64,000 bases of DNA from Herbaspirillum sp. GTDB lineage: Bacteria; Pseudomonadota; Gammaproteobacteria; Burkholderiales; Burkholderiaceae_D. Under the pieces are notes generated by a model. The model was not told where the DNA came from, did no database searches, and saw nothing but the letters and a program-made list of their open reading frames with translations. This document shows, piece after piece, positions 1-64,000 of the stretch. A program made the translations under genes and the position numbers. The stretch is taken from positions 62,001-126,000 of the forward strand of contig NZ_JAGIBI010000003.1 in NCBI RefSeq assembly GCF_017744395.1. The letters are read 5' to 3'. Position 1 is the first letter of the stretch. Every line of letters starts with the position of its first letter.

Positions 1-2565
1 ACCTGGCTGATCGACCCGTACGACCTGACGGTGGTGTCTTCCAGCAGCAGCCCGATCTCAGGCGGCATGTGCGGCACGGTGTACGCGGTGGGATCGAGCG
101 ATGGCGGCACCGAGATCCTCAACAGCACCATCAACGCCCAGCTCAACCAGGGAATCAATGTCACGCTGACCACCGGCAACGGCGGCAACAGCGCGGCCGG
201 CAACATCACGGTCAGCGCGGATATCGTCAAGAGCGCGGGCGCGGCGGCCAACCTGACGCTCAATGCCGACAACGACATCAACATCAATGCCAATATCACC
301 AGCACCTCGAACGGGCTGGACCTGGCCTTGAGTACAAGGCATAACGATTTCAGCAATGTCGTCACCGTCAGCCGCGATATCAGCGTCAACAACGGCGCGC
401 GCGTGGTGCTCAACGGCGGCACGATGACCGTCTCCGACGGCGGCGGCAAGCAAGGCAACGGCACCCTGCTCCTGAGCAACGGCACCGTCGCGCTGGGTAC
501 CGGTGGGACCTTGAATGCGGGGGATGTCACCGTGAACAGCGGCAGCTTGCTTAATCTGGGCAGCGCCGGTTCGGTGGGGGTGTCGAGTTTGACAAACAAT
601 GGCACTGTTTCCGGTAACGGCACCATCACTACCATGGCGGGTGGGCTTGCCAACAACGGCACGATCTCCGTCAATGGCACCATCTCTACTTCAGGGAGCT
701 TCGCCAACAACGGTATGGTTGCCGTCAACGGCACCATCTCAACTGCAGCAGGTTTCGTTAACAACGGCACGCTGGCGCCGGGCGGCGACGGCAGCGTCGG
801 CACCCTCAACATCAGCGGCGACCTGACGTTCGGCAGCAACAGCAAGCTGTTGCTGGACTTCTCCAGCGCCGGCAACGACAAGATCAATCTCCTTACCTGC
901 AGCACGGTCAGCCTCGGCGGCACGCTCAGTACGCGCCTGCTCAACGGTTACACGGCATCGGTGGGCACGGCCTACCAGGTGTTCAACATGACCGTCGGCG
1001 CGCAATTCGGGGCGGGCTCTTACTTCCGTAACGTGACCGGCGATGTGCTGACCGTCGGCGGCGCCAAGCAAATGATCAAGGCCACCAATGCCAGCGGCCT
1101 GACACTGGCCATGACCGGCGCTGAAACGCTGACCGTCAGCAGCCCGGATGCCAGCTGGGACAGCCTCTCGACCTGGGGTTCGGCCGGTTATATCCCGACC
1201 GCGATCGACACCGTTGTCGTCAACAGCGGCGCGAGCCTCCAGCACGGTTTTGGCGCCGACACCATCGATAAGCTGGTGCTCAATGGCGGCACGCTGGGCG
1301 TGTACGGCGGCAATCTGACCGTGGCCACATCGGCTTCGGGCAGCGGCAACATTACCTTGTCTTCGACGTCGGAGATCATCGGTGCGACTACCACGCTCAC
1401 GCTCAATAATGCCGTTACCGATGCCAATCTCACCGTCAGTAGCGGCAATCTGGCGTTCGGCGGCAATGCGCGTTTCTCCAGCCTGTTGATGGGTAGCGGC
1501 AACATCACCGGCAGTGCCGGTTCACGCCTGAATGTGTCGGATTCCTTTATCCAGGCCGGGGGCAACATGACGCTGGCCGATGCCGCGCTGTCGCAGGCGA
1601 GCGGCCCGCTGATGGCGGGCAACATCACCGCCGACAACCTGGTGCTGGAAGCGCAGGGCGGCAACATCGTCCAGCTCAGCGGCGCTTCGCTGCATGTGAA
1701 GAAGCAACTGATCACCTCATCGGTCACCGGCACTACGCTGACCAATGACGGCAACCAGATCGCGGCTTTCGCGGCCAACAATAAAGGCGTTGGCGACATT
1801 ACGTTGATCAACGCCCTCAACCCCGCCGACGCAAGCGTTGTCACGCTCAACGGCATCAGTAACGCCAACGGCAACATCAATGTCGACAATACCGGCGGCA
1901 TGGCCACGGCCGCGCTCGGTTCGAACGCCGATTTCCTCGGCAACCTGCCCAGCAATGCCAACGGTACGGCGGTCGGCACCGCCGCCAAACTGGCGACGCT
2001 GGGTATCGGCAGCAGCGGCCAGGTTAATACCGCCAACGGCTCGGTCAGCCTGGCCACGCACAGCCCGCTGACCATCGGTTCGGGCGGCGTCAGCGCCAGC
2101 GGCGGCATCACACTGACAGCTGGCACTTTGTCCGGCAACAGTACGGACAACCTGACCATCAACGGCCTGCTGTCATCGCAAGGCGGCAACATCACGCTCA
2201 CCGCCGGCAATGTCATCAATATCAACGCCAACATCAGTACCCTGTTGCCGGGCCTGGTGCCAACGCCGTCGGCACCGATCGTGAACTATGCGCCGGGCGT
2301 GACGATCACGGATGCGAATGGCGTGCGGATGCCGGTGCTGCCTCTGCCTTCCGTTGATTCGTCACCTGTTCCGGTGGCGCCGATCCAGCAGGCCGCGAAC
2401 ACGGTGATCAATACGATTAATTCGGTCATTACGACGTCGGGTACGAGTTCGTCTTCGTCATCAACTGCTGATGTGCAGCACAAGGATGAGGGCAAGCACG
2501 ATAATGTTTTGGAGGAAAAAGTGGGATCGAAGCCGAGCGCCAATCCCAAGATGTATTGCAGCTGA
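1..2565 (+). CDS. Filamentous-haemagglutinin-like secreted protein, C-terminal part (5' end outside window)
   Basis: The frame is open from base 1 and ends at a TGA at 2563-2565, so about 854 C-terminal residues are visible. The first residues, WLIDPYDLTVVS, match the end of the conserved amino-terminal secretion domain of two-partner-secretion (TpsA) exoproteins. The rest is Gly/Asn/Thr/Ser-rich, with beta-helix-like stretches such as NITLTAGNVININANI. Residues at nt 595-768 form three to four imperfect 18-19 residue repeats beginning NNGT. The extreme C-terminus is charged and serine-rich (a run of six Ser) and ends KMYCS, with a cysteine two residues from the end. By family knowledge, such proteins are exported through a TpsB barrel and act in adhesion or contact; no TpsB gene is in this window. 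The next gene is a FecR-domain protein about 60 nt downstream. The family call is solid; the substrate or target is unknown. Confidence 0.85.
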   Translation, partial: TWLIDPYDLTVVSSSSSPISGGMCGTVYAVGSSDGGTEILNSTINAQLNQGINVTLTTGNGGNSAAGNITVSADIVKSAGAAANLTLNADNDININANITSTSNGLDLALSTRHNDFSNVVTVSRDISVNNGARVVLNGGTMTVSDGGGKQGNGTLLLSNGTVALGTGGTLNAGDVTVNSGSLLNLGSAGSVGVSSLTNNGTVSGNGTITTMAGGLANNGTISVNGTISTSGSFANNGMVAVNGTISTAAGFVNNGTLAPGGDGSVGTLNISGDLTFGSNSKLLLDFSSAGNDKINLLTCSTVSLGGTLSTRLLNGYTASVGTAYQVFNMTVGAQFGAGSYFRNVTGDVLTVGGAKQMIKATNASGLTLAMTGAETLTVSSPDASWDSLSTWGSAGYIPTAIDTVVVNSGASLQHGFGADTIDKLVLNGGTLGVYGGNLTVATSASGSGNITLSSTSEIIGATTTLTLNNAVTDANLTVSSGNLAFGGNARFSSLLMGSGNITGSAGSRLNVSDSFIQAGGNMTLADAALSQASGPLMAGNITADNLVLEAQGGNIVQLSGASLHVKKQLITSSVTGTTLTNDGNQIAAFAANNKGVGDITLINALNPADASVVTLNGISNANGNINVDNTGGMATAALGSNADFLGNLPSNANGTAVGTAAKLATLGIGSSGQVNTANGSVSLATHSPLTIGSGGVSASGGITLTAGTLSGNSTDNLTINGLLSSQGGNITLTAGNVININANISTLLPGLVPTPSAPIVNYAPGVTITDANGVRMPVLPLPSVDSSPVPVAPIQQAANTVINTINSVITTSGTSSSSSSTADVQHKDEGKHDNVLEEKVGSKPSANPKMYCS
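595..768 (+). repeat. Imperfect tandem repeat of about 54-57 nt inside the haemagglutinin-like gene
   Basis: Three consecutive units plus a partial fourth encode NNGTVSGNGTITTMAGGLA, NNGTISVNGTISTSGSFA, NNGMVAVNGTISTAAGFV and NNGTLAPGG. Units of 18 to 19 residues are shorter than typical FHA repeats and resemble stacked beta-helix coils. Such repeats can change copy number by recombination. Confidence 0.7.
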
Positions 2566-2625
2566 CGCGCAGGATCGTATGGTTTGCCTGGCGCCAGCTT
2601 GCGGCGCCGGTTTTCAGGACTCAGT

Positions 2626-3471
2626 ATGAAATCGTTGAATTATTCTGGTTGGACAAGCATGACGCGGCGGCTGGCCCTGTGGTGGGTGGCATTGGCCATG
2701 CTGGCCATCGCCGGTGCAGCGCAGGCGCAATCGCAGCCGGTGGGCACGGTGACCCACCTGTCGGGCTTGCTCACGGCGCGCCATGCCGACGGCACGCGCA
2801 CCGTGCTGGCGGTGAAGTCGTCCATCTTCCAGGGCGATACGCTCATTACCGAGCGCGGGACGTATACCAGGGTGCAATTCCTGGATAACGCCGAGATCGT
2901 GCTGCGTCCGGGCAGCGAAGTGGCGGTGGCCAAATACATCTACGATGAAAAGAAGCCGGAAAACGACGCGGTGGCGATCAATCTGGTCAAAGGTGGCTTG
3001 CGCGCCGTGACCGGCCTGGTCGGCAAGCGCAATCACGATGCGGTCAACTTCGATACGCCGACGGCGACCATCGGTATCCGCGGCACCACTTTCGTGGCGC
3101 AGTTCTGCCAGAACGACTGCGGCGGAACGGCGGATATTGTCAGAAGCGCGCCACCGCAAGCCGTCGGATTGCCAATTTCGTCGCCGCAAGGTTCAGTGTC
3201 GCAACCTTCGGCGCCGCAACCTCCTCCATCGATGGCAAACGGTTTGTACGTGCAGGTGCTGGACGGCCTGATCCAAGTGAAAAATCCGGCCGGGTCGCAG
3301 CTTTTCGGGGCAGGCCAGTTCGGTTTTACGCCTAACTTCAATACCCCGCCGATCATCCTGCCGCAGAATCCTGGCTTGAAGTTCGCGCCGCCGCCGGTGT
3401 TTAACAGCCCAGGTTCCCAGCCCGGCCAGCAGTCGGGGGCGAGCAACACGGTTGATTGCGTGGTGCGCTGA
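2626..3471 (+). CDS. Secreted FecR-domain protein
   Basis: The product is 281 aa from the ATG at 2626, which has AGGA six bases upstream; an in-frame TTG at 2584 gives a longer but less likely start. An N-terminal hydrophobic signal (ALWWVALAMLAIAGAAQAQ) ends in an AQA cleavage site. A FecR domain follows at about residues 50-165: 'GDTLITERGTYTRVQFLDNA', then 'GLRAVTGLVGKRN' and 'TPTATIGIRGTTF'. The last third is Pro/Gln/Ser-rich. No cytoplasmic anti-sigma region and no sigma factor neighbour are present, so this is not a classical FecR signal transducer. FecR-only exported proteins of this kind often sit next to large adhesins, as here, and may bind cell-wall or surface components. The exact role is unknown. 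Confidence 0.8.
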   Translation: MKSLNYSGWTSMTRRLALWWVALAMLAIAGAAQAQSQPVGTVTHLSGLLTARHADGTRTVLAVKSSIFQGDTLITERGTYTRVQFLDNAEIVLRPGSEVAVAKYIYDEKKPENDAVAINLVKGGLRAVTGLVGKRNHDAVNFDTPTATIGIRGTTFVAQFCQNDCGGTADIVRSAPPQAVGLPISSPQGSVSQPSAPQPPPSMANGLYVQVLDGLIQVKNPAGSQLFGAGQFGFTPNFNTPPIILPQNPGLKFAPPPVFNSPGSQPGQQSGASNTVDCVVR

Positions 3472-3479
3472 AACAGGCC

Positions 3480-4253
3480 CTAGAATTCGAGGACGATGCC
3501 CGGCGCCAGCATGCGCGGCCGGTGCGGGCTGTTGCCGGCGGCGATTTCCCGGGCGATCTGCTCCTGCTGGCTGGGCTTGGCATGGGTGATCAGCACCTCC
3601 GGCCGGGCCCGCAGTTTTTTCAGTTCATCCAGCAGCAGGCTGGGGCACAGATGCTTGGACAGCAGCGCCAACTCGCGCTCGCAGTCGGCGAAAGCCGCTT
3701 CGATGATCAGGTAGCGCAGGTCGCCGATGGCATTGAGGGCTTCCCACAGCGGGTCGCAGATGCAGGTGTCGCCGCTGAAGGCCAGCGAGGCGCCGCTGGC
3801 CTGGTTGCGCAGGTGGTAGCCCACGGCCGGCACGGTATGCGTGGCCGGCAGCGGAGTGATCTCGCGCGCGCCTGATGTCACCGTTTGGCCGATTTCGATC
3901 TCGGCAAAGCGCAGGAATGGGTTTTCCGGCGTCGGGATCTGGCTGAAGTCGGGCCAGATGCTCCAATTGAAGATATGGGCGCGGATGATCTCCAGCGTCT
4001 CGCGCGTGGCGTACATGGTGATCGGGCGTGTGCGCAGCTCACCCACGCTGTCGACCATCATCGGCAGGCAGGCGATATGGTCCAGGTGGGCGTGCGTGAT
4101 GAAGACGTGGTCGATCGCGGCCAGGCGCGCCAGCGACAGGTCGCCGACGCCGGTGCCGGCATCGATCAGGATGTCGTGGTCGACCAGCAGGGATGTGGTG
4201 CGCATGCCGTTTCCGCCGATACCGCCGCTGCAACCGAGAATTTCTACACGCAT
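3480..4253 (-). CDS. Metallo-beta-lactamase-fold hydrolase, class II cAMP phosphodiesterase-like
   Basis: The product is 257 aa from the ATG complement at 4251-4253. The metal-binding motif THAHLDHI lies near residue 75, preceded by the LIDAGTGVGDL strand-turn. Downstream metal ligands are supplied by TPLPATHTVPAVGYHL (His), FSGDT (Asp) and the terminal LITHAKPS (His). This arrangement matches the PDEII/CpdP-like branch, also near RNase Z-type enzymes. A 3',5'-cyclic nucleotide phosphodiesterase activity is plausible but not proven by the sequence. The gene converges on the FecR gene (stop codons 9 nt apart) and is divergent from a c-di-GMP phosphodiesterase gene. Its upstream region holds a 9-7-9 inverted repeat at 4354-4378. 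Confidence 0.8.
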   Translation of the reverse strand: MRVEILGCSGGIGGNGMRTTSLLVDHDILIDAGTGVGDLSLARLAAIDHVFITHAHLDHIACLPMMVDSVGELRTRPITMYATRETLEIIRAHIFNWSIWPDFSQIPTPENPFLRFAEIEIGQTVTSGAREITPLPATHTVPAVGYHLRNQASGASLAFSGDTCICDPLWEALNAIGDLRYLIIEAAFADCERELALLSKHLCPSLLLDELKKLRARPEVLITHAKPSQQEQIAREIAAGNSPHRPRMLAPGIVLEF

Positions 4254-4353
4254 CGTGGCTTGCCGTTTAATATGATTGTTGGCTTCGGAAGGCGGCCCCA
4301 TCGCCGCTGCCGAACTTTGGTTGCGCCCCGGAAACCCCCGCCGGGACTGGGGT

Positions 4354-4378
4354 TTGCATAATGTGGTTAATTATGCAA
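4354..4378. promoter_or_regulatory. Perfect 9-7-9 inverted repeat, candidate operator
   Basis: TTGCATAAT, seven bases, then ATTATGCAA. It lies about 100 bp upstream of the metallo-hydrolase start and about 234 bp upstream of the HD-GYP gene, in the 358-bp divergent intergenic region. The rest of 4254-4611 shows only a weak TACAAT -10-like hexamer at 4532-4537. Symmetry and AT content in GC-rich DNA suggest a dimeric regulator site. Its regulator is unknown. Confidence 0.5.
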
Positions 4379-4611
4379 CAGTGGTCGATGTTAAGTTATT
4401 CGCGTTCCTAAATCAATGAAAAGAAGCGGGCAGCAGGTATGATCCGTCTGGCAATATTTCAGTAAAGTAAGCCAAGGAATTGCAGGATATTTAGCCGCAA
4501 GCTCGCCGTAAGCCGCACCGGCGCCGGGTCGTACAATCCCCGGCGAGATCATAAACAGGCTCTTAGAGCATCCTGGCCAACCCTTCATCCACCGCAGCAC
4601 AGGCAACCGCC

Positions 4612-6249
4612 ATGGACAAGCACCAAGACATTTCCTACCGGCTCGACCAGCTCACCGAGCTGAGCGTGGCGCTGAGCAACAACCGCGACTTGCCGTTGCT
4701 GCTCGAGCGCATCCTGCTGACCGCCATGGACATCACCCAGGCCGACGGCGGCACGCTGTACCGCATCGACGAAAACGGCGACAGCCTGCAGTTCTACATC
4801 TCGGTCAACGGCAGCCTGAAGATGCACCAGGGCGGCAGCAGCGGCCAGGCGATCTCGATCCCCAACATCCAGCTGAAGCTTCCCGACGGCGCGCCCAACC
4901 TGGCGGCGGTGGCGGCGTATGCGGCCAACACGCGCAAGTCGGTCAACATCCCCGACGTGTACCAGGCGCAGGCGGAAGCCGGCTTCAACTTCAACGGCAT
5001 GCGCATGTTCGACGAGAAGTACGGCTACCGTTCGCAGTCGATCCTGACCGTGCCCATGCAGGACCACGGCGGCGAGCTGCTGGGCGTGCTGCAGCTGATC
5101 AATGCCACCGACAGGGAGCAGGGCAGGACGGTCCCGTTCTCCGAGACCGACCAGCATTTCATCGAAGCGCTGGCCTCGCAGGCCGCCATCGCGATGACCA
5201 ACCAGCAACTGATCCATCGTCTGGAAAACCTGTTCGAAAGCTTCATCAAACTGATCAACATCGGCATCGGCGAGAAGTCGCCGCACACCGGCCGCCACTG
5301 CGAGCATGTGCCGGAACTGGCGATGATGATTGCCGAGGCGGCGCATGCGACCACCGAAGGCCCGCTGGCGGATTTCCGCATGACCGAGGCCGACCGCCGC
5401 GAGCTGTGGGTGGCCGGCCTGCTGCACGACTGCGGCAAGATCAGCACGCCTACCCACATCGTGGAAAAGTCGACCAAGATGGAAACCATCTTCGACCGCA
5501 TCCACCTGGTCGACACCCGTTTCGAAGTCTTGAAGCGCGACGCCGAGATCCGCGTGCTGCAGGAAAAGCTGGCGCTGGGCGCGGCCCTGACCGCGGACAA
5601 GGCCGCCGCGCTGGACGCCGCCCTGCAGGCCGAGTTGGCATCGCTGGACGACGAGCGCGCCTTCCTGCGCAAGAGCAATGTCGGCACCGAAGGCATGAAG
5701 CCGGAAGACCAGCAGCGCGTGCTCGACATCGCCGAGCGCCGGTGGCGCGGCCCGGACGGCCAGATGCGCAAGCTGCTGGACGAGGAGGAAGCCGCTAACC
5801 TGCGCATCCGCGCCGGCACCCTCAACGACGCCGAGCGCCAGATCATCAACAACCACATCGTGATCACCATCAAGATGCTGGAGTCGCTGCCCTGGCCCAA
5901 GCAGTTGCGCAATGTCACCGAATACGCCGGCGGCCACCACGAGCGGATGGACGGCAAGGGCTACCCCAAGGGTCTCACGCGCGATCAGATGTCAGTGCCG
6001 GCGCGCATCATGGCGGTGGCCGACATCTTCGAGGCCGTCACCGCCGCCGACCGTCCCTACAAGCGCGGCAACACGCTCAACGAGGCGGTCGAGATCCTGG
6101 CCGGTTTCCGCGCGCGCGACCACATCGACCCGGACCTGTTCGATATCTTCATCCGCAGCAAGGTCTACCAGCAGTACGCCGACAAGTTCATGCATCCCAG
6201 CCAGATCGACGAGGTCGACCTGTCGAAGATTCCGGGGCACGGCGGCTGA
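4612..6249 (+). CDS. GAF/HD-GYP cyclic-di-GMP phosphodiesterase
   Basis: The product is 545 aa. Residues about 12-190 form a GAF sensor domain (LLERILLTAMDITQADGGTL, then the 'SILTVPMQDHGGELLGVLQLIN' strand pattern). The HD-GYP domain follows: HTGRHCEHV, the HD pair in LLHDCGK at H272-D273, the HH at 442-443, and ERMDGKGYPKG with GYP at 450-452. All visible metal and signature residues of active HD-GYP phosphodiesterases are present. The HD to GYP spacing is about 175 residues instead of roughly 60-70. The extra segment (about 300-400) is helical and charged, beginning with FDRIHLVDTRFEVLKRD. It should hydrolyse c-di-GMP to pGpG/GMP in response to a GAF ligand. No transmembrane segment is present, so it is cytosolic. 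Confidence 0.88.
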   Translation: MDKHQDISYRLDQLTELSVALSNNRDLPLLLERILLTAMDITQADGGTLYRIDENGDSLQFYISVNGSLKMHQGGSSGQAISIPNIQLKLPDGAPNLAAVAAYAANTRKSVNIPDVYQAQAEAGFNFNGMRMFDEKYGYRSQSILTVPMQDHGGELLGVLQLINATDREQGRTVPFSETDQHFIEALASQAAIAMTNQQLIHRLENLFESFIKLINIGIGEKSPHTGRHCEHVPELAMMIAEAAHATTEGPLADFRMTEADRRELWVAGLLHDCGKISTPTHIVEKSTKMETIFDRIHLVDTRFEVLKRDAEIRVLQEKLALGAALTADKAAALDAALQAELASLDDERAFLRKSNVGTEGMKPEDQQRVLDIAERRWRGPDGQMRKLLDEEEAANLRIRAGTLNDAERQIINNHIVITIKMLESLPWPKQLRNVTEYAGGHHERMDGKGYPKGLTRDQMSVPARIMAVADIFEAVTAADRPYKRGNTLNEAVEILAGFRARDHIDPDLFDIFIRSKVYQQYADKFMHPSQIDEVDLSKIPGHGG

Positions 6250-6325
6250 GGCGGAATCCGCAGCCGCAGGTGATATGCTGGCGGCTGCAGGAATTCACCC
6301 ATCGCGCATCGAGGAAGCGTAATAC

Positions 6326-7912
6326 GTGTCCCAGGCAGTAACCAGCACAACCCCACTCCCACCCGCCGGCGGAAAACCAGGTAATTTCATCGTCCGCCAC
6401 TGGCGCGGCGACTATTCGCTCGGCCGTTCCTATTGGCTGCACACGGTGCTGCTGTCGTCGCTGTTGCCGGCCTTTTCCATCTCGGTACTGGCTCGGTTGA
6501 CCAACGACATGCCGGCGCGCTACGGCGTGGCCGGCGTGCTGGCGATCGCCGCCTTCAGTTACCTGGCGTGGATCTGGGGCGTGCGCGGTTGCTGGATGTC
6601 GGCCGGCCGGCATGTAGCGCGCGGCGGGCGGCGCTGGGCCGAGGTCACGGTCAAGGTGCTGATCGTGTTCGGCGCCATCAGCCTGGTGTCCAGCACCTTG
6701 CGCGCCTCCCATTCCTTCCGGGAGCAGTTCGACATCGCCCGCGGCAAGCAACTGGGGCCGCCGGTGGTCTACCAGCTGCGGGTCGACGGCAAGTCCATCC
6801 TGCTGCAAGGCGGCATGAACGACGGCGCCGCCGACGGCCTGGAACGCCTGCTGCAGGCGCACCCGTCGGTCACCACCGTGGTGCTGTATTCGGCCGGCGG
6901 CTGGGTGCGCGAGGGCAAGCTGGTGGGCGAGGTGATCCGCCGCCACGGCCTCGACACCTATGTCGAGCAGGAGTGCTCTTCCTCCTGCACGCTGGCCTTC
7001 ATGGCCGGGCGCGACCGCGCGATGGATCCGCGCGCGCATATCGGTTTCCATACGCTCTATACGGTGGGCGGCGACGACCGCATCAACAAGACCTTCGACC
7101 GCAACCTGACCATCGCCACCTACGGCAAGCTGGGCCTGCCGCGCGAGTTCATCGAGCGCATCGCCGACACGCCGTCCGACAAGAGCTGGTATCCCGGCCA
7201 GGGGCAGATGCTGCAGGCCGGCGTGCTGACGCGCCTGGCGCCCGGCGGCGAGACCGCGCAACTGGCCACCTTCGCCACCTCGCGCGACGTCCTGGAGGCG
7301 GAATTCAAGAAAGGCGCGCTGTTCGACATCATGGCGCGCCACTATCAGCAAGACTTCGCGCGCATGGTGGACCTGGCCTGGGCGCAGGTCCAGGCGCATG
7401 CTCCCGACGCCGCGATCCTGGCGGTGGGGCGCGAACAGGTCGGCATCCTCAGCCGCAGGCTGCTGCCCATCGCTTCCGATGCGTCGCTGGCGGAATTCCA
7501 GCAACTGGTGCTGGACCAGGCGGTGGCCTTGCGCGGCATCAGCGCGGCGGCCTGTACCGAACTGATCTACCCGCGCTCGCGCGCCGACGCCGCGGCCGGG
7601 CGCGAGGCGCCGCAAGCGGCCTTGCCGCAGGAATTCGCCAACCGCGAGATGGCGATGACGCAGCACCTGTTGCGCGACGCCGACCCGGCCAATGCGGCGC
7701 GTTTCACGCTGGGCGAGCGCACCCGCGTGATCCGCCGCGCGCTGGCGCCGCTGTCGCAGGAGCAGCTCAAGCTGCTGTCTTCGCCGGAACGGCGGCAGGC
7801 TGACCCGGATGCCACCTGCGATGCCTCGATTGCCTATCTGCGCGCCGTCAACGAACTGCCGGCAGATGAACGCAAGGTGGCGCTGCGGGTGCTGTATTCG
7901 CGCGGCGAATAG
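6326..7912 (+). CDS. Membrane protein with C-terminal ClpP/SppA-like (COG3904-type) domain
   Basis: The product is 528 aa with a GTG start at 6326, preceded by a GAGGAAG Shine-Dalgarno. Three hydrophobic helices lie near the N-terminus (about residues 35-55, 65-90 and 108-125), after an HWRGDYSLGRSYW motif common at the start of small Burkholderiales membrane proteins. The following domain has the crotonase/ClpP-like pattern: VVLYSAGGWVREGKLV, then ECSSSCTLAFMAGRDR, where the serine between the cysteines would be the nucleophile, then AHIGFHT with a conserved histidine. The C-terminal about 220 residues are helical and unassigned. It is probably a membrane-tethered periplasmic protease-like protein; activity and substrate are unknown. 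Confidence 0.65.
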   Translation: MSQAVTSTTPLPPAGGKPGNFIVRHWRGDYSLGRSYWLHTVLLSSLLPAFSISVLARLTNDMPARYGVAGVLAIAAFSYLAWIWGVRGCWMSAGRHVARGGRRWAEVTVKVLIVFGAISLVSSTLRASHSFREQFDIARGKQLGPPVVYQLRVDGKSILLQGGMNDGAADGLERLLQAHPSVTTVVLYSAGGWVREGKLVGEVIRRHGLDTYVEQECSSSCTLAFMAGRDRAMDPRAHIGFHTLYTVGGDDRINKTFDRNLTIATYGKLGLPREFIERIADTPSDKSWYPGQGQMLQAGVLTRLAPGGETAQLATFATSRDVLEAEFKKGALFDIMARHYQQDFARMVDLAWAQVQAHAPDAAILAVGREQVGILSRRLLPIASDASLAEFQQLVLDQAVALRGISAAACTELIYPRSRADAAAGREAPQAALPQEFANREMAMTQHLLRDADPANAARFTLGERTRVIRRALAPLSQEQLKLLSSPERRQADPDATCDASIAYLRAVNELPADERKVALRVLYSRGE

Positions 7913-8055
7913 GCGGGTTTCAGATTGCGCGCCGGATCGGATCGCATCGGGGAGATCGCTGACCCCCGCCATGTTATTGCGTTGCAGTAAAATAAGGTCT
8001 TCACCACATGCCGGCGACCGCCGGCGCTGCCTTCCTCTGACAAGATCCAAGCAGG

Positions 8056-8077
8056 CCTGCCGCCAGCGGCAGGTTTT
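8056..8077 (+). terminator. Terminator- or attenuator-like hairpin just before the SulP gene
   Basis: CCTGCCGC (8056-8063) pairs with GCGGCAGG (8066-8073), followed by TTTT. It ends nine bases before the ATG at 8087, and no clear Shine-Dalgarno lies in between. It could end upstream transcription, or act as an attenuator or translation-blocking hairpin for the transporter. Confidence 0.5.
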
Positions 8078-8086
8078 GCCGCCGCC

Positions 8087-9613
8087 ATGACCGACGCCGC
8101 CGCTTCTTCCGATTCCCACGACTCCCCTTCGCGCCTGCGCGACATCCGCCAGAACACGCTGGCCGGCCTGACCACCGCCTTCGCGCTGGTGCCCGAGTGC
8201 ATCGCGTTCGCCCTGGTGGCCCAGCTCAATCCGCTGATGGGGCTGTACGGCGCCTTCTTCATCTGCACCATCACCGCGCTGTTCGGTGGCCGGCCGGGCA
8301 TGATCTCCGGCGCGGCCGGGTCGATGGCGGTGGTGATCGTGGCGCTGGTGGCGCAGCACGGCGCGCAATATTTCCTGGCGACGGTGCTGTTGTCGGGGCT
8401 GGCGATGATGCTGTTCGGCGCGCTGCGCCTGGGCAAGCTGGTGCGCATGGTGCCGCATCCGGTGATGCTGGGTTTCGTCAACGGCCTGGCCATCGTGATC
8501 GCGCTGTCCCAGCTCGAACACTTCCACCATCCCACGCCAAGCGGCCCGGTCTGGCTGCAAGGCACGCCCTTGGCCATCATGCTGGGCCTGACCCTGCTCA
8601 CCATGCTGGTCACCTGGCTGCTGCCGCGCGTGACCCGTGCAGTGCCGCCGGCATTGGTCGCCATCCTCGGCGTGGGCGTGCTCACGCATGTGTTCAATGT
8701 CCCCACGCCGACGCTGGGCGATATGGCCAGGATCGCCGGCGGCCTGCCGCTGTTCCAGTTCCCCAGCGTGCCGCTGGACCTGGAGACGTTGCGCATCATC
8801 GCCCCGTACGCGGTGCTGATGGCCATCGTCGGCCTGCTGGAAACCCTGCTCACCTTCAACCTGACCGACGAGATCACCGCCAGCCGCGGCCAGCCCAACC
8901 GCGAATGCCTGGCGCTGGGCGCGGCCAACGTGGTATCGGGCCTGTTCGGCGGCATGGGCGGCTGCGCCATGATCGGCCAGACCATGATCAACCTCGGCTC
9001 GGGCGGACGCTCGCGCCTGTCCGGCGTGGTGGCCGGGGTGATGATCCTGATGTTCATCCTGTTCCTGTCGCCGGCCATCGAGCGCATCCCGCTGGCGGCG
9101 CTGGCCGGCGTCATGTTCGTGGTGGCGCAGGAAACCTTCGCCTGGGGTTCGCTGCGGGTGCTGGGCAAGGTGCCGAGGAACGACGCCATCGTCATCGTCG
9201 CCGTGACCATCATCACCGTCTTCACCGACCTGGCCGTGGCGGTGCTGTGCGGCATCGTGATCGCCGCGCTCAACTTCGCCTGGCAGCATGCGCGCGAGAT
9301 CCGCGCCGATGTCGCCGACAATGCCGACGGCTCGCGCACCTACCTGCCGCACGGCACGCTGTTCTTCGCCTCGACGGCGCGCTTCCTGGAACTGTTCGAT
9401 GCGCAGCGCGACCCGCAGCAGGTCGTGCTGGATTGCCGTTATCTGCGCCTGGCGGACCATTCGGCGATTGCGGCAGTGCAGGTGTTGAGCGAACGCTATG
9501 CGCGCGCCGGCAAGCGGCTGCAGGTCACGGCCTTGTCCGAGCGTTGCCGCAAGCTGTTGTTGCGCGCAGGCGTCGGATTGGCGGCCGACCGTGATGGCGC
9601 AGGGGTGGCGTGA
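8087..9613 (+). CDS. SulP-family inorganic anion transporter with STAS domain
   Basis: The product is 508 aa. The N-terminal about 400 residues are strongly hydrophobic and follow the SulP pattern: NTLAGLTTAFALVPECIAFA, LYGAFFICTITALFGGRPGM, then ISGAAGSMAVVI, and LETLLTFNLTDEITASRGQPNRE as the conserved family loop before the later helices. The C-terminal about 90 residues form a STAS domain (VVLDCRYLRLADHSAIAAV). The family moves sulfate, bicarbonate or other anions across the inner membrane; the substrate cannot be read from sequence. The gene stands alone between the membrane ClpP-like gene and the DUF1120 pair. Confidence 0.88.
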   Translation: MTDAAASSDSHDSPSRLRDIRQNTLAGLTTAFALVPECIAFALVAQLNPLMGLYGAFFICTITALFGGRPGMISGAAGSMAVVIVALVAQHGAQYFLATVLLSGLAMMLFGALRLGKLVRMVPHPVMLGFVNGLAIVIALSQLEHFHHPTPSGPVWLQGTPLAIMLGLTLLTMLVTWLLPRVTRAVPPALVAILGVGVLTHVFNVPTPTLGDMARIAGGLPLFQFPSVPLDLETLRIIAPYAVLMAIVGLLETLLTFNLTDEITASRGQPNRECLALGAANVVSGLFGGMGGCAMIGQTMINLGSGGRSRLSGVVAGVMILMFILFLSPAIERIPLAALAGVMFVVAQETFAWGSLRVLGKVPRNDAIVIVAVTIITVFTDLAVAVLCGIVIAALNFAWQHAREIRADVADNADGSRTYLPHGTLFFASTARFLELFDAQRDPQQVVLDCRYLRLADHSAIAAVQVLSERYARAGKRLQVTALSERCRKLLLRAGVGLAADRDGAGVA

Positions 9614-9644
9614 GCCGTTTCCCTTAATTCTTGCTAGTATTCTT

Positions 9645-9771
9645 TGAGATTTTTCTCATATAAATTCGAGAATTGAATAGCCATACTGACGTCATCGCAT
9701 CAGGCAAACGAAATTGATAAAAGTACATGGTGCGTACGAACCCAAGACCATATTGAACCGGGGGAAGCATC
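9645..9771 (+). promoter_or_regulatory. Promoter region A of the duplicated DUF1120 units
   Basis: It contains TGAGA-tttt-TCTCA at 9645-9658 (127 bp before the start codon) and GCATCAGGCAAACGAA from 9697 (75 bp before the start). Both elements recur at almost the same distances upstream of the second gene, so they are probably operator and promoter parts. A GGGGGA Shine-Dalgarno precedes the ATG. Confidence 0.55.
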
Positions 9772-10431
9772 ATGCAGCACGCCATTGCGCGTTCCATCTT
9801 TGCCGTCATCGCTGCCTTGGCCGCTGGCGCGGCCCTTGCAGCCCCTACCGTCGAATTGAAGGTCACCGGCGTCATCAAGCCTCCGGCTTGCCTGCCGACC
9901 TTCTCCGGTGGCGGTGTTGTTGACTACGGCGTGATTCCCGCCGCTTCGCTGAATGCTGGCCAATACAAGACGCTGGACAAGAAGCAGCTGTCTTTTCAGG
10001 TGAGTTGCGATGCGCCGGTCAAGATGGGAGTGACCTTCAACGACAATCGCGCCACCAGCCGGGTAGGGGGAATCGTGTCGGCCGTTTCCGCCAATCCCAA
10101 CGAACGCTTCAATTTCGGCCTGGGTACCGTGGCCGGCAAGAATGTCGGCGGCTATGCGCTGACGCTGGAACCGGCATTGACGACCGGCGATGGCGCGCCG
10201 GTAGACAATATTTATACGACCGACAACGGCAGAACCTGGTCGGCCGCGGTGGGTTTGGACCACATCAACCTGTTCGCTTTCGCCGCCAAAGGCGACAACA
10301 AGCCGGTTGCCGTCAAACAGCTCAGTGTGATGATCAACGTCCAGGTCGTGCTGAACAAACCGGAAGAGTTGCCGTTGACACAAGACGTGCCACTGGACGG
10401 TTCGGCCACCATCGAAGTGAAATATCTCTGA
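9772..10431 (+). CDS. DUF1120-family secreted protein, copy 1
   Basis: The product is 219 aa with a cleavable signal (IFAVIAALAAGAALAAP). The mature part begins PTVELKVTGVIKPPACLP, the typical DUF1120 start, and continues with VVDYGVIPAASLNAG, VSCDAPVKMGVTFNDNRA and FGLGTVAGKNVGGYAL, ending PLDGSATIEVKYL. The pattern resembles beta-sandwich, fimbrial-like periplasmic proteins with a conserved cysteine pair. The next gene is a close paralogue. Function is unknown; no chaperone or usher gene accompanies it, so a chaperone-usher pilin role is not supported. Confidence 0.8.
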   Translation: MQHAIARSIFAVIAALAAGAALAAPTVELKVTGVIKPPACLPTFSGGGVVDYGVIPAASLNAGQYKTLDKKQLSFQVSCDAPVKMGVTFNDNRATSRVGGIVSAVSANPNERFNFGLGTVAGKNVGGYALTLEPALTTGDGAPVDNIYTTDNGRTWSAAVGLDHINLFAFAAKGDNKPVAVKQLSVMINVQVVLNKPEELPLTQDVPLDGSATIEVKYL

Positions 10432-10491
10432 TGTTGCCTGTACGCCCTATGTAAGTTGCCTTTTGCTTGCAAAAAGAATTTCAAATATTTT

Positions 10492-10619
10492 TGAGATTAT
10501 TCTCGTATCGAGATGAGGTGAAACAGGACAAGATAAGGTCATTGCATCAGGCGAACGAAGTTGGTGAAAAGGCATGATGCATCCAAGTCCAACGTCATAT
10601 CCAATTGGGGGAAAACACC
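10492..10619 (+). promoter_or_regulatory. Promoter region B of the duplicated DUF1120 units
   Basis: TGAGA-ttat-TCTCG at 10492-10505 lies 128 bp before the ATG. GCATCAGGCGAACGAA from 10544 lies 76 bp before it. These match promoter region A in sequence and spacing. GGGGGA precedes the ATG. Confidence 0.55.
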
Positions 10620-11267
10620 ATGCGAAACGCTATTGCCCGCACCGCCTTCACCGCCATCGCCACGCTGGCCGCTGCCGTCGCCTTTGCCGCTCCTACCGCG
10701 GAACTGAAGGTCACCGGCGTCATCAAGCCGCCGGCCTGCACGCCTAACCTGGCCGCGGGCGGCGTGGTCGACTACGGCATCATCCCGGCATCCAGCCTGA
10801 CTGCCGGGCAGAACAAGAAACTCGAGACCCGGCAGGTCGATCTTTCGATCACCTGCGACGGCCCCGCCAAGATGTCGGTGAAGTTCACCGATAACCGTGC
10901 CAGCTCCCGGGTCGCCGGTATCACCGGCAGGGCTACCGATCCTTACAACTTCGGCCTGGGCGCGGTGGCAGGAAAGAATGTCGGCGGTTATGCCTTGTCC
11001 TTTGACGCGAACAGCACGGTTGACGGCGTTGCCGCGCGCAATATCTATTCGGGCGACAACGGCCGGACCTGGAACGGCGGTGTCGTTTATCTGCAGCATG
11101 ACGGCCAGCTGTTTTCCTTTGGCAACGGCTCCAACCTGCCCGTCGCGTTCAAGCAGCTCAATGCCAAGATCAACGTGGAGACGACCTTGAACAAGCCGGA
11201 GAACCTGCCGTTGTCGCAGGACGTGCCGCTGGACGGTTCGACCACCATCGAGGTCAACTACCTGTAA
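10620..11267 (+). CDS. DUF1120-family secreted protein, copy 2
   Basis: The product is 215 aa from the ATG at 10620; the in-frame TTG at 10605 lies upstream of the Shine-Dalgarno and is rejected. The signal peptide (TAFTAIATLAAAVAFAAP) is followed by AELKVTGVIKPPACTP. It is collinear with copy 1 over its whole length, sharing VVDYGIIPASSLTAGQ, VAGKNVGGYAL, NIYSGDNGRTWNGG and DVPLDGSTTIEVNYL. The main difference is a few residues missing near the middle. A strong terminator follows, so the pair forms the end of a transcription unit, though each gene has its own promoter-like region. Role is unknown. Confidence 0.8.
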   Translation: MRNAIARTAFTAIATLAAAVAFAAPTAELKVTGVIKPPACTPNLAAGGVVDYGIIPASSLTAGQNKKLETRQVDLSITCDGPAKMSVKFTDNRASSRVAGITGRATDPYNFGLGAVAGKNVGGYALSFDANSTVDGVAARNIYSGDNGRTWNGGVVYLQHDGQLFSFGNGSNLPVAFKQLNAKINVETTLNKPENLPLSQDVPLDGSTTIEVNYL

Positions 11268-11271
11268 AAAA

Positions 11272-11288
11272 GCCCGCTCGAAGCGGGC
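11272..11288 (-). terminator. Hairpin with T-run on the reverse strand
   Basis: GCCCGCT-cga-AGCGGGC, with six A on the plus-strand left side, so a U-run follows on reverse-strand transcripts. It suits the end of the DUF1993/efflux transcript. Confidence 0.55.
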
Positions 11289-11314
11289 AAGTACCACGGG
11301 AAAATCCATCGCAG

Positions 11315-11353
11315 CCGGCCCGCATCGCGCAAGATGCGGGCCGGTTTTCTTTT
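11315..11353 (+). terminator. Rho-independent terminator of the DUF1120 unit
   Basis: A perfect 12-bp stem (CCGGCCCGCATC / GATGCGGGCCGG) with a six-base loop is followed by TTTTCTTTT. Confidence 0.85.
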
Positions 11354-11362
11354 GGCGGACGC

Positions 11363-11866
11363 TTACAGGCCGAGGTAATCCAGCTTGCCCAGCTTGACGC
11401 CCTTGTGGCGCAGGATGCCGTAGGCGGTCACCACATGGAACATGAAATTGGGCAGGCCGAAGCGGGTCAGGTAGGCCAGGCCGTTCATGCTCTGTTCCTC
11501 GCCGCGCAGCATCATCTTGACCTTGCGTTCTTCCTGGCCGTCGATGGCGTCGGCCGGGATGCCTTCGAGGAACACGATGGTCTTGTTGATGCGCGCCTGC
11601 AGTTCGTCGAAATTGCTTTCGTCATCCGGGAAGTTGGGCGCGGCCAGGCCTGAGAGGCGGCTGGCGGTGGCCTTGGCGGTGTCGCTGGCGCGCTGGATCT
11701 GCGCCGACAGCGGGTACATGTCGTCGAACAGGCGGGCGTTGACCAGTTCGTCGGCTTCCAGCTTGTGTTCGTCGGCGTGCCGCTCGGCCTTGTCGAGCAG
11801 GGTGGACAGGGTTTGCAGGCCGCGGATAAGGAGCGGGATGCTGGCTTGGTGCAGGGTGATGGACAT
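11363..11866 (-). CDS. DUF1993-family protein
   Basis: The product is 167 aa from the ATG complement at 11864-11866, preceded by GAAAGAGAATC. It starts MSITLHQASIPLLIRGLQTL and continues with LDKAERHADEH and LVNARLFDDMYPLSAQIQRA. The end, NFMFHVVTAYGILRHKGVKLGKLDYLG, is the family signature. These proteins fold as a helical bundle related to DinB. The reading direction and the 31-nt gap behind the outer-membrane channel gene make it the likely last gene of the efflux operon. Its function is not known. Confidence 0.8.
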   Translation of the reverse strand: MSITLHQASIPLLIRGLQTLSTLLDKAERHADEHKLEADELVNARLFDDMYPLSAQIQRASDTAKATASRLSGLAAPNFPDDESNFDELQARINKTIVFLEGIPADAIDGQEERKVKMMLRGEEQSMNGLAYLTRFGLPNFMFHVVTAYGILRHKGVKLGKLDYLGL

Positions 11867-11897
11867 GGTGGATTCTCTTTCAGTGGTTTCCCGGCGT

Positions 11898-13406
11898 TTA
11901 CTTGGCCGACGACAATTGGGTAGGTGCGGGCAGTTTGCCCCAGCCGCCGCCCAGGGCACGGATCAGGTTGACGGTCGAACGCGCGCGTTCGCCGTCCAGT
12001 TGCACCGAGACGCGTTGCTGCTGCAGCACGGTGCGGTCGGCGTCGATCACGTTGAAGTAGCTGACCGCGCCTTCCTGGTACTGCGTGTGCGAGAGCTTGG
12101 CGGCGCGCGCCGAGGCGGCCACGGCTTCGTCCTGGGCCTGGTTCTGGTCGCCCAGGATGCGCAGGTTGGCCAGGTTGTCTTCCACTTCGCGGAAGGCGTT
12201 CAAGACCGTGCCGCGATAGGCGGCGACTTGCTCTTCATAACTCGCGCGCGCCCGGTCGACGCCGGCCTGGCGGCGGCCGCCGTCGAACAGCGGCATCGAC
12301 AGCGCGGTGCCCACCAGCGGGCCCAGCAGGAAGGTGCGGCTGGACCAGTTGAACAGGTCGCCCAGTTGCGCCGACTCGTAGCCGAAGCCGCCGGTCAGGT
12401 TCAGGCTGGGGAAGAAGGCTGACTTGGCCACGCCGACGCGGGCGTTGGCGGCAGCCATCGCGCGTTCGGCGGCGGCGATGTCGGGGCGGCGTTCCAGCAG
12501 CGTCGACGGCAGACCGGACGGGATGCCGATCGAGATGCGCGTTAGCGGCCGGGCCGGCAGGGCGAATTCGGCCGGCGTGCTGCCCAGCAGGATCGCCAGT
12601 GCGTGTTCGGCGACGGCGCGCTGGCGGGCGATGCCGAGCGCCTCCGATTGCGCCGATGCCAGTTCCGACTTGGCGCGGGCGACATCGACTTCACTGATGT
12701 CACCCTCATCGAAGCGGCGTTGCACCAGGCGCAGCGATTCCTGGCGCAGCTGCACGGTGCCGCGGTACAGCTCCAGCGCCGCATCCAGTTCGCGCACCAG
12801 GAAGTACTGCTGGGCGACGTCGGCCTGCAAGGCCAGCAGCACCGAGTGGAACAGCGCTTCGCTGCGCTGGGCGTCGGCGGTGGCGGCGTCGACATTGGAC
12901 GAGACGCGGCCGAACAGGTCGACCTCATACGACACGCCGATCTGGGCGCGGTACAGCGTCGAGGGCCGCGTATCGGCATCGGCCGGCAGGCCTTGCGAAG
13001 CCGGCGACGGGCGCTGGCGGGTGGCGCCGAGGCCGGCGTCCACCTGCGGGAAGTAGGCCGAGCGCGCATCGCGGGTCAGGGCGCGCGCCTGGCCCAGACG
13101 GGCGGCGGCGGCCTTGAGGTCCTGGTTGGCTTGCTGGGCGCGGTCTTCCAATGCGTTCAGGCTGTCGTCGCCGAAGATCTTCCACCATTCGCCGCGGGCG
13201 ATGTCTTCGGACGGCTGGGCGGCCTTCCACTGGCTGCCGTTTTCGCCGGTCTGCACGGCGGCTTCCTTGAAGGCGGCCGGGGTGTCGACCGAAGGGCGCT
13301 CGTAGGTCGGCGCCACCGAGCAGCCGGCCAGCACCAGCAGTGCCGCCAGCAAGGCTGAACCGATACGCACGGGGCGCAGTAGGGATGTCATGTTGAGTGC
13401 GTTCAT
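11898..13406 (-). CDS. Outer-membrane efflux channel lipoprotein (OprM/NodT family)
   Basis: The product is 502 aa. I chose the ATG complement at 13404-13406 because GGAG sits eight bases upstream; the in-frame ATG at 13424 lacks a ribosome site. The lipobox LVLAGC is followed by SVAPTYERPSVDTPAAF, the typical N-terminus of NodT-type channels. Two OEP repeats follow, with long alanine-rich coiled coils (LKAAAARLGQARALTRDARSA) and LEALL-type turns such as STLLERRPDIAAAERAMAAA. It forms the trimeric outer-membrane exit duct for the RND pump encoded immediately upstream. It is equivalent to OpcM/OprC/OprN in the ceo, bpe and mex systems. Confidence 0.92.
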   Translation of the reverse strand: MNALNMTSLLRPVRIGSALLAALLVLAGCSVAPTYERPSVDTPAAFKEAAVQTGENGSQWKAAQPSEDIARGEWWKIFGDDSLNALEDRAQQANQDLKAAAARLGQARALTRDARSAYFPQVDAGLGATRQRPSPASQGLPADADTRPSTLYRAQIGVSYEVDLFGRVSSNVDAATADAQRSEALFHSVLLALQADVAQQYFLVRELDAALELYRGTVQLRQESLRLVQRRFDEGDISEVDVARAKSELASAQSEALGIARQRAVAEHALAILLGSTPAEFALPARPLTRISIGIPSGLPSTLLERRPDIAAAERAMAAANARVGVAKSAFFPSLNLTGGFGYESAQLGDLFNWSSRTFLLGPLVGTALSMPLFDGGRRQAGVDRARASYEEQVAAYRGTVLNAFREVEDNLANLRILGDQNQAQDEAVAASARAAKLSHTQYQEGAVSYFNVIDADRTVLQQQRVSVQLDGERARSTVNLIRALGGGWGKLPAPTQLSSAK

Positions 13407-13440
13407 GTTGATTGCTCCATTCATTTAGCGATCCGGTAGA

Positions 13441-16400
13441 TCAGCGGTCATCCTGCGAACTGGGTACCGCGTGGGGCACGTGCGAGCCGGCCGTCATCGG
13501 CGCTTCATGGTGCGAGGCCGAGTGCAACTTGCGGCGGTCGACGGTACGCAGCAGCACGTAGAACACCGGGGTCAGGAACAGGCCGAACAGCGTCACTCCC
13601 AGCATGCCGAAGAACACCGCGATACCCATCGCATAGCGCATTTCCGAACCGGCGCCGGTAGAGGTCACCAACGGCACCACGCCCATGATGAAAGCGATCG
13701 AGGTCATCAGGATCGGACGCAGGCGCAGGCGGCTCGATTCGATCGCGGCTTGTACCGCAGTACGGCCCTGCATTTCCAGTTCGCGGGCGAATTCCACGAT
13801 CAGGATCGCGTTCTTGGCCGACAGGCCCACCAGCACCATCAAACCGATCTGGGTGAAGATGTTGTTGTCGCCCTTGGTCAGCCAGACGCCGGTCAGCGCG
13901 GCCAGGATGCTCATGGGAACAATCAGGATCACCGCCAGCGGCAGGGTCAGGCTTTCATACAGCGCGGCCAGCACCAGGAACACCAGCAGCACGCTGATCG
14001 GGAACACCCACACGCCGGCATTGCCCGCGAGGATCTTCTGGTAGGTCAGGTCGGTCCATTCGAACTTGATGCCGCGCGGCAGGGTGGCGGCCGCCACGCG
14101 TTCAGCCGCGGCCTGGGCCTGGTCGGACGAGTAGCCGGGCGCCGGGCCGCCGTTGATGTCGGCGGCGGTGTAGCCGTTGTAGCGCACCACCATTTCCGGG
14201 CCGAAGGTCTGCTTGACCTTGACCACCGACGACAGCGGCACCATCTCGCCGGCGTCGTTGCGGGTCTTCAGCTGCAGGATGTCCTCGGCCTTGGCGCGGA
14301 AGGGCGCGTCAGCCTGGGCCCGCACCTGGTACACGCGGCCGAAGCGGTTGAAGTCGTTGACGTACAGCGAGCCGAGATAGATCTGCATGGTGTTGAACAC
14401 ATCGGTCACCGCGATGCCGAGCTGCTTGGCCTTGACGCGGTCGAGGTCGACGTCCAGTTGCGGCACGTTGATCTGGTAGCTGGAGAACATCGGGCCCAGC
14501 GCCGGTTCCTTGGCGGCGCCCTTCATGAAGGCTTGCGCCGCCTTGTCCAGTTCGGCATAGCCCAGCGCGCCGCGGTCTTCGATCTGCATCTTGAAGCCGC
14601 CCAGCGTGCCCAGGCCCATCACCGGCGGCGGCGGGAAGACGGCGGTGAAGGCTTCCTTGATGCCGCCGAACTTCTTGTTCAGCGAAGCGGCGATGGCGTT
14701 GCCCGACAGTTCCTTGGACTTGCGTTCCTCGAACGGCTTCAGGCCCACGAACACGATGCCGGCCGAGGAGCTGTTGGTGAAGCCGTTGATCGACAGGCCC
14801 GGGAAGGCGATGGCGCTGGCCACGCCGGGTTCCTTCAACATGATGTCGCTCATCTTGCGCATCACTTCTTCACTGCGGTCGATCGAGGCGCCGTTGGGCA
14901 ACTGCGCGAAGGCCACCAGGTATTGCTTGTCCTGGCCCGGCACGAAGCCGCCCGGCACGATGTTGGCGATGCCCACGGTAGCGGCCAGCAGCACCGCGTA
15001 CACGATCATGGTGGAACCCTTGCGCTTGATCACGCCGGTTACGCCGCGGCCGTAGTTTTCGGAGGAACGGTTGAAGAAGCGGTTGAAACGGATGAAGAAA
15101 CCGCCCAGGAAGCGATCCATCACGCGCGTCAGCCAGTCCGGCTTCTCGCCGTGGCCCTTGAGCAGCATGGCGGCCAGCGCCGGCGACAGGGTCAGCGAGT
15201 TGAAGGCTGAGATCACGGTCGAGATCGCGATCGTCATGGCGAACTGCTTGTAGAACTGGCCGGTCAGGCCGGTCATGAAGGCCAGCGGCACAAACACGGC
15301 CACCAGCGTCAGCGCGATGGCGATGATCGGGCCCGAGACTTCCTGCATGGCGCGGTAGGTCGCGTCGCGTGGCGACAGGCCGGCGGAGATATTGCGCTCG
15401 ACGTTTTCCACCACCACGATGGCGTCGTCGACCACGATGCCGATGGCCAGCACCATGCCGAACAGCGACAGCGCGTTGATGGTGTAGCCGAAGCCCAGCA
15501 TCAGCGAGAAGGTGCCGATGATGGAAACGGGAACGGCGAGCAGCGGAATGATCGAGGCGCGCCAGGTCTGCAGGAAGATGATCACCACGATCACCACCAG
15601 CGCGATGGCTTCCAAGAGCGTATGCACCACCGCTTCGATGGAAGCGCGCACGAACTGGGTCGGGTCGTACACGATGCTGTATTCGACCGAGCTGGGGAAG
15701 TCGGCCGACAATTCCTTCATCGCCGCGCGCACCTGCTTGGAGACGTCCAACGCATTGGCGCCGGGCGCCTGGAAGATGGGGATGGCGACGGCCGGCTTGT
15801 TGTCCAGCAGCGAACGCAGGCCGTATTCGGAGGCGGCCAGTTCCACCCGGGCGACGTCGCCCAGCTTGGTGGTGGCGCCGTCCGGCGCGGCCTTGAGGAT
15901 GATGTCGCGGAATTCTGCTTCGGTCTTCAGGCGGCCCTGCGCATTCACGGAAAGCTGCACCGGCACGTCGGGCGAGCTGGGCGAGGCGCCGATCACGCCG
16001 GCGGCCACCTGCACGTTCTGTTCGCGAATCGACTTGATGACGTCGGATGCGGTCAGGCCGCGCTGCGCCACCTTGTTCGGGTCCAGCCACACGCGCATGG
16101 CGTAGTTGCCGGAGCCGAACAGGCCCACTTCACCGACGCCCTGGATACGCGCCAGGCGGTCCTTGACGTTCAGGACCGCGTAGTTGCGCAGGTAGGTGGT
16201 GTCGTAGCGGTTGTCGGGCGAGATCAGGTGCACCACCATGGTCAGCGTGGGCGAGGACTTGATGGTCGTCACGCCCAGCCGCTGCACGTCTTCCGGCAGG
16301 CGCGGCAGCGCTTGCGCGACGCGGTTCTGCACCAGTTGCTGGGCCTTGTCGGGATCGACGCCCAGGCGGAAGTTGACGGTGATGGTCAGGTTGCCGTCGC

Positions 16401-16656
16401 TGTTGGCCTGCGACTGCATGTACAGCATGTTTTCCACGCCGTTGATCTGCTCTTCCAGCGGCGAGGCCACGGTTTCGGCGATCACCTTGGGGTTGGCGCC
16501 GGGGTATTGCGCGCGCACCACCACCGAGGGCGGCACCACTTCGGGATATTCGGAAATGGGCAGCTGGAACATGGCCAGCACGCCGCCCAGCAATAGCAGT
16601 ATCGACAGCACGCCCGCGAAGATCGGGCGGTCGATAAAGAATTTTGAGATGTTCAT
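13441..16656 (-). CDS. RND multidrug efflux pump, MexF/CeoB/BpeF type
   Basis: The product is 1071 aa, the usual length for an HAE1 pump. It starts MNISKFFIDRPIFAGVLSIL and contains ISEYPEVVPPSVVVRAQYPG, ANPKVIAETVASPLEEQING and the TM4 relay GIVVDDAIVVVENVERN, with the two proton-carrying aspartates. The second half has the internal repeat, with GLSAKNAILIVEFA supplying the TM10 lysine. Sequence features (FFIDRPIFA, YDTTYLRNYA, LQTWRASIIPL) place it nearer MexF/OqxB than AcrB. MexF-type pumps export chloramphenicol, trimethoprim and fluoroquinolones; this is family knowledge. It works with the adjacent adaptor and outer-membrane channel. Confidence 0.95.
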   Translation of the reverse strand: MNISKFFIDRPIFAGVLSILLLLGGVLAMFQLPISEYPEVVPPSVVVRAQYPGANPKVIAETVASPLEEQINGVENMLYMQSQANSDGNLTITVNFRLGVDPDKAQQLVQNRVAQALPRLPEDVQRLGVTTIKSSPTLTMVVHLISPDNRYDTTYLRNYAVLNVKDRLARIQGVGEVGLFGSGNYAMRVWLDPNKVAQRGLTASDVIKSIREQNVQVAAGVIGASPSSPDVPVQLSVNAQGRLKTEAEFRDIILKAAPDGATTKLGDVARVELAASEYGLRSLLDNKPAVAIPIFQAPGANALDVSKQVRAAMKELSADFPSSVEYSIVYDPTQFVRASIEAVVHTLLEAIALVVIVVIIFLQTWRASIIPLLAVPVSIIGTFSLMLGFGYTINALSLFGMVLAIGIVVDDAIVVVENVERNISAGLSPRDATYRAMQEVSGPIIAIALTLVAVFVPLAFMTGLTGQFYKQFAMTIAISTVISAFNSLTLSPALAAMLLKGHGEKPDWLTRVMDRFLGGFFIRFNRFFNRSSENYGRGVTGVIKRKGSTMIVYAVLLAATVGIANIVPGGFVPGQDKQYLVAFAQLPNGASIDRSEEVMRKMSDIMLKEPGVASAIAFPGLSINGFTNSSSAGIVFVGLKPFEERKSKELSGNAIAASLNKKFGGIKEAFTAVFPPPPVMGLGTLGGFKMQIEDRGALGYAELDKAAQAFMKGAAKEPALGPMFSSYQINVPQLDVDLDRVKAKQLGIAVTDVFNTMQIYLGSLYVNDFNRFGRVYQVRAQADAPFRAKAEDILQLKTRNDAGEMVPLSSVVKVKQTFGPEMVVRYNGYTAADINGGPAPGYSSDQAQAAAERVAAATLPRGIKFEWTDLTYQKILAGNAGVWVFPISVLLVFLVLAALYESLTLPLAVILIVPMSILAALTGVWLTKGDNNIFTQIGLMVLVGLSAKNAILIVEFARELEMQGRTAVQAAIESSRLRLRPILMTSIAFIMGVVPLVTSTGAGSEMRYAMGIAVFFGMLGVTLFGLFLTPVFYVLLRTVDRRKLHSASHHEAPMTAGSHVPHAVPSSQDDR

Positions 16657-16754
16657 GAAGGTTCCTTGTCAGCGTTTGGGATGCAACTGTCCTTAGCGGC
16701 GGGCATCCCGCAGCTTTTTTCTATCTTGAAAGCGAGAGAGGGCCGGGCCGGCGA

Positions 16755-17960
16755 TCAGGCCTTGCCGTCAGCCGGCTTGGCTTCGGCGGTCTTGGGCTCG
16801 GCCTGCATCGGCACTTCGGTCGGCGTGATGGCGTCGCCCGGACGGATGCGCTGCAGGCCGTTGACCACGATGCGTTCGCCGCTCTTCAGGCCGCTCTCGA
16901 CCACCACCAGTCCATCCTGGGCGGCGCCGACGCGTACCTGGCGATAGGTCGCATGGTTGTCCTTGCCGGCGACCATGACGAAGCGCTTGTCCTGGTCGGT
17001 GCCGATGGCCTTTTCATCGATCAGTACGGCTTCGTGCGGATTGCCGCCACCCAAGCGCACGCGGGCGTACAGGCCGGGGACCAGCTGGCCGTCGCCGTTG
17101 TCGAACACGGCGCGCACGCGGATGGTGCCGGAGGCGGTGTCGAGGCGGTTGTCGACCGAGCCGACCTTGCCCTGGCGCGAATAGCCGTCTTCATTGGCCA
17201 GGCCTAGGTAGACCGGTACCGAAGCGCCGGCCGCGCGGGCCGGGTTGACGTACTTCAGGAAGCTCTGTTCATCGACGTCGAACGAGGCGTAGACCTTGGC
17301 CACCGACACCAGCGTGGTCAGCGGCGCGTTGGCCGAGCCGGGGTTGACCACGTTGCCCACCGTGACTTCGGCGCGCGAGATGCGGCCGGAGACCGGCGCG
17401 GTGATCTGCGTGTATTCCAGGTTCAGGCGGGCGGCGCGCACGGCGGCCTTGGCGGCTTGCACGTTGGCGGCGGCTTCGCGCGCGGCGTTCTGCTTTTCTT
17501 CGAAGTCGCGCTTGGCGATGGCGTTGTCGCCAAGCAGGCGCTGGCCGCGCGCGACGTCGGAAGAGGTGTAGGCGGCGCGGGCTTCGGCGCCGGCCAGTTG
17601 CGCCTCGGCGCGGGCCACTTCAGCGGCGTAGGGGCGCGGGTCGATGGTGAACAGCACATCGCCCTTCTTGACCAGCGCGCCATCCTTGAAGTGCACCGCG
17701 GTCAGGGTGCCGCCCACCAGCGGGCGCACTTCGACGCGGTCGACCGCTTCGATGCGGCCGGAATAGGCTTGCCAGTCGATGATCTGCTTGCTGACCACCT
17801 CGGCCACGTCGACCGGGGCGGCCGGCGGCGCCGCCGGAGCGGTGCTGGCATTGGCCGAGATGCCGACGGCGGAGATGGCGCCGCCGACGGTCAGGGCGAC
17901 GACGGCCAGGACGGTGGCGGTGAGGGCGAAACGCTTGCGTAGGGTAGTGGGAGTGTTCAT
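16755..17960 (-). CDS. RND efflux periplasmic adaptor (MexE/CeoA/BpeE type)
   Basis: The product is 401 aa from the ATG complement at 17958-17960. The N-terminus has one hydrophobic signal/anchor (TATVLAVVALTVGGAISAVG) without a cysteine lipobox. Next comes the lipoyl half-motif VEVRPLVGGTLTAVHFKDGA with GDVLFTIDPRPYAAEVARAE. An alanine-rich alpha-hairpin (AEAQLAGAEARAAYT to AAKAAVRAARLNLEYTQI) follows, then TAPVSGRISRAEVTVGNVV and a beta-barrel domain. The C-terminus is Lys/Ala-rich. It lies 98 nt upstream of the pump gene and 10 nt downstream of the hydrolase gene, so all are probably cotranscribed. Confidence 0.93.
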   Translation of the reverse strand: MNTPTTLRKRFALTATVLAVVALTVGGAISAVGISANASTAPAAPPAAPVDVAEVVSKQIIDWQAYSGRIEAVDRVEVRPLVGGTLTAVHFKDGALVKKGDVLFTIDPRPYAAEVARAEAQLAGAEARAAYTSSDVARGQRLLGDNAIAKRDFEEKQNAAREAAANVQAAKAAVRAARLNLEYTQITAPVSGRISRAEVTVGNVVNPGSANAPLTTLVSVAKVYASFDVDEQSFLKYVNPARAAGASVPVYLGLANEDGYSRQGKVGSVDNRLDTASGTIRVRAVFDNGDGQLVPGLYARVRLGGGNPHEAVLIDEKAIGTDQDKRFVMVAGKDNHATYRQVRVGAAQDGLVVVESGLKSGERIVVNGLQRIRPGDAITPTEVPMQAEPKTAEAKPADGKA

Positions 17961-17970
17961 GTTCTTGTCC

Positions 17971-18915
17971 TCAGAGAGTGGGAGATGCTTGCAGGTTGAA
18001 CGGGGTGTAGTCGGTGTTGTTCTTGTCGTCGCGATGGGTATGGGCGAAACGGCAGCGCAGGAAATTGACGATTTCCTTGAGCAGCGGAATATGCGTGCGC
18101 AGCGCGCCATGCGTGATGCCGGCGAAGCGCGACACTTGCGTAGGCACGCCGGCAAGGATCAGGCTGGAGGCGTACTTCTCGGCTTCCGGGCACAGCACGT
18201 CGCGTTCGGCGGTGGCGATGAAGGCGGCCGGCAGGCCCGCCAGGCGGCTCACTTCCAGCGGCGCGGCATACGGGTGCAGGCGCTGCATGGTCTGCGGCAG
18301 GTACTGGCGATAAGACGCGGCGCAGCGCTCGGCGGTCAGGTCCGACTGCATGCGCACGGCGTCGCCCACCAGGCGCATGCTGGGGTCGAGCATGGGGCTG
18401 ATCAGCACTTGCGCGGCCAGCGGTTTGGCGCAGCGGTCGCGCACCATCAGCGTCAGGCTGGCGGCCAGGCTGCCGCCGGCGTCGTCGCCGGCTACCACCA
18501 TGCGGTCGATGTCGGCGTTGAGTTCAGCGGCATGCTTGCAGGCCCACACGGCGGCGGCGTAAGCGTCTTCCGGCGCGGCCGGGAACGGCTTGGCCGGCGC
18601 CAACGAGTAGCCCACCGCCAGCACCACGCTGCCGCTGTAGCGGGCGATGAAGCTGGCCGGGGCGTCGGCGTCGTCCAGCGAGCCGCCGATAAAGCCGCCG
18701 CCGTGGAAGTACAGCACCAGCGGCAAGCGCTGCTGCTGGCCGGCTTCCTGTGCCGGCTGGTACAGGCGCACCGGGATGCGCCCGAGCGGGCCGGGAACGA
18801 AGAAGTTGCGAATGTCGAGGGAACGCGAGCCGTCCATGGTCTGCTTCTGGGCCAAAGCCCTTTGTCGGAAAGTGAAGCGGATTGTGCGCCACGGCACGGT
18901 CTCAAATAAACTCAT
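17971..18915 (-). CDS. Alpha/beta hydrolase of the HSL family (LlpE-like), nucleophile Ser replaced by Asp
   Basis: The product is 314 aa from the ATG complement at 18913-18915. A second possible start at 18837 would give 288 aa and leave room for the promoter seen upstream. It carries the HSL oxyanion motif HGGGF (H71) and the later acid and base positions in ERDVLCPE (D239) and FAGITHGA (H269). The nucleophile elbow, normally GDSAGG, reads GDDAGG, with D145 encoded at 18481-18483. Classical serine esterase activity is therefore doubtful. It heads the efflux operon, 10 nt before the adaptor gene, exactly where the lipase-like llpE gene lies in the ceo and bpe operons of Burkholderia. Whether LlpE proteins share the Asp is unknown to me. 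Confidence 0.82.
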   Translation of the reverse strand: MSLFETVPWRTIRFTFRQRALAQKQTMDGSRSLDIRNFFVPGPLGRIPVRLYQPAQEAGQQQRLPLVLYFHGGGFIGGSLDDADAPASFIARYSGSVVLAVGYSLAPAKPFPAAPEDAYAAAVWACKHAAELNADIDRMVVAGDDAGGSLAASLTLMVRDRCAKPLAAQVLISPMLDPSMRLVGDAVRMQSDLTAERCAASYRQYLPQTMQRLHPYAAPLEVSRLAGLPAAFIATAERDVLCPEAEKYASSLILAGVPTQVSRFAGITHGALRTHIPLLKEIVNFLRCRFAHTHRDDKNNTDYTPFNLQASPTL

Positions 18916-18940
18916 ATAATCCAACAACACTGTTCGCCAA
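18913..18940 (-). promoter_or_regulatory. Candidate promoter of the efflux operon
   Basis: On the reverse strand TTGGCG (complement of 18935-18940) and TATATG (complement of 18913-18918) are separated by 16 bases. The -10 would cover the upstream ATG of the hydrolase gene, which argues for its downstream start at 18837. It overlaps the inverted repeat at 18931-18949. Confidence 0.35.
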
Positions 18941-18949
18941 GTTCGAACA
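18931..18949. promoter_or_regulatory. LysR-type operator candidate (T-N11-A inverted repeat)
   Basis: TGTTCG-N7-CGAACA is a perfect 6-7-6 inverted repeat and includes a T-N11-A match (T at 18934, A at 18946). It lies in the region between the divergent lysR and hydrolase/efflux genes, where LysR regulators of such pumps bind. Confidence 0.6.
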
Positions 18950-19143
18950 ATCGCGGCATCAATATTCGTCATAATTCGGCCCAACACGAGGCTGGCCAGC
19001 AGGTCGACCAGGCCAGCCAAGGCGCAGGAAAGCCGGATCCAGCCTTGGATGGCGGCTGACGCCTTATCTGTTTTTCGGTGATTTTTCTGGTTTTTTAGTC
19101 GGTTTCCGCGGTAATTCGGCCGCGCGGCCGAAAGGAGAGAGCG

Positions 19144-20163
19144 ATGGACCGTTTCCAGGCCATGCAGGTATTTACCGCCGTGGTGGATGCCAACAGTTTC
19201 ACGCGAGCCGCGGACAACCTGAACCTGCCGCGCACCACCGTCACCACCATCATCCAGGGGCTGGAAAGCCTGCTGCAGGTGCGACTGTTGAACCGCACCA
19301 CGCGCCGCATCAGCCTCACGCCCGACGGCGCTGCCTACTACGAGCGTTGCGTGCGCATCCTGGCCGATGTCGACGAAACCGAACAATCCTTCCGCAACGT
19401 CACGCGCGGCCCGCAAGGCCGGCTGCGCATCGACGTGCCGGCCTCGGTCGGCCGCCTGCTGCTGTTGCCCAACCTGTGCGACTTCTACACCAAGTACCCC
19501 GACATCGAACTGGTCATGGGCATGGGCGACCGCCCGGTGGACATGGTGCAGGAGGCGGTCGACTGCGTGATCCGCATCGGCGAGCTGCAGGATTCGTCCA
19601 TGGTGGCGCGCCGCATCGGCACTTTCCAGACCGTGACCTGCGCCGCGCCCAGCTACCTTGAGCGGCATGGCATGCCGCATACCATCGAGGATCTGCAGCA
19701 GCACAAGTCGGTGCATTACTTCTCCAGCCGCACCGGCCGCACCATCGACTGGGACTTCGTGGTCGACGGCGTCACGCGCGAGGTCAAGATGGACGGCAAG
19801 CTCTCCGTCAACGACGGCGATGCCTACGTGGCCTGCGCGCTGCAGGGTTTCGGCATGGTGCAGGCGCCGCTGTACATGGTGATGCCGCACATCGAGGAAG
19901 GCCGCCTGGTCGAGGTGCTGTCGCAATGGAAGCCCGCACCGTTGCCGATCTCGGTGGTCTACCTGCACAACCGCCATCTTTCGCCCAAGGTGCGCGCCTT
20001 CGTCGACTGGGTGGCCGAACTGTTCTCCACTTGCCCGCTGCACCGTGCCTGTACCATGGGCATGGAAAAGGTCGAGGGCGAATGCCGCTTCGTCGACAAG
20101 GGCGAAGCCACCACCGTGCGCAACGTGGTCGAGCAGCACAACATCGCCGAGAGCGTGTTCTGA
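19144..20163 (+). CDS. LysR-family regulator of the divergent efflux operon (CeoR/BpeT/MexT-like position)
   Basis: The product is 339 aa with an AAAGGAGAGAG ribosome site. The winged HTH occupies residues 5-64 (FTAVVDANSFTRAADNLNLP, then LLQVRLLNRTTRRISLTPDG). The LysR substrate-binding domain covers about 90-295. The protein is about 40 residues longer than usual. The C-terminal tail (STCPLHRACTMGMEKVEGEC onward) contains three cysteines, keeps the GC-rich codon pattern of the rest of the gene, and so looks genuine. Position and orientation suggest it activates the hydrolase-adaptor-pump-channel operon in response to a small molecule, and probably represses itself. Confidence 0.88.
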   Translation: MDRFQAMQVFTAVVDANSFTRAADNLNLPRTTVTTIIQGLESLLQVRLLNRTTRRISLTPDGAAYYERCVRILADVDETEQSFRNVTRGPQGRLRIDVPASVGRLLLLPNLCDFYTKYPDIELVMGMGDRPVDMVQEAVDCVIRIGELQDSSMVARRIGTFQTVTCAAPSYLERHGMPHTIEDLQQHKSVHYFSSRTGRTIDWDFVVDGVTREVKMDGKLSVNDGDAYVACALQGFGMVQAPLYMVMPHIEEGRLVEVLSQWKPAPLPISVVYLHNRHLSPKVRAFVDWVAELFSTCPLHRACTMGMEKVEGECRFVDKGEATTVRNVVEQHNIAESVF

Positions 20164-20172
20164 CTCTGGCGC

Positions 20173-20190
20173 AAGGCGGCATGCCGCCTT
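20173..20190 (+). terminator. Hairpin after lysR
   Basis: AAGGCGGCA/TGCCGCCTT is a perfect 9+9 palindrome ten bases after the lysR stop. It is followed only by TTTGC-like sequence with no real T-run, so it is a weak or Rho-assisted terminator at best. Confidence 0.4.
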
Positions 20191-20540
20191 TGCGGTTGCG
20201 CTATCGCCATGGCTGGTGTGGTTCATCGCTGGCCTTTCTCTTGTCTTGCGGTTTTTCGCGCCGGCACTGCTCCGCGCAGTGCCGCGCGGGGCGGCCTGCA
20301 TCGAACGGAAAGCGGAAAGCGTCATCCCCGCCGGCGCGATGCCGGTGAAGAGGCGGGAAAATCGGGTTGATGAAGAAGCGGCGCGCTGGTCTGCGCCGGG
20401 GATGCTGGTATTGCGTGGCGGCCCTGGGGCCGGCGGTGGCGCCCGTTTCAGCAGGGCGCCGGGACGATGCTCACATCGTGAATAGGAATGCTCTCAGGCT
20501 GGGGAGGATTATGCTGGATCGCAGCAAAAATTTCGTGCCG

Positions 20541-20745
20541 AAAACTGCCGATTTCCTGCCCAATCCTGCAAAGTGATCGACGATTGGGCAGTTTTCAATA
20601 AATCCCCTATATTGAGCAGAGGCCTGTTTTGTGTGCCGGATAAGGCGTCTGCAGGCGATTTTCTCCCTGCGGGGGATGGCGAGCATACCTGATCCTGCTA
20701 ATTATTTGCCTATTCCTGCAAGGTTTGCGACGGAGAATCAGGCAA
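20541..20745. promoter_or_regulatory. Repeat-rich upstream region of the araC-type gene
   Basis: The 629-bp stretch 20164-20792 has no convincing gene. Within it, a 17-bp direct repeat (consensus TGCCYAWTCCTGCAARG) occurs at 20557-20573 and 20707-20723, and a further TCCTGC at 20693 gives 21-bp spacing to the last copy. A 10-bp perfect inverted repeat CTGCCCAATC/GATTGGGCAG lies at 20556-20565 and 20582-20591. An outer pair, AAAACTGCC/GGCAGTTTT, lies at 20541-20549 and 20587-20595. A reversed TTGCCTGATTC-like copy covers about 20734-20745. These look like binding sites of an AraC-type dimer, plausibly the product of the next gene. Confidence 0.5.
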
Positions 20746-20792
20746 AATGGTGAATTGGGCTAAGCTGCCTTCCTATTGAACCCGGAGCCGCC

Positions 20793-21809
20793 ATGGATCT
20801 GAACGAACACATCGTTTCCGAAGCCGCCGCCGACGCGATCGGAAACACCGGAACAACGCCTGCCGCCATGCCGTCCCCGGCCGACGAACTGCAGCGTTTC
20901 GATGCCATGCGGCGCGAGCTGCTGCAATTGATCCATCGCTATACCGAGGGAGTAGAGGGATCGCTGGATACCGCCGTCGAAGGCCTGGGCATCCATCGCA
21001 TCACTTGCGCGGGCGGCCCCAAGCATGCGGTGCAAAAGCCGGTGTTCGCGCTGATCGCCCAGGGTTCCAAGCGCCTGTTCATCGGCGACGATGTCTACGA
21101 ATACGACCCGATGCACTACCTGGTGGCGTCGGTCGACCTGCCGGTGGTGGGCAAGGTGATGACGGCCAGTCCTGACGAACCGTATCTCGGCGTGCGGCTG
21201 GAACTGGATACGCGTGAGATCGGCGCGCTGATCGGCGACGAGAACCTGCCCCAGGCCACCGCCGCCGATGCGGCCGCCGCCGCGCGCGGGCTGTACGTCA
21301 ACCGGCTCGACGCCACGCTGCTCGATGCCGTATTGCGTTTGCTGCGCCTGCATGAGACGCCGCGCGACATCCCCATCCTGGCGCCGATGATCCGGCGCGA
21401 GATCCTGTACCGCCTGCTGATGAACGGGCAGGGCGCATTGCTGCGCCAGACCGTGCTGCAGGACAGCCAGATGAACCGCATCGCCAAGGCCATCCGCCTG
21501 ATGAAGGACGGCTACGCGCAGCCGCTGCGCATGGAAGACATCGCGCGCGACGTGCACATGAGCGTGTCTTCGCTGCACCACCACTTCAAGCTGGTGACGG
21601 CGATGAGTCCGCTGCAATACCAGAAGAACCTGCGCCTGCAGGAAGCGCGCAAGCTGATCCTGACCGACGACATGAGCGTGGCGATGGCCGCGCACACGGT
21701 GGGCTATGAAAGCTCCTCGCAATTCAGCCGCGAATACAGCCGCCTGTTCGGCGCGCCGCCGCTGCGCGACAAGCGCCGCTGGCAGGAAGAGGAAGCGGCG
21801 CTGCTGTAA
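20793..21809 (+). CDS. AraC-family transcriptional regulator (AraC_N type)
   Basis: The product is 338 aa. The N-terminal domain (about 35-200) reads ITCAGGPKHAVQKPVFALIAQGSKRLFIG and LVASVDLPVVGKVMTASP, matching the AraC_N family. The C-terminal pair of HTH motifs covers about 225-325: PLRMEDIARDVHMSVSSLHHHFK and VAMAAHTVGYESSSQFSREY. It lies 82 nt upstream of an aldo/keto reductase in the same direction. Homologous AraC_N regulators often control an adjacent oxidoreductase, which is the likely target here. Effector unknown. Confidence 0.88.
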   Translation: MDLNEHIVSEAAADAIGNTGTTPAAMPSPADELQRFDAMRRELLQLIHRYTEGVEGSLDTAVEGLGIHRITCAGGPKHAVQKPVFALIAQGSKRLFIGDDVYEYDPMHYLVASVDLPVVGKVMTASPDEPYLGVRLELDTREIGALIGDENLPQATAADAAAAARGLYVNRLDATLLDAVLRLLRLHETPRDIPILAPMIRREILYRLLMNGQGALLRQTVLQDSQMNRIAKAIRLMKDGYAQPLRMEDIARDVHMSVSSLHHHFKLVTAMSPLQYQKNLRLQEARKLILTDDMSVAMAAHTVGYESSSQFSREYSRLFGAPPLRDKRRWQEEEAALL

Positions 21810-21822
21810 CGTGTTTGGAGGC

Positions 21823-21845
21823 CGTCCGGCAGGCATTGCCGGACG
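21823..21845 (+). terminator. Hairpin between araC-type gene and aldo/keto reductase
   Basis: CGTCCGGCA and TGCCGGACG form a perfect 9-bp stem with a GGCAT loop. No T-run follows, so it may be a processing or weak termination structure rather than a full terminator. Confidence 0.4.
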
Positions 21846-21891
21846 ACGCTAGAATTCCCAATCCCCTTATTCCTATCTCAACGGAGAGAGC

Positions 21892-22899
21892 ATGCAATAT
21901 CGTCGCCTCGGCAAGAGCAACCTCAAGGTTTCGGCACTGTGTTTGGGCACCATGATGTTCGGCGACCAGACCGACATCGAAGAATCCGGCCGCATCGTCG
22001 CCTCGGCGCGCGAGCATGGCGTCAACTTCATCGACACGGCCGACGTCTACACCAAGGGCCGTTCGGAAGAAATCGTCGGCCAGCTGCTCAAGGGCCAGCG
22101 CCAGCACTGGGTGCTGGCCAGCAAGCTGGGCAACCCGATGAGCGATGCGCCCAATGAGTCGCACTATTCGCGCCACTGGATCGTGCGCGAGACCGACAAT
22201 ATCCTGCGCCGCCTGGACACCGATTACCTCGACATCCTCTACATGCACCGCGACTACCAGGATGAAAACCTGGAAGAGGCGGTGCAGTCGCTGGGCGACC
22301 TGATTCGCGCCGGCAAGATCCGCGGTTTCGGCGTCTCCAACTTCCGCGGCTGGCGCATCGCCGAGATCGTGCGCCTGTGCGAGAAGAACAACGTGCCGCT
22401 GCCGCTGGTGTGCCAGCCCTACTACAACCTGCTGAACCGCCAGCCGGAAGTGGAGATCCTGCCGGCCTGCGCCAACTACGGCCTGGGCGTGGTGCCGTAC
22501 AGCCCGATCGCGCGCGGCGTGCTGAGCGGCAAGTACCAGCCGGGCGCCAAGCCGGCCGCCGATACCCGCGCCGGGCGCGGCGACAAGCGCATGATGGAAA
22601 CCGAATTCCGCGAAGAGTCGCTGCTCATCGCGCAGCGCCTGCAGCAGCATTGCGAGGCGCGCGGCGTCAAGCTGGGGCAGTTCGCCACGGCCTGGGTGAT
22701 GGCCAATGCGGCGGTCAGCAGCGTGATCGCCGGGCCGCGCACGCTGGCGCAGATGGAGGATTACTACAATGCCGTCGAACTGAAGATCAGCGCCGAGGAA
22801 GAGGCGCTGGTGGACAGCCTGGTGACGCCGGGCCATGCTTCGACGCATGGCTACAACGACCCCAACTATCCGTTCTTCGGGCGCGTGGCGAGAGGATGA
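21892..22899 (+). CDS. Aldo/keto reductase
   Basis: The product is 335 aa, with ACGGAGAGAG upstream. It follows the AKR barrel: MQYRRLGKSNLKVSALCLGT at the start and the catalytic tetrad in FIDTADVY (Asp, Tyr), LASKLGNP (Lys) and YMHRDY (His). The NADPH-binding end includes SVIAGPRTLAQMED. It reduces aldehydes or ketones with NADPH; the substrate is not predictable. Probably regulated by the AraC-type protein encoded just upstream. Confidence 0.92.
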   Translation: MQYRRLGKSNLKVSALCLGTMMFGDQTDIEESGRIVASAREHGVNFIDTADVYTKGRSEEIVGQLLKGQRQHWVLASKLGNPMSDAPNESHYSRHWIVRETDNILRRLDTDYLDILYMHRDYQDENLEEAVQSLGDLIRAGKIRGFGVSNFRGWRIAEIVRLCEKNNVPLPLVCQPYYNLLNRQPEVEILPACANYGLGVVPYSPIARGVLSGKYQPGAKPAADTRAGRGDKRMMETEFREESLLIAQRLQQHCEARGVKLGQFATAWVMANAAVSSVIAGPRTLAQMEDYYNAVELKISAEEEALVDSLVTPGHASTHGYNDPNYPFFGRVARG

Positions 22900-22944
22900 T
22901 CTGAAGATGGGGCGCCGCGCCGGCGGCGTCCGCAAGTGGAAAAG

Positions 22945-22975
22945 CCGCTGCGGGGAGTGATGCAGCGGTTTTTTT
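22945..22975 (+). terminator. Rho-independent terminator of the aldo/keto reductase gene
   Basis: CCGCTGC, a ten-base loop, GCAGCGG, then seven T. Confidence 0.85.
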
Positions 22976-23004
22976 GCGCGTTTCGGAAAGAGGATTCAGG
23001 CAAA

Positions 23005-23388
23005 TCATGTCATGCGCTGCCTGATGGCGCGTCCGCTTCTCCTGGGGGGGGCCGCCTCGATGCCGGGACGCGGCTGGCGTTCGACGGTGCACATGTGCAA
23101 CAGCATGAAATGGCTTTGCAGCGCCGCGTCGCGTTGCGGGCTGCAGGATGGCATGGCGGCGATATCGGCGGCCGTCGCGTCCGGCGGCGGTACGCTGGCG
23201 ACAGTGCTTTCCGTTGGGCTGTCGGACCCGAGATTGCCCGCGCTTGCCAGTTGCAGGCATAGCGCGAACAGCATGATGCAAGCCGCCAGCCAGGTGAAGT
23301 TGCCGTCCATGGCCTGCGCGATGCGGGCGGCGCGTTGCCGCCAGGCGGTGTTGGAGAATATGTCGGAATGGAATGGCGGTGTCGGCAT
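23005..23388 (-). CDS. Small hypothetical membrane protein with G8/C8 tract
   Basis: The product is 127 aa from the ATG complement at 23386-23388, with GGGAG five bases upstream. It has one hydrophobic helix (FTWLAACIMLFALCLQLASA, about residues 31-50) and a polar tail with no recognised motif. Near its 3' end the reverse strand has eight consecutive C (plus-strand G8 at 23044-23051), which could slip. I do not recognise the family. The ribosome site and composition support a gene, but a non-coding interpretation is possible. Confidence 0.45.
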   Translation of the reverse strand: MPTPPFHSDIFSNTAWRQRAARIAQAMDGNFTWLAACIMLFALCLQLASAGNLGSDSPTESTVASVPPPDATAADIAAMPSCSPQRDAALQSHFMLLHMCTVERQPRPGIEAAPPRRSGRAIRQRMT

Positions 23389-23542
23389 GCGGGCTCCCTT
23401 GGCGGGAACGGATGCGCGTCATCCCCTCCCCGTTTTTTGGAAATTATCCGGCGACGGGGCAGGGGATTTCTATAGGACGATTCTCAAATTAACTTCGTAC
23501 GGGTATCGCCATTCCGACGCTGCCGAAGAAGGTGGGCGGGGT

Positions 23543-24295
23543 TCAGCGCAACGCCGCGATCCGGCGCGCCGCCTCGGCCTTGATCTGCTGGATGTCGGTG
23601 CCGGGCGCCACCAGGTCCATGCCGAACTCCTTCATGCGCTGGGCCATGTCCATGGTGCCGGCGAAGATCCCGACATACTTGCCCAGCTTCCTGGCCAGCG
23701 CCACCAGCGAGCGGATGGCGTCGTTGAGTTGCGGCGCGTCGTAGGCGTCGGGCGCCAGGCCCATCTCGATGTTGAGGTCGGCCGGGCCGATGAAGATGCC
23801 GTCCAGGTCGGGCACGCGCAGGATGGCTTCGGCGTTGGCGAAACCCTGGTTGGTCTCGATCATGGCCAGCGTCAGGATGGTGCGGTTGGCGTGCGCGAAG
23901 TAGTCGCCGCCGCCGTACATGAAGCCGCGCGCCGGGCCGTAGCTGCGGCCGCCGCGCGGCGAGTAGTGGCAGGCGCGCACGAAGCGTTCGGCGTCTTCGG
24001 CGGTGTTGATCAGCGGGCAGATCACGCCGTAGGCGCCGGCGTCGAGCAGCTTGTTGATTTCGCCCAGGCTGTTTTCGGAGCAGCGCACCAGCGGCACGGC
24101 GCCGGTGGTGGAGATCGCCTGCAGCATCGGCACCGCCGATTCGACCGAGAACAGGCCGTGCTGCAAGTCCACCGTCACCGCATCGTAGCCGCTGTTGGCG
24201 ACTACTTCGGCCAGCAGCGAATTGCCCATCGATACCCAGCCGCTCAAGGCCATCGTCTTTTGCGCGAACAGGGTGCGCAGCCGGTTTTCCCGCAT
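23543..24295 (-). CDS. HpcH/HpaI-family class II aldolase
   Basis: The product is 250 aa. It shows the family layout: MALSGWVSMGNSLLAEVVAN, YDAVTVDLQHGLF (catalytic His region), a conserved arginine in VPLVRCSE, VICPLINTAEDAERFV, the metal-binding LAMIETNQGFANAEAI with Glu, GIFIGPADLN with Asp, and the closing GMDLVAPGTDIQQIKAEAARR. Such enzymes cleave 4-hydroxy-2-oxo acids to pyruvate (or a keto acid) and an aldehyde using a divalent metal. The gene follows a D-amino-acid dehydrogenase gene by 107 nt on the same strand, so a shared catabolic role for 2-oxo acids is plausible but inferred. Confidence 0.88.
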   Translation of the reverse strand: MRENRLRTLFAQKTMALSGWVSMGNSLLAEVVANSGYDAVTVDLQHGLFSVESAVPMLQAISTTGAVPLVRCSENSLGEINKLLDAGAYGVICPLINTAEDAERFVRACHYSPRGGRSYGPARGFMYGGGDYFAHANRTILTLAMIETNQGFANAEAILRVPDLDGIFIGPADLNIEMGLAPDAYDAPQLNDAIRSLVALARKLGKYVGIFAGTMDMAQRMKEFGMDLVAPGTDIQQIKAEAARRIAALR

Positions 24296-24402
24296 CTTCC
24301 AGTCTCCGTCGGTTGTGGTTGGTTGCGCCTATGGTAGACGCAACCGGCAGCACTTGCAGGGCGGATTACGGTGAAAGCTTCTCAGCCGGGCGTGAAACTT
24401 CT

Positions 24403-25668
24403 TCAGGCAGCGAAGCGGAAAGGCGCGGCGTCGATCTCGGATTTGCGGCCGGCGACCTGGTCGGCCAGCAGCGTGGCGCTGCCGCAGGCCAGCGTCCAGC
24501 CCAGCGCGCCCTGGCCGATGTTGAGGTAGAGGTTCTTGACCGGCGAGGGGCCGACCACCGGCACGCCGCTCGGGGTGGCGGGACGGAAACCCGTCCACGG
24601 CGACAGCGCGGCATCCTCGCCCAGGGCGCAGCCGGGGAACAGCTCATGCACGCCTTGCTTGAGTTCGTCGATGGCGCGCTGGGGAATGGAACGGTCCATG
24701 CCCACCAGTTCGACCCGGCCGGCCACGCGCAGGCGCTCGCCCAGGCGCGCGTAGACGATCTTGCGCGAGATGTCGGTGATCGAAACCTGCGGCGCGGCTG
24801 CGCGGCTGGCGGCATCCCGCAGCGGCACGGTGATGCTGTAGCCTTTCAACGGATAGAGCGGCAGCGACAAGCCGAGGCGGCGCGCGAACGCCGGGCTTTC
24901 CGGGCCGAAACAGAGCACGAAGCTGTCGGCTTCGATCCATTCGTCGCCGGCCTGCACCGCGCGCAAGGCGCCGGCGCTGGTGCGCACATTGGTGGCGCTG
25001 GCGTTGCCGATGAAGCGGAAATTGGCATTGGCCTGCATCACCGCCACCAGCTCGCGGCAGAACTGCGGGCAGTCGCCGGCTTCCTCGCTGGGAGTGTAGA
25101 CGCCGCCGGCCCAGTCGCGTGAGGACTTGGCCAGCGCCGGTTCGATGGCGATGCAGCGCGCCGCGTCCAGCACTTCCTGCTGGCAGCCGAACTGCGACTG
25201 GAACCGCACCTGCTTGCCGGCGCTGTCCAGGCCGGCATGGTCGGTGTACATCACCAGCTTGCCGGAGGTCTGGTAGTCGAACTGCAGGTTCAGCTGCGCG
25301 TTCCATTGCTTGAGCTGGTCGCGGCTGAAGAAGGCCAGTTGCAGCAGCTCGATGGTGGTGCGGCGCACGCGGTCGGCGTTGCAGCAGCGCAGGAATTCGA
25401 ACAACCAGCGGTACTGGGCCGGGTCGAGCGTGGGTTTGATGGTCAGCGGGGAGTCGCTGCTGAACATGTAGTAGGCCCATTTGGACCAGACCGACGGATC
25501 GGCCAGCGGCGCCACGTAGGAATAGCTCAGTTGCGCGCCGTTGCCCAGGCTGGTGCCGTCGCCGGGCTGGGCGCGGCCGTCCACCAGGGTGACCTGGTGG
25601 CCGTCCTGCAGCAGGCGCCAGGCGGTGGTGACGCCGATTACGCCGGCGCCCAATACGCAGATATGCAT
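24403..25668 (-). CDS. dadA: D-amino-acid dehydrogenase (DadA family FAD oxidoreductase)
   Basis: The product is 421 aa. The N-terminal FAD motif is MHICVLGAGVIGVTTAWRLL, followed by VDGRAQPGDGTSLGNGAQLSYSYVAPLADP split as in DadA. The C-terminal end has PVVGPSPVKNLYLNIGQGA and GWTLACGSATLLADQVAG, the second FAD-contacting part. It should oxidise D-amino acids to 2-oxo acids, passing electrons to the respiratory chain from the inner membrane's cytoplasmic face. It lies between a binding-protein gene and an HpaI-type aldolase gene. DadA paralogues are common, so the physiological substrate may not be D-alanine. Confidence 0.85.
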   Translation of the reverse strand: MHICVLGAGVIGVTTAWRLLQDGHQVTLVDGRAQPGDGTSLGNGAQLSYSYVAPLADPSVWSKWAYYMFSSDSPLTIKPTLDPAQYRWLFEFLRCCNADRVRRTTIELLQLAFFSRDQLKQWNAQLNLQFDYQTSGKLVMYTDHAGLDSAGKQVRFQSQFGCQQEVLDAARCIAIEPALAKSSRDWAGGVYTPSEEAGDCPQFCRELVAVMQANANFRFIGNASATNVRTSAGALRAVQAGDEWIEADSFVLCFGPESPAFARRLGLSLPLYPLKGYSITVPLRDAASRAAAPQVSITDISRKIVYARLGERLRVAGRVELVGMDRSIPQRAIDELKQGVHELFPGCALGEDAALSPWTGFRPATPSGVPVVGPSPVKNLYLNIGQGALGWTLACGSATLLADQVAGRKSEIDAAPFRFAA

Positions 25669-25834
25669 GGTGTTCTTGTTGTGTACCGTTCGGGAGTGTT
25701 TGCCGGTATCCCGCCCCGGAGAGGCGCGGGATGCTCGGCATCATTGTGGGCCACTATACGAAGATTCGCCGGGGGTGTCACATGCCGAATCGGCATGGTG
25801 CCGCCAGGGATCGGATTGAATCGTGGATCGCTTC

Positions 25835-27019
25835 TTAACGGGTGCCGCCGAAGCTGCGCACGGGCATCCATTTACCCTGCGCCAGTACGTACATGGTGTA
25901 GGTGGCGTTGAGCAGGTTGCCTTGATTGTCGAAGGCGATAGTTCCGGTCAGGCCCTGGTAGCGGATCGCGTGCAACGCGTCGGCCAGCTTGCGGCCATCG
26001 GTCGTGCCGGCGGCCTGGATGGCGGCAGCCAGCACCTGGGCGGCGTCGTAGGCGAAGGGGGCGAAGCGCTCGATGTCGTCGCTGTGCCGGGCGCGGTATT
26101 TCTTCTCGAAAGACTTCCAGCCCGGCATCCTGTCTTCGGACGATCCGAAGGCCAGCCCCAACGTACCATCGCCATCGGCGCCGGCCAGTTCGATGAACAG
26201 TGGGCCGACCGTGCCGTCGGCCGCCATCAGGGGCGCGTGGATCTGCATGCGCCGCATGCTGCGCGCCAGGATCGCAGCTTGCGCCCCCAGCCCGGCGAAG
26301 AACACCAGGTCCGGGTTCTTGGTGCGGATGTGGCCGAGTTGCTGGTTGAAGTCCGAGGTCTTGGCGTTGACGCGTTCCTGCGCCACCACGTTCATGCCGT
26401 TGTCGTGCAGGCTGCGGATGAACGTGACGGCGAGGTTGCGGCCGAACGGGGTGTCGTCGTCGATCACCGCCACCCGGCGCACGTCGAGCACGCGCGCCAC
26501 GTAGGAGCCGGCGTAGGCGCCGCCGTCGTCGTCATGGCCGATGATGCGGAAGCTTCCGGCCAGCCCGTTGGCGGTGTATTGGCGCCCGCTCGAGCCGGCT
26601 GCCACCTGCGGGATGCCGGCGGCGGCGTAGAGCGGCGCGGCGGCCAGGCTGGCGGCGGTGTTCCAGTGCCCGATTACCGCCGCCACGCGCGTGCGCACCA
26701 GGTACTCGGCGATCAGCGCCGCCGTTTGCGCATCGCCGCGGTCGTCGCCAATGACCAGCTTGTAGGCGATCCTGCGGCCGTTGAGGCGCGGTGCGCGGGC
26801 ATTGATCTCCTGCAGGGCCAGCTCGACCGCGTGCAATTGGCTCTGGCCGACCTTGGCGGAACTACCCGAGAGCGGTCCGGCGAAACCGATCGGTATGGTG
26901 TCGGTAGCCTCCTGCGCCAGTGCCGCCGGCGTCAGGGCCGGCGCCAGCAGGCAGGCCGCCAGCAGCCGTCGCCGGCCGAGTCGGGGCCGGAAGCGTTTAG
27001 GCATTTGCAGTGCGGTCAC
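25835..27019 (-). CDS. Branched-chain-amino-acid-type ABC substrate-binding protein (LivK/HAAT family)
   Basis: The product is 394 aa from the GTG complement at 27017-27019, which has GGGAG four bases upstream. An ATG at 27004 would give 389 aa but lacks a ribosome site. The signal region RRRLLAACLLAPALTPAALAQ is twin-arginine-like. Mature residues follow the periplasmic-binding fold type I: IPIGFAGPLSGSSAKVGQSQ, VIGDDRGDAQTAALIAEYLV, VAAVIGHWNTAASLAAAP and RVAVIDDDTPFGRNLAV. No permease or ATPase gene is adjacent, so it is an orphan binding protein that either uses a distant transporter or acts in sensing. It shares direction with dadA, 166 nt downstream. Confidence 0.87.
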   Translation of the reverse strand: MTALQMPKRFRPRLGRRRLLAACLLAPALTPAALAQEATDTIPIGFAGPLSGSSAKVGQSQLHAVELALQEINARAPRLNGRRIAYKLVIGDDRGDAQTAALIAEYLVRTRVAAVIGHWNTAASLAAAPLYAAAGIPQVAAGSSGRQYTANGLAGSFRIIGHDDDGGAYAGSYVARVLDVRRVAVIDDDTPFGRNLAVTFIRSLHDNGMNVVAQERVNAKTSDFNQQLGHIRTKNPDLVFFAGLGAQAAILARSMRRMQIHAPLMAADGTVGPLFIELAGADGDGTLGLAFGSSEDRMPGWKSFEKKYRARHSDDIERFAPFAYDAAQVLAAAIQAAGTTDGRKLADALHAIRYQGLTGTIAFDNQGNLLNATYTMYVLAQGKWMPVRSFGGTR

Positions 27020-27208
27020 AATGCTCCCGTGATTGAGTGGATGGTCGGCTATTCGAATAGCGGCGCGTTGCGTGGTCGCCAGCGCGCTGGTTTGCAGCAG
27101 TTTAACGGTTGTGCAACGGCATGGCTTGAATTGCCTATCGCCAAGCCCTGTGCACTTGTGCAAAACCGTTTTGCGGACGCCGTGCCGGCTCCTTGGTCCA
27201 TGCTGCGT

Positions 27209-27214
27209 TACAAT
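27209..27214 (+). promoter_or_regulatory. Probable -10 element of rnpB
   Basis: TACAAT ends eight bases before the predicted 5' end of RNase P RNA. I could not find a good -35 at the standard spacing. Confidence 0.4.
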
Positions 27215-27221
27215 AGCGCCC

Positions 27222-27551
27222 GATGCAGGCCAGACAGCCGCTGGCCGCGTCCGCAAGGGCGCGGCGGGAGGAAGGTCCGGACTCCACAGAGCAGGGTGAC
27301 GGTTAACGGCCGTCCGCCGAACCCCGGTGCGAACCGGCATAAGGCGAGGAACAGGGCCACAGAGACGAGCGTATTAAGTTACGGTGAAACGCGGTAACCT
27401 CCACCCGGAGCAATTTCAAATAGGCACGCGATGATGTTGCTCGCGGAGCGTGCGGGTAGAAAGCTTGAGCGGCGGAGCAATCCGGCGCCTAGAGGAATGG
27501 CTGTCATAGCGGGCAACCGCCGTAACAGAATCCGGCCTACCGGTCTGCTTC
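27222..27551 (+). ncRNA. rnpB: RNase P RNA, bacterial type A
   Basis: About 330 nt. The 5' and 3' ends (GATGCAGGCC and GGTCTGCTTC) pair as helix P1, as in the E. coli RNA. Conserved core blocks appear in order: CCAGACAGCCGC, GGAGGAAGGTCCGGACTCC, ACAGAGCAGGGTG, GGTGAAACGCGGTAACCTCC, CACCCGGAGCAATTTCAAAT, AGGAATGGCTGTCATA and ACAGAATCCGGCCTACCGG. It is the catalytic part of RNase P, which matures tRNA 5' ends. End points are estimated from the P1 pairing. Any reading frames over this stretch are not genes. Confidence 0.93.
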
Positions 27552-27664
27552 ATTGAATTCCCATGCGCCCGGCGATGTCCGGTGCGCGTGCGGCCATCCC
27601 TTATAAAACAATACTGCGGCCCGCGGGCGACTGCGGGTTTCGCGAGAGACACGTCAGGAACCCA

Positions 27665-28816
27665 ATGACCCAACCGGTTTTGTTTGAAGAGCTGACCGCC
27701 AGCAATGGCCGCCGCATCGGCGTGGCCACGCTGGCTTCCGAAAAGACCCTGCACGCCATTTCGCTGGAGATGGTCAACTTGCTGACGCCGCAACTGCGCA
27801 AGTGGCAGGCCGATCCGGGCGTGGCGCTGGTGATCCTGCAGGCGCAGGGCGAAAAGGCCTTCTGCGCCGGCGGCGACCTGCAGCAGCTGTACCGCACCAT
27901 GCGCGAGCACCATGCCTCGCCCGAGCGCGGCGACATCCGAGGCAACCGCTATGCCGCCGAATTCTTCGAGCATGAATACCGCCTGGATTACCTGATCCAT
28001 ACCTTCGGCAAGCCGATCCTGTGCTGGGGCCACGGCATCGTCATGGGCGGCGGCATCGGCCTGATGGCCGGTTGCAGCCACCGGGTGGCGACCGAGAAAT
28101 CGCGCCTGGCGATGCCGGAGATCACCATCGGCCTGTATCCGGACGTGGGCGGAAGCTGGTTCCTGTCGCGCATGCCGGGCAAGACCGGGGTGTTCCTGGC
28201 GCTGACCGGCGCCCTGCTCAACGCCAAGGACGCCGTGTTCGCCGGCCTGGCCGATTACTGCATCGCACAGGCTTCCAAGCAGTCCGTCATCGATGCGCTG
28301 CTGGCGCAGCCCTGGGGCGGCGACGACGATGCGCAACTGCTGGAGCGCACGCTGGCCGAGGCGCAGGCCGCTTCGCTGGATGACGGCGCCGTCGCTTTCG
28401 CGCCATCCAACCTGCGTAGCCATTTCGACCAGATCGAGGCGCTGTGCCGCCAGCCCACGCTGCCGGAGATTGTCGACGGCATCCTGTCGATCCAGACCGA
28501 CGACGCCTGGCTGCAGAAGGCCATTGCCACCTTGCGCGCCGGTTCCCCAGGTTCGGCCTGGCTCGGTTACGCGCTGCAAAAGCGGGTGCGCCACCTGTCG
28601 CTGGCCGAGGTGTTCCGGCTGGAGTTCGTGGTGTCGCTGCATTGCGCGGCGCGGCCGGATTTCGTCGAGGGCGTGCGCGCCTTGATCATCGAGAAGGACC
28701 AGAAGCCGAAATGGCAGCCGGCCACGTTGGCCGAGGCGACGCCGGCATGGGTCGAGGGTTTCTTCGACGATCCGTGGAAGAAGGAAGAGCATCCGCTGGC
28801 CGACCTGGGGGCCTGA
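27665..28816 (+). CDS. Enoyl-CoA hydratase/isomerase family, 3-hydroxyisobutyryl-CoA hydrolase-like
   Basis: The product is 383 aa from the ATG at 27665, with CAGGAA upstream; the earlier in-frame start at 27563 lies inside or at the end of rnpB and is rejected. The crotonase core has VALVILQAQGEKAFCAGGDL, GHGIVMGGGIGLMAGCSHRV, then AMPEITIGLYPDVGGSWFLS. That last block contains the PEx(x)IG-(F/Y)PDxG signature of 3-hydroxyisobutyryl-CoA hydrolases (valine degradation), and the length fits too. The C-terminal ECH_2-type extension includes FRLEFVVSLHCAARPDFVEG. It is followed by its own terminator and is a single-gene unit. Confidence 0.87.
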   Translation: MTQPVLFEELTASNGRRIGVATLASEKTLHAISLEMVNLLTPQLRKWQADPGVALVILQAQGEKAFCAGGDLQQLYRTMREHHASPERGDIRGNRYAAEFFEHEYRLDYLIHTFGKPILCWGHGIVMGGGIGLMAGCSHRVATEKSRLAMPEITIGLYPDVGGSWFLSRMPGKTGVFLALTGALLNAKDAVFAGLADYCIAQASKQSVIDALLAQPWGGDDDAQLLERTLAEAQAASLDDGAVAFAPSNLRSHFDQIEALCRQPTLPEIVDGILSIQTDDAWLQKAIATLRAGSPGSAWLGYALQKRVRHLSLAEVFRLEFVVSLHCAARPDFVEGVRALIIEKDQKPKWQPATLAEATPAWVEGFFDDPWKKEEHPLADLGA

Positions 28817-28843
28817 CCGGCCCAGGCGTAAAGAGGCGAGCTG

Positions 28844-28881
28844 ACGCCGCTGTATCGGTTCCGGCCGTACAGCGGCGTTTT
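28844..28881 (+). terminator. Rho-independent terminator after the crotonase-family gene
   Basis: ACGCCGCTGTA and TACAGCGGCGT form an 11-bp stem with a 13-base loop, followed by TTTT. Confidence 0.75.
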
Positions 28882-28987
28882 CACGTCGGAACGGATAGTC
28901 GCCACGATGCAGGCGCAACGGGGGCCGGGTTTTACGAGCGGGAGAGGTACTGCGGGAAGGGGGGATGCGGGGAGTACTGCAGGAGGC

Positions 28988-29024
28988 ATTTGAATGCCAT
29001 GAACCGGGTTCATGGCATTCAAAT
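28988..29024. repeat. 37-nt perfect palindrome after the HU gene
   Basis: Two 18-nt arms (ATTTGAATGCCATGAACC and its exact complement) flank a single central G. It starts six bases beyond the HU stop codon on the reverse strand. There is no T-run beyond it, so it is not a canonical terminator, although as RNA it would fold into a very stable hairpin. Confidence 0.85.
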
Positions 29025-29030
29025 TCTGAA

Positions 29031-29315
29031 TTACTTCTTCTTCTTGTTGACGGCTTCCTTGAAAGCCTTGCCAGCCGAGAACTTGACGGTGGTCGCAGCG
29101 GCGATCTTGATTTCTTCGCCGGTTTGCGGGTTACGGCCGGTGCGGGCAGCGCGCTTGCCGGTCGAGAAGGAACCGAAGCCAACCAATTGCACGGTATCGC
29201 CCTTGGTCACGGCCTTGATGATGTTCTCGATGACGGAGTCCAGCGCGCGCTGGGCTGCAGCCTTGGAGATTTCGGTGTCGGCGGCGATAACGTCAACCAA
29301 TTCAGATTTGTTCAC
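29031..29315 (-). CDS. hupB: DNA-binding protein HU (beta type)
   Basis: The product is 94 aa with a GTG start (complement of 29313-29315) and AAAGGAA seven bases upstream. Sequence [20 protein letters not shown], then [20 protein letters not shown] with the HU signature GFGxFxxxxRxxRxGRNPxTG, and a lysine-rich end (NKKKK). It is a nucleoid-associated dimer that bends DNA. It lies alone between the 18-bp-arm palindrome and a long AT-rich intergenic region. On the reverse strand, TAAAAT (complement of 29348-29353) may be its -10. Confidence 0.95.
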
Positions 29316-29878
29316 TTTAAAATTCCTTTCACTGTTAAGGTGCCGAGATTTTAGCACTGGAATATGGCGAATCAGCAAGCCCTATCTGCGTTTTCAGCCG
29401 ATTTGACCTGGGCGGATCGCCCTCGATTGAAAAATATCGATGCATCGAAACGGCTTTGTAAAAAACTGTCTTGATCGATATATCTCCAAAACCGTGGATA
29501 GTAAAAGTAGCGCGGTGTTTTAGTCAAAATAAAAAAACAGCGATTACAGAATTCGAAGCCGGATGAACTCAAGTTGCAGCGCAAAATCCCGCTCCGGTTT
29601 CTTCTTCCCCGTTTGCAAAATCCCTTCGGCATCCTGTGGTCGAAGCAGGGAGGCCCGGGTTTGCCCGGAGCGCTTCCGGCGCCATGATCATCGCTCGCAA
29701 ATCCGCGTGGTTACGCAATCTTGTCGATAAACACATGTGTATATCTCAGATTGCACATTCAATGTAAATCCTAAGTCCTTCATTTTTCTCGGAAAACTGC
29801 TTAAAACGGCGTTTTAAAGAAGCGCGCTAAGTCTTTGACTTTATTAGCAAAATCCCGGTTTTTCCCTCGGTATACCGC
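29316..29878. other. AT-rich intergenic region upstream of the dcw cluster
   Basis: About 560 bp of markedly lower GC than the surroundings with no convincing gene. It holds small symmetric sites: ACACATGTGT at 29731-29740 and TTAAAAC-GGC-GTTTTAA at 29811-29827. The composition suits promoters and nucleoid-protein binding between divergent hupB and mraZ. Confidence 0.5.
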
Positions 29879-29907
29879 TTGACCTGTATTAGTGCATCCT
29901 CTAAAGT
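29879..29907 (+). promoter_or_regulatory. Sigma70-type promoter of the dcw cluster (Pmra)
   Basis: TTGACC at 29879-29884, 17-bp spacer, TAAAGT at 29902-29907. Transcription would start near 29914 and leave a leader of about 110 nt before mraZ. Confidence 0.65.
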
Positions 29908-29941
29908 GGGCGGCAGTGTCAAAAAGTGTTTTTTTGTGGGG
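29905..29941 (+). promoter_or_regulatory. MraZ-binding box array
   Basis: Four TG-containing boxes start at 29907, 29917, 29927 and 29937, exactly 10 bp apart: TGGGC, TGTCA, TGTTT and TGGGG. MraZ of E. coli binds TGGGN direct repeats separated by five bases in its own promoter. The array overlaps the -10 and the predicted start of transcription, so autorepression by MraZ is expected. Confidence 0.7.
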
Positions 29942-30025
29942 AATTTTCGGATTTATTTGCATCCGCCGCCATCTTAAGACACCCGATCAGCTATTTCACT
30001 CGCCACGGCGAACAGGACAAACACA

Positions 30026-30454
30026 GTGTTTCAGGGCGCGTCAGCACTCAATCTCGATGCCAAAGGACGGATGACCATTCCGGCCAAGCATCGTGACGCC
30101 CTGCTTGTGCAGTGCGAAGGGCGCGTCACGCTGACCCGCCACCCGCACGGCTGCCTGCTGTTTTTCCCGCGTCCGACCTGGGAAGCGCATCGCGAGCAGA
30201 TCGCCGCCTGGCCGATGTCGGCCCGCGCATGGCAGCGCATCTTCCTCGGCAATGCCTCCGACGTCGAGCTCGACACCGCCGGCCGCATCCTGATTGCGCC
30301 GGAGCTGCGCGCCGCGGTCGGCCTGCAGCGTGACGTGATGCTGCTGGGCATGGGCAGCCATTTCGAAATCTGGGATGCCGCCAAGCTGGCCGAGAGCGAA
30401 TCGGAAGCGGTCGCGGCGGGCATGCCCGATGTGTTGAACAATTTTTCCTTCTGA
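30026..30454 (+). CDS. mraZ: Transcriptional regulator MraZ
   Basis: The product is 142 aa with a GTG start and AGGA nine bases upstream. It contains two copies of the MraZ/AbrB-like half-domain: the first with [19 protein letters not shown], the second with [20 protein letters not shown]. Each includes the DxxGR signature. The ring-shaped oligomer binds phased repeats in its own promoter and represses the dcw cluster. The repeat array is found at 29905-29941, upstream. The first gene of the cluster; rsmH follows after 12 nt. Confidence 0.95.
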
Positions 30455-30466
30455 CGGCCGGGCGAG

Positions 30467-31437
<971 letters not shown>

Positions 31438-31441
<4 letters not shown>

Positions 31442-31710
31442 CCGGGCGCCTGTGCATCCTGCTGACCATCCTGCTGGTGGGGTGCGCCCTGTCCGTGGTC
31501 AGCGCCCAATACAAGGCGCGCAGCCTGTTCATCGAACTGGAGCGCTCGCAGACCGCCGCGCGCCAGCTCGACGTCGACTGGGCGCAACTGCAGCTGGACC
31601 AGTCCACGCTGGGCAAGAACGCCCGCATCGAAGAGCTGGCCCGGCGCGACCTCGGCATGGTGCCGCTGACCGCGGCCCGCACCCAATATCTCACCGTGGG
31701 GGGCAAATGA
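31438..31710 (+). CDS. ftsL: Cell division protein FtsL
   Basis: The product is 90 aa: one N-terminal membrane helix ([20 protein letters not shown]) then a coiled coil ([20 protein letters not shown]) and the family end [18 protein letters not shown]. It is a bitopic divisome protein that pairs with FtsB and activates FtsWI. It overlaps rsmH and ftsI by four bases each. Confidence 0.93.
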
Positions 31711-33485
31711 CCCGCATGCCCCCGCGCACCAATCTCTCCGGCGGCCGCGTCGCGGCTTCCAAGGGGGTGGCGTTTTCTTCCAACCCGATCCTGCAGGTGA
31801 AGCTGCCGGCCTGGCGCTCGCGCTTCGTGCTGTTCGTGCTGTTCATCGCCTTCGCGGCGCTGGCGGCGCGCGCGCTGTGGCTGCAGGGCGTGTCGACCGA
31901 TTTCCTGCAGAAGCAGGGGGCGTCGCGCTACGCGCGCACGCTGGAGCTGCCGGCCACGCGCGGCAAGATCACCGACCGCAACGGCCAGGTGCTGGCTTCG
32001 TCGGTGCCGGTCAAGGCGATCTGGGCCATTCCCGAAGACGTGCAGGCCGCGCCCAAGGAGAAGCTGCGCGAACTGGCCAAGCTGCTGGAGATGAGCGACG
32101 CCGACCTGCGCAAGAAGCTCGACTCCGACCGCAGCTTCGTCTACCTCAAGCGCCAGGTGGAGCAGGACATTTCCGACAAGATCGTCAAGCTCGGCATCCC
32201 CGGCATCGAAACCCGCAAGGAGTACAAGCGCTTCTATCCTGAAGGCGAGGTGATGGCGCACGTGGTCGGCTTCACCAACGTCGAAGATGCCGGCCAGGAC
32301 GGCATGGAACTGGCCGCGCAGAAGACGCTGGCCGGCGTCACCGGCAGCCGCCGCGTGATCAAGGACCGCCTGGGCCGGGTGGTCGAGGATATCGGCTCGA
32401 TCCGCGATCCGCACGACGGGCGCGACCTGACCCTGTCCATCGACAGCAAGATCCAGTACATCGCCTTCACCCAGTTGAAGGAAGCGGTCGACAAGTTCAA
32501 GGCCAAGGCCGGCGGCATCATCGTGGTCGATGCCAAGACTGGCGAGGTGCTGGCATTGGCCAACATGCCGACCTACAATCCAAATGACCGCTCGGTGCTG
32601 ACCGGCGCGCAGCTGCGCAACCGCGTCGTCACCGACACCTTCGAGCCGGGCTCGACCCTGAAGCCGTTCACCGTGGCGCTGGCGCTGGACACCAAGCGCG
32701 TCACGCCCGCCACCGTGTTCCAGACCGCCCCCGGCAAGATGACCATCGGCACTGCGACCATCGGCGACTCGCATGCCCACGGTCCGCTGACGGTGGCGCA
32801 GATCATCGAGAAATCGTCCAACATCGGCACCGCCAAGATCGCGCTGCAAATGCCGCCGGAAGAGATGTGGACCATGTTCACCACGGTCGGCTTCGGCCAG
32901 CAGCCCAAGTACGGCTTCCCCGGCGCGGTGGCCGGCCGCGTGCGCCCCTACAAGTCGTGGCGCCCGATCGAGCAGGCCACGATGAGCTACGGCCACGGCA
33001 TCTCGGTGTCGCTGATCCAGTTGGCGCACGCCTACCTGATCTTCGCCCGCAACGGCGACATCATTCCGCTGTCCTTCACCAAGGTGAACGATTCGCCGAT
33101 CGGCCAGCGCGTGATTTCCGAAAACACCGCGCTGCAGATGCGCCGCATGCTGGAAACCGTGGTCGCCCCCGGCGGCACCGCGCCGCAGGCGCAGGTGCCG
33201 GGCTACCGCGTGGGCGGCAAGACCGGCACCGCCTACAAGATCGAAGGCGGCAAATATGTGCGCAAGTACGTGGCCTCGTTCTCCGGCATCGCGCCGATGT
33301 CGGATCCGCGCCTGATCATTTCCGTGATGATCGACGAGCCGCAGGGCCAGCACTACGGCGGCCCGGTGGCCGGCCCGGTGTTCGCCAGTGTGGCCGCCAA
33401 CGCGCTGCGCGCGCTGAACGTGCCGCCGGATTCCAGCGTGACCAACATCATCATTCCCAAAGAACCGCTTGAGGAGAGCATGTAA
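31707..33485 (+). CDS. ftsI: Peptidoglycan transpeptidase FtsI (PBP3)
   Basis: The product is 592 aa from the ATG at 31707, which overlaps the ftsL stop. A membrane anchor is present (FVLFVLFIAFAALAARALWL), then a pedestal domain with TRGKITDRNGQVLASS. The transpeptidase domain contains the catalytic tetrad S316-T-L-K319, the SSN motif at 370-372, and KTGT at 505-508. It makes septal cross-links together with FtsW, encoded downstream. All active-site motifs are intact. Confidence 0.96.
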   Translation: MTRMPPRTNLSGGRVAASKGVAFSSNPILQVKLPAWRSRFVLFVLFIAFAALAARALWLQGVSTDFLQKQGASRYARTLELPATRGKITDRNGQVLASSVPVKAIWAIPEDVQAAPKEKLRELAKLLEMSDADLRKKLDSDRSFVYLKRQVEQDISDKIVKLGIPGIETRKEYKRFYPEGEVMAHVVGFTNVEDAGQDGMELAAQKTLAGVTGSRRVIKDRLGRVVEDIGSIRDPHDGRDLTLSIDSKIQYIAFTQLKEAVDKFKAKAGGIIVVDAKTGEVLALANMPTYNPNDRSVLTGAQLRNRVVTDTFEPGSTLKPFTVALALDTKRVTPATVFQTAPGKMTIGTATIGDSHAHGPLTVAQIIEKSSNIGTAKIALQMPPEEMWTMFTTVGFGQQPKYGFPGAVAGRVRPYKSWRPIEQATMSYGHGISVSLIQLAHAYLIFARNGDIIPLSFTKVNDSPIGQRVISENTALQMRRMLETVVAPGGTAPQAQVPGYRVGGKTGTAYKIEGGKYVRKYVASFSGIAPMSDPRLIISVMIDEPQGQHYGGPVAGPVFASVAANALRALNVPPDSSVTNIIIPKEPLEESM

Positions 33486-35020
33486 TGGCCCCGCGAGCGC
33501 TCAATATCAAGGACATCGCCGACTGGCTGCGCACCGACGCAGCCGTTGCCGCCGGTGCGCAACTGACCGCCGACTCGCGCCGGGTGGCGCCGGGCGACGT
33601 GTTCTTCGCCTATGTGGGTGATGCCGACGGCCGCTCTTATATAGAAGACGCCGTCGAGCGCGGCGCCGCCGCCGTGGTCTATGAGGCGGCCGGTTTCGCC
33701 TGGCCGGAGCATCTCGGCGTGCCGGGCCTGGCGGTCGACAATCTCAAGGCCTTGGCCGGCGACATCGCCGCCGACTGGTACGGCCGGCCGGACCAGGGCA
33801 TGTTCACCGTGGCCGTGACCGGCACCAATGGCAAGACTTCCTGCGCTTACTGGCTGGGCTCCGCGCTGTCGCGCCTGCCCGGCGCGGGCCTGGCGGGCGT
33901 GGTCGGCACCCTGGGCGTGGGCACTTTCCTGGGCGGCCGCGCCCAGGCGTTCGACGTCACCGGCTACACCACGCCGGATGCCGTGCTGCTGCAACGCAAT
34001 CTGGCCATCCTGGCCAAGGCCAAGGTCGGCGCGCTGGCCATCGAGGCTTCCTCGATCGGGCTGGAGCAGGGCCGCATGAACGGCATGCATGTCGACGTGG
34101 CGCTGTTTACCAATTTCACGCGCGACCATCTCGACTACCACGGCGACATGGTTTCCTATGAGGACGCCAAGCGCAAGTTGTTCGAATGGGATGGCTTGCA
34201 GCATGCGGTGATCAACCTCGACGACGCCATGGGCGTGCGCCTGCTGCCGCTGGTGCAGGGGCGCAAGGTGCCGGTGATTGGTTATGCGCTGGAAGACGAG
34301 GTCGATGCGCAGGCCGCCGGCATTCCCGCGCTGCGCGCCAGCAATATCCGCGGCAGCCATGCCGGCACCGTGTTCCAGGTCGATTCGCCGTTCGGCAGCG
34401 GCCAGGTCAAGACGCAACTGGTGGGGCGCTTCAATGTCAGCAATGTGCTGGGCATCATGGGCGTGCTGCTGGCCAAGGGCGTGGCCTGGGATGCCGTGGT
34501 GGCCGCCGCCGGCGCGCTGACCGCCGCGCCCGGCCGCATGCAGCAGTTCGGCGGACCGGACGTGCCGCTGATCGTGATCGACTACGCGCATACCCCTGAT
34601 GCGCTCGACAAGACCCTGGCCACGCTGCGCCAAGTCGCCACCCAGCGCGGCGGCGAACTGTGGTGCGTGTTCGGCTGCGGTGGCGACCGCGATCCGGGCA
34701 AGCGTCCGCAGATGGGACAGATTTCCGAGCAGGCCGACCATGTGGTGCTGACCAGCGACAACCCGCGCAGCGAAGATCCGCAGGCCATCATCGCCCAGAT
34801 TCGCGCCGGCATCAGCCGCATCGAACCGGTGATCCTGGAAGACCGCGCCGGCGCCATCCTGTGGGCGATCCGCCATGCCACCAAGGCCGATGTGGTCCTG
34901 CTGGCCGGCAAGGGCCATGAGGCCTACCAGGAAATCGCCGGCAAGAAGCTGCCCTTCCTCGACGCCGACCACGTCGCGCTGGCGCTGGCCGCGCGCTCGA
35001 CCATGATGGGGGGCGCGTGA
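33485..35020 (+). CDS. murE: UDP-MurNAc-L-Ala-D-Glu:meso-diaminopimelate ligase MurE
   Basis: The product is 511 aa, with its ATG overlapping the ftsI stop by one base. ATP motif [15 protein letters not shown], central TNFTRDHLDYHGDM with the carbamylated-lysine region, and the C-terminal DNPR at D425-R428. DNPR is the signature for adding meso-diaminopimelate rather than lysine, consistent with Gram-negative peptidoglycan. It adds the third residue of the stem peptide. Confidence 0.96.
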   Translation: MAPRALNIKDIADWLRTDAAVAAGAQLTADSRRVAPGDVFFAYVGDADGRSYIEDAVERGAAAVVYEAAGFAWPEHLGVPGLAVDNLKALAGDIAADWYGRPDQGMFTVAVTGTNGKTSCAYWLGSALSRLPGAGLAGVVGTLGVGTFLGGRAQAFDVTGYTTPDAVLLQRNLAILAKAKVGALAIEASSIGLEQGRMNGMHVDVALFTNFTRDHLDYHGDMVSYEDAKRKLFEWDGLQHAVINLDDAMGVRLLPLVQGRKVPVIGYALEDEVDAQAAGIPALRASNIRGSHAGTVFQVDSPFGSGQVKTQLVGRFNVSNVLGIMGVLLAKGVAWDAVVAAAGALTAAPGRMQQFGGPDVPLIVIDYAHTPDALDKTLATLRQVATQRGGELWCVFGCGGDRDPGKRPQMGQISEQADHVVLTSDNPRSEDPQAIIAQIRAGISRIEPVILEDRAGAILWAIRHATKADVVLLAGKGHEAYQEIAGKKLPFLDADHVALALAARSTMMGGA

Positions 35021-36480
35021 TGCGGTTCGAATTCAAGCAATTGCTGGAATGGATCCGCGCCGCCGAAGCGGCGGCGTCGGCCCATACCGTGCCGACGGTC
35101 GCCAATGCGCCGGCCGGCGCGCTGGAACTCAACGATGTCGTCACCGACAGCCGCGCGGTCAAGCCCGGCAACGTGTTCGTCGCGCTGCGCGGCGAGCGTT
35201 TCGATGCGCATGATTTCCTTGACGCCGTGGCCGCGCAGGGCGCCGCCGCCGTAGTGGTCGAGCGCGTGCCGCAAGGCTTGGCCGTGCCCGCCATCGTGGT
35301 GCCGGATACCCGCGCCGCGCTGGGCCAGATCGCCCACGGCTGGCGCTCCTTGTATCAGGTGCCGGTGATCGGCGTGACCGGCAGCAACGGCAAGACCACG
35401 GTCAAGGAAATGATCGCGTCCATCCTCGCCGCCGCGTTCGGCGACGACGGCTATCTCGGCACGCGCGGCAACTTCAACAACGAAGTCGGCGTGCCGCTGA
35501 CCTTGTTCCGCCTGCGGCCTTCGCATCAGGCAGCGGTGATCGAGATGGGCATGAACCATCCGGGCGAGATCGCTGTCTTGTCGCGCATCGCCGCGCCGAC
35601 GCTGGGGCTGGTCAACAACGCCCAGCGCGAGCACCAGGAATTCATGGCCACCGTCGAGGCGGTGGCGCGCGAGAACGGCGCGGTGATCCGCCATCTGCCG
35701 GCCGACGGCGTGGCGGTGTTCCCGGCCGACGACGATTTCACGCCGCTATGGCGCGAGGAAGCCGGCGCCCGCCGCGTGCTGACCTTCGGCTTGAATGACG
35801 CGGCCGATGTCGGCGCCACCTACAAGCCCGGCGTTTTCGGCAGCACGCTGCAGGTGACGATCAAGGGCATCGCGGTGCCGCCGGCGCACTTCAAGGTGGA
35901 ACTGGCCGCGGTAGGCGAACACAATGTGCGCAACGCGCTGGCCGCCGCCGCCTGCGCTTTGGGCGCGGGCATTCCGGTGGATGCCGTGGTGCGCGGGCTG
36001 GAAAGCTTCGCTCCGGTCAACGGCCGCCTGCAGCGCAAGGCCGCGAAAAGCGGCGCGCTGGTGATCGACGACACCTACAACGCCAATCCGGATTCGGTGC
36101 GCGCCGCCATCGATGTGCTGGCCGCCATCGACGGTCCGCGTGTGCTGGTGCTGGGCGACATGGGCGAGGTCGGCGACCAGGGGCCGCAGTTCCACCGCGA
36201 GATCGGCGCCTATGCGAAGAGCCGCGGCATCGCCCGCCTGTTCGGCCTGGGCGAACTGATGCGCCACGCGGTGCAGGCGTATCAGGAAACACCGGGCGAA
36301 GCGACGGCGCAGGCCGTCCACTTCGCCGATATCGACACGCTCAATGCAGCGGTCGAGCAAGCCGCTCCGCAAGGGGCGACCGTTTTGGTAAAAGGTTCAC
36401 GCTTCATGAAGATGGAGCGAGTTGTACAGCATCTGGTCAACGTTGAATCCAACACGCAACATCAACAGGAGACCCACTGA
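35020..36480 (+). CDS. murF: UDP-MurNAc-tripeptide:D-Ala-D-Ala ligase MurF
   Basis: The product is 486 aa from the ATG at 35020, whose A is the last base of the murE stop; a GTG three bases earlier is the alternative. The N-terminal domain includes [20 protein letters not shown], the ATP loop is [16 protein letters not shown], and the C-terminal domain starts [19 protein letters not shown]. It completes the cytoplasmic pentapeptide. Only one base separates it from mraY. Confidence 0.95.
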
Positions 36481-36481
36481 C

Positions 36482-37651
36482 ATGCTGGTCTGGCTCGCTC
36501 AGAATTTTCAACAGGACTTCGGCTTCTTGCGCCTGTTCAGCTTCATCACCTTCCGCGCGGTGTTCGCCACGCTGACCGCCTTGTTGATCGGCATGATCGC
36601 CGGCCCGGCGGTGATCCGCATGCTCACGCGCATGAAGGTCGGCCAGGCGGTGCGCACCGACGGCCCGCAGACCCACCTGATCAAGTCCGGCACCCCGACC
36701 ATGGGTGGCGTGCTGATCCTGATCGGCATCGGCATCTCGACCCTGCTGTGGGCCGACCTGTCCAACCGCTTCGTCTGGATCGTGCTGATCGTCACGCTCG
36801 GCTTCGGCGCCATCGGCTGGGTCGACGACTACCGCAAGGTGGTCTACCGCGACCCGCAAGGCATGCGCTCGCGCGAAAAGTATTTCTGGCAGTCGCTGAT
36901 CGGGCTGGTGGCGGCGTTCTACCTGGCCTTCTCGGTGTCCGAAGTGAGCAACATGAAGGTGCTCGACCTGTTCGTGGCCTGGGTGCAGTCCGGCTTCAGC
37001 CTCGACCTGCCGCCCAAGGCCGACCTGATCGTGCCGTTCTTCAAGAGCGTGAGCTATCCGCTGGGCGTGTGGGGCTTCATCGCGCTGACCTATTTCGTCA
37101 TCGTCGGCACCAGCAACGCGGTCAACCTGACCGACGGCCTGGACGGCCTGGCCATCATGCCGACCGTGCTGGTGGGCGCCGCGCTGGGCCTGTTCGCCTA
37201 CCTGACCGGCAGCGCCAACTACGCCAAATACCTGTTCATCCCGCACATCCCCGGCGCCGGCGAACTGCTGATCTTCTGCGGCGCCATGGGCGGCGCGGGC
37301 CTGGCCTTCCTCTGGTACAACGCCTACCCGGCGCAGGTGTTCATGGGCGACGTCGGCGCGCTGGCGCTGGGCGGCGCGCTGGGCACCATCGCCGTGATCG
37401 TGCGCCAGGAGATCGTGCTGTTCATCATGGGCGGCATCTTCGTGGTGGAAACGCTGTCGGTGATGATCCAGGTGGCCTATTTCAAATACACGAAGAAGCG
37501 TTTCGGCACCGGCCGCCGCGTATTGCTGATGGCGCCGCTGCACCATCACTACGAACAGAAGGGCTGGAAGGAAACCCAGGTGGTGGTGCGGTTCTGGATC
37601 ATCACCATGATGCTGGTGCTGGTGGGCCTGTCGACGTTGAAACTGCGTTGA
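36482..37651 (+). CDS. mraY: Phospho-MurNAc-pentapeptide transferase MraY
   Basis: The product is 389 aa, starting [19 protein letters not shown]. It is a ten-helix integral membrane enzyme with the conserved cytoplasmic motifs [38 protein letters not shown] (catalytic aspartates), [14 protein letters not shown], and [14 protein letters not shown] with the HHH motif. It transfers phospho-MurNAc-pentapeptide to undecaprenyl phosphate, giving lipid I. A 95-nt gap to murD follows, the largest inside the cluster before ftsZ. Confidence 0.96.
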
Positions 37652-37662
37652 CCGGAACGAAA

Positions 37663-37743
37663 ATGGAAAGCACGGCGCCCCTCGCAAGCGATGCAAGGCG
37701 GCGCCCTTGGCAGTTTGAAGCAAGTAATGGAAGTGAGTTTTAA
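37663..37743 (+). CDS. Possible 26-codon ORF bridging mraY and murD
   Basis: ATG at 37663 with GGAACGAA upstream, 26 codons ending in TAA three bases before the murD ATG. It begins MESTAPLASDARRRPWQF and contains arginine and proline codons. It could couple murD translation to mraY in a gene train where all other joints overlap. No homology can be claimed, and it may be chance. Confidence 0.25.
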   Translation: MESTAPLASDARRRPWQFEASNGSEF

Positions 37744-37746
37744 CGG

Positions 37747-39729
37747 ATGAATTACTCGGGCAAACACGTACTGGTGCTCGGACTCGGCGAGTCCGGCCTG
37801 GCAATGGCGCGGTGGCTGGTCTACTGCGGCGCCGGCGTGCGCGTGGCCGATACGCGCGGCGAGGCGGCATTGGCCGAGCGCCTGGCCGCCCTGCGCGCCG
37901 ACGCGCCCGATGCCCAGGCCGTGCTGGGCCGTCCCTTGTCGCCCGAACTGCTGGACGGCGTGGATTTCGTCGCCGTCAGTCCCGGCCTGGCGCCGGACGG
38001 CGAACTGGCGCCGCTGATGCCGGCCATCGCCGAGCGCGGCCTGCCGCTGTGGGGCGAGATCGAATTGTTCGCCCAGGCGCTGGCCGCCTTGCGCGAAGAA
38101 ACCCTCTACAAGCCCAAGGTGCTGGCTGTGACCGGCACCAACGGCAAGACCACCGTCACCAGCCTGACCGGCATGCTGTGCCAGCGCGCCGGCCTGTCGG
38201 TGCGGGTGGCGGGCAATATCAGCCCGGCCGCGCTGGACGTGCTGCGCGAAGCGGTGATCAAGGACAAGGTGTTCCTGGCCGAACTGGCCGAGCAGGATGC
38301 CATCGCCGCCGCCCAGGCGGCCGCCGAAGCCGAGGCGCAAGCCGCGCACCAGGCCGAGCTGGCGGCGCAGGAAGCGGCCGAGGCAGCCAAGCGCAAGCAG
38401 GCCGAGGCGCGTATCGAAGAAGCGGCAGCCAGCGCCGCGGTATCGGCGTCGGCTCCGGAAACGGGCGCGCCCGAAGCCGGCGATGCGCAAGCGGACGGCC
38501 AGCCGCAGGAGCCGCAGGAGCCGCAAGAACCGCAACAAGCGCTTGAAGCCGCCGCCGGCGAAACTGCCCATGCGGAAGAGCCCGCGGACGCCGCACCGCA
38601 GGGCGATGCCGCCGGCAATGCAGCCGAAGCGATGAACCTGGACGACTTCATGGCCGTCTCGCGCACCGCCGACGAGGACGCGCTGGCCGAAGTGCCGCCG
38701 CCTCCGCCGCCGGAGCCGACCTATCGCGGCTCGATGCCGCAGGCCTGGGTGCTGGAGCTGTCCAGCTTCCAGCTGCACACCACGTACAGCCTGCAGGCCG
38801 ATGCGGCCACCGTGCTCAACGTCACGCAAGACCATCTCGACTGGCACGGCAGCATGCAGGCCTATGCCGCCGACAAGGCGCGCATTTTCGGCGAGCACAC
38901 CGTGCGCGTGCTCAACCGCGACGATGCGACGGTGATGCAGATGGCATCGGCCGCCGCGCCGGTTTCCTCGTTCGGGCTGGACGAGCCGTCCGCGCCGGAC
39001 AGCTTCGGCCTGATCAACGACAACGGCATGCTGTGGCTGGCCAATGCCTTCGTGCATGAGGACGACGAGCAGCCCGAGGGCAAGCGCCGCCGCAAGCAAA
39101 AGGAACTGGTGCCGCCGCCGGTGACGGTCAAGCGCCTGATGCCGGCCGACGCGCTCAAGATCCGCGGCGCGCACAATGCGATGAACGCGCTGGCCGCGCT
39201 GGCCCTGTGCCGCGCCATCGACTTGCCGATGGCGCCGCTGCTGCACGGCTTGCGCGACTACGCGGGCGAACCGCACCGCGTGGAGCTGGTGGCGGTGGTG
39301 CAGGAGGTCGAGTACTACGACGACAGCAAGGGCACCAATGTCGGCGCCACGGTGGCGGCCCTGAACGGGCTGGGCCTGGGCGGCCGTCCCAACCGCATCC
39401 TGCTGATCGCCGGCGGCGACGGCAAGGGGCAGGATTTCTCGCCGCTGGCGCTGCCGGTGGAAAAATACGGCCGCGCCGTGTTCCTGATCGGGCGCGACGG
39501 CCCGGCCGTGCGCGCCGCGTTGGCCAATACCGGCGTCGAGCTGGTCGATTGCGCGACCCTGGAAGAGGCCGTGCAGAAGGCGGGCGACATGGCGCGCGCG
39601 GGCGAGATCGTCCTGCTGTCGCCGGCTTGCGCCAGCCTGGACATGTTCCGCAACTACGCGCATCGCGCCGAAGTCTTTGTGGACTCGGTGCGCGAACTGG
39701 CGCTGTCGCGCGGCGAGGTGATCGCATGA
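37747..39729 (+). CDS. murD: UDP-MurNAc-L-Ala:D-Glu ligase MurD with large central insertion
   Basis: The product is 660 aa; most MurD proteins have about 440-500. The N-terminal Rossmann part starts [17 protein letters not shown]. The ATP loop is [17 protein letters not shown] (about 127-143), then [11 protein letters not shown] (from 156). The following strand, normally only a few residues away, resumes as [17 protein letters not shown] at about 332. Residues about 168-330 are an Ala/Glu/Gln-rich, probably coiled segment, then a [11 protein letters not shown] stretch, an acidic part and [28 protein letters not shown] and HNAMNALAA and YDDSKGTN follow normally, so catalysis should be intact. 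A second small insert (GKRRRKQKE) lies near 445. It adds D-glutamate to UDP-MurNAc-L-alanine. Confidence 0.92.
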
Positions 39730-40997
39730 AGCTCGGACTGTCGTCACTGCGTGGATGGCTGGGCAGCGACAAAGACGCCGCGCCGGCCGCCGCTGGCCGC
39801 CTCAAAGGCGGTGTGGGCGGACGCAGCGGCTACGGCGGCGTCGGCTTCGAACAGCGTTCGCGCATGATGGAATACGACCAGCCGCTGATCTGGGTGGTGC
39901 TGCTGCTGATGCTGTTCGGCATGGTGATGGTGTACTCGGCGTCGGTGGCATTGCCGGATTCGCCCAAGTACGCCTCTTATTCGAACTATCACTTCCTGAT
40001 GCGCCAGGCGATCTTCATCGTACTCTCCATCGTCGCCGGCGCGCTGGCGTTCCGCGTGCGCATCGAAGACTGGCAGAAGTGGGCGCCGTACCTGTTCGCC
40101 GGCACGCTGATCCTGCTGGTGCTGGTGCTGGTCCCGGGCGTGGGCAAGGGCGTCAACGGCGCCAAGCGCTGGCTGTCGCTGAAGGTCATCAACCTGCAGC
40201 CCTCCGAACTGATGAAGTTGTTCATCGTGTTGTACGCGGCCGACTACACGGTGCGCAAGCAGGCGGTGATGCACAAGCTGGTCAAGGGTTTCGTGCCGAT
40301 GGCCGCCGCCGTCGGTTTCGTCGGCCTGTTATTGTTGTTGGAGCCCGACCTGGGCGCATTCGGCGTGATCGTCTGCATCGCCATGGGCATCCTGTTCCTG
40401 GGCGGCATCAACGGCATCTGGTTCGGCGGCATCAGCGCCATGCTGGGCGGCGTGTTCACCCTGGTGATCGTGATGTCGCCGTGGCGGCGCGAGCGTATCT
40501 TCGCCTACCTCAATCCGTGGGAAGAGGAAAACGCGCTGGGCAAGGCCTACCAGTTGTCGCACTCGCTGATCGCCTTCGGCCGCGGCGAGCTGTTCGGCGT
40601 GGGCCTGGGCAGCAGCGTGGAGAAATTGCATTACCTGCCGGAAGCGCATACCGACTTCCTGCTGGCGGTGATCGGCGAGGAGCTGGGTTTCGCCGGCGTG
40701 CTGGTGGTGGTGCTGCTGTTCTACTGGCTGGTCAAGCACGCCTTCGAAATCGGCCGCCAGGCCATCGCGCTGGACCTGACCTTCGCCGGCCTGGTGGCCA
40801 AGGGCATCGGCATCTGGCTGGGCGTGCAGGCTTTCATCAACATGGGCGTGAACCTCGGCCTGCTGCCGACCAAGGGCCTGACGCTGCCGCTGATAAGCTA
40901 TGGCGGATCGGGCGTGCTGCTGAACTGCGTCGGCCTGGCGATCCTGCTGCGCATCGATTACGAAAACCGCGTGCTGATGCGGGGAGGGCGGCTATGA
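39726..40997 (+). CDS. ftsW: Septal peptidoglycan glycosyltransferase FtsW
   Basis: The product is 423 aa from the ATG at 39726 overlapping the murD stop by four bases. A cytoplasmic Gly/Arg-rich leader of about 50 residues is followed by ten SEDS helices, with [35 protein letters not shown] (catalytic Asp region), [16 protein letters not shown] and [15 protein letters not shown]. It polymerises lipid II at the septum with FtsI. Confidence 0.95.
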
Positions 40998-42076
40998 GCG
41001 CACCCCGTAAATTGCTGATCATGGCGGCCGGCACCGGCGGCCATATCTTCCCCGGCCTGGCGATCGCCGACACCATGCGCGCGCGCGGCTGGCAGGTGAG
41101 CTGGCTGGGCACCTCGCACGGCATGGAGTGCGACCTGGTGCCGCGCCATGGCGTGGAAATGGACACCATCGTGTTCGCCGGCCTGCGCGGCAAGGGCCTG
41201 ATGCATACGGTCAAGGGCGTGTGGCGCATGGCGGCCAGCTTCTTCCGTTGCTTCGCCATCCTCGGCCGCCGCCGTCCGGACGTGGTGCTGGGCATGGGCG
41301 GTTATGTGACGGTGCCGGGCGGCGCCATGGCGCGCCTGCGCGGCAAGCCTTTGGTGCTGGTCAATGCCGATGCGGCGCTGCTGCTGTCCAACAAGACATT
41401 GACGCCGCTGGCCGACCGCGTGCTGTTCGGTTTCCCGGCCGACTTCGGCCGTGCCGCCGGCAAGGCCGAGGTCACCGGCAATCCGGTGCGCAAGGAAATC
41501 GTGGCGCTGCCGTTGCCGGCTGAACGTTATGCCGGCCACAGCGGTCCGCTGAAGATACTGGTGGTGGGCGGCAGCCTGGGCGCCAAGGTGTTGAACGACA
41601 ACGTGCCGGCCGCGCTGGCCAAGTTGCCGCCGGAACAGCGTCCGCAGGTCACGCACCAGTCGGGCAAGCAGCATATCGCCGCGTTGCGCGCCGCGTATGA
41701 GCAGGCCGGCGTGCAGGCCGAAGTGGTCGACTTCATCGACGACATGCCGCGCCGCTATGCCGAGGCCGACCTGGTGATCTGCCGCGCCGGCGCGATCACG
41801 GTGTCGGAACTGACGGCGGCGGGCGTGGCGAGCGTGCTGGTGCCGCTGGCGGTGTCGACCACCTCGCACCAGATCGACAACGCCAAATGGATGGCGCAAA
41901 ACAAGGCGGCGATTCACCTGCCGCAACGCGAACTCAGCGCCGACGCGCTGGCGGGTTTGCTGCAGAAACTGGACCGCGCTGCATGCCAGGCAATGGCGCA
42001 GGCGGCATACGAACAAGGCCGGCGCGACGCCAATGAGGCGATCGCGCATGTGCTGGAAGGACTGGTAACACCATGA
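40994..42076 (+). CDS. murG: Lipid I N-acetylglucosaminyltransferase MurG
   Basis: The product is 360 aa from the ATG at 40994, overlapping the ftsW stop. The GT-B fold shows [20 protein letters not shown] (lipid-binding glycine loop), [37 protein letters not shown] and [20 protein letters not shown], then the acceptor-site [11 protein letters not shown]. It attaches GlcNAc to lipid I to make lipid II at the inner face of the membrane. Confidence 0.96.
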
Positions 42077-43494
42077 AGCATCGCGTCAAGAATATCCACT
42101 TCGTCGGCATCGGCGGCTCCGGCATGTCGGGCATCGCCGAAGTCATGCTCAATCTCGGCTACGGCGTGTCCGGCTCCGATCTGGGCAGCAATGCCGCGAC
42201 CCAGCGCCTGGCGCAGCTGGGCGCTTGCATCCGCTACGGCCACGCGGCCGAGAACATCGATGGCGCCGACGCCATCGTCACCTCCACCGCCGTCAAGGGC
42301 GACAACCCGGAAGTGCTGGCGGCGCGCAAGAAACATATCCCCATCGTGCCGCGCGCGGTGATGCTGGGCGAACTGATGCGCCTGAAGAAGGGCATCGCGA
42401 TCGCCGGCACCCACGGCAAGACCACCACTACCTCGCTGGTGGCCAGCGTGCTGGCGCAGGGCGGGCTGGACCCGACCTTCGTGATCGGCGGCCGCCTGAC
42501 TTCGGCCGGCGCCAACGCCAAGCTGGGCACCGGCGAATTCATCGTGGCCGAGGCCGACGAGTCGGATGCCTCGTTCCTGAACCTGACGCCGGTGATCGAG
42601 GTGATCACCAACATCGACGCCGACCACATGGAGACCTACAACCATGATTTCGCGCGCCTGAAGCAGGCCTTCGTCGAGTTCACCCAGCGCCTGCCGTTCT
42701 ACGGCGTGGCGGTGCTGTGCCTGGATGACCCGCATGTGCGCGAGATCATGCCGATGGTGTCCAAGCCCATCCTCACCTACGGCTTCCATGAAGACGCCGA
42801 CGTGCGCGCCACCGACGCCCAGGCGGTCGACGGCAAGATGGTGTTCACGGTGCAGCAGGACGGCTACGCGCCGATGCAGGTGAGCCTGAACCAGCCCGGC
42901 ATGCACAACGTGCAGAACGCCTGCGCGGCGATTGCCATCGCGCGCGAGCTGGACGTGGACGACGCCGCCACGCAAAAGGCGCTGACCGAATTCAACGGCG
43001 TCGGCCGCCGCTTCACCCGCTACGGCGAGGTGCCGCTGGTCGATGCCGAGGGCAAGCCGGCCGGCAGTTTCACGCTGGTCGACGATTACGGCCACCACCC
43101 GGTCGAAACCGCGGCGACGATTGCCGCCGCCCGCGGCGCGTATCCGGGCCGCCGCCTGGTGCTGGCGTTCCAGCCGCACCGCTACACCCGTACGCGCGAC
43201 CTGTTCGAAGATTTCGTCAAGGTGCTGTCGCAGCCGGACGTGCTGGTGCTGGCCGAGGTGTATTCCGCCGGAGAGTCGCCGATCGTGGCCGCCGACGGCC
43301 GTTCGCTGGCGCACGCGCTGCGCGCGGCCGGCAAGGTCGAGCCGGTGTTCGTGGACGACATCGCCGACATGCCCGAGACCATCCGCAACGTGGTGCGCGA
43401 CGGCGACGTGGTGATGACCATGGGCGCCGGCTCGATTTCCGCCGTACCCGGCCGCCTGGTGGCGGCCACTGAAAAGAATGAGGCAAGCGCATGA
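42073..43494 (+). CDS. murC: UDP-MurNAc:L-alanine ligase MurC
   Basis: The product is 473 aa. It starts with [20 protein letters not shown] and has the ATP loop [45 protein letters not shown] and [18 protein letters not shown]. It attaches the first alanine to UDP-MurNAc. The stop overlaps the ddlB start by four bases, as the start overlaps murG. Confidence 0.96.
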
Positions 43495-44492
43495 TAGCCC
43501 AGGCCACCATCAAGAGTTTCGGTCGCGTCGGCGTGCTGTTCGGCGGCCGTTCGGCCGAGCGCGAAGTATCGAAGATGTCCGGCAGCGGTGTGTTGCAGGC
43601 CTTGCGCAGCAAGGGCGTGGACGCGCATCCGTTCGATCCGGCCGAGCGCAGCCTGGGCGAGCTGGAAGCGGAAAAGTTCGACCGCGTCTTCATCGCGCTG
43701 CATGGCCGCTACGGCGAGGACGGCACGATCCAGGGCGCGCTGGAGCAGATGGGCCTGCCCTATACCGGCCCCGGCGTGATGGCCTCGGCCATCGCCATGG
43801 ACAAGGTGATGACCAAGCGCATCTGGCTGGGCCACGGCTTGCCGACGCCGCGTTTCGCCGTGCTGGACAAGGACACCCCGCGCGAAGTGTTGCGCACCGT
43901 GCCCGATGACCTGGGCCTGCCGCTGATGCTGAAGGCGCCGCACGAAGGCTCGACCATCGGTATCGCCAAGGTCAACGGCTATTCCGACATGCAGTCGGGC
44001 TTCGAGATGTGCGCCAAATACGACGCAGTGGTGCTGGCCGAGGAATTCATCCGCGGGCGCGAACTGACGGTGCCGGTGATCGGCACCGGCAGCGCGGCGC
44101 GCGCCCTGCCGGTGATCGAGATCCGCGCGCCGGAAGGCAACTACGACTACCAGCACAAGTACTTCACCGACGACACCAAGTACCTGTGCCCGGCGCCGCT
44201 GGACGAAGCACTGACGCGCCGCGTGCAGGAACTGGCGGTGCAGGCTTTCCACGCGCTCGGTTGCCGCGGCTGGAGCCGGGTCGACTTCATGCTGCGGGAG
44301 AAGGATGGGCAGTCCGAGCCGTACCTGCTGGAAATCAATACCTCGCCCGGCATGACCGGCCACTCGCTGGTGCCGATGGCGGCCAAGGCGATCGGCCTGA
44401 GCTATGAGGATTTGTGTTGCGAGATTTTGCAGTCGGCGGCGCTCGATATGAAGCCTTCGAAGGACTGGACGCCGCAGGCGGGCCAATCTTGA
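43491..44492 (+). CDS. ddlB: D-alanine:D-alanine ligase (DdlB)
   Basis: The product is 333 aa with an ATP-grasp fold: [74 protein letters not shown], and [11 protein letters not shown] with [15 protein letters not shown]. It supplies D-Ala-D-Ala for MurF. Its position between murC and ftsQ is the usual one for DdlB. Confidence 0.94.
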
Positions 44493-44511
44493 TGGTGGAG
44501 CGCGCGCGGTA

Positions 44512-45282
44512 ATGTGGCAAGACGTGAAGATGCTCAATGCGGCCAGCAACACGCTGCTGGCGCTGGTGGTGCTGGCCCTGCTGGCGTCGGGCCTGTGGTG
44601 GGTGGCGCAGCGGCCGATGTTTACGCTGCACACCATCCGCATCGAGAGCGCCGGCGAGTTGCCGTTGGAGAAGGTGAATGCGTTGACGGTAAGGGCCACG
44701 GCGGTGCCGCGGATCCACGGCAACTTCTTCACCACCGACCTGTCGGCGGTGCGCGCGGCTTTCGAGGCGGTGCCGTGGGTGCGTCGCGCGATGGTGCGGC
44801 GCGAATGGCCGGACCGGCTGGTGGTGAAGGTAGAGGAACATAAGGCCCTGGGTACCTGGGGCGAGGATGGCAAGTTGCTGTCGCAGAAAGGCGATGTGTT
44901 TACCGCCAACCTGGCCGAAGCAGAGGATGACGGCGACTTGCTGGAGTTCGAAGGGCCGGTAGGCAGCGAGAAGCAGGTGGTGGCGCGGCTGGCGCAGTTC
45001 CGCCAGTGGTTCGCGCCGCTCAAGCTGGCGCCGGAGTCGCTGGTGCTGTCGAACCGCTATGCGTGGACGGTGCGGCTGGATAACGGCATGACGGTAGAGC
45101 TGGGGCGCGACCAGGGCGAGGCGGTGCTGAAGGAACGCATCGACCGGCTGGTGGCGGTGTACCCGCAGCTGATGGAACGGTTGCAGGGCAAGATTGAAAG
45201 CGTCGACATGCGCTACCCGAACGGGATGGCGCTCAAGGCGGATGGAATGGTGCTGGCGGCACTGAACGGAAAGAAAAAATAA
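44512..45282 (+). CDS. ftsQ: Cell division protein FtsQ
   Basis: The product is 256 aa. A short cytoplasmic part and one helix (TLLALVVLALLASGLWWVAQ) precede a POTRA domain (MFTLHTIRIESAGELPLEKV) and a beta domain. It includes the FtsQ-type VRRAMVRREWPDRLVVKVEE. It is the hub that joins FtsBL to the division ring. Confidence 0.92.
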   Translation: MWQDVKMLNAASNTLLALVVLALLASGLWWVAQRPMFTLHTIRIESAGELPLEKVNALTVRATAVPRIHGNFFTTDLSAVRAAFEAVPWVRRAMVRREWPDRLVVKVEEHKALGTWGEDGKLLSQKGDVFTANLAEAEDDGDLLEFEGPVGSEKQVVARLAQFRQWFAPLKLAPESLVLSNRYAWTVRLDNGMTVELGRDQGEAVLKERIDRLVAVYPQLMERLQGKIESVDMRYPNGMALKADGMVLAALNGKKK

Positions 45283-45292
45283 GCGGAACGAT

Positions 45293-46525
45293 ATGACAAA
45301 AGACGCAAAGAACTTGATCGTCGGTCTCGACATCGGCACATCGAAAGTGGTGGCGGTGGTGGCCGAGGTGCTGGCCGACGGCCGGCACGAAGTGATCGGC
45401 CTGGGCCAGTCCGAATCCAAGGGGCTGAAGAAGGGCGTGGTCGTCAATATCGAAGCCACGGTCGAGTCCATCCAGCGCGCGCTTGAAGAGGCCGAACTAA
45501 TGGCCGACTGCAAGATCAGAAATGTCTATACCGGCATCGCCGGCAGCCATATCCGCAGCTTCAATTCGAGCGGCATGGTGGCGATCAAGGACAAGGAAGT
45601 GACGGCGGCCGACGTCTCGCGCGTGATCGAGACCGCCAAGGCGGTCAACATCCCGACCGACCAGCAGTTGCTGCATACGGTGCCGCAGGAATTCATCGTC
45701 GACAGCCAGGAAGACGTGCGCGAGCCGATCGGCATGAGCGGCATCCGCCTGGAAGTGAAAGTGCATATCGTGACCGGCGCGGTCTCTGCGGTGCAGAACA
45801 TCGTCAAGTGCGTGCGCCGCTGCGGCCTGGAAGTGTCGGACCTGATCCTGCAGCCGATGGCCTCGGCCGACGCCGTGCTGACCACCGACGAGCGCGAGCT
45901 GGGCGTGGTGCTGGTCGACATCGGCGGCGGCACCACCGACGTGGCGGTGTTCACCGAAGGCGCGATCCGCCACACCGCCGTGATCCCGATCGCCGGCGAC
46001 CAGATCACCAACGACATCGCGATGGCGCTGCGCACGCCGACGCTGGAAGCCGAGGAAATCAAATTGCGCTACGGCGTGGCCAAGCAAATCCTGGCCGATC
46101 CGACCGAGACGCTGGAAGTGCCCGGCCTGGGCGACCGCAACCCGCGCACCCTGTCGCGCCAGGCGCTGGCGGCGGTGATCGAGCCGCGCGTGGAAGAGCT
46201 GTTCGCGCTGGTGCACCAGGTGGTGCGCGAGTCGGGTTACGAAGAAGTGCTGTCCTCGGGCATCGTGCTCACCGGCGGTTCGGCAATGATGCCGGGCATG
46301 ACCGAGCTGGCCGAAGACATCTTCCTGAAACCGGCGCGCCTGGGCACGCCGGAATACAGCGGCCAGCTGGCCGACGTGGTGCGCAGCCCGCGCTACTCGA
46401 CCGTGCTGGGTCTGCTGCAGGAAGCCAAGAAGCAATACCTGCGCGGCTACATCGTGACGCGCCAGGAAGGTTCGGTGAAGGCGGTATGGCAGCGCATGAA
46501 GGAATGGTTCCTCGGTAACTTCTGA
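45293..46525 (+). CDS. ftsA: Cell division protein FtsA
   Basis: The product is 410 aa with the actin fold: LIVGLDIGTSKVVAVVAEVL (phosphate 1), ITGA-type loops, VLVDIGGGTTDVAVFTEGAI (phosphate 2), and GIVLTGGSAMMPGM (adenosine). The SHS2 (1C) domain lies in between. The C-terminal amphipathic helix (AVWQRMKEWFLGNF) is the membrane tether. It anchors FtsZ to the membrane. Confidence 0.96.
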   Translation: MTKDAKNLIVGLDIGTSKVVAVVAEVLADGRHEVIGLGQSESKGLKKGVVVNIEATVESIQRALEEAELMADCKIRNVYTGIAGSHIRSFNSSGMVAIKDKEVTAADVSRVIETAKAVNIPTDQQLLHTVPQEFIVDSQEDVREPIGMSGIRLEVKVHIVTGAVSAVQNIVKCVRRCGLEVSDLILQPMASADAVLTTDERELGVVLVDIGGGTTDVAVFTEGAIRHTAVIPIAGDQITNDIAMALRTPTLEAEEIKLRYGVAKQILADPTETLEVPGLGDRNPRTLSRQALAAVIEPRVEELFALVHQVVRESGYEEVLSSGIVLTGGSAMMPGMTELAEDIFLKPARLGTPEYSGQLADVVRSPRYSTVLGLLQEAKKQYLRGYIVTRQEGSVKAVWQRMKEWFLGNF

Positions 46526-46768
46526 AGTGTGTTGCCGAAGGTGATTCAGGATGTAAAAGGTTTGGCGGCAAATGGTTTTTGACAGCAAAGTCAACGGCAG
46601 TAGGGTTTGGGAAGTTTAGTTTTCATCGCAGTATCGGTATTTGTTTTTTGGTTTTGGATTTGCAGTATCAATTGATTGGACGGATGTGCAGTGTTCAGTT
46701 GCTAGTCGTCACACCGCGTGATGCCTATCAACTGCCTGCTGCAGACATACATATTTAAAGGAGTCATC
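46526..46768 (+). promoter_or_regulatory. ftsA-ftsZ intergenic region with possible ftsZ promoter
   Basis: 243 bp without a gene, lower in GC than its neighbours. TTGACA at 46579-46584 followed 16 bases later by TAGGGT (46601-46606) is a weak promoter candidate. A strong AAAGGAG ribosome site at 46757-46763 precedes ftsZ. This gap suggests ftsZ has its own transcription. Confidence 0.4.
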
Positions 46769-47956
46769 ATGGAAATCGATATGGTCGACAATGCGACGCT
46801 GGGCACGATCATCAAGGTCGTCGGCGTCGGCGGCGCAGGCGGCAACGCTGTGCAGCATATGATCAACAAGGGGGTGTCGGGCGTCGAGTTCATCGCCGCC
46901 AACACCGACGCGCAGGCGCTCAAGCAGTCCAAGGCGCACAACGTCATCCAGATCGGCGACACCGGCCTGGGCGCAGGCATGCAGCCCGACGTCGGCCGCC
47001 GCCTGGCGGAAGAAACCCGCTCGCGCATCGAAGATGCGTTGCGCGGCGCGCACATGGTGTTCATCGCCGCCGGCATGGGCGGCGGCACCGGCACCGGCGC
47101 CGCTCCCGTGGTGGCGCAGGTGGCCAAGCAGCAGGGCGCGCTGACCGTTGCGGTGGTCTCCAAGCCGTTCTCGTACGAAGGCCAGAAGTGCATGGACATC
47201 GCCGACGCCGGCCTGGAAGAGCTGTCCCAGCACGTCGACTCGCTGATCATCATCCTCAATGAAAAGCTGGAAGAGATCTACGAGGACGACAGCATGATCG
47301 AATGGCTGTCGCACGCCGACGACGTGTTGAACAACGCCGTTGCCGGTATCGCCGAGATCATCAACGTGCCGGGTCACATCAACGTCGACTTCAACGACGT
47401 CAAGACCATCATGGGCGAGCAGGGCAAGGCCATGATGGGCACCGCGACCGCTTCCGGCGTCGATCGCGCGCGCGTGGCGGCCGAGCAGGCCGTGGCCTCG
47501 CCGCTGCTGGACGGCATCGACCTGTCCGGCGCGCGCGGCGTGCTGGTCAACGTGACCGCCAGCCGCAGCCTGAAGGGTAAGGAAATCAAGGAAGTGATGG
47601 CGACCGTGCGCGCTTTCGCGGCCGCCGACGCATCGATCGCCCAGGGTATCGCCTACGACGACACGATGGGCGACGAGATCCGCGTGACCGTGGTGGCGAC
47701 CGGCCTGGGCCGTGCACGCAAGACGGTGCAACTGGTGCAGACCCCGGTGCTGCGTACCGGTACCCACAACGAGCCGATGATGGCCGGCACCGGCACCATG
47801 ATGCAAGGCGCCGCGCAGCCTGCGGCCACCTTCGGCGGCCTGAAGGCGCCGGCCGTGTGGCGCCGCGAGTCGGCTTCCGACACCGTGCGCGCGCTGGAGA
47901 AGAACGGCATGGAAACCTACGACATTCCGGCTTTCCTGCGCAAGCAGGCGGACTGA
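46769..47956 (+). CDS. ftsZ: Tubulin-like division protein FtsZ
   Basis: The product is 395 aa from the ATG at 46769 (AAAGGAG upstream). GTPase core: VVGVGGAGGNAVQHMI, FIAANTDAQAL, the tubulin signature MGGGTGTGAAPVVAQ, and NVDFNDVKTIM with the T7 catalytic aspartate. The linker is short, about 60 residues. The C-terminal peptide YDIPAFLRKQAD carries the conserved binding motif for FtsA and other partners such as ZapD, which is also encoded in this window. A terminator follows at 48023-48051. Confidence 0.97.
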   Translation: MEIDMVDNATLGTIIKVVGVGGAGGNAVQHMINKGVSGVEFIAANTDAQALKQSKAHNVIQIGDTGLGAGMQPDVGRRLAEETRSRIEDALRGAHMVFIAAGMGGGTGTGAAPVVAQVAKQQGALTVAVVSKPFSYEGQKCMDIADAGLEELSQHVDSLIIILNEKLEEIYEDDSMIEWLSHADDVLNNAVAGIAEIINVPGHINVDFNDVKTIMGEQGKAMMGTATASGVDRARVAAEQAVASPLLDGIDLSGARGVLVNVTASRSLKGKEIKEVMATVRAFAAADASIAQGIAYDDTMGDEIRVTVVATGLGRARKTVQLVQTPVLRTGTHNEPMMAGTGTMMQGAAQPAATFGGLKAPAVWRRESASDTVRALEKNGMETYDIPAFLRKQAD

Positions 47957-48022
47957 TCGCCGGTTGACCTGCTTGGCCGGGTTGTTTGATTTCCAGCAGC
48001 CCGGTCGGTAACAGGGCATACT

Positions 48023-48051
48023 AACGCCGCGCCCCGAGCGCGGCGTTTTTT
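48023..48051 (+). terminator. Rho-independent terminator after ftsZ
   Basis: AACGCCGCGC/GCGCGGCGTT, a 10-bp stem with a five-base loop, then a T-run. Confidence 0.88.
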
Positions 48052-48104
48052 CGCCCGCACGGGCCACTCAGTCACACAGATTTACAACCAGACAAGGAAA
48101 CATC

Positions 48105-48608
48105 ATGACCATCAAGATCGGCGACCGCCTGCCGGAAGGCAACCTGGCTGAATTCATCGAGACCGAAACCGAAGGCTGCTCGCTCGGCCCCAACACCTTC
48201 AAGGTGTCGGACCTGGTCAAGGGCAAGAAGATCGCGCTGTTCGCGCTGCCCGGCGCATTCACCCCGACCTGTTCGGCCAAGCACGTGCCGGGCTACATCG
48301 CCCACGCCGCGCAGTTCAAGGCCAAGGGCATCGACGAGATCTGGTGCCTGTCGGTCAACGACCCGTTCGTCATGGGCGCCTGGGGCCGCGAGCAGAAGGC
48401 CACCGGCATCGTGCGCATGCTGGGCGACGGCAGCGCCACCTTCACCAAGGCGCTGGGCATGGTGTTCGACCTGACCGAGAAGGGCATGGGCATCCGCTCG
48501 CAGCGCTACTCGATGCTGATCGAGGACGGCGTGGTCAAGCAACTGAACCTGGAAGCGCCGGGCAAGTTCGAAGTCTCGAACGCCGAAACCCTGCTGGGCC
48601 AGCTGTAA
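48105..48608 (+). CDS. Peroxiredoxin (Prx5-like)
   Basis: The product is 167 aa. It starts MTIKIGDRLPEGNLAEF. The peroxidatic cysteine lies in FALPGAFTPTCSAKHVPGYI, the PxxxTxxC motif of the Prx5 group, followed by IDEIWCLSVNDPFVMGAWG with a further cysteine. It reduces peroxides using thioredoxin or glutathione/glutaredoxin. It sits between ftsZ and lpxC with hairpins on both sides, so it is probably an independent unit. Confidence 0.9.
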   Translation: MTIKIGDRLPEGNLAEFIETETEGCSLGPNTFKVSDLVKGKKIALFALPGAFTPTCSAKHVPGYIAHAAQFKAKGIDEIWCLSVNDPFVMGAWGREQKATGIVRMLGDGSATFTKALGMVFDLTEKGMGIRSQRYSMLIEDGVVKQLNLEAPGKFEVSNAETLLGQL

Positions 48609-48615
48609 GAACCCC

Positions 48616-48653
48616 GGCCCGGCCGTCCCCGCTTTTGCGGAAGCGGCCGGGCC
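48616..48653 (+). terminator. GC-rich hairpin after the peroxiredoxin gene
   Basis: GGCCCGGCCG pairs with CGGCCGGGCC around an inner smaller hairpin (CCGC-tttt-GCGG). Only a short T-poor tail follows, so termination efficiency is uncertain. Confidence 0.5.
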
Positions 48654-48728
48654 TTGCTCGATGGAAAAAGTCGCGTTCCGCTGACCCGGATTTGCAACAC
48701 CCGGCGGCCTGGCATCCCCTGCCTTGGC

Positions 48729-48734
48729 TATAAT
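48729..48734 (+). promoter_or_regulatory. Consensus -10 box directly before lpxC
   Basis: TATAAT at 48729-48734, six bases before the lpxC ATG at 48741. No Shine-Dalgarno exists between them. If used, the transcript would start at or near the start codon (leaderless). No good -35 was found. Confidence 0.45.
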
Positions 48735-48740
48735 GGCTGG

Positions 48741-49676
48741 ATGTTGAAACAGCGCACAATCAAGAACCTGGTCCAGACCGTCGGCGTCGGACTGCACTCC
48801 GGCACCAAGGTCGAGCTGACCCTGCGTCCGGCCGCGCCGGACACCGGCATCATCTTCCGCCGCATCGACCTCGACCCGGTGGTCGAGCTGCCGATGATCG
48901 CCACCGGCGTGGGCGATACGCGCATGGCGTCGACCCTGACCAAGGACGGCGCCAAGGTTTCCACCGTCGAACACTTGCTGTCGGCCTGCGCCGGCCTCGG
49001 CATCGACAACCTCTATATCGACCTGACCGCGGAAGAAATCCCGATCATGGACGGGTCGGCTTCCTCCTTCGTGTTCCTGCTGCAGCAGGCCGGCTTGCAG
49101 GAGCAGAACGCCGCCAAGAAATTCATCCGCGTGAAAAAGCCGGTCGAAGTGCGCGAAGGCACCGGCGACAAGGAAAAATGGGCGCGCCTGGAACCTTACA
49201 ACGGCTTCCGCCTGAAGTTCTTCATCGAGTTCAACCACCCCGCGGTGGACGGCACCGGCCAGGTGGCCGAGGTCGACTTCGGCAGCGATTCGTACGTGAA
49301 GGAAATCGCCCGCGCGCGCACCTTCGGCTTCATGCAGGACGTGGAAACCCTGCGCGGCATGGGCCTGGCGCGCGGCGGCTCGTTCGAGAACGCGATCGTG
49401 ATGGACGAGTATCGCATCCTCAACGCCGACGGCCTGCGCTACGACAACGAATTCGTGCGCCACAAGATCCTGGACGCCATCGGCGACCTCTACATCATCG
49501 GCCATCCGCTGCTGGCCAGCTACGACGCGCACAAGTCCGGCCACGGCCTGAACAACCTGTTGCTGCGCGAGCTGCTGAAGCAGCCCGACGCGTATGAGGT
49601 GGTCACCTTCGATTCGCTGGAGGACGCGCCGCAGACTTACGTGATGCAGGCCAAGCAGGAATGGGCGCTGAACTGA
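48741..49676 (+). CDS. lpxC: UDP-3-O-acyl-GlcNAc deacetylase LpxC
   Basis: The product is 311 aa. [20 protein letters not shown] starts the first domain; zinc ligands are in [14 protein letters not shown] (His) and [16 protein letters not shown] (His and Asp); the general base is in [19 protein letters not shown] carries a conserved active-site Asp. It catalyses the committed step of lipid A synthesis and is drug-targetable. It is followed by a terminator and convergent dciA. Confidence 0.96.
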
Positions 49677-49688
49677 ACGCGCCATGAG

Positions 49689-49721
49689 AAACGCCCCGAT
49701 ACATCGGGGCGTTTGTCTTTT
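49689..49721 (+). terminator. Rho-independent terminator after lpxC
   Basis: AAACGCCCCGA/TCGGGGCGTTT stem with a four-base loop, then TTTGTCTTTT-like tail. Confidence 0.85.
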
Positions 49722-49802
49722 CAGGCGTAAATTTTTTACGGAAACAAGGGCACCCGCTTTTGCCGCGCGGAAAATAAGCCTGCTTTCCCTTCCCTGTTTC
49801 GC

Positions 49803-50312
49803 TTATGCGCGTCCCTGGCGACGCCGTATCATGGCGTCGATGGCATCCTTCAGGCCCTGGCTGCGCGGGTCGTCCGATAGCGTACTGCTGAGTTCGGCAA
49901 AGGAGGACAAGGCGTTGTCCGTCAGTTCGACCACCCGTTTGGGAGCGGGCGGCGGGGCGATCTTGCCAACTTGCACTTTGATACGGATTGAATTAACCTG
50001 CCATCCGTCCTTTTGCAAGCGGTCTTGCAGCCTGGGGAGCTGTTGTTTGAGCCGGGCCGCCAATGCAGCATTGGGCGCGCTCATCACCAGCACGCCGGCT
50101 TCGAAGTGCAGGATCTCGCACGCGGCGAACATCGCGGGCAACCCGGCGGCGACTGCCTTTTGCAGCGTGGCCATGCGCGACAGGGCGGGCAGCAGCGCCG
50201 CCATCGCCGAATTCGACCGCAGGAAATCCGAGGCTCCCTTCGTGCTCTTCGCCATGCGTTGGGCGCTCGTGGGAGCCGGCCGATAAGGGGTGAAAGTGGA
50301 TGCGTACTTCAT
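49803..50312 (-). CDS. dciA: DciA-like DUF721 protein (helicase loader type)
   Basis: The product is 169 aa. It starts MKYASTFTPYRPAP and contains the DUF721 KH-like core: LQKAVAAGLPAMFAACEILHFEAGVLVMSAPNAALAARL in pieces, then LKQQLPRLQDRLQKDGWQV and INSIRIKVQ-like strands. DUF721 includes DciA, the ancestral bacterial loader of DnaB helicase. Location between lpxC and secA is typical for this family. It is the only reverse-strand gene here. The extended C-terminal part ends RRRQGRA. Confidence 0.8.
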   Translation of the reverse strand: MKYASTFTPYRPAPTSAQRMAKSTKGASDFLRSNSAMAALLPALSRMATLQKAVAAGLPAMFAACEILHFEAGVLVMSAPNAALAARLKQQLPRLQDRLQKDGWQVNSIRIKVQVGKIAPPPAPKRVVELTDNALSSFAELSSTLSDDPRSQGLKDAIDAMIRRRQGRA

Positions 50313-50387
50313 CTTGAAACCTTATCACATCCGCCCATCAGGCGGCTGGAGTCTGGAGGCCTGTTGAACAGGTTCCAAGGAGCAAAG

Positions 50388-51365
50388 ATGCAAATTATCC
50401 TGTTGCACCCCCGTTTCACCCGGGCCCGTTCCGTCACGCTGGGGTCCAAACACCTGTTGTTCATCCTGGTTCTGTTGCTGGGCGTCATTGCCGGCTGCTC
50501 GGCACTGCTCTCCTATCTCATGCTGCGCCATGCGGCCAACCCCGATGCCTCGCCCATGTTCCACAAGCTGGCCGTCTCGATGAGCCAGCAGGAAGACGAT
50601 CGTAAAGAGAAATACCTCAAGGAAAACCTGGCCATGATGGCCGTCAAGGTCGGCGAGATGCAGGCCCAGATGATGCGCCTGGATGCGTTGGGCGAGCGGG
50701 TGCAAGGCCTGGCCGGCATCCGTCCCGAGGAATTCAACTTCAAGGAATTGCCCGGCCGCGGCGGCGCCGAAGTCTCCAGCATCGCCGGCCCCGGCCGCGA
50801 GGTCGGCATGGATGAGCTGCGCCGGATGCTCGATTCGCTGGCTGACGGCGCCGGCCATCGCATCGACTACCTGAACGCGGTCGAATCGACGCTGATGGGC
50901 GACAAGATCAAGTCGCGCCTGCTGCCGACCAACCAGCCGGTCAACGTGGCCTATAACTCGTCGAGCTTCGGCTGGCGCCTGGACCCCTTCAGCGGCCACA
51001 ACGCCTTCCATGAAGGCCTGGATTTCCCGGCGCCGGTCGGCACCCGGATCGTGGCGGCGGCGGCCGGCGTGGTGATTGCCTCGGAGTATCATTATCAGTT
51101 CGGCAACATGCTGGAAATCGACCACGGCAACAACATCATCACGCGCTACGCCCATGCCTCGCAGCTTTATGTGAAGGTGGGCGACATCGTCAAGCGCGGC
51201 CAGCACGTGGCCGACGTCGGCTCCACCGGCCGCTCGACCGGCGCCCACCTGCATTTCGAGGTGCGTATCCGGGGCATCGCCCAGGATCCGCGCAAGTTCC
51301 TGGCGCTGGGCGCCACCGGCGGCAACCAGCCCAAGCAGATGCCGGTATTCGTGGCCGGCCGATGA
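50388..51365 (+). CDS. M23-family membrane-anchored metallopeptidase
   Basis: The product is 325 aa from the ATG at 50388, with AAGGAG upstream. One helix (LLFILVLLLGVIAGCSALLS) and a coiled coil (about 65-105) precede the peptidase domain with the zinc motifs HEGLDFPAPVG (His, Asp) and HLHFEVRIRG (HxH). SFGWRLDPFSGHNAFH is the usual strand before them. All metal ligands appear present, so it may be an active peptidoglycan endopeptidase or an EnvC/NlpD-like activator. It precedes secA, as in related species. Confidence 0.9.
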   Translation: MQIILLHPRFTRARSVTLGSKHLLFILVLLLGVIAGCSALLSYLMLRHAANPDASPMFHKLAVSMSQQEDDRKEKYLKENLAMMAVKVGEMQAQMMRLDALGERVQGLAGIRPEEFNFKELPGRGGAEVSSIAGPGREVGMDELRRMLDSLADGAGHRIDYLNAVESTLMGDKIKSRLLPTNQPVNVAYNSSSFGWRLDPFSGHNAFHEGLDFPAPVGTRIVAAAAGVVIASEYHYQFGNMLEIDHGNNIITRYAHASQLYVKVGDIVKRGQHVADVGSTGRSTGAHLHFEVRIRGIAQDPRKFLALGATGGNQPKQMPVFVAGR

Positions 51366-51390
51366 GCGGTTTTTGCTCCATCGTCCCGTA

Positions 51391-51414
51391 AAACCCGCCT
51401 TTGGGCGGGTTTTT
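51391..51414 (+). terminator. Rho-independent terminator after the M23 gene
   Basis: AAACCCGCC/GGCGGGTTT stem with a four-base loop and a T-run. Confidence 0.88.
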
Positions 51415-51595
51415 CTATTGAATCTTTGCAATCGGGCCCGATCTACAGGCGATGCGACCGGCCGGCATGCCGGGAAAGCCATCGCCACGGGGGCCGCATG
51501 CTAAAATCAGCGGTTTATTATTGGGCGTTCTATCGGCCGGGTGCCAAACGTCTGTCTGCCGGATCTTTCTATCGGCGCTTTTATAGAATCCAAGC
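51415..51595 (+). promoter_or_regulatory. Upstream region of secA
   Basis: 181 bp without a gene. A 10-bp direct repeat TTCTATCGGC lies at 51528-51537 and 51567-51576, 39 bp apart. TATAGA/TAGAAT at 51582-51589 is a possible -10, 7-8 bases before the secA ATG; no Shine-Dalgarno is seen. Confidence 0.35.
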
Positions 51596-54352
<2,757 letters not shown>

Positions 54353-54376
54353 TCCAGCCGCCGCGAAAGCAAGCGT

Positions 54377-54413
54377 AAAGGCCGTTCACCATCGCCGTGG
54401 TGAGCGGCCTTTT
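54377..54413 (+). terminator. Rho-independent terminator after secA
   Basis: A 15-bp stem starting AAAGGCCGTTCACCA, paired with TGGTGAGCGGCCTTT, one G-T wobble, six-base loop, then T-run. Confidence 0.88.
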
Positions 54414-54455
54414 CCATTCCCGATTCGACGAACCAGGCTATCGGAGAACAATAAG

Positions 54456-55274
54456 ATGCCAGCCGCCAAATTTCCCCTGAAGTCTTCCGCGATATGCGTT
54501 GCCGTATTGGCGGCGACGCTGCTGGACGGTTGCGCCTCCAGCCCGATGCCGGCCTGGCGCGAGCCCGCCGACGCCGGCTATGCGCCGGTGCGCCCGGCGC
54601 CGGCTGAACCGGTCGAGTCCGCCACGATTCCCGTGCCGCCGGTGACCATCAGCACCGAAGCGCCGACCCGCGCGGCGCTGGTGGCGGCGGCCAAGGGCGA
54701 GTGGGATTTCTTCGGCAACCAGCAGATCGACATGCGCGGCGAAACCCTGAGCGCGCCGCGCCTGGGTTTGCTGGAAGACGAGGGCGAAGCGGTGCAGCGC
54801 GTGGCCCAGTACTGGCACGCGGTCGGCAAGAACCTGACCGGCGCCGATTGCCAGCAGCCCTGGTCGGCCGCGTTCATCTCCTGGCTGATGGTGACGACCA
54901 ATGTGGCGCCGCAGGATTTCGCCCCGGACGAAACCCATTTCAACTACCTGAGTTTCCTCAAGCAGCGCGAGTCGCGCCCGTCGCCGCAGTTCGTGCTGCG
55001 CCCGGCCGCCAGCGAACCGATCGCGCCGGGCGACCTGATCTGCGCCCCGCGCGGCAACAACACCGCCGCCACGCTCGACGATATCCAGCCCGGCCTGGCG
55101 GGGCATTGCGACATGGTGGTGGAAGTGCACGCGGATGAAGGCTGGGCCGGGGCGATCGGCGGCAATGTGTTCAATTCGGTGTCTGAATCGCTGATCCCGG
55201 TAGACGGGCAGGGCCGCGCGCTGCAGATTGCCCAGCGGCCGTGGCTGGTGGTGGTCAAGAACCTGCTGCCGTGA
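54456..55274 (+). CDS. DUF2272 lipoprotein
   Basis: The product is 272 aa. The N-terminal signal ends LLDGCASSP, a lipobox with an unusual Asp at -2. A Pro/Ala-rich linker precedes the DUF2272 domain. CQQPWSAAFISWLM followed by GDLICAPRGNN and GHCDMVVEV resembles the Cys-His arrangement of NlpC/P60-CHAP-type peptidases, so a cell-wall amidase/peptidase-like role is possible but unproven. A TTG-started SGNH hydrolase gene begins 10 nt after its stop. Confidence 0.75.
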   Translation: MPAAKFPLKSSAICVAVLAATLLDGCASSPMPAWREPADAGYAPVRPAPAEPVESATIPVPPVTISTEAPTRAALVAAAKGEWDFFGNQQIDMRGETLSAPRLGLLEDEGEAVQRVAQYWHAVGKNLTGADCQQPWSAAFISWLMVTTNVAPQDFAPDETHFNYLSFLKQRESRPSPQFVLRPAASEPIAPGDLICAPRGNNTAATLDDIQPGLAGHCDMVVEVHADEGWAGAIGGNVFNSVSESLIPVDGQGRALQIAQRPWLVVVKNLLP

Positions 55275-55284
55275 GGAGTGCCGC

Positions 55285-56031
55285 TTGTTGATCCTCGCCA
55301 AGATTCTGCTCGGGCCCGTATTGCTGGCCCAGGCCAAATGGCTGCGCAAGACGGCGCTGCGCCTGCCCGAAGCCGAGGGCCCGCGCAGCGGCCTGGAAGC
55401 GCCCGACATGCCGCCGGCAGCCTCGGCGGAACCGCTGCGGTTGCTGGTGGTGGGCGACTCTTCGGCCGCCGGCGTCGGCGTCGACCATCAGGAGCGCGCG
55501 CTGGCCTTGCCGCTGGCGCGCCATCTGGCGCAACGCAGCGGGCGCACGGTGCAGTGGCAGTTGCTGGCAAAGAGCGGCGTCAATTCGCTGGAAGCGCTGG
55601 AGCTGCTGGCGCAGCACGAGATCGGCCCGGCCGCCGTACTGGTGGTGGCGCTGGGCACCAACGACGTCACCTCGCAGATGCCGCCGCGGCGCTACATCGC
55701 CAACCTCAGGTTGCTGGTGGAGCGCCTGATGGCGCAGGCCGGCGTCGAGAACATCGTGTTCACCGGCCTGCCGCCGCTGCACACGCTGCCGGCCGCGCCG
55801 CAGCCGCTGCGCTGGTATCTCGGCCGCTACGCCCGCAAGCTGGACCGCGCGCTGCGCGCTTGGATCGCGCAGGATCGGATGTTGCGATATTGCTCACTGC
55901 AATGGGCGCTGCCGCATGAGATGGCGATCGACAAGTTCCATCCCGGCCCCGGCCAGTACGCCCAATGGGCGCGCATGACGGCCGAGATCATCGAGGGTGA
56001 GTTCATTCGGATGTCATCAGGCCGGGACTGA
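55285..56031 (+). CDS. SGNH/GDSL-family hydrolase
   Basis: The product is 248 aa from a TTG start, chosen because GAGGAG lies six bases upstream. Block I VVGDSSAAGVGV (catalytic Ser), block II Gly in LLAKSGVNS, block III LGTNDVTSQ (Asn), block V DKFHPGPGQYAQ with Asp and His. A leading hydrophobic segment (LLILAKILLGPVLLAQ) suggests membrane anchoring or export. It is an esterase or lipase; likely cotranscribed with the DUF2272 gene. Confidence 0.83.
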   Translation: MLILAKILLGPVLLAQAKWLRKTALRLPEAEGPRSGLEAPDMPPAASAEPLRLLVVGDSSAAGVGVDHQERALALPLARHLAQRSGRTVQWQLLAKSGVNSLEALELLAQHEIGPAAVLVVALGTNDVTSQMPPRRYIANLRLLVERLMAQAGVENIVFTGLPPLHTLPAAPQPLRWYLGRYARKLDRALRAWIAQDRMLRYCSLQWALPHEMAIDKFHPGPGQYAQWARMTAEIIEGEFIRMSSGRD

Positions 56032-56076
56032 TTTTGTTTAAAATACGCGTTCCGCATTTTTAGCTGAAAGCACGCC

Positions 56077-57312
56077 ATGGCCGTCAACTCCCCGATTCCC
56101 GTCCCTTCCGACCTGAAAGCCGTCGCCGGCATCGAACTCGGCTACGCCGAAGCGGGCGTGCGCAAGGCCAACCGCAAGGACTTGCTGGTGCTCAAGCTGG
56201 CGCCCACGGCGACGGTGGCCGGCGTGTTCACCAAGAACCGCTTCTGCGCGGCGCCGGTGCAGGTCTGCAAGACCCATCTGGAACAGGTCAAGGATGGCGC
56301 CCCGATCCGCGCCTTGGTGATCAATACCGGCAACGCCAACGCCGGCACCGGCGAAGAAGGCCTCAAGCGCGCCAATGCCACCTGCGAGGCGCTGGCCGGC
56401 CTGCTGGGCTGCGCGCCGTCGCAGATCCTGCCGTTCTCGACCGGCGTGATCCTGGAGCCGCTGCCGGTCGACCGTATCGTGGCCGGCCTGCCGCAGGCCA
56501 TCGGCAACCTGAGGGCCGACAACTGGTTCAACGCCGCCGAGTCCATCATGACCACCGACACCCAGCCCAAGGCGGCGTCGCGCACCGTCACCATCGGCGG
56601 CAAGCAAGTGGTGATGACCGGCATCAGCAAGGGCGCCGGCATGATCAAGCCCAACATGGCGACCATGCTGGGCTTTTTGGCCTTTGACGCCAAGCTGCCG
56701 CAGTCGCTGTTGAACCAGCTGGTCAAGGATGCCGCCGACCACTCGTTCAACTGCATCACCATCGACGGCGATACCTCGACCAACGACTCCTTCATGCTGA
56801 TCGCCACCGGCGCCGGCGAACTGGAAATCACCAGCGCCGACAGCGCCGAATACAAGCAACTGGCCGCCGCCGTCACCGACCTGTCGCAGAACCTGGCGCA
56901 CCAGATCGTGCGCGACGGCGAAGGCGCCACCAAGTTCATCGAAGTGGCCGTGGAAGACGGCAAGAGCGTCGAGGAATGCCGCCAGATCGCCTACTCGATC
57001 GGCCATTCGCCGCTGGTCAAGACCGCCTTCTTCGCTTCCGACCCGAACCTGGGCCGCATCCTGGCCGCCATCGGCTACGCCGGCGTGGACGACCTGGATG
57101 TGTCGAAGATCAACCTGTGGCTGGATGACGTCTGGGTCGCCAAGGACGGCGGCCGCAATCCCGACTACCGCGAGGAAGACGGCCAGCGCGTGATGAAGAA
57201 GGCCGAGATCGTGGTGCGCGTGAAGCTGGCGCGCGGCAATGCCAAGGCCTCGATCTGGACTTGCGACCTGTCGCACGACTACGTGTCGATCAACGCCGAC
57301 TATCGTTCCTGA
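56077..57312 (+). CDS. argJ: Bifunctional ornithine acetyltransferase / N-acetylglutamate synthase ArgJ
   Basis: The product is 411 aa. It has [12 protein letters not shown] near the start and the self-cleavage site in [20 protein letters not shown], where the threonine at about position 196 becomes the beta-chain nucleophile. [16 protein letters not shown]-like sequence follows, then [13 protein letters not shown]-type motif and the final [16 protein letters not shown]. It transfers acetyl groups from N-acetylornithine to glutamate in arginine synthesis. TAAAAT at 56039-56044 is a possible -10. Confidence 0.95.
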
Positions 57313-57481
57313 TCTTCGGCCGGCAGCGATGACCCAGCAGCGCCCGCCATATCTGGCGCGGGCGCTGTGCCGGGATGGTGGCGGCAACATGAATGCCCGG
57401 AGCCCTCGGAAGAATTTAATTCACTCAGGCGCTGGCCGCTTTGCGCCACAATGGCGCTAACCATCATTCCATTTATCCATC

Positions 57482-58354
57482 ATGACCCAGTTAGACCAAT
57501 TCCTGCAGCGTGCCGAAGCCTTGCTGGCGCGCGTCGAATCGCTGTTGCCCGCGGCCTCGAAAGTGCCGGACTGGAACGCCGGCGTCGCCTTCCGCTGGCG
57601 CGGCGCCAGCGGCCAGCGGCCGGGATACCTGCAGCCGGTCGGCCATATCTCCAAGATCGGCTTGTCGGACCTGCATAACATCGGCCCGCAAAAAGAACAG
57701 ATCGACCAGAACACCCGCCAGTTCGTCGAAGGCCGCCCGGCCAACAACGTGCTGCTGACCGGCGCGCGCGGCACCGGCAAGTCCTCGCTGATCAAGGCTT
57801 GCCTGAACCAGTACGCCGACCGCGGCCTGCGTCTGATCGAGGTCGACAAGGACGACCTGCACGACCTGCAGGACATTGTCGAGCTGGTCTCGGCGCGTCC
57901 GGAGCGCTTCATCGTGTTTTGCGACGACCTGTCCTTCGAGGAAGGCGAGGGCGGCTACAAGGCGCTGAAAGTGGCGCTGGACGGCAGCATCGCCGCGCAG
58001 TCGGACAACGTGCTGATCTACGCCACCTCCAACCGCCGCCACCTGATGCCGGAACGCCTGTCCGACAACAGCACCTACACCCACACCGAGGATGGCGACC
58101 TGCACCCCGGCGAGACGGTGGAAGAGAAGATCTCGCTGTCCGAGCGTTTCGGCCTGTGGGTGACCTTCTATCCGTTCAAGCAGGACGATTTCCTCGACAT
58201 CGTCGCCCACTGGCTGCGTCATTTCGGCTGCAACGACGCCCAGATCGCCGAGGCGCGCGGCGACGCCCTGCGTTGGGCGCTGCAGCGCAGCTCGCGCTCG
58301 GGCCGCGTGGCCTGGCAGTTCGCCCGCGACTACGCCGGAAAGGCGCAAGGCTGA
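57482..58354 (+). CDS. DUF815-family AAA ATPase
   Basis: The product is 290 aa. Walker A is LLTGARGTGKSSLIKACL and Walker B FIVFCDDLSFEEGEGGYKAL; IYATSNRRHLMPE is the sensor-1 region; ERFGLWVTFYPFKQDDFLDI and SGRVAWQFARDYAG close the protein. The family is widespread and poorly characterised. It precedes a NUDIX gene whose ATG overlaps its stop, so the two are coupled. Confidence 0.85.
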   Translation: MTQLDQFLQRAEALLARVESLLPAASKVPDWNAGVAFRWRGASGQRPGYLQPVGHISKIGLSDLHNIGPQKEQIDQNTRQFVEGRPANNVLLTGARGTGKSSLIKACLNQYADRGLRLIEVDKDDLHDLQDIVELVSARPERFIVFCDDLSFEEGEGGYKALKVALDGSIAAQSDNVLIYATSNRRHLMPERLSDNSTYTHTEDGDLHPGETVEEKISLSERFGLWVTFYPFKQDDFLDIVAHWLRHFGCNDAQIAEARGDALRWALQRSSRSGRVAWQFARDYAGKAQG

Positions 58355-58773
58355 TGAGCGGTACGGTCGCGGCCAAGCCCATCGACGTCGCCGTCGGCAT
58401 CCTGATGCAGCCCAACGGCGACGTGCTGCTGGGCCAGCGCCCGGAGGGCAAGCCCTACGCCGGCTACTGGGAATTCCCCGGCGGCAAGGTGGAGCCGGGC
58501 GAAACCATCTTCGCCGCCCTGCAGCGCGAGTTCAAGGAAGAGCTGGGGATCGAGGTGCTGGACGGCGAGGGCTGGTGCGGCGTCGAGCATGTCTATCCGC
58601 ATGCCCATGTGCGATTGCATTTCTATATCAGCCGCCGCTGGCGCGGCGAACCGCAGAGCCTGGAAGGCCAGGCCTTCGCCTGGCAGGGCAGCGTGGGCGT
58701 GGAGCCGTTGTTGCCGGCCACCATCCCCCTGATCGAGTGGCTGGACCAGCTGCGTTACGGCAACCGCGAGTAG
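58354..58773 (+). CDS. NUDIX hydrolase (MutT-like)
   Basis: The product is 139 aa from the ATG at 58354. Nudix box GGKVEPGETIFAALQREFKEEL is complete (GX5EX7REXXEEXG). The start DVAVGILMQPNGDVLLGQRP and YAGYWEFPGGKVE match the MutT branch that hydrolyses 8-oxo-dGTP. It may therefore protect against oxidative mutation. Substrate is inferred from the branch. Confidence 0.88.
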   Translation: MSGTVAAKPIDVAVGILMQPNGDVLLGQRPEGKPYAGYWEFPGGKVEPGETIFAALQREFKEELGIEVLDGEGWCGVEHVYPHAHVRLHFYISRRWRGEPQSLEGQAFAWQGSVGVEPLLPATIPLIEWLDQLRYGNRE

Positions 58774-58792
58774 CCTGCTTGGCCGGGACGAT

Positions 58793-58819
58793 AAAAACGC
58801 CGCTTCAAGCGGCGTTTTT
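58793..58819. terminator. Bidirectional terminator between the NUDIX gene and yacG
   Basis: AAAAACGCCGC/GCGGCGTTTTT stem with a five-base loop. Runs of A before and T after let it work for both converging units. Confidence 0.85.
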
Positions 58820-58859
58820 GTTTATCCGGAACTAGCGGCAGCGGAGCTGGGCCTGCTTA

Positions 58860-59045
58860 TTACTGCAGCGGCTTGTCGTCCTCGCCTTCCTGCGGCAGGT
58901 TGACCGCCGGGATCGCATACTTTTCCTCGGCCCAGGCGCCCAGGTCGATCTGTTTGCAGCGCTCGGAGCAGAACGGGCGGTATTTGTTCTTTTCGGCCCA
59001 TTCCACCTTGGCGCCGCAGGTCGGGCAATCGACTATCGTGACCAT
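58860..59045 (-). CDS. yacG: DNA gyrase inhibitor YacG
   Basis: The product is 61 aa. Zinc ligands are arranged CPTCGAK and [13 protein letters not shown], the family signature. YacG binds GyrB and inhibits gyrase in E. coli. It begins 10 nt after the zapD stop and is the end of the pil-coaE-zapD block. Confidence 0.92.
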
Positions 59046-59055
59046 CGTTGCCTCC

Positions 59056-59811
59056 TCAGAATCCGCACAGCGCCAGTTCGAACGGCACTTCGCCTTCGAA
59101 CGAGCGCGGCTTCTCGTCGCCGTCCTGCTGGGTGAAGCGCACCCACAGCATGTACTTGTTGGCCGAAATCTCGGGGATGGCGCCCAGTTCGATGTCCAGC
59201 GACAGGCGCAGCATCTGGTAGACCTTGCCCTGCAGCATCTGCTGGTAGCTGCCGCCTTCGGCGTTGATCTTCACCGCATGGCCCGATTCGCGCAGCAGGC
59301 GCAGCACGATGGAGATGGCGTCGAACAGCGGGATCAGCGGGGCGAACCAGTTGGAGATGTCGTTGAAGCGGCGCTCGAAGCTGTGCTGCTGCCAGGCGTA
59401 ATAGGCCGGCAGGTCGAACTCGCAGGCGCCGCCGGGGATGATGGTGCGGCCGCGGATGCTCATCAGCCATTCGTTGTCGCGGATGTTCTGCCCGGTCTTG
59501 CCCTGGGCCGCGGCCAGCGCGCTGCTGGCCTTGTCGACCTCGCTCAGGATGGCGTTGAGCATCTCCGGCTCGACATTGGGATTGGACTGGTAGGCCAGCA
59601 GCATCTGCTTCTGGCGCTCGAGTTCCTGCAGCAGGTCGGACTTGAGGTCGGCGCGTCCGGCTACCTCCAGCATTTCGAAAATGGTGGCAAGGGCGATGTG
59701 ATGCTGCTGCGGGCTTTCCTGGTGCAGGAAGAAGACGAACTTCTCGTACAGGTCTTCCAGTCGCAACAGCGTGCGAATACGCTCATTGAAAGGGTATTCG
59801 TAGACGATCAA
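59056..59811 (-). CDS. zapD: Cell division protein ZapD
   Basis: The product is 251 aa from a TTG (complement of 59809-59811) with AAGGGA six bases upstream; no in-frame ATG is available near the conserved N-terminus. It starts (M)[20 protein letters not shown], the family signature, and contains [15 protein letters not shown] and FTQQDG near the end. ZapD cross-links FtsZ filaments by binding the FtsZ C-terminal peptide. Confidence 0.9.
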
Positions 59812-60034
59812 AGCATGATCCCTTTTATTGGTTGAACCGGACACGATGGTGGGCCGCAGGAAAACTGCTGTTGGCCGCGTTGTGTGTGATTCTGACCCAT
59901 GCGGAAGAAAATTACAAATGAATGGCGCACTGGGAAAGCGCCGGGCACGCCGCCCGCGCATGGGCGTGGTGGCGGACGGCGGAAACCGGGCCGGAACGGC
60001 CGCCTGATGGGCAGGGTTTCGGCTGTCGCCGGCG
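59812..60034. other. Intergenic region between coaE and zapD
   Basis: 223 bp without a supported gene. Frames that extend zapD upstream through this stretch lack a credible start. I see no clear promoter or hairpin. Confidence 0.4.
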
Positions 60035-60655
60035 TCAGGCGGCGCGCGCCAGTTCCAGGTAAACGGCGTGCAGTTCGCGCACCCGCGGCAGCAGGTCGGC
60101 GGCCGTGCCATTGTTCTCGATGACGTCGTCGGCCACCGCCAGGCGGGCCGGGCGGCTGGCCTGCGCGGCCATGATGGCCTCCACCTCGCCGCGTTGCAGG
60201 CCGTTGCGCTGCATGACGCGGGCGATCTGCACCTCTTCCTCGCAGTCGACCACCAGGATGCGCGAGGTGCGGCCGACCCAGTTGCCGGACTCCACCAGCA
60301 GCGGGACGACGAAGATCACATAGTCGCCGGTCGCCGCCTCGGCCGCGCGGATGGTCTCGCTGCGGATCAGCGGATGCAGGATGGCTTCCAGCGCCTGGCG
60401 GGCGGCCGGGTTGCCGAACACGTGGCTGCGCATGCGCGCGCGGTCCATGGCGCCGCGCGCATCGATGAAATCGGCGCCGAAGTGGCTACGGATGCTGTCG
60501 ATGGCCAGGCCGCCGGGGGCGGTCAACTGGTGGGCGATGGCGTCGGTGTCGACCAGCGAGGCGCCCAGTTCGCCGAACAGGTCGGCCACGGTGCTCTTGC
60601 CGCTGCCGATGCCGCCGGTGAGGCCGACGGAAAAGCGTTGCGCTATGGATGTCAT
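60035..60655 (-). CDS. coaE: Dephospho-CoA kinase
   Basis: The product is 206 aa from the ATG complement at 60653-60655. The P-loop is [41 protein letters not shown] and the CoaE motif VVPLLVES follow, with [18 protein letters not shown]. It performs the last step of coenzyme A synthesis. It lies 10 nt after pilD, the usual pairing in beta- and gammaproteobacteria. Confidence 0.95.
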
Positions 60656-60665
60656 GGAGTGAGTT

Positions 60666-61529
60666 CTAGTAATCGTAGATGCCGAAGGACAGCCAGTTGC
60701 CGCCGTAGAGCAGCGCCAGCATACCCGCAATCGCCAGGTAGGGGCCGAACGGGATCGCCTGGCCGCGCTCATGGCGCTTGGCGGCCACCAGCGCGATGCC
60801 GACGATGGCGCCCAGCGCCGACGCCGAGAGCAGCACGAAAGGCAGCGCCTGCCAGCCCAGCCAGGCGCCGAGCGCGGCCATCAGCTTGAAATCGCCATAG
60901 CCCAGGCCTTCCTTGCCGGTGGCCAGCTTGAAGACCCAGAAGATCAGCCACAGGGCGGCATAGCCAGCCGCCGCGCCCAGCACCGCGTCCTGCAGCGGCG
61001 CGATGCGGTGGTTCAGGTTGACCAGGAGGCCCAGCCATAGCAGCGGCAAGGTCAGGTCGTCGGGCAGCAGCATGGTGTCGGCATCGATGCAGCCGAGTGC
61101 GATCAGGAAGGCGCCGCAGGCCATCACCGCCAGCCCGGTCAGTCCGGCGCCGAACTTCCAGGCGGCCAGCGCGAACACGGCCGCCGTCAGCAGTTCGACC
61201 GCCGGATAGCGTACGCTGATGGGGGCCTTGCACTGGCCGCAACGGCCGCGCAGCAGCAGCCAGCTCAGCACCGGGATATTGTGGCGCGCCGGCAGCGCCG
61301 CATGGCAGTGCGGGCAGGATGAGCGCGGCAGCAGCAGGTCGTAGCGCCCGGTATGGGGCTGTGCCTCGCCGCGCTCATGGGCGACGAAGTTGGCCGTCTC
61401 GCGCATCATCATCTTCGGCAAGCGGTGGATCACCACGTTGAGGAAGCTGCCCACGAGCAGGCCCAGCAGCCCGGCCATCAGGGCGATGGCGGCGTTGTGC
61501 GGTATGCCGTAGGCGTCGGGGAAGGGCAT
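60666..61529 (-). CDS. pilD: Type IV prepilin peptidase / N-methyltransferase PilD
   Basis: The product is 287 aa. First hydrophobic region [19 protein letters not shown]; two CxxC pairs (CPHC and CGQC) in the cytoplasmic loop; aspartyl-protease residues in [16 protein letters not shown] and [19 protein letters not shown]. It cleaves and N-methylates pilins and type II secretion pseudopilins. Confidence 0.95.
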
Positions 61530-61557
61530 CGGAACGTTCTTTTAGGAATGTGCAGGA

Positions 61558-62814
61558 CTATACGACGGAGCCCATGCGGAAAACAGGCAAGTACATCGCA
61601 ATCACCAGGCCGCCGATCAGGATGCCCAGTACCGCCATGATAATCGGTTCCATCAGGCTGGTGAGCGCGGCGACGGCGTCGTCGACTTCGCGTTCGTTGA
61701 GGTCGGCGATCTTGCCGAGCATGGCGTCGAGCGCGCCGGCTTCCTCGCCGACGGCGGCCATTTGCACCGCCAGGTCGGGAAAGGCGCCGGTCTGCTCCAT
61801 CGCCGCATGCAGCGCGGCGCCGTTGCGCACGGCGTCGCGGATGGCCAGGCTGGCGTCGGCGTAGACGATGTTGCCGGCCGCGCCGGCCACCGTTTCCAGC
61901 GCCTCGACCAGGGCGATGCCGGCGCCGAACAGGGTGCCGAAGGTGCGGCTCCAGCGCGCGATGGCGGCCTGGCGCAGCAGCGGGCCGAACAGCGGCAGGC
62001 GCAGGCTGGCGCGCTGGGCCGTCGAGCGGATGCCCGGCGAGCGGCGCCAGGCCTGGCGGCCGGCCACGCCCAGCAGGGCCAGGGCGGCCAGGAGCCAGGG
62101 CCACCAGTGCGCCAGCAGGCGCGAGATCTTCATCACGACCAGCGTCGGCAGCGGCAGTTCGGCGCCGAAGTTGTGGAACATCTGTTCGAAGGCCGGCACC
62201 ACCCACAGCATGATCACCAGCGTCACCACCGCCGCCACCAGCACCACCGCGCAGGGATAGGCCAGCGCCGAGCGCACCTTGCCCTTCAGGGCCAGCGACT
62301 TTTCGCGGTAGCCGGCGATGCGTTCCAGCATGGTGTCGAGCATGCCGGCCGCTTCGGCGGCGCGCACCAGGTTGCAGAACAGCGTGTCGAAATGGCGCGG
62401 ATGACGGCCCAGGGCGGCATGCAGGCTTTCGCCTTGCGCCACGTCGTTGCGGATGGCGCGCAGCAGCGATGCCATGGGAGCGGCGCCGGCGCCGCGGATG
62501 GCGATGTCCAGCGCCTGCAGCAGCGGCAGGCCGGCTTGCAGCATGGTCGCCAGTTGCCGGGTGAACAGCACGATTTGCTTCTCGGGGATGCGGCCGCGCG
62601 CCAGGCCGGCGCCGGCGCGTTGTCCGGGTTTGGCTTGGGGTTCGGCGGAACCGTCGGCGGCGCGCAGGCGCGCCACGCGGATGCCCTGGCGGCGCAACAG
62701 GGCGCGCGCCAGCGCGGCATCACCGGCGACCAGCACGCCGCTTTGCGGGCGGCCCTGGCGATCCAGGCCCTGCCAATGGAAGGTGGTGCGCGGGGCGGCG
62801 TCAGGTGTTGGCAA
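61558..62814 (-). CDS. pilC: Type IV pilus inner-membrane platform protein PilC
   Basis: The product is 418 aa with a likely TTG start (complement of 62812-62814). Two T2SSF domains are present: [20 protein letters not shown] and, later, [20 protein letters not shown] with [17 protein letters not shown]. Three membrane helices. It overlaps the pilB stop by 14 nt. It couples the PilB motor to pilus assembly. Confidence 0.93.
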
Positions 62815-64000
62815 GGACTTCCCTCAGGCTGGTCTCGCCGCGCAGCGCTTTCGCCAGGCCGGCGCGGCGCAGGTCGGCAATGCCTTCGCTGCGCGCCTGG
62901 CGGGCGATGTCCTGGGTGCTGCCGTGCGCCAGGATCAGGCTTTCCATGGCCGCGCTGATCGGCATGACTTGATAGATCCCGGTGCGGCCGCGATAACCGC
63001 TCCGGTTGCACTGGTCGCAGCCGCGCGCCTGGAACAGGCTGGCCGAGCTGGCGATATCGGCTTCGCTGAAACCGGCCCGCTGCAGGCTGTCGGGCGAGGC
63101 GCGCACTTCCTCGCGGCAAACGCACAGCCGCCGCACCAGGCGTTGCGCCACGATCAGGCTGACCGAGGAGGCCACGTTGAAGGCCGGCACGCCCATGTTG
63201 AGCAGCCGCACCAGCGTGGCCGGGGCATCGTTGGTATGCAGCGTGGAAAAGACCAGGTGGCCGGTTTGCGAAGCCTTGACGGCGATGTCGGCGGTTTCCA
63301 GGTCGCGGATCTCGCCCACCATCAGCACGTCGGGATCCTGGCGCAGGAAGGCGCGCAGGGCGACGGCGAAACTCAGCCCGGCGCGCTCGTTGATGCCGAC
63401 CTGGTTGACGCCGGGCAGGTTGATCTCGACCGGGTCTTCGGCGGTGGCGATGTTCACGCCGGGACGGTTGAGCAGTTGCAGGCAGGCGTACAGCGACACG
63501 GTCTTGCCCGAGCCGGTCGGCCCGGTCATCAGCACCATGCCGTGCGGCTTGCCGATGGCGCGCAGCAGCGCCTGCCGCTGTTGCGGTTCGTAGCCCAACT
63601 GGTCGATGCCGAGGCCGGCTTGCCCGCCGTGCAGGAGGCGCAGCACGATCTTTTCGCCGAACTGGGTGGGCAGCGTCGAGACGCGCAAATCCACCTCGCG
63701 CCCGTCCTCCAGCGCCAGACGCATCTTGCCGTCCTGCGGCAGGCGTTTCTCGGCGATGTCCAGGCGCGACAGGATCTTGATGCGGGCCGCCAGCTTGTCC
63801 TTGAGCGACAGCGGCGGCTGCGCCATCTCGTGCAGCACGCCGTCGATGCGAAAGCGCACCCGAAAGAAATGCTCGAAGGGTTCGACATGTACGTCGGAGG
63901 CGCCCATGCCGGCGGCGTCGGCCAGCAGCTTGTGCAGCAGGCGCACTACCGGGGCATCGTCGGGATGGGCGGTGCCGGGAAACTGATGTCTGTCCGGATG
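62801..64000 (-). CDS. pilB: Type IV pilus assembly ATPase PilB (5' end outside window)
   Basis: About 399 C-terminal residues are visible; the frame stays open to the window edge. Motifs: [20 protein letters not shown], Walker [17 protein letters not shown], Asp box [19 protein letters not shown], Walker [21 protein letters not shown], His box [19 protein letters not shown]. The cysteines in LCVC and [19 protein letters not shown] form the tetracysteine zinc site. It powers pilus extension. Confidence 0.94.

Follow-up and report, generated by a model that had tools for sequence, protein, structure and literature searches.

A long insertion in one central-domain loop of MurD in Herbaspirillum, a possible spacer or docking arm

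MurD is an essential enzyme, and its fold is widely shared. In the window (the whole stretch of 64,000 nucleotides of Herbaspirillum DNA analyzed here), the murD gene encodes a product in which one loop is enlarged by more than one hundred residues. This locus raises the question of what such a stretch is, where in the lineage it arose, and what it might do on an enzyme of this kind.

An intact ligase with one enlarged loop

The murD gene of the window follows mraY and precedes ftsW. Its product scored 356.2 bits against the NCBIfam equivalog TIGR01087, above the curated cut-off of 211.95, and three Mur-ligase domains were recognized by Pfam, the middle one being matched as two stretches. The predicted structure of the protein was a MurD fold. 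When 47 MurD proteins were aligned, TGTNGKTT (129-136), E337, D362-H363, K377, H476-N477, and D526-S527-K528 were invariant, and we take these residues to have catalytic or ATP-binding roles. Judged by its sequence, the window murD encodes an ordinary MurD ligase, and D-glutamate-adding activity is predicted for it. An earlier interpretation made from the DNA letters (the sequence-only reading) had described the frame as intact and all ligase motifs as remaining. Both descriptions hold, as there is one open frame of 660 aa and the motifs flanking the insert are among those invariant in the 47 aligned proteins.

In the window MurD, GNI and ELSSFQL are separated by 181 residues, while outside the genus the usual distance from GNI to ELSS is 26 residues, the value in 86 of the 96 MurD loci read. 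Thus, approximately 155 extra residues are present. In the case of Pseudomonas aeruginosa MurD (PDB 7sy9), residues 154 and 158 align to residues 168 and 333 of the query, and three residues are found where the window MurD has a 162-residue stretch. The insert is located in one loop of the MurD central domain. The claim of an insertion of about 160 residues in this domain was confirmed, and the 11-residue peptide and the PPPPPPEP that had been noted inside it were as described; the peptide coincides with a tandem repeat. The features of the locus are summarized in Table 1.

Table 1. Positions of the murD gene, the parts of its insert, and adjoining features in the window
Feature	Window position	Strand	MurD residues	Basis or remark
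mraY-murD spacer	37652-37746			Length of 95 bases; contains the inverted repeat GGCGCC
murD, UDP-N-acetylmuramoyl-L-alanine--D-glutamate ligase	37747-39729	+		660 aa, ATG start, single intact open frame
Predicted single unbroken helix	38230-38445	+	162-233	AlphaFold2; block means of pLDDT are 90-97 as far as residue 230
Insert	38251-38736	+	169-330	GNI-to-ELSS distance; alignment to P. aeruginosa MurD
Disordered acidic Ala/Glu/Pro linker	38449-38631	+	235-295	pLDDT <50 at 235-283 and 285-295 (residue 284 excepted); pN/pS 0.655
Tandem repeat	38501-38534			The 11-residue peptide, inside the linker
Clade-specific 14-residue peptide	38632-38673	+	296-309	Motif [LM][NS]L[GD].F; pN/pS 0.33 (0.15-0.57)
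Proline-rich return segment	38674-38736	+	310-330	Block-mean pLDDT 78 and 94; pN/pS 0.149 (0.05-0.30)
Second variable MurD loop	39052-39126		436-460	Basic run KRRRKQK, partly common to insert-free relatives

The neighboring genes were compared in the same manner. For MurE, MurF, MraY, FtsW, MurG, MurC, and Ddl, with 74-80 related loci each, the longest query-only run was at most 14 residues, against a median of 154 for MurD; for the covered part of FtsI, it was at most 1 in 73 loci. A cluster-wide inflation of wall and division genes was rejected, as the seven neighbors and the covered FtsI part carry no comparable insert. In searches for an origin, the insert matched no Pfam family and no PDB sequence at E up to 1. 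A second copy in the genome was sought and none was convincing, the best other match having an E of 0.017 and 25% identity. When the 44-residue C-terminal part was searched alone, it returned itself and one match at an E of 1.35. Moreover, an intein or mobile insertion was rejected, as no splicing or endonuclease domain was recognizable (Pfam, E up to 1).

With respect to the literature, none of the titles listed dealt with an insertion in the MurD of Herbaspirillum or of its family members, and none was relevant to disordered inserts in essential enzymes or to arms made of a helix plus a motif. The main text of a paper on the essential genes of H. seropedicae (PMC5086560) contained no word starting with 'mur' in the portion available, and the available portion of a paper on the MurD fold (PMC4816537) did not mention this loop.

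Distribution of the insertion

The sequence-only reading had presented the insertion as that of a single MurD. The insertion is real, but it is not peculiar to this gene and is shared by most of the genus. The closest relative with a species name was Herbaspirillum rhizosphaerae. The genus set consisted of 34 genomes, of which 33 were readable and one (G026), with a murD fragment only, was left out. The insert was present in 29 of the 33, with 78-241 extra residues (GNI-to-ELSS distances of 104-267). The other four had no insert and a distance of 26 residues, and one of these genomes (G023) is only 63% complete. Besides the window, the insert was in frame in 28 genomes, in one of them as a contig-end fragment only.

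On a tree built from the insert-free core, 28 insert-bearing proteins formed one group with a support of 91/91. This group comprises clade A, with 18 proteins including that of the window (100/100), and clade B, with 10 proteins and weak support (85/51). Next on the tree were a pair, L036 with an insert and L150 without one, and then three proteins without an insert. The insert types followed the core tree, and none of the 28 members of the clade A and B group had lost the insert, the smallest retaining 92 extra residues. The insert of L036 is of a different kind; it has a GNI-to-ELSS distance of 104 (78 extra residues), is Glu/Pro-rich with Glu-Pro repeats (EPMEPMEPTEPTEP), contains neither PPP nor Y.G, and could represent either a separate gain or a degenerate remnant. 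In either case, at least two insert changes are required since L036 has an insert and its sister L150 does not. The simplest reading of the core tree, and of the alignment of MurD from relatives that had been proposed as a check, is an origin of the arm within the genus, involving at least two changes.

The spacer between mraY and murD also differed among genus members. Its folding was no better than that of shuffles (z 0.39), and its length was 86-96 in five of the six clade A genomes checked (the window's included) and 10-44 in the other seven genus members checked.

Outside the genus, a plain short loop was found in 88 of the 96 MurD loci read, a set in which 15 loci were chosen because of long open frames and at least one genome is probably a duplicate (L070/L162). 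The other eight loci had 2-28 extra residues (GNI-to-ELSS distances of 28-54). These belong to Duganella, Pseudoduganella, and other family members, and several of their inserts are Ala/Pro-rich; six of the eight were on the core tree, in another part of the family. In the order sample of 140 genomes, the loop was read in the window protein and in eight others with a broken or shortened profile match. Three of the eight had no longer loop (24, 26, and 26), and five did, with GNI-to-ELSS distances of 96 in G438, 58 in G393, 56 in G520, 58 in G398, and 48 in G424. The five span four other families of the order, with G520 and G398 sharing one genus. Inserts rich in Ala/Pro/Glu/Ser were seen in G438, G393, and G520 but not in G398 or G424. 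The remaining order-sample matches ran through with room for at most approximately 73 extra residues over the whole protein, so that small inserts are possible among them. In the phylum sample (140 genomes), only G000 and G438 began at profile position 152 among the matches listed, which do not include G552, G617, and G635 and give profile positions rather than loop readings.

Insertion has occurred repeatedly in this loop of MurD. The smaller inserts at the same loop in other Burkholderiales show that it can accept added sequence for which no special function is required. The Herbaspirillum loop was the longest of those read, and conservation was measured in Herbaspirillum alone. One result that the sequence-only reading had named as counting against it was the presence, throughout the order, of the same insert as an ordinary linker conserved in neither sequence nor length. 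An insert of such length was found only in the genus. The description as an ordinary linker fits the middle of the insert alone, but not its ends or the clade A helix length, which are conserved.

A contig labelled Alistipes senegalensis (MAG; L147) encodes a betaproteobacterial-type MurD with 60% identity to the query and is probably from a mislabelled or contaminated bin. In Noviherbaspirillum aridicola (L070 and L162), the frame holding murD is open for 840 codons, far beyond the length of MurD, and the start of this MurD is therefore uncertain.

Predicted anatomy and constraint of the arm

The structure was predicted with AlphaFold2 on the 47-protein alignment, in which only two aligned rows carry the long insert, and the mean pLDDT was 85. 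In this model, the normal central-domain helix after GNI is extended by approximately 65 residues of the arm, giving an Ala/Glu-rich helix of about 72 residues and roughly 11 nm, with the caveat that Ala/Glu-rich helices are easily over-extended by AlphaFold2. The linker that follows differs in length and sequence among relatives. A short helix (298-304) was predicted with low confidence within the clade-specific peptide. Subsequently, residues 311-330 become ordered and are followed by the ELSSFQL strand; the return segment and the next two residues contain Y.G.[L/M]PQ. The MurD of H. rhizosphaerae (L069, clade B) was predicted with the same plan, with a helix at 161-251 (91 residues), low confidence at 248-345, and order rising from approximately 351. 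The arm is predicted to consist of a long helix, a disordered acidic stretch, and a proline-rich return that is ordered. Every one of the 29 inserts is acidic, with net charges of -17 to -50.

The accessory arm on an intact ligase envisaged by the sequence-only reading agrees with these models, in which the predicted helices have 72 and 91 residues, and with the ends being conserved and the middle not. The insertion had also been called low-complexity, and a correction to this picture is that it contains two short, well-conserved stretches. The description of the Ala/Glu part as coiled-coil-like was not borne out. The hydrophobic moment, a simple measure and not a dedicated coiled-coil predictor, exceeded that of shuffles in none of three segments of eight sequences (lowest p of 0.077). 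Accordingly, a coiled coil was rejected, as no heptad periodicity of hydrophobic residues over shuffles was detected. With regard to a long single alpha-helix, both predicted helices are long and no amphipathicity was seen.

Selection was estimated from 17 of the 18 clade A sequences as pN/pS, using Nei-Gojobori counts with a bootstrap over codons. The values for two parts of the catalytic core were 0.19 and 0.17. Along the insert, pN/pS was 0.27 (0.14-0.43) in the helix base, 0.39 (0.30-0.49) in the distal helix, 0.65 (0.58-0.74) in the linker, where the alignment is uncertain, and 0.20 (0.11-0.31) in residues 296-330. Within the last of these, the MNL-DFM part was loose (0.33) and the proline-rich part was at 0.15 (intervals in Table 1). 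By these sequence comparisons, the clade A return segment is under selection like that on the catalytic core, and the middle drifts and varies in length. The contrast was weaker in clade B, with 0.59 in the linker, 0.40 in the return segment, and 0.16 in the C-terminal core part.

The first proline of the insert lies 74-81 residues after GNI in 17 of the 18 clade A proteins and 97 residues after it in the other, and the linker of this clade has 50-151 residues by a crude count. In clade B, helix length is not conserved, with the first proline at 45-127. The motif Y.G.[L/M]PQ was found in all 28 proteins of the two clades, and the MNL-DFM motif ([LM][NS]L[GD].F) in all 18 proteins of clade A and in none of the 10 of clade B. 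The pS values of the conserved ends (0.31 and 0.35) were similar to those of the core (0.28 and 0.36). Because synonymous change in the ends is like that in the core, the constraint acts on the protein and not on an RNA or an overlapping gene, and an overlapping RNA or gene in the insert was rejected on this ground. No Rfam family reached its gathering score in window positions 30000-50000.

Explanations of the arm

The reading that we favor, with a probability of roughly 45%, is that an accessory spacer or docking arm replaces one central-domain surface loop of a catalytic MurD within Herbaspirillum. It is only narrowly preferred to a tolerated expansion with structurally constrained ends, which is considered below. 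In the favored reading, the helix after GNI would continue outward as an Ala/Glu-rich helix and pass into the disordered acidic stretch, and the conserved proline-rich segment with Y-x-G would return to the strand carrying ELSSFQL. The arm would act as a spacer with a putative docking peptide. The helix and the disordered stretch would hold the conserved peptide (MNL-D/G-DFM-x-VSR in the clade of the window) off the enzyme, and MurD might in this way be brought to a further cytoplasmic wall-synthesis protein, or be kept close to one, with its catalysis untouched. The insert enters the protein ahead of the strand that has ELSS at its far end, and this side of the MurD fold is presumably away from the active site; thus, catalysis would tolerate the arm.

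The presence of the insert in 29 of the 33 readable genomes, the conserved ends, the near-constant helix length of clade A, the plan predicted in two clades, and the lack of a comparable insert in the neighboring wall and division genes were counted for the spacer or docking arm. The absence of MNL-DFM from clade B and its loose pN/pS in clade A, the weaker constraint on the return segment and the variable helix length in clade B, the four genus members without an insert, and the smaller inserts elsewhere were counted against it. The sequence-only reading had suggested that the arm could bind another divisome or wall-synthesis protein, and the smaller inserts elsewhere speak against this as well. 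The most plausible candidate partners would be MurG, MraY, or MreB. According to the available portions of PMC6420597 and PMC4929429, Mur ligases interact with MurG and with MreB. It is rather unlikely, in our estimation, that Herbaspirillum evolved a built-in MurD scaffold arm in the full sense, with a rigid helix of approximately 11 nm and a tunable disordered spacer presenting a conserved peptide and docking MurD in a membrane-side wall-synthesis complex. If this were true, the arm would be a natural, genus-restricted case in which the Mur channelling complex that has been proposed is built into a single enzyme. A clade-wide arm with conserved ends would be a natural experiment on Mur ligases as members of a physical complex, and the channelling idea is made testable by related genomes with and without the arm and by an arm that could be cleanly deleted.

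The closest known systems are the canonical MurD enzymes of E. coli (1uag/4uag), P. aeruginosa (8dp2), and Acinetobacter baumannii (7ti7), from which the Herbaspirillum protein differs by the long stretch that takes the place of three residues in P. aeruginosa. The short inserts of Duganella and Pseudoduganella are at the same position, and several are likewise Ala/Pro-rich, but they differ in being far smaller. Bordetella pertussis is placed in the same order as Herbaspirillum. Its MurE-MurF fusion, in which two enzymes are joined via a linker of approximately 20 residues (PMC6420597, available portion), is likewise a lineage-specific change of Mur-ligase architecture, whereas the Herbaspirillum MurD has an insertion within one domain. 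The C-terminal tail of FtsZ is described, in the portion of PMC9939409 available, as a disordered linker of variable length and poor conservation beside a short conserved peptide. By analogy only, the MurD arm resembles it, since a fast-evolving, variable disordered linker beside a conserved peptide was also found here, less clearly in clade B. Unlike the FtsZ tail, the MurD arm is internal and joined at both ends, starts with a long predicted helix, and at such a length was found in one genus only.

Nearly as likely as the favored reading is that the expansion was tolerated and non-adaptive. GC-rich codon repeats would have grown in the loop of a Herbaspirillum ancestor, and the ends would have been kept for clean loop closure by a helix base and a proline-rich return. 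The same-loop inserts in four other families of the order and the distances of 28-54 in eight of the 96 loci outside the genus are in line with this, as are the weakly constrained linker (pN/pS 0.65), its traces of tandem repeats, and the runs seen in relatives, for example QESGQESGQESG or EPMEPMEPTEPTEP. It fits less well with the near-constant helix length of clade A, with the clade A MNL-DFM peptide, which is not part of the return that was predicted with confidence to be ordered, and with the 28-protein group, in which no insert was lost and at least 92 extra residues were kept. If the arm were neutral, the MurD loop would be one that accepts large insertions and would be useful for tagging the enzyme.

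It is improbable that the acidic arm acts on MurD itself as an intramolecular regulator or solubility aid, by contact with the basic KRRRKQK loop (446-452), by surface shielding, or by tuning of domain closure. The acidity of all 29 inserts would suit this explanation. Core positions co-varying with the insert were also compared between 27 insert-bearing and 58 other proteins, with L085 (no N-terminal motif), L151 (a contig-end fragment), and L036 left out. Eight positions passed the threshold, and three of these belong to the second variable loop. P443 and G445 were fixed in 27 of 27 insert-bearing proteins and were gaps in 48 of the 58 others, and K452 was present in 26 of the 27. However, the basic loop also occurs in proteins without an insert, and the differences in the second loop may be plain ancestry; the co-variation of the core with the insert is inseparable from ancestry.

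An artefact (a frameshift or misassembly) or a foreign element (an intein or mobile insertion), which abrupt low-complexity sequence within an essential gene might suggest, is highly improbable in view of the in-frame insert in 28 further genomes (one as a contig-end fragment), the lack of hits to Pfam or to PDB sequences up to an E of 1 or of a convincing second genomic copy (best E 0.017, 25% identity), and the agreement of insert types with the core tree.

Another place of insertion was observed in one genome of the order (L179), in which a Pro/Ala/Glu-rich insert lies instead between the central part of MurD and the second variable loop.
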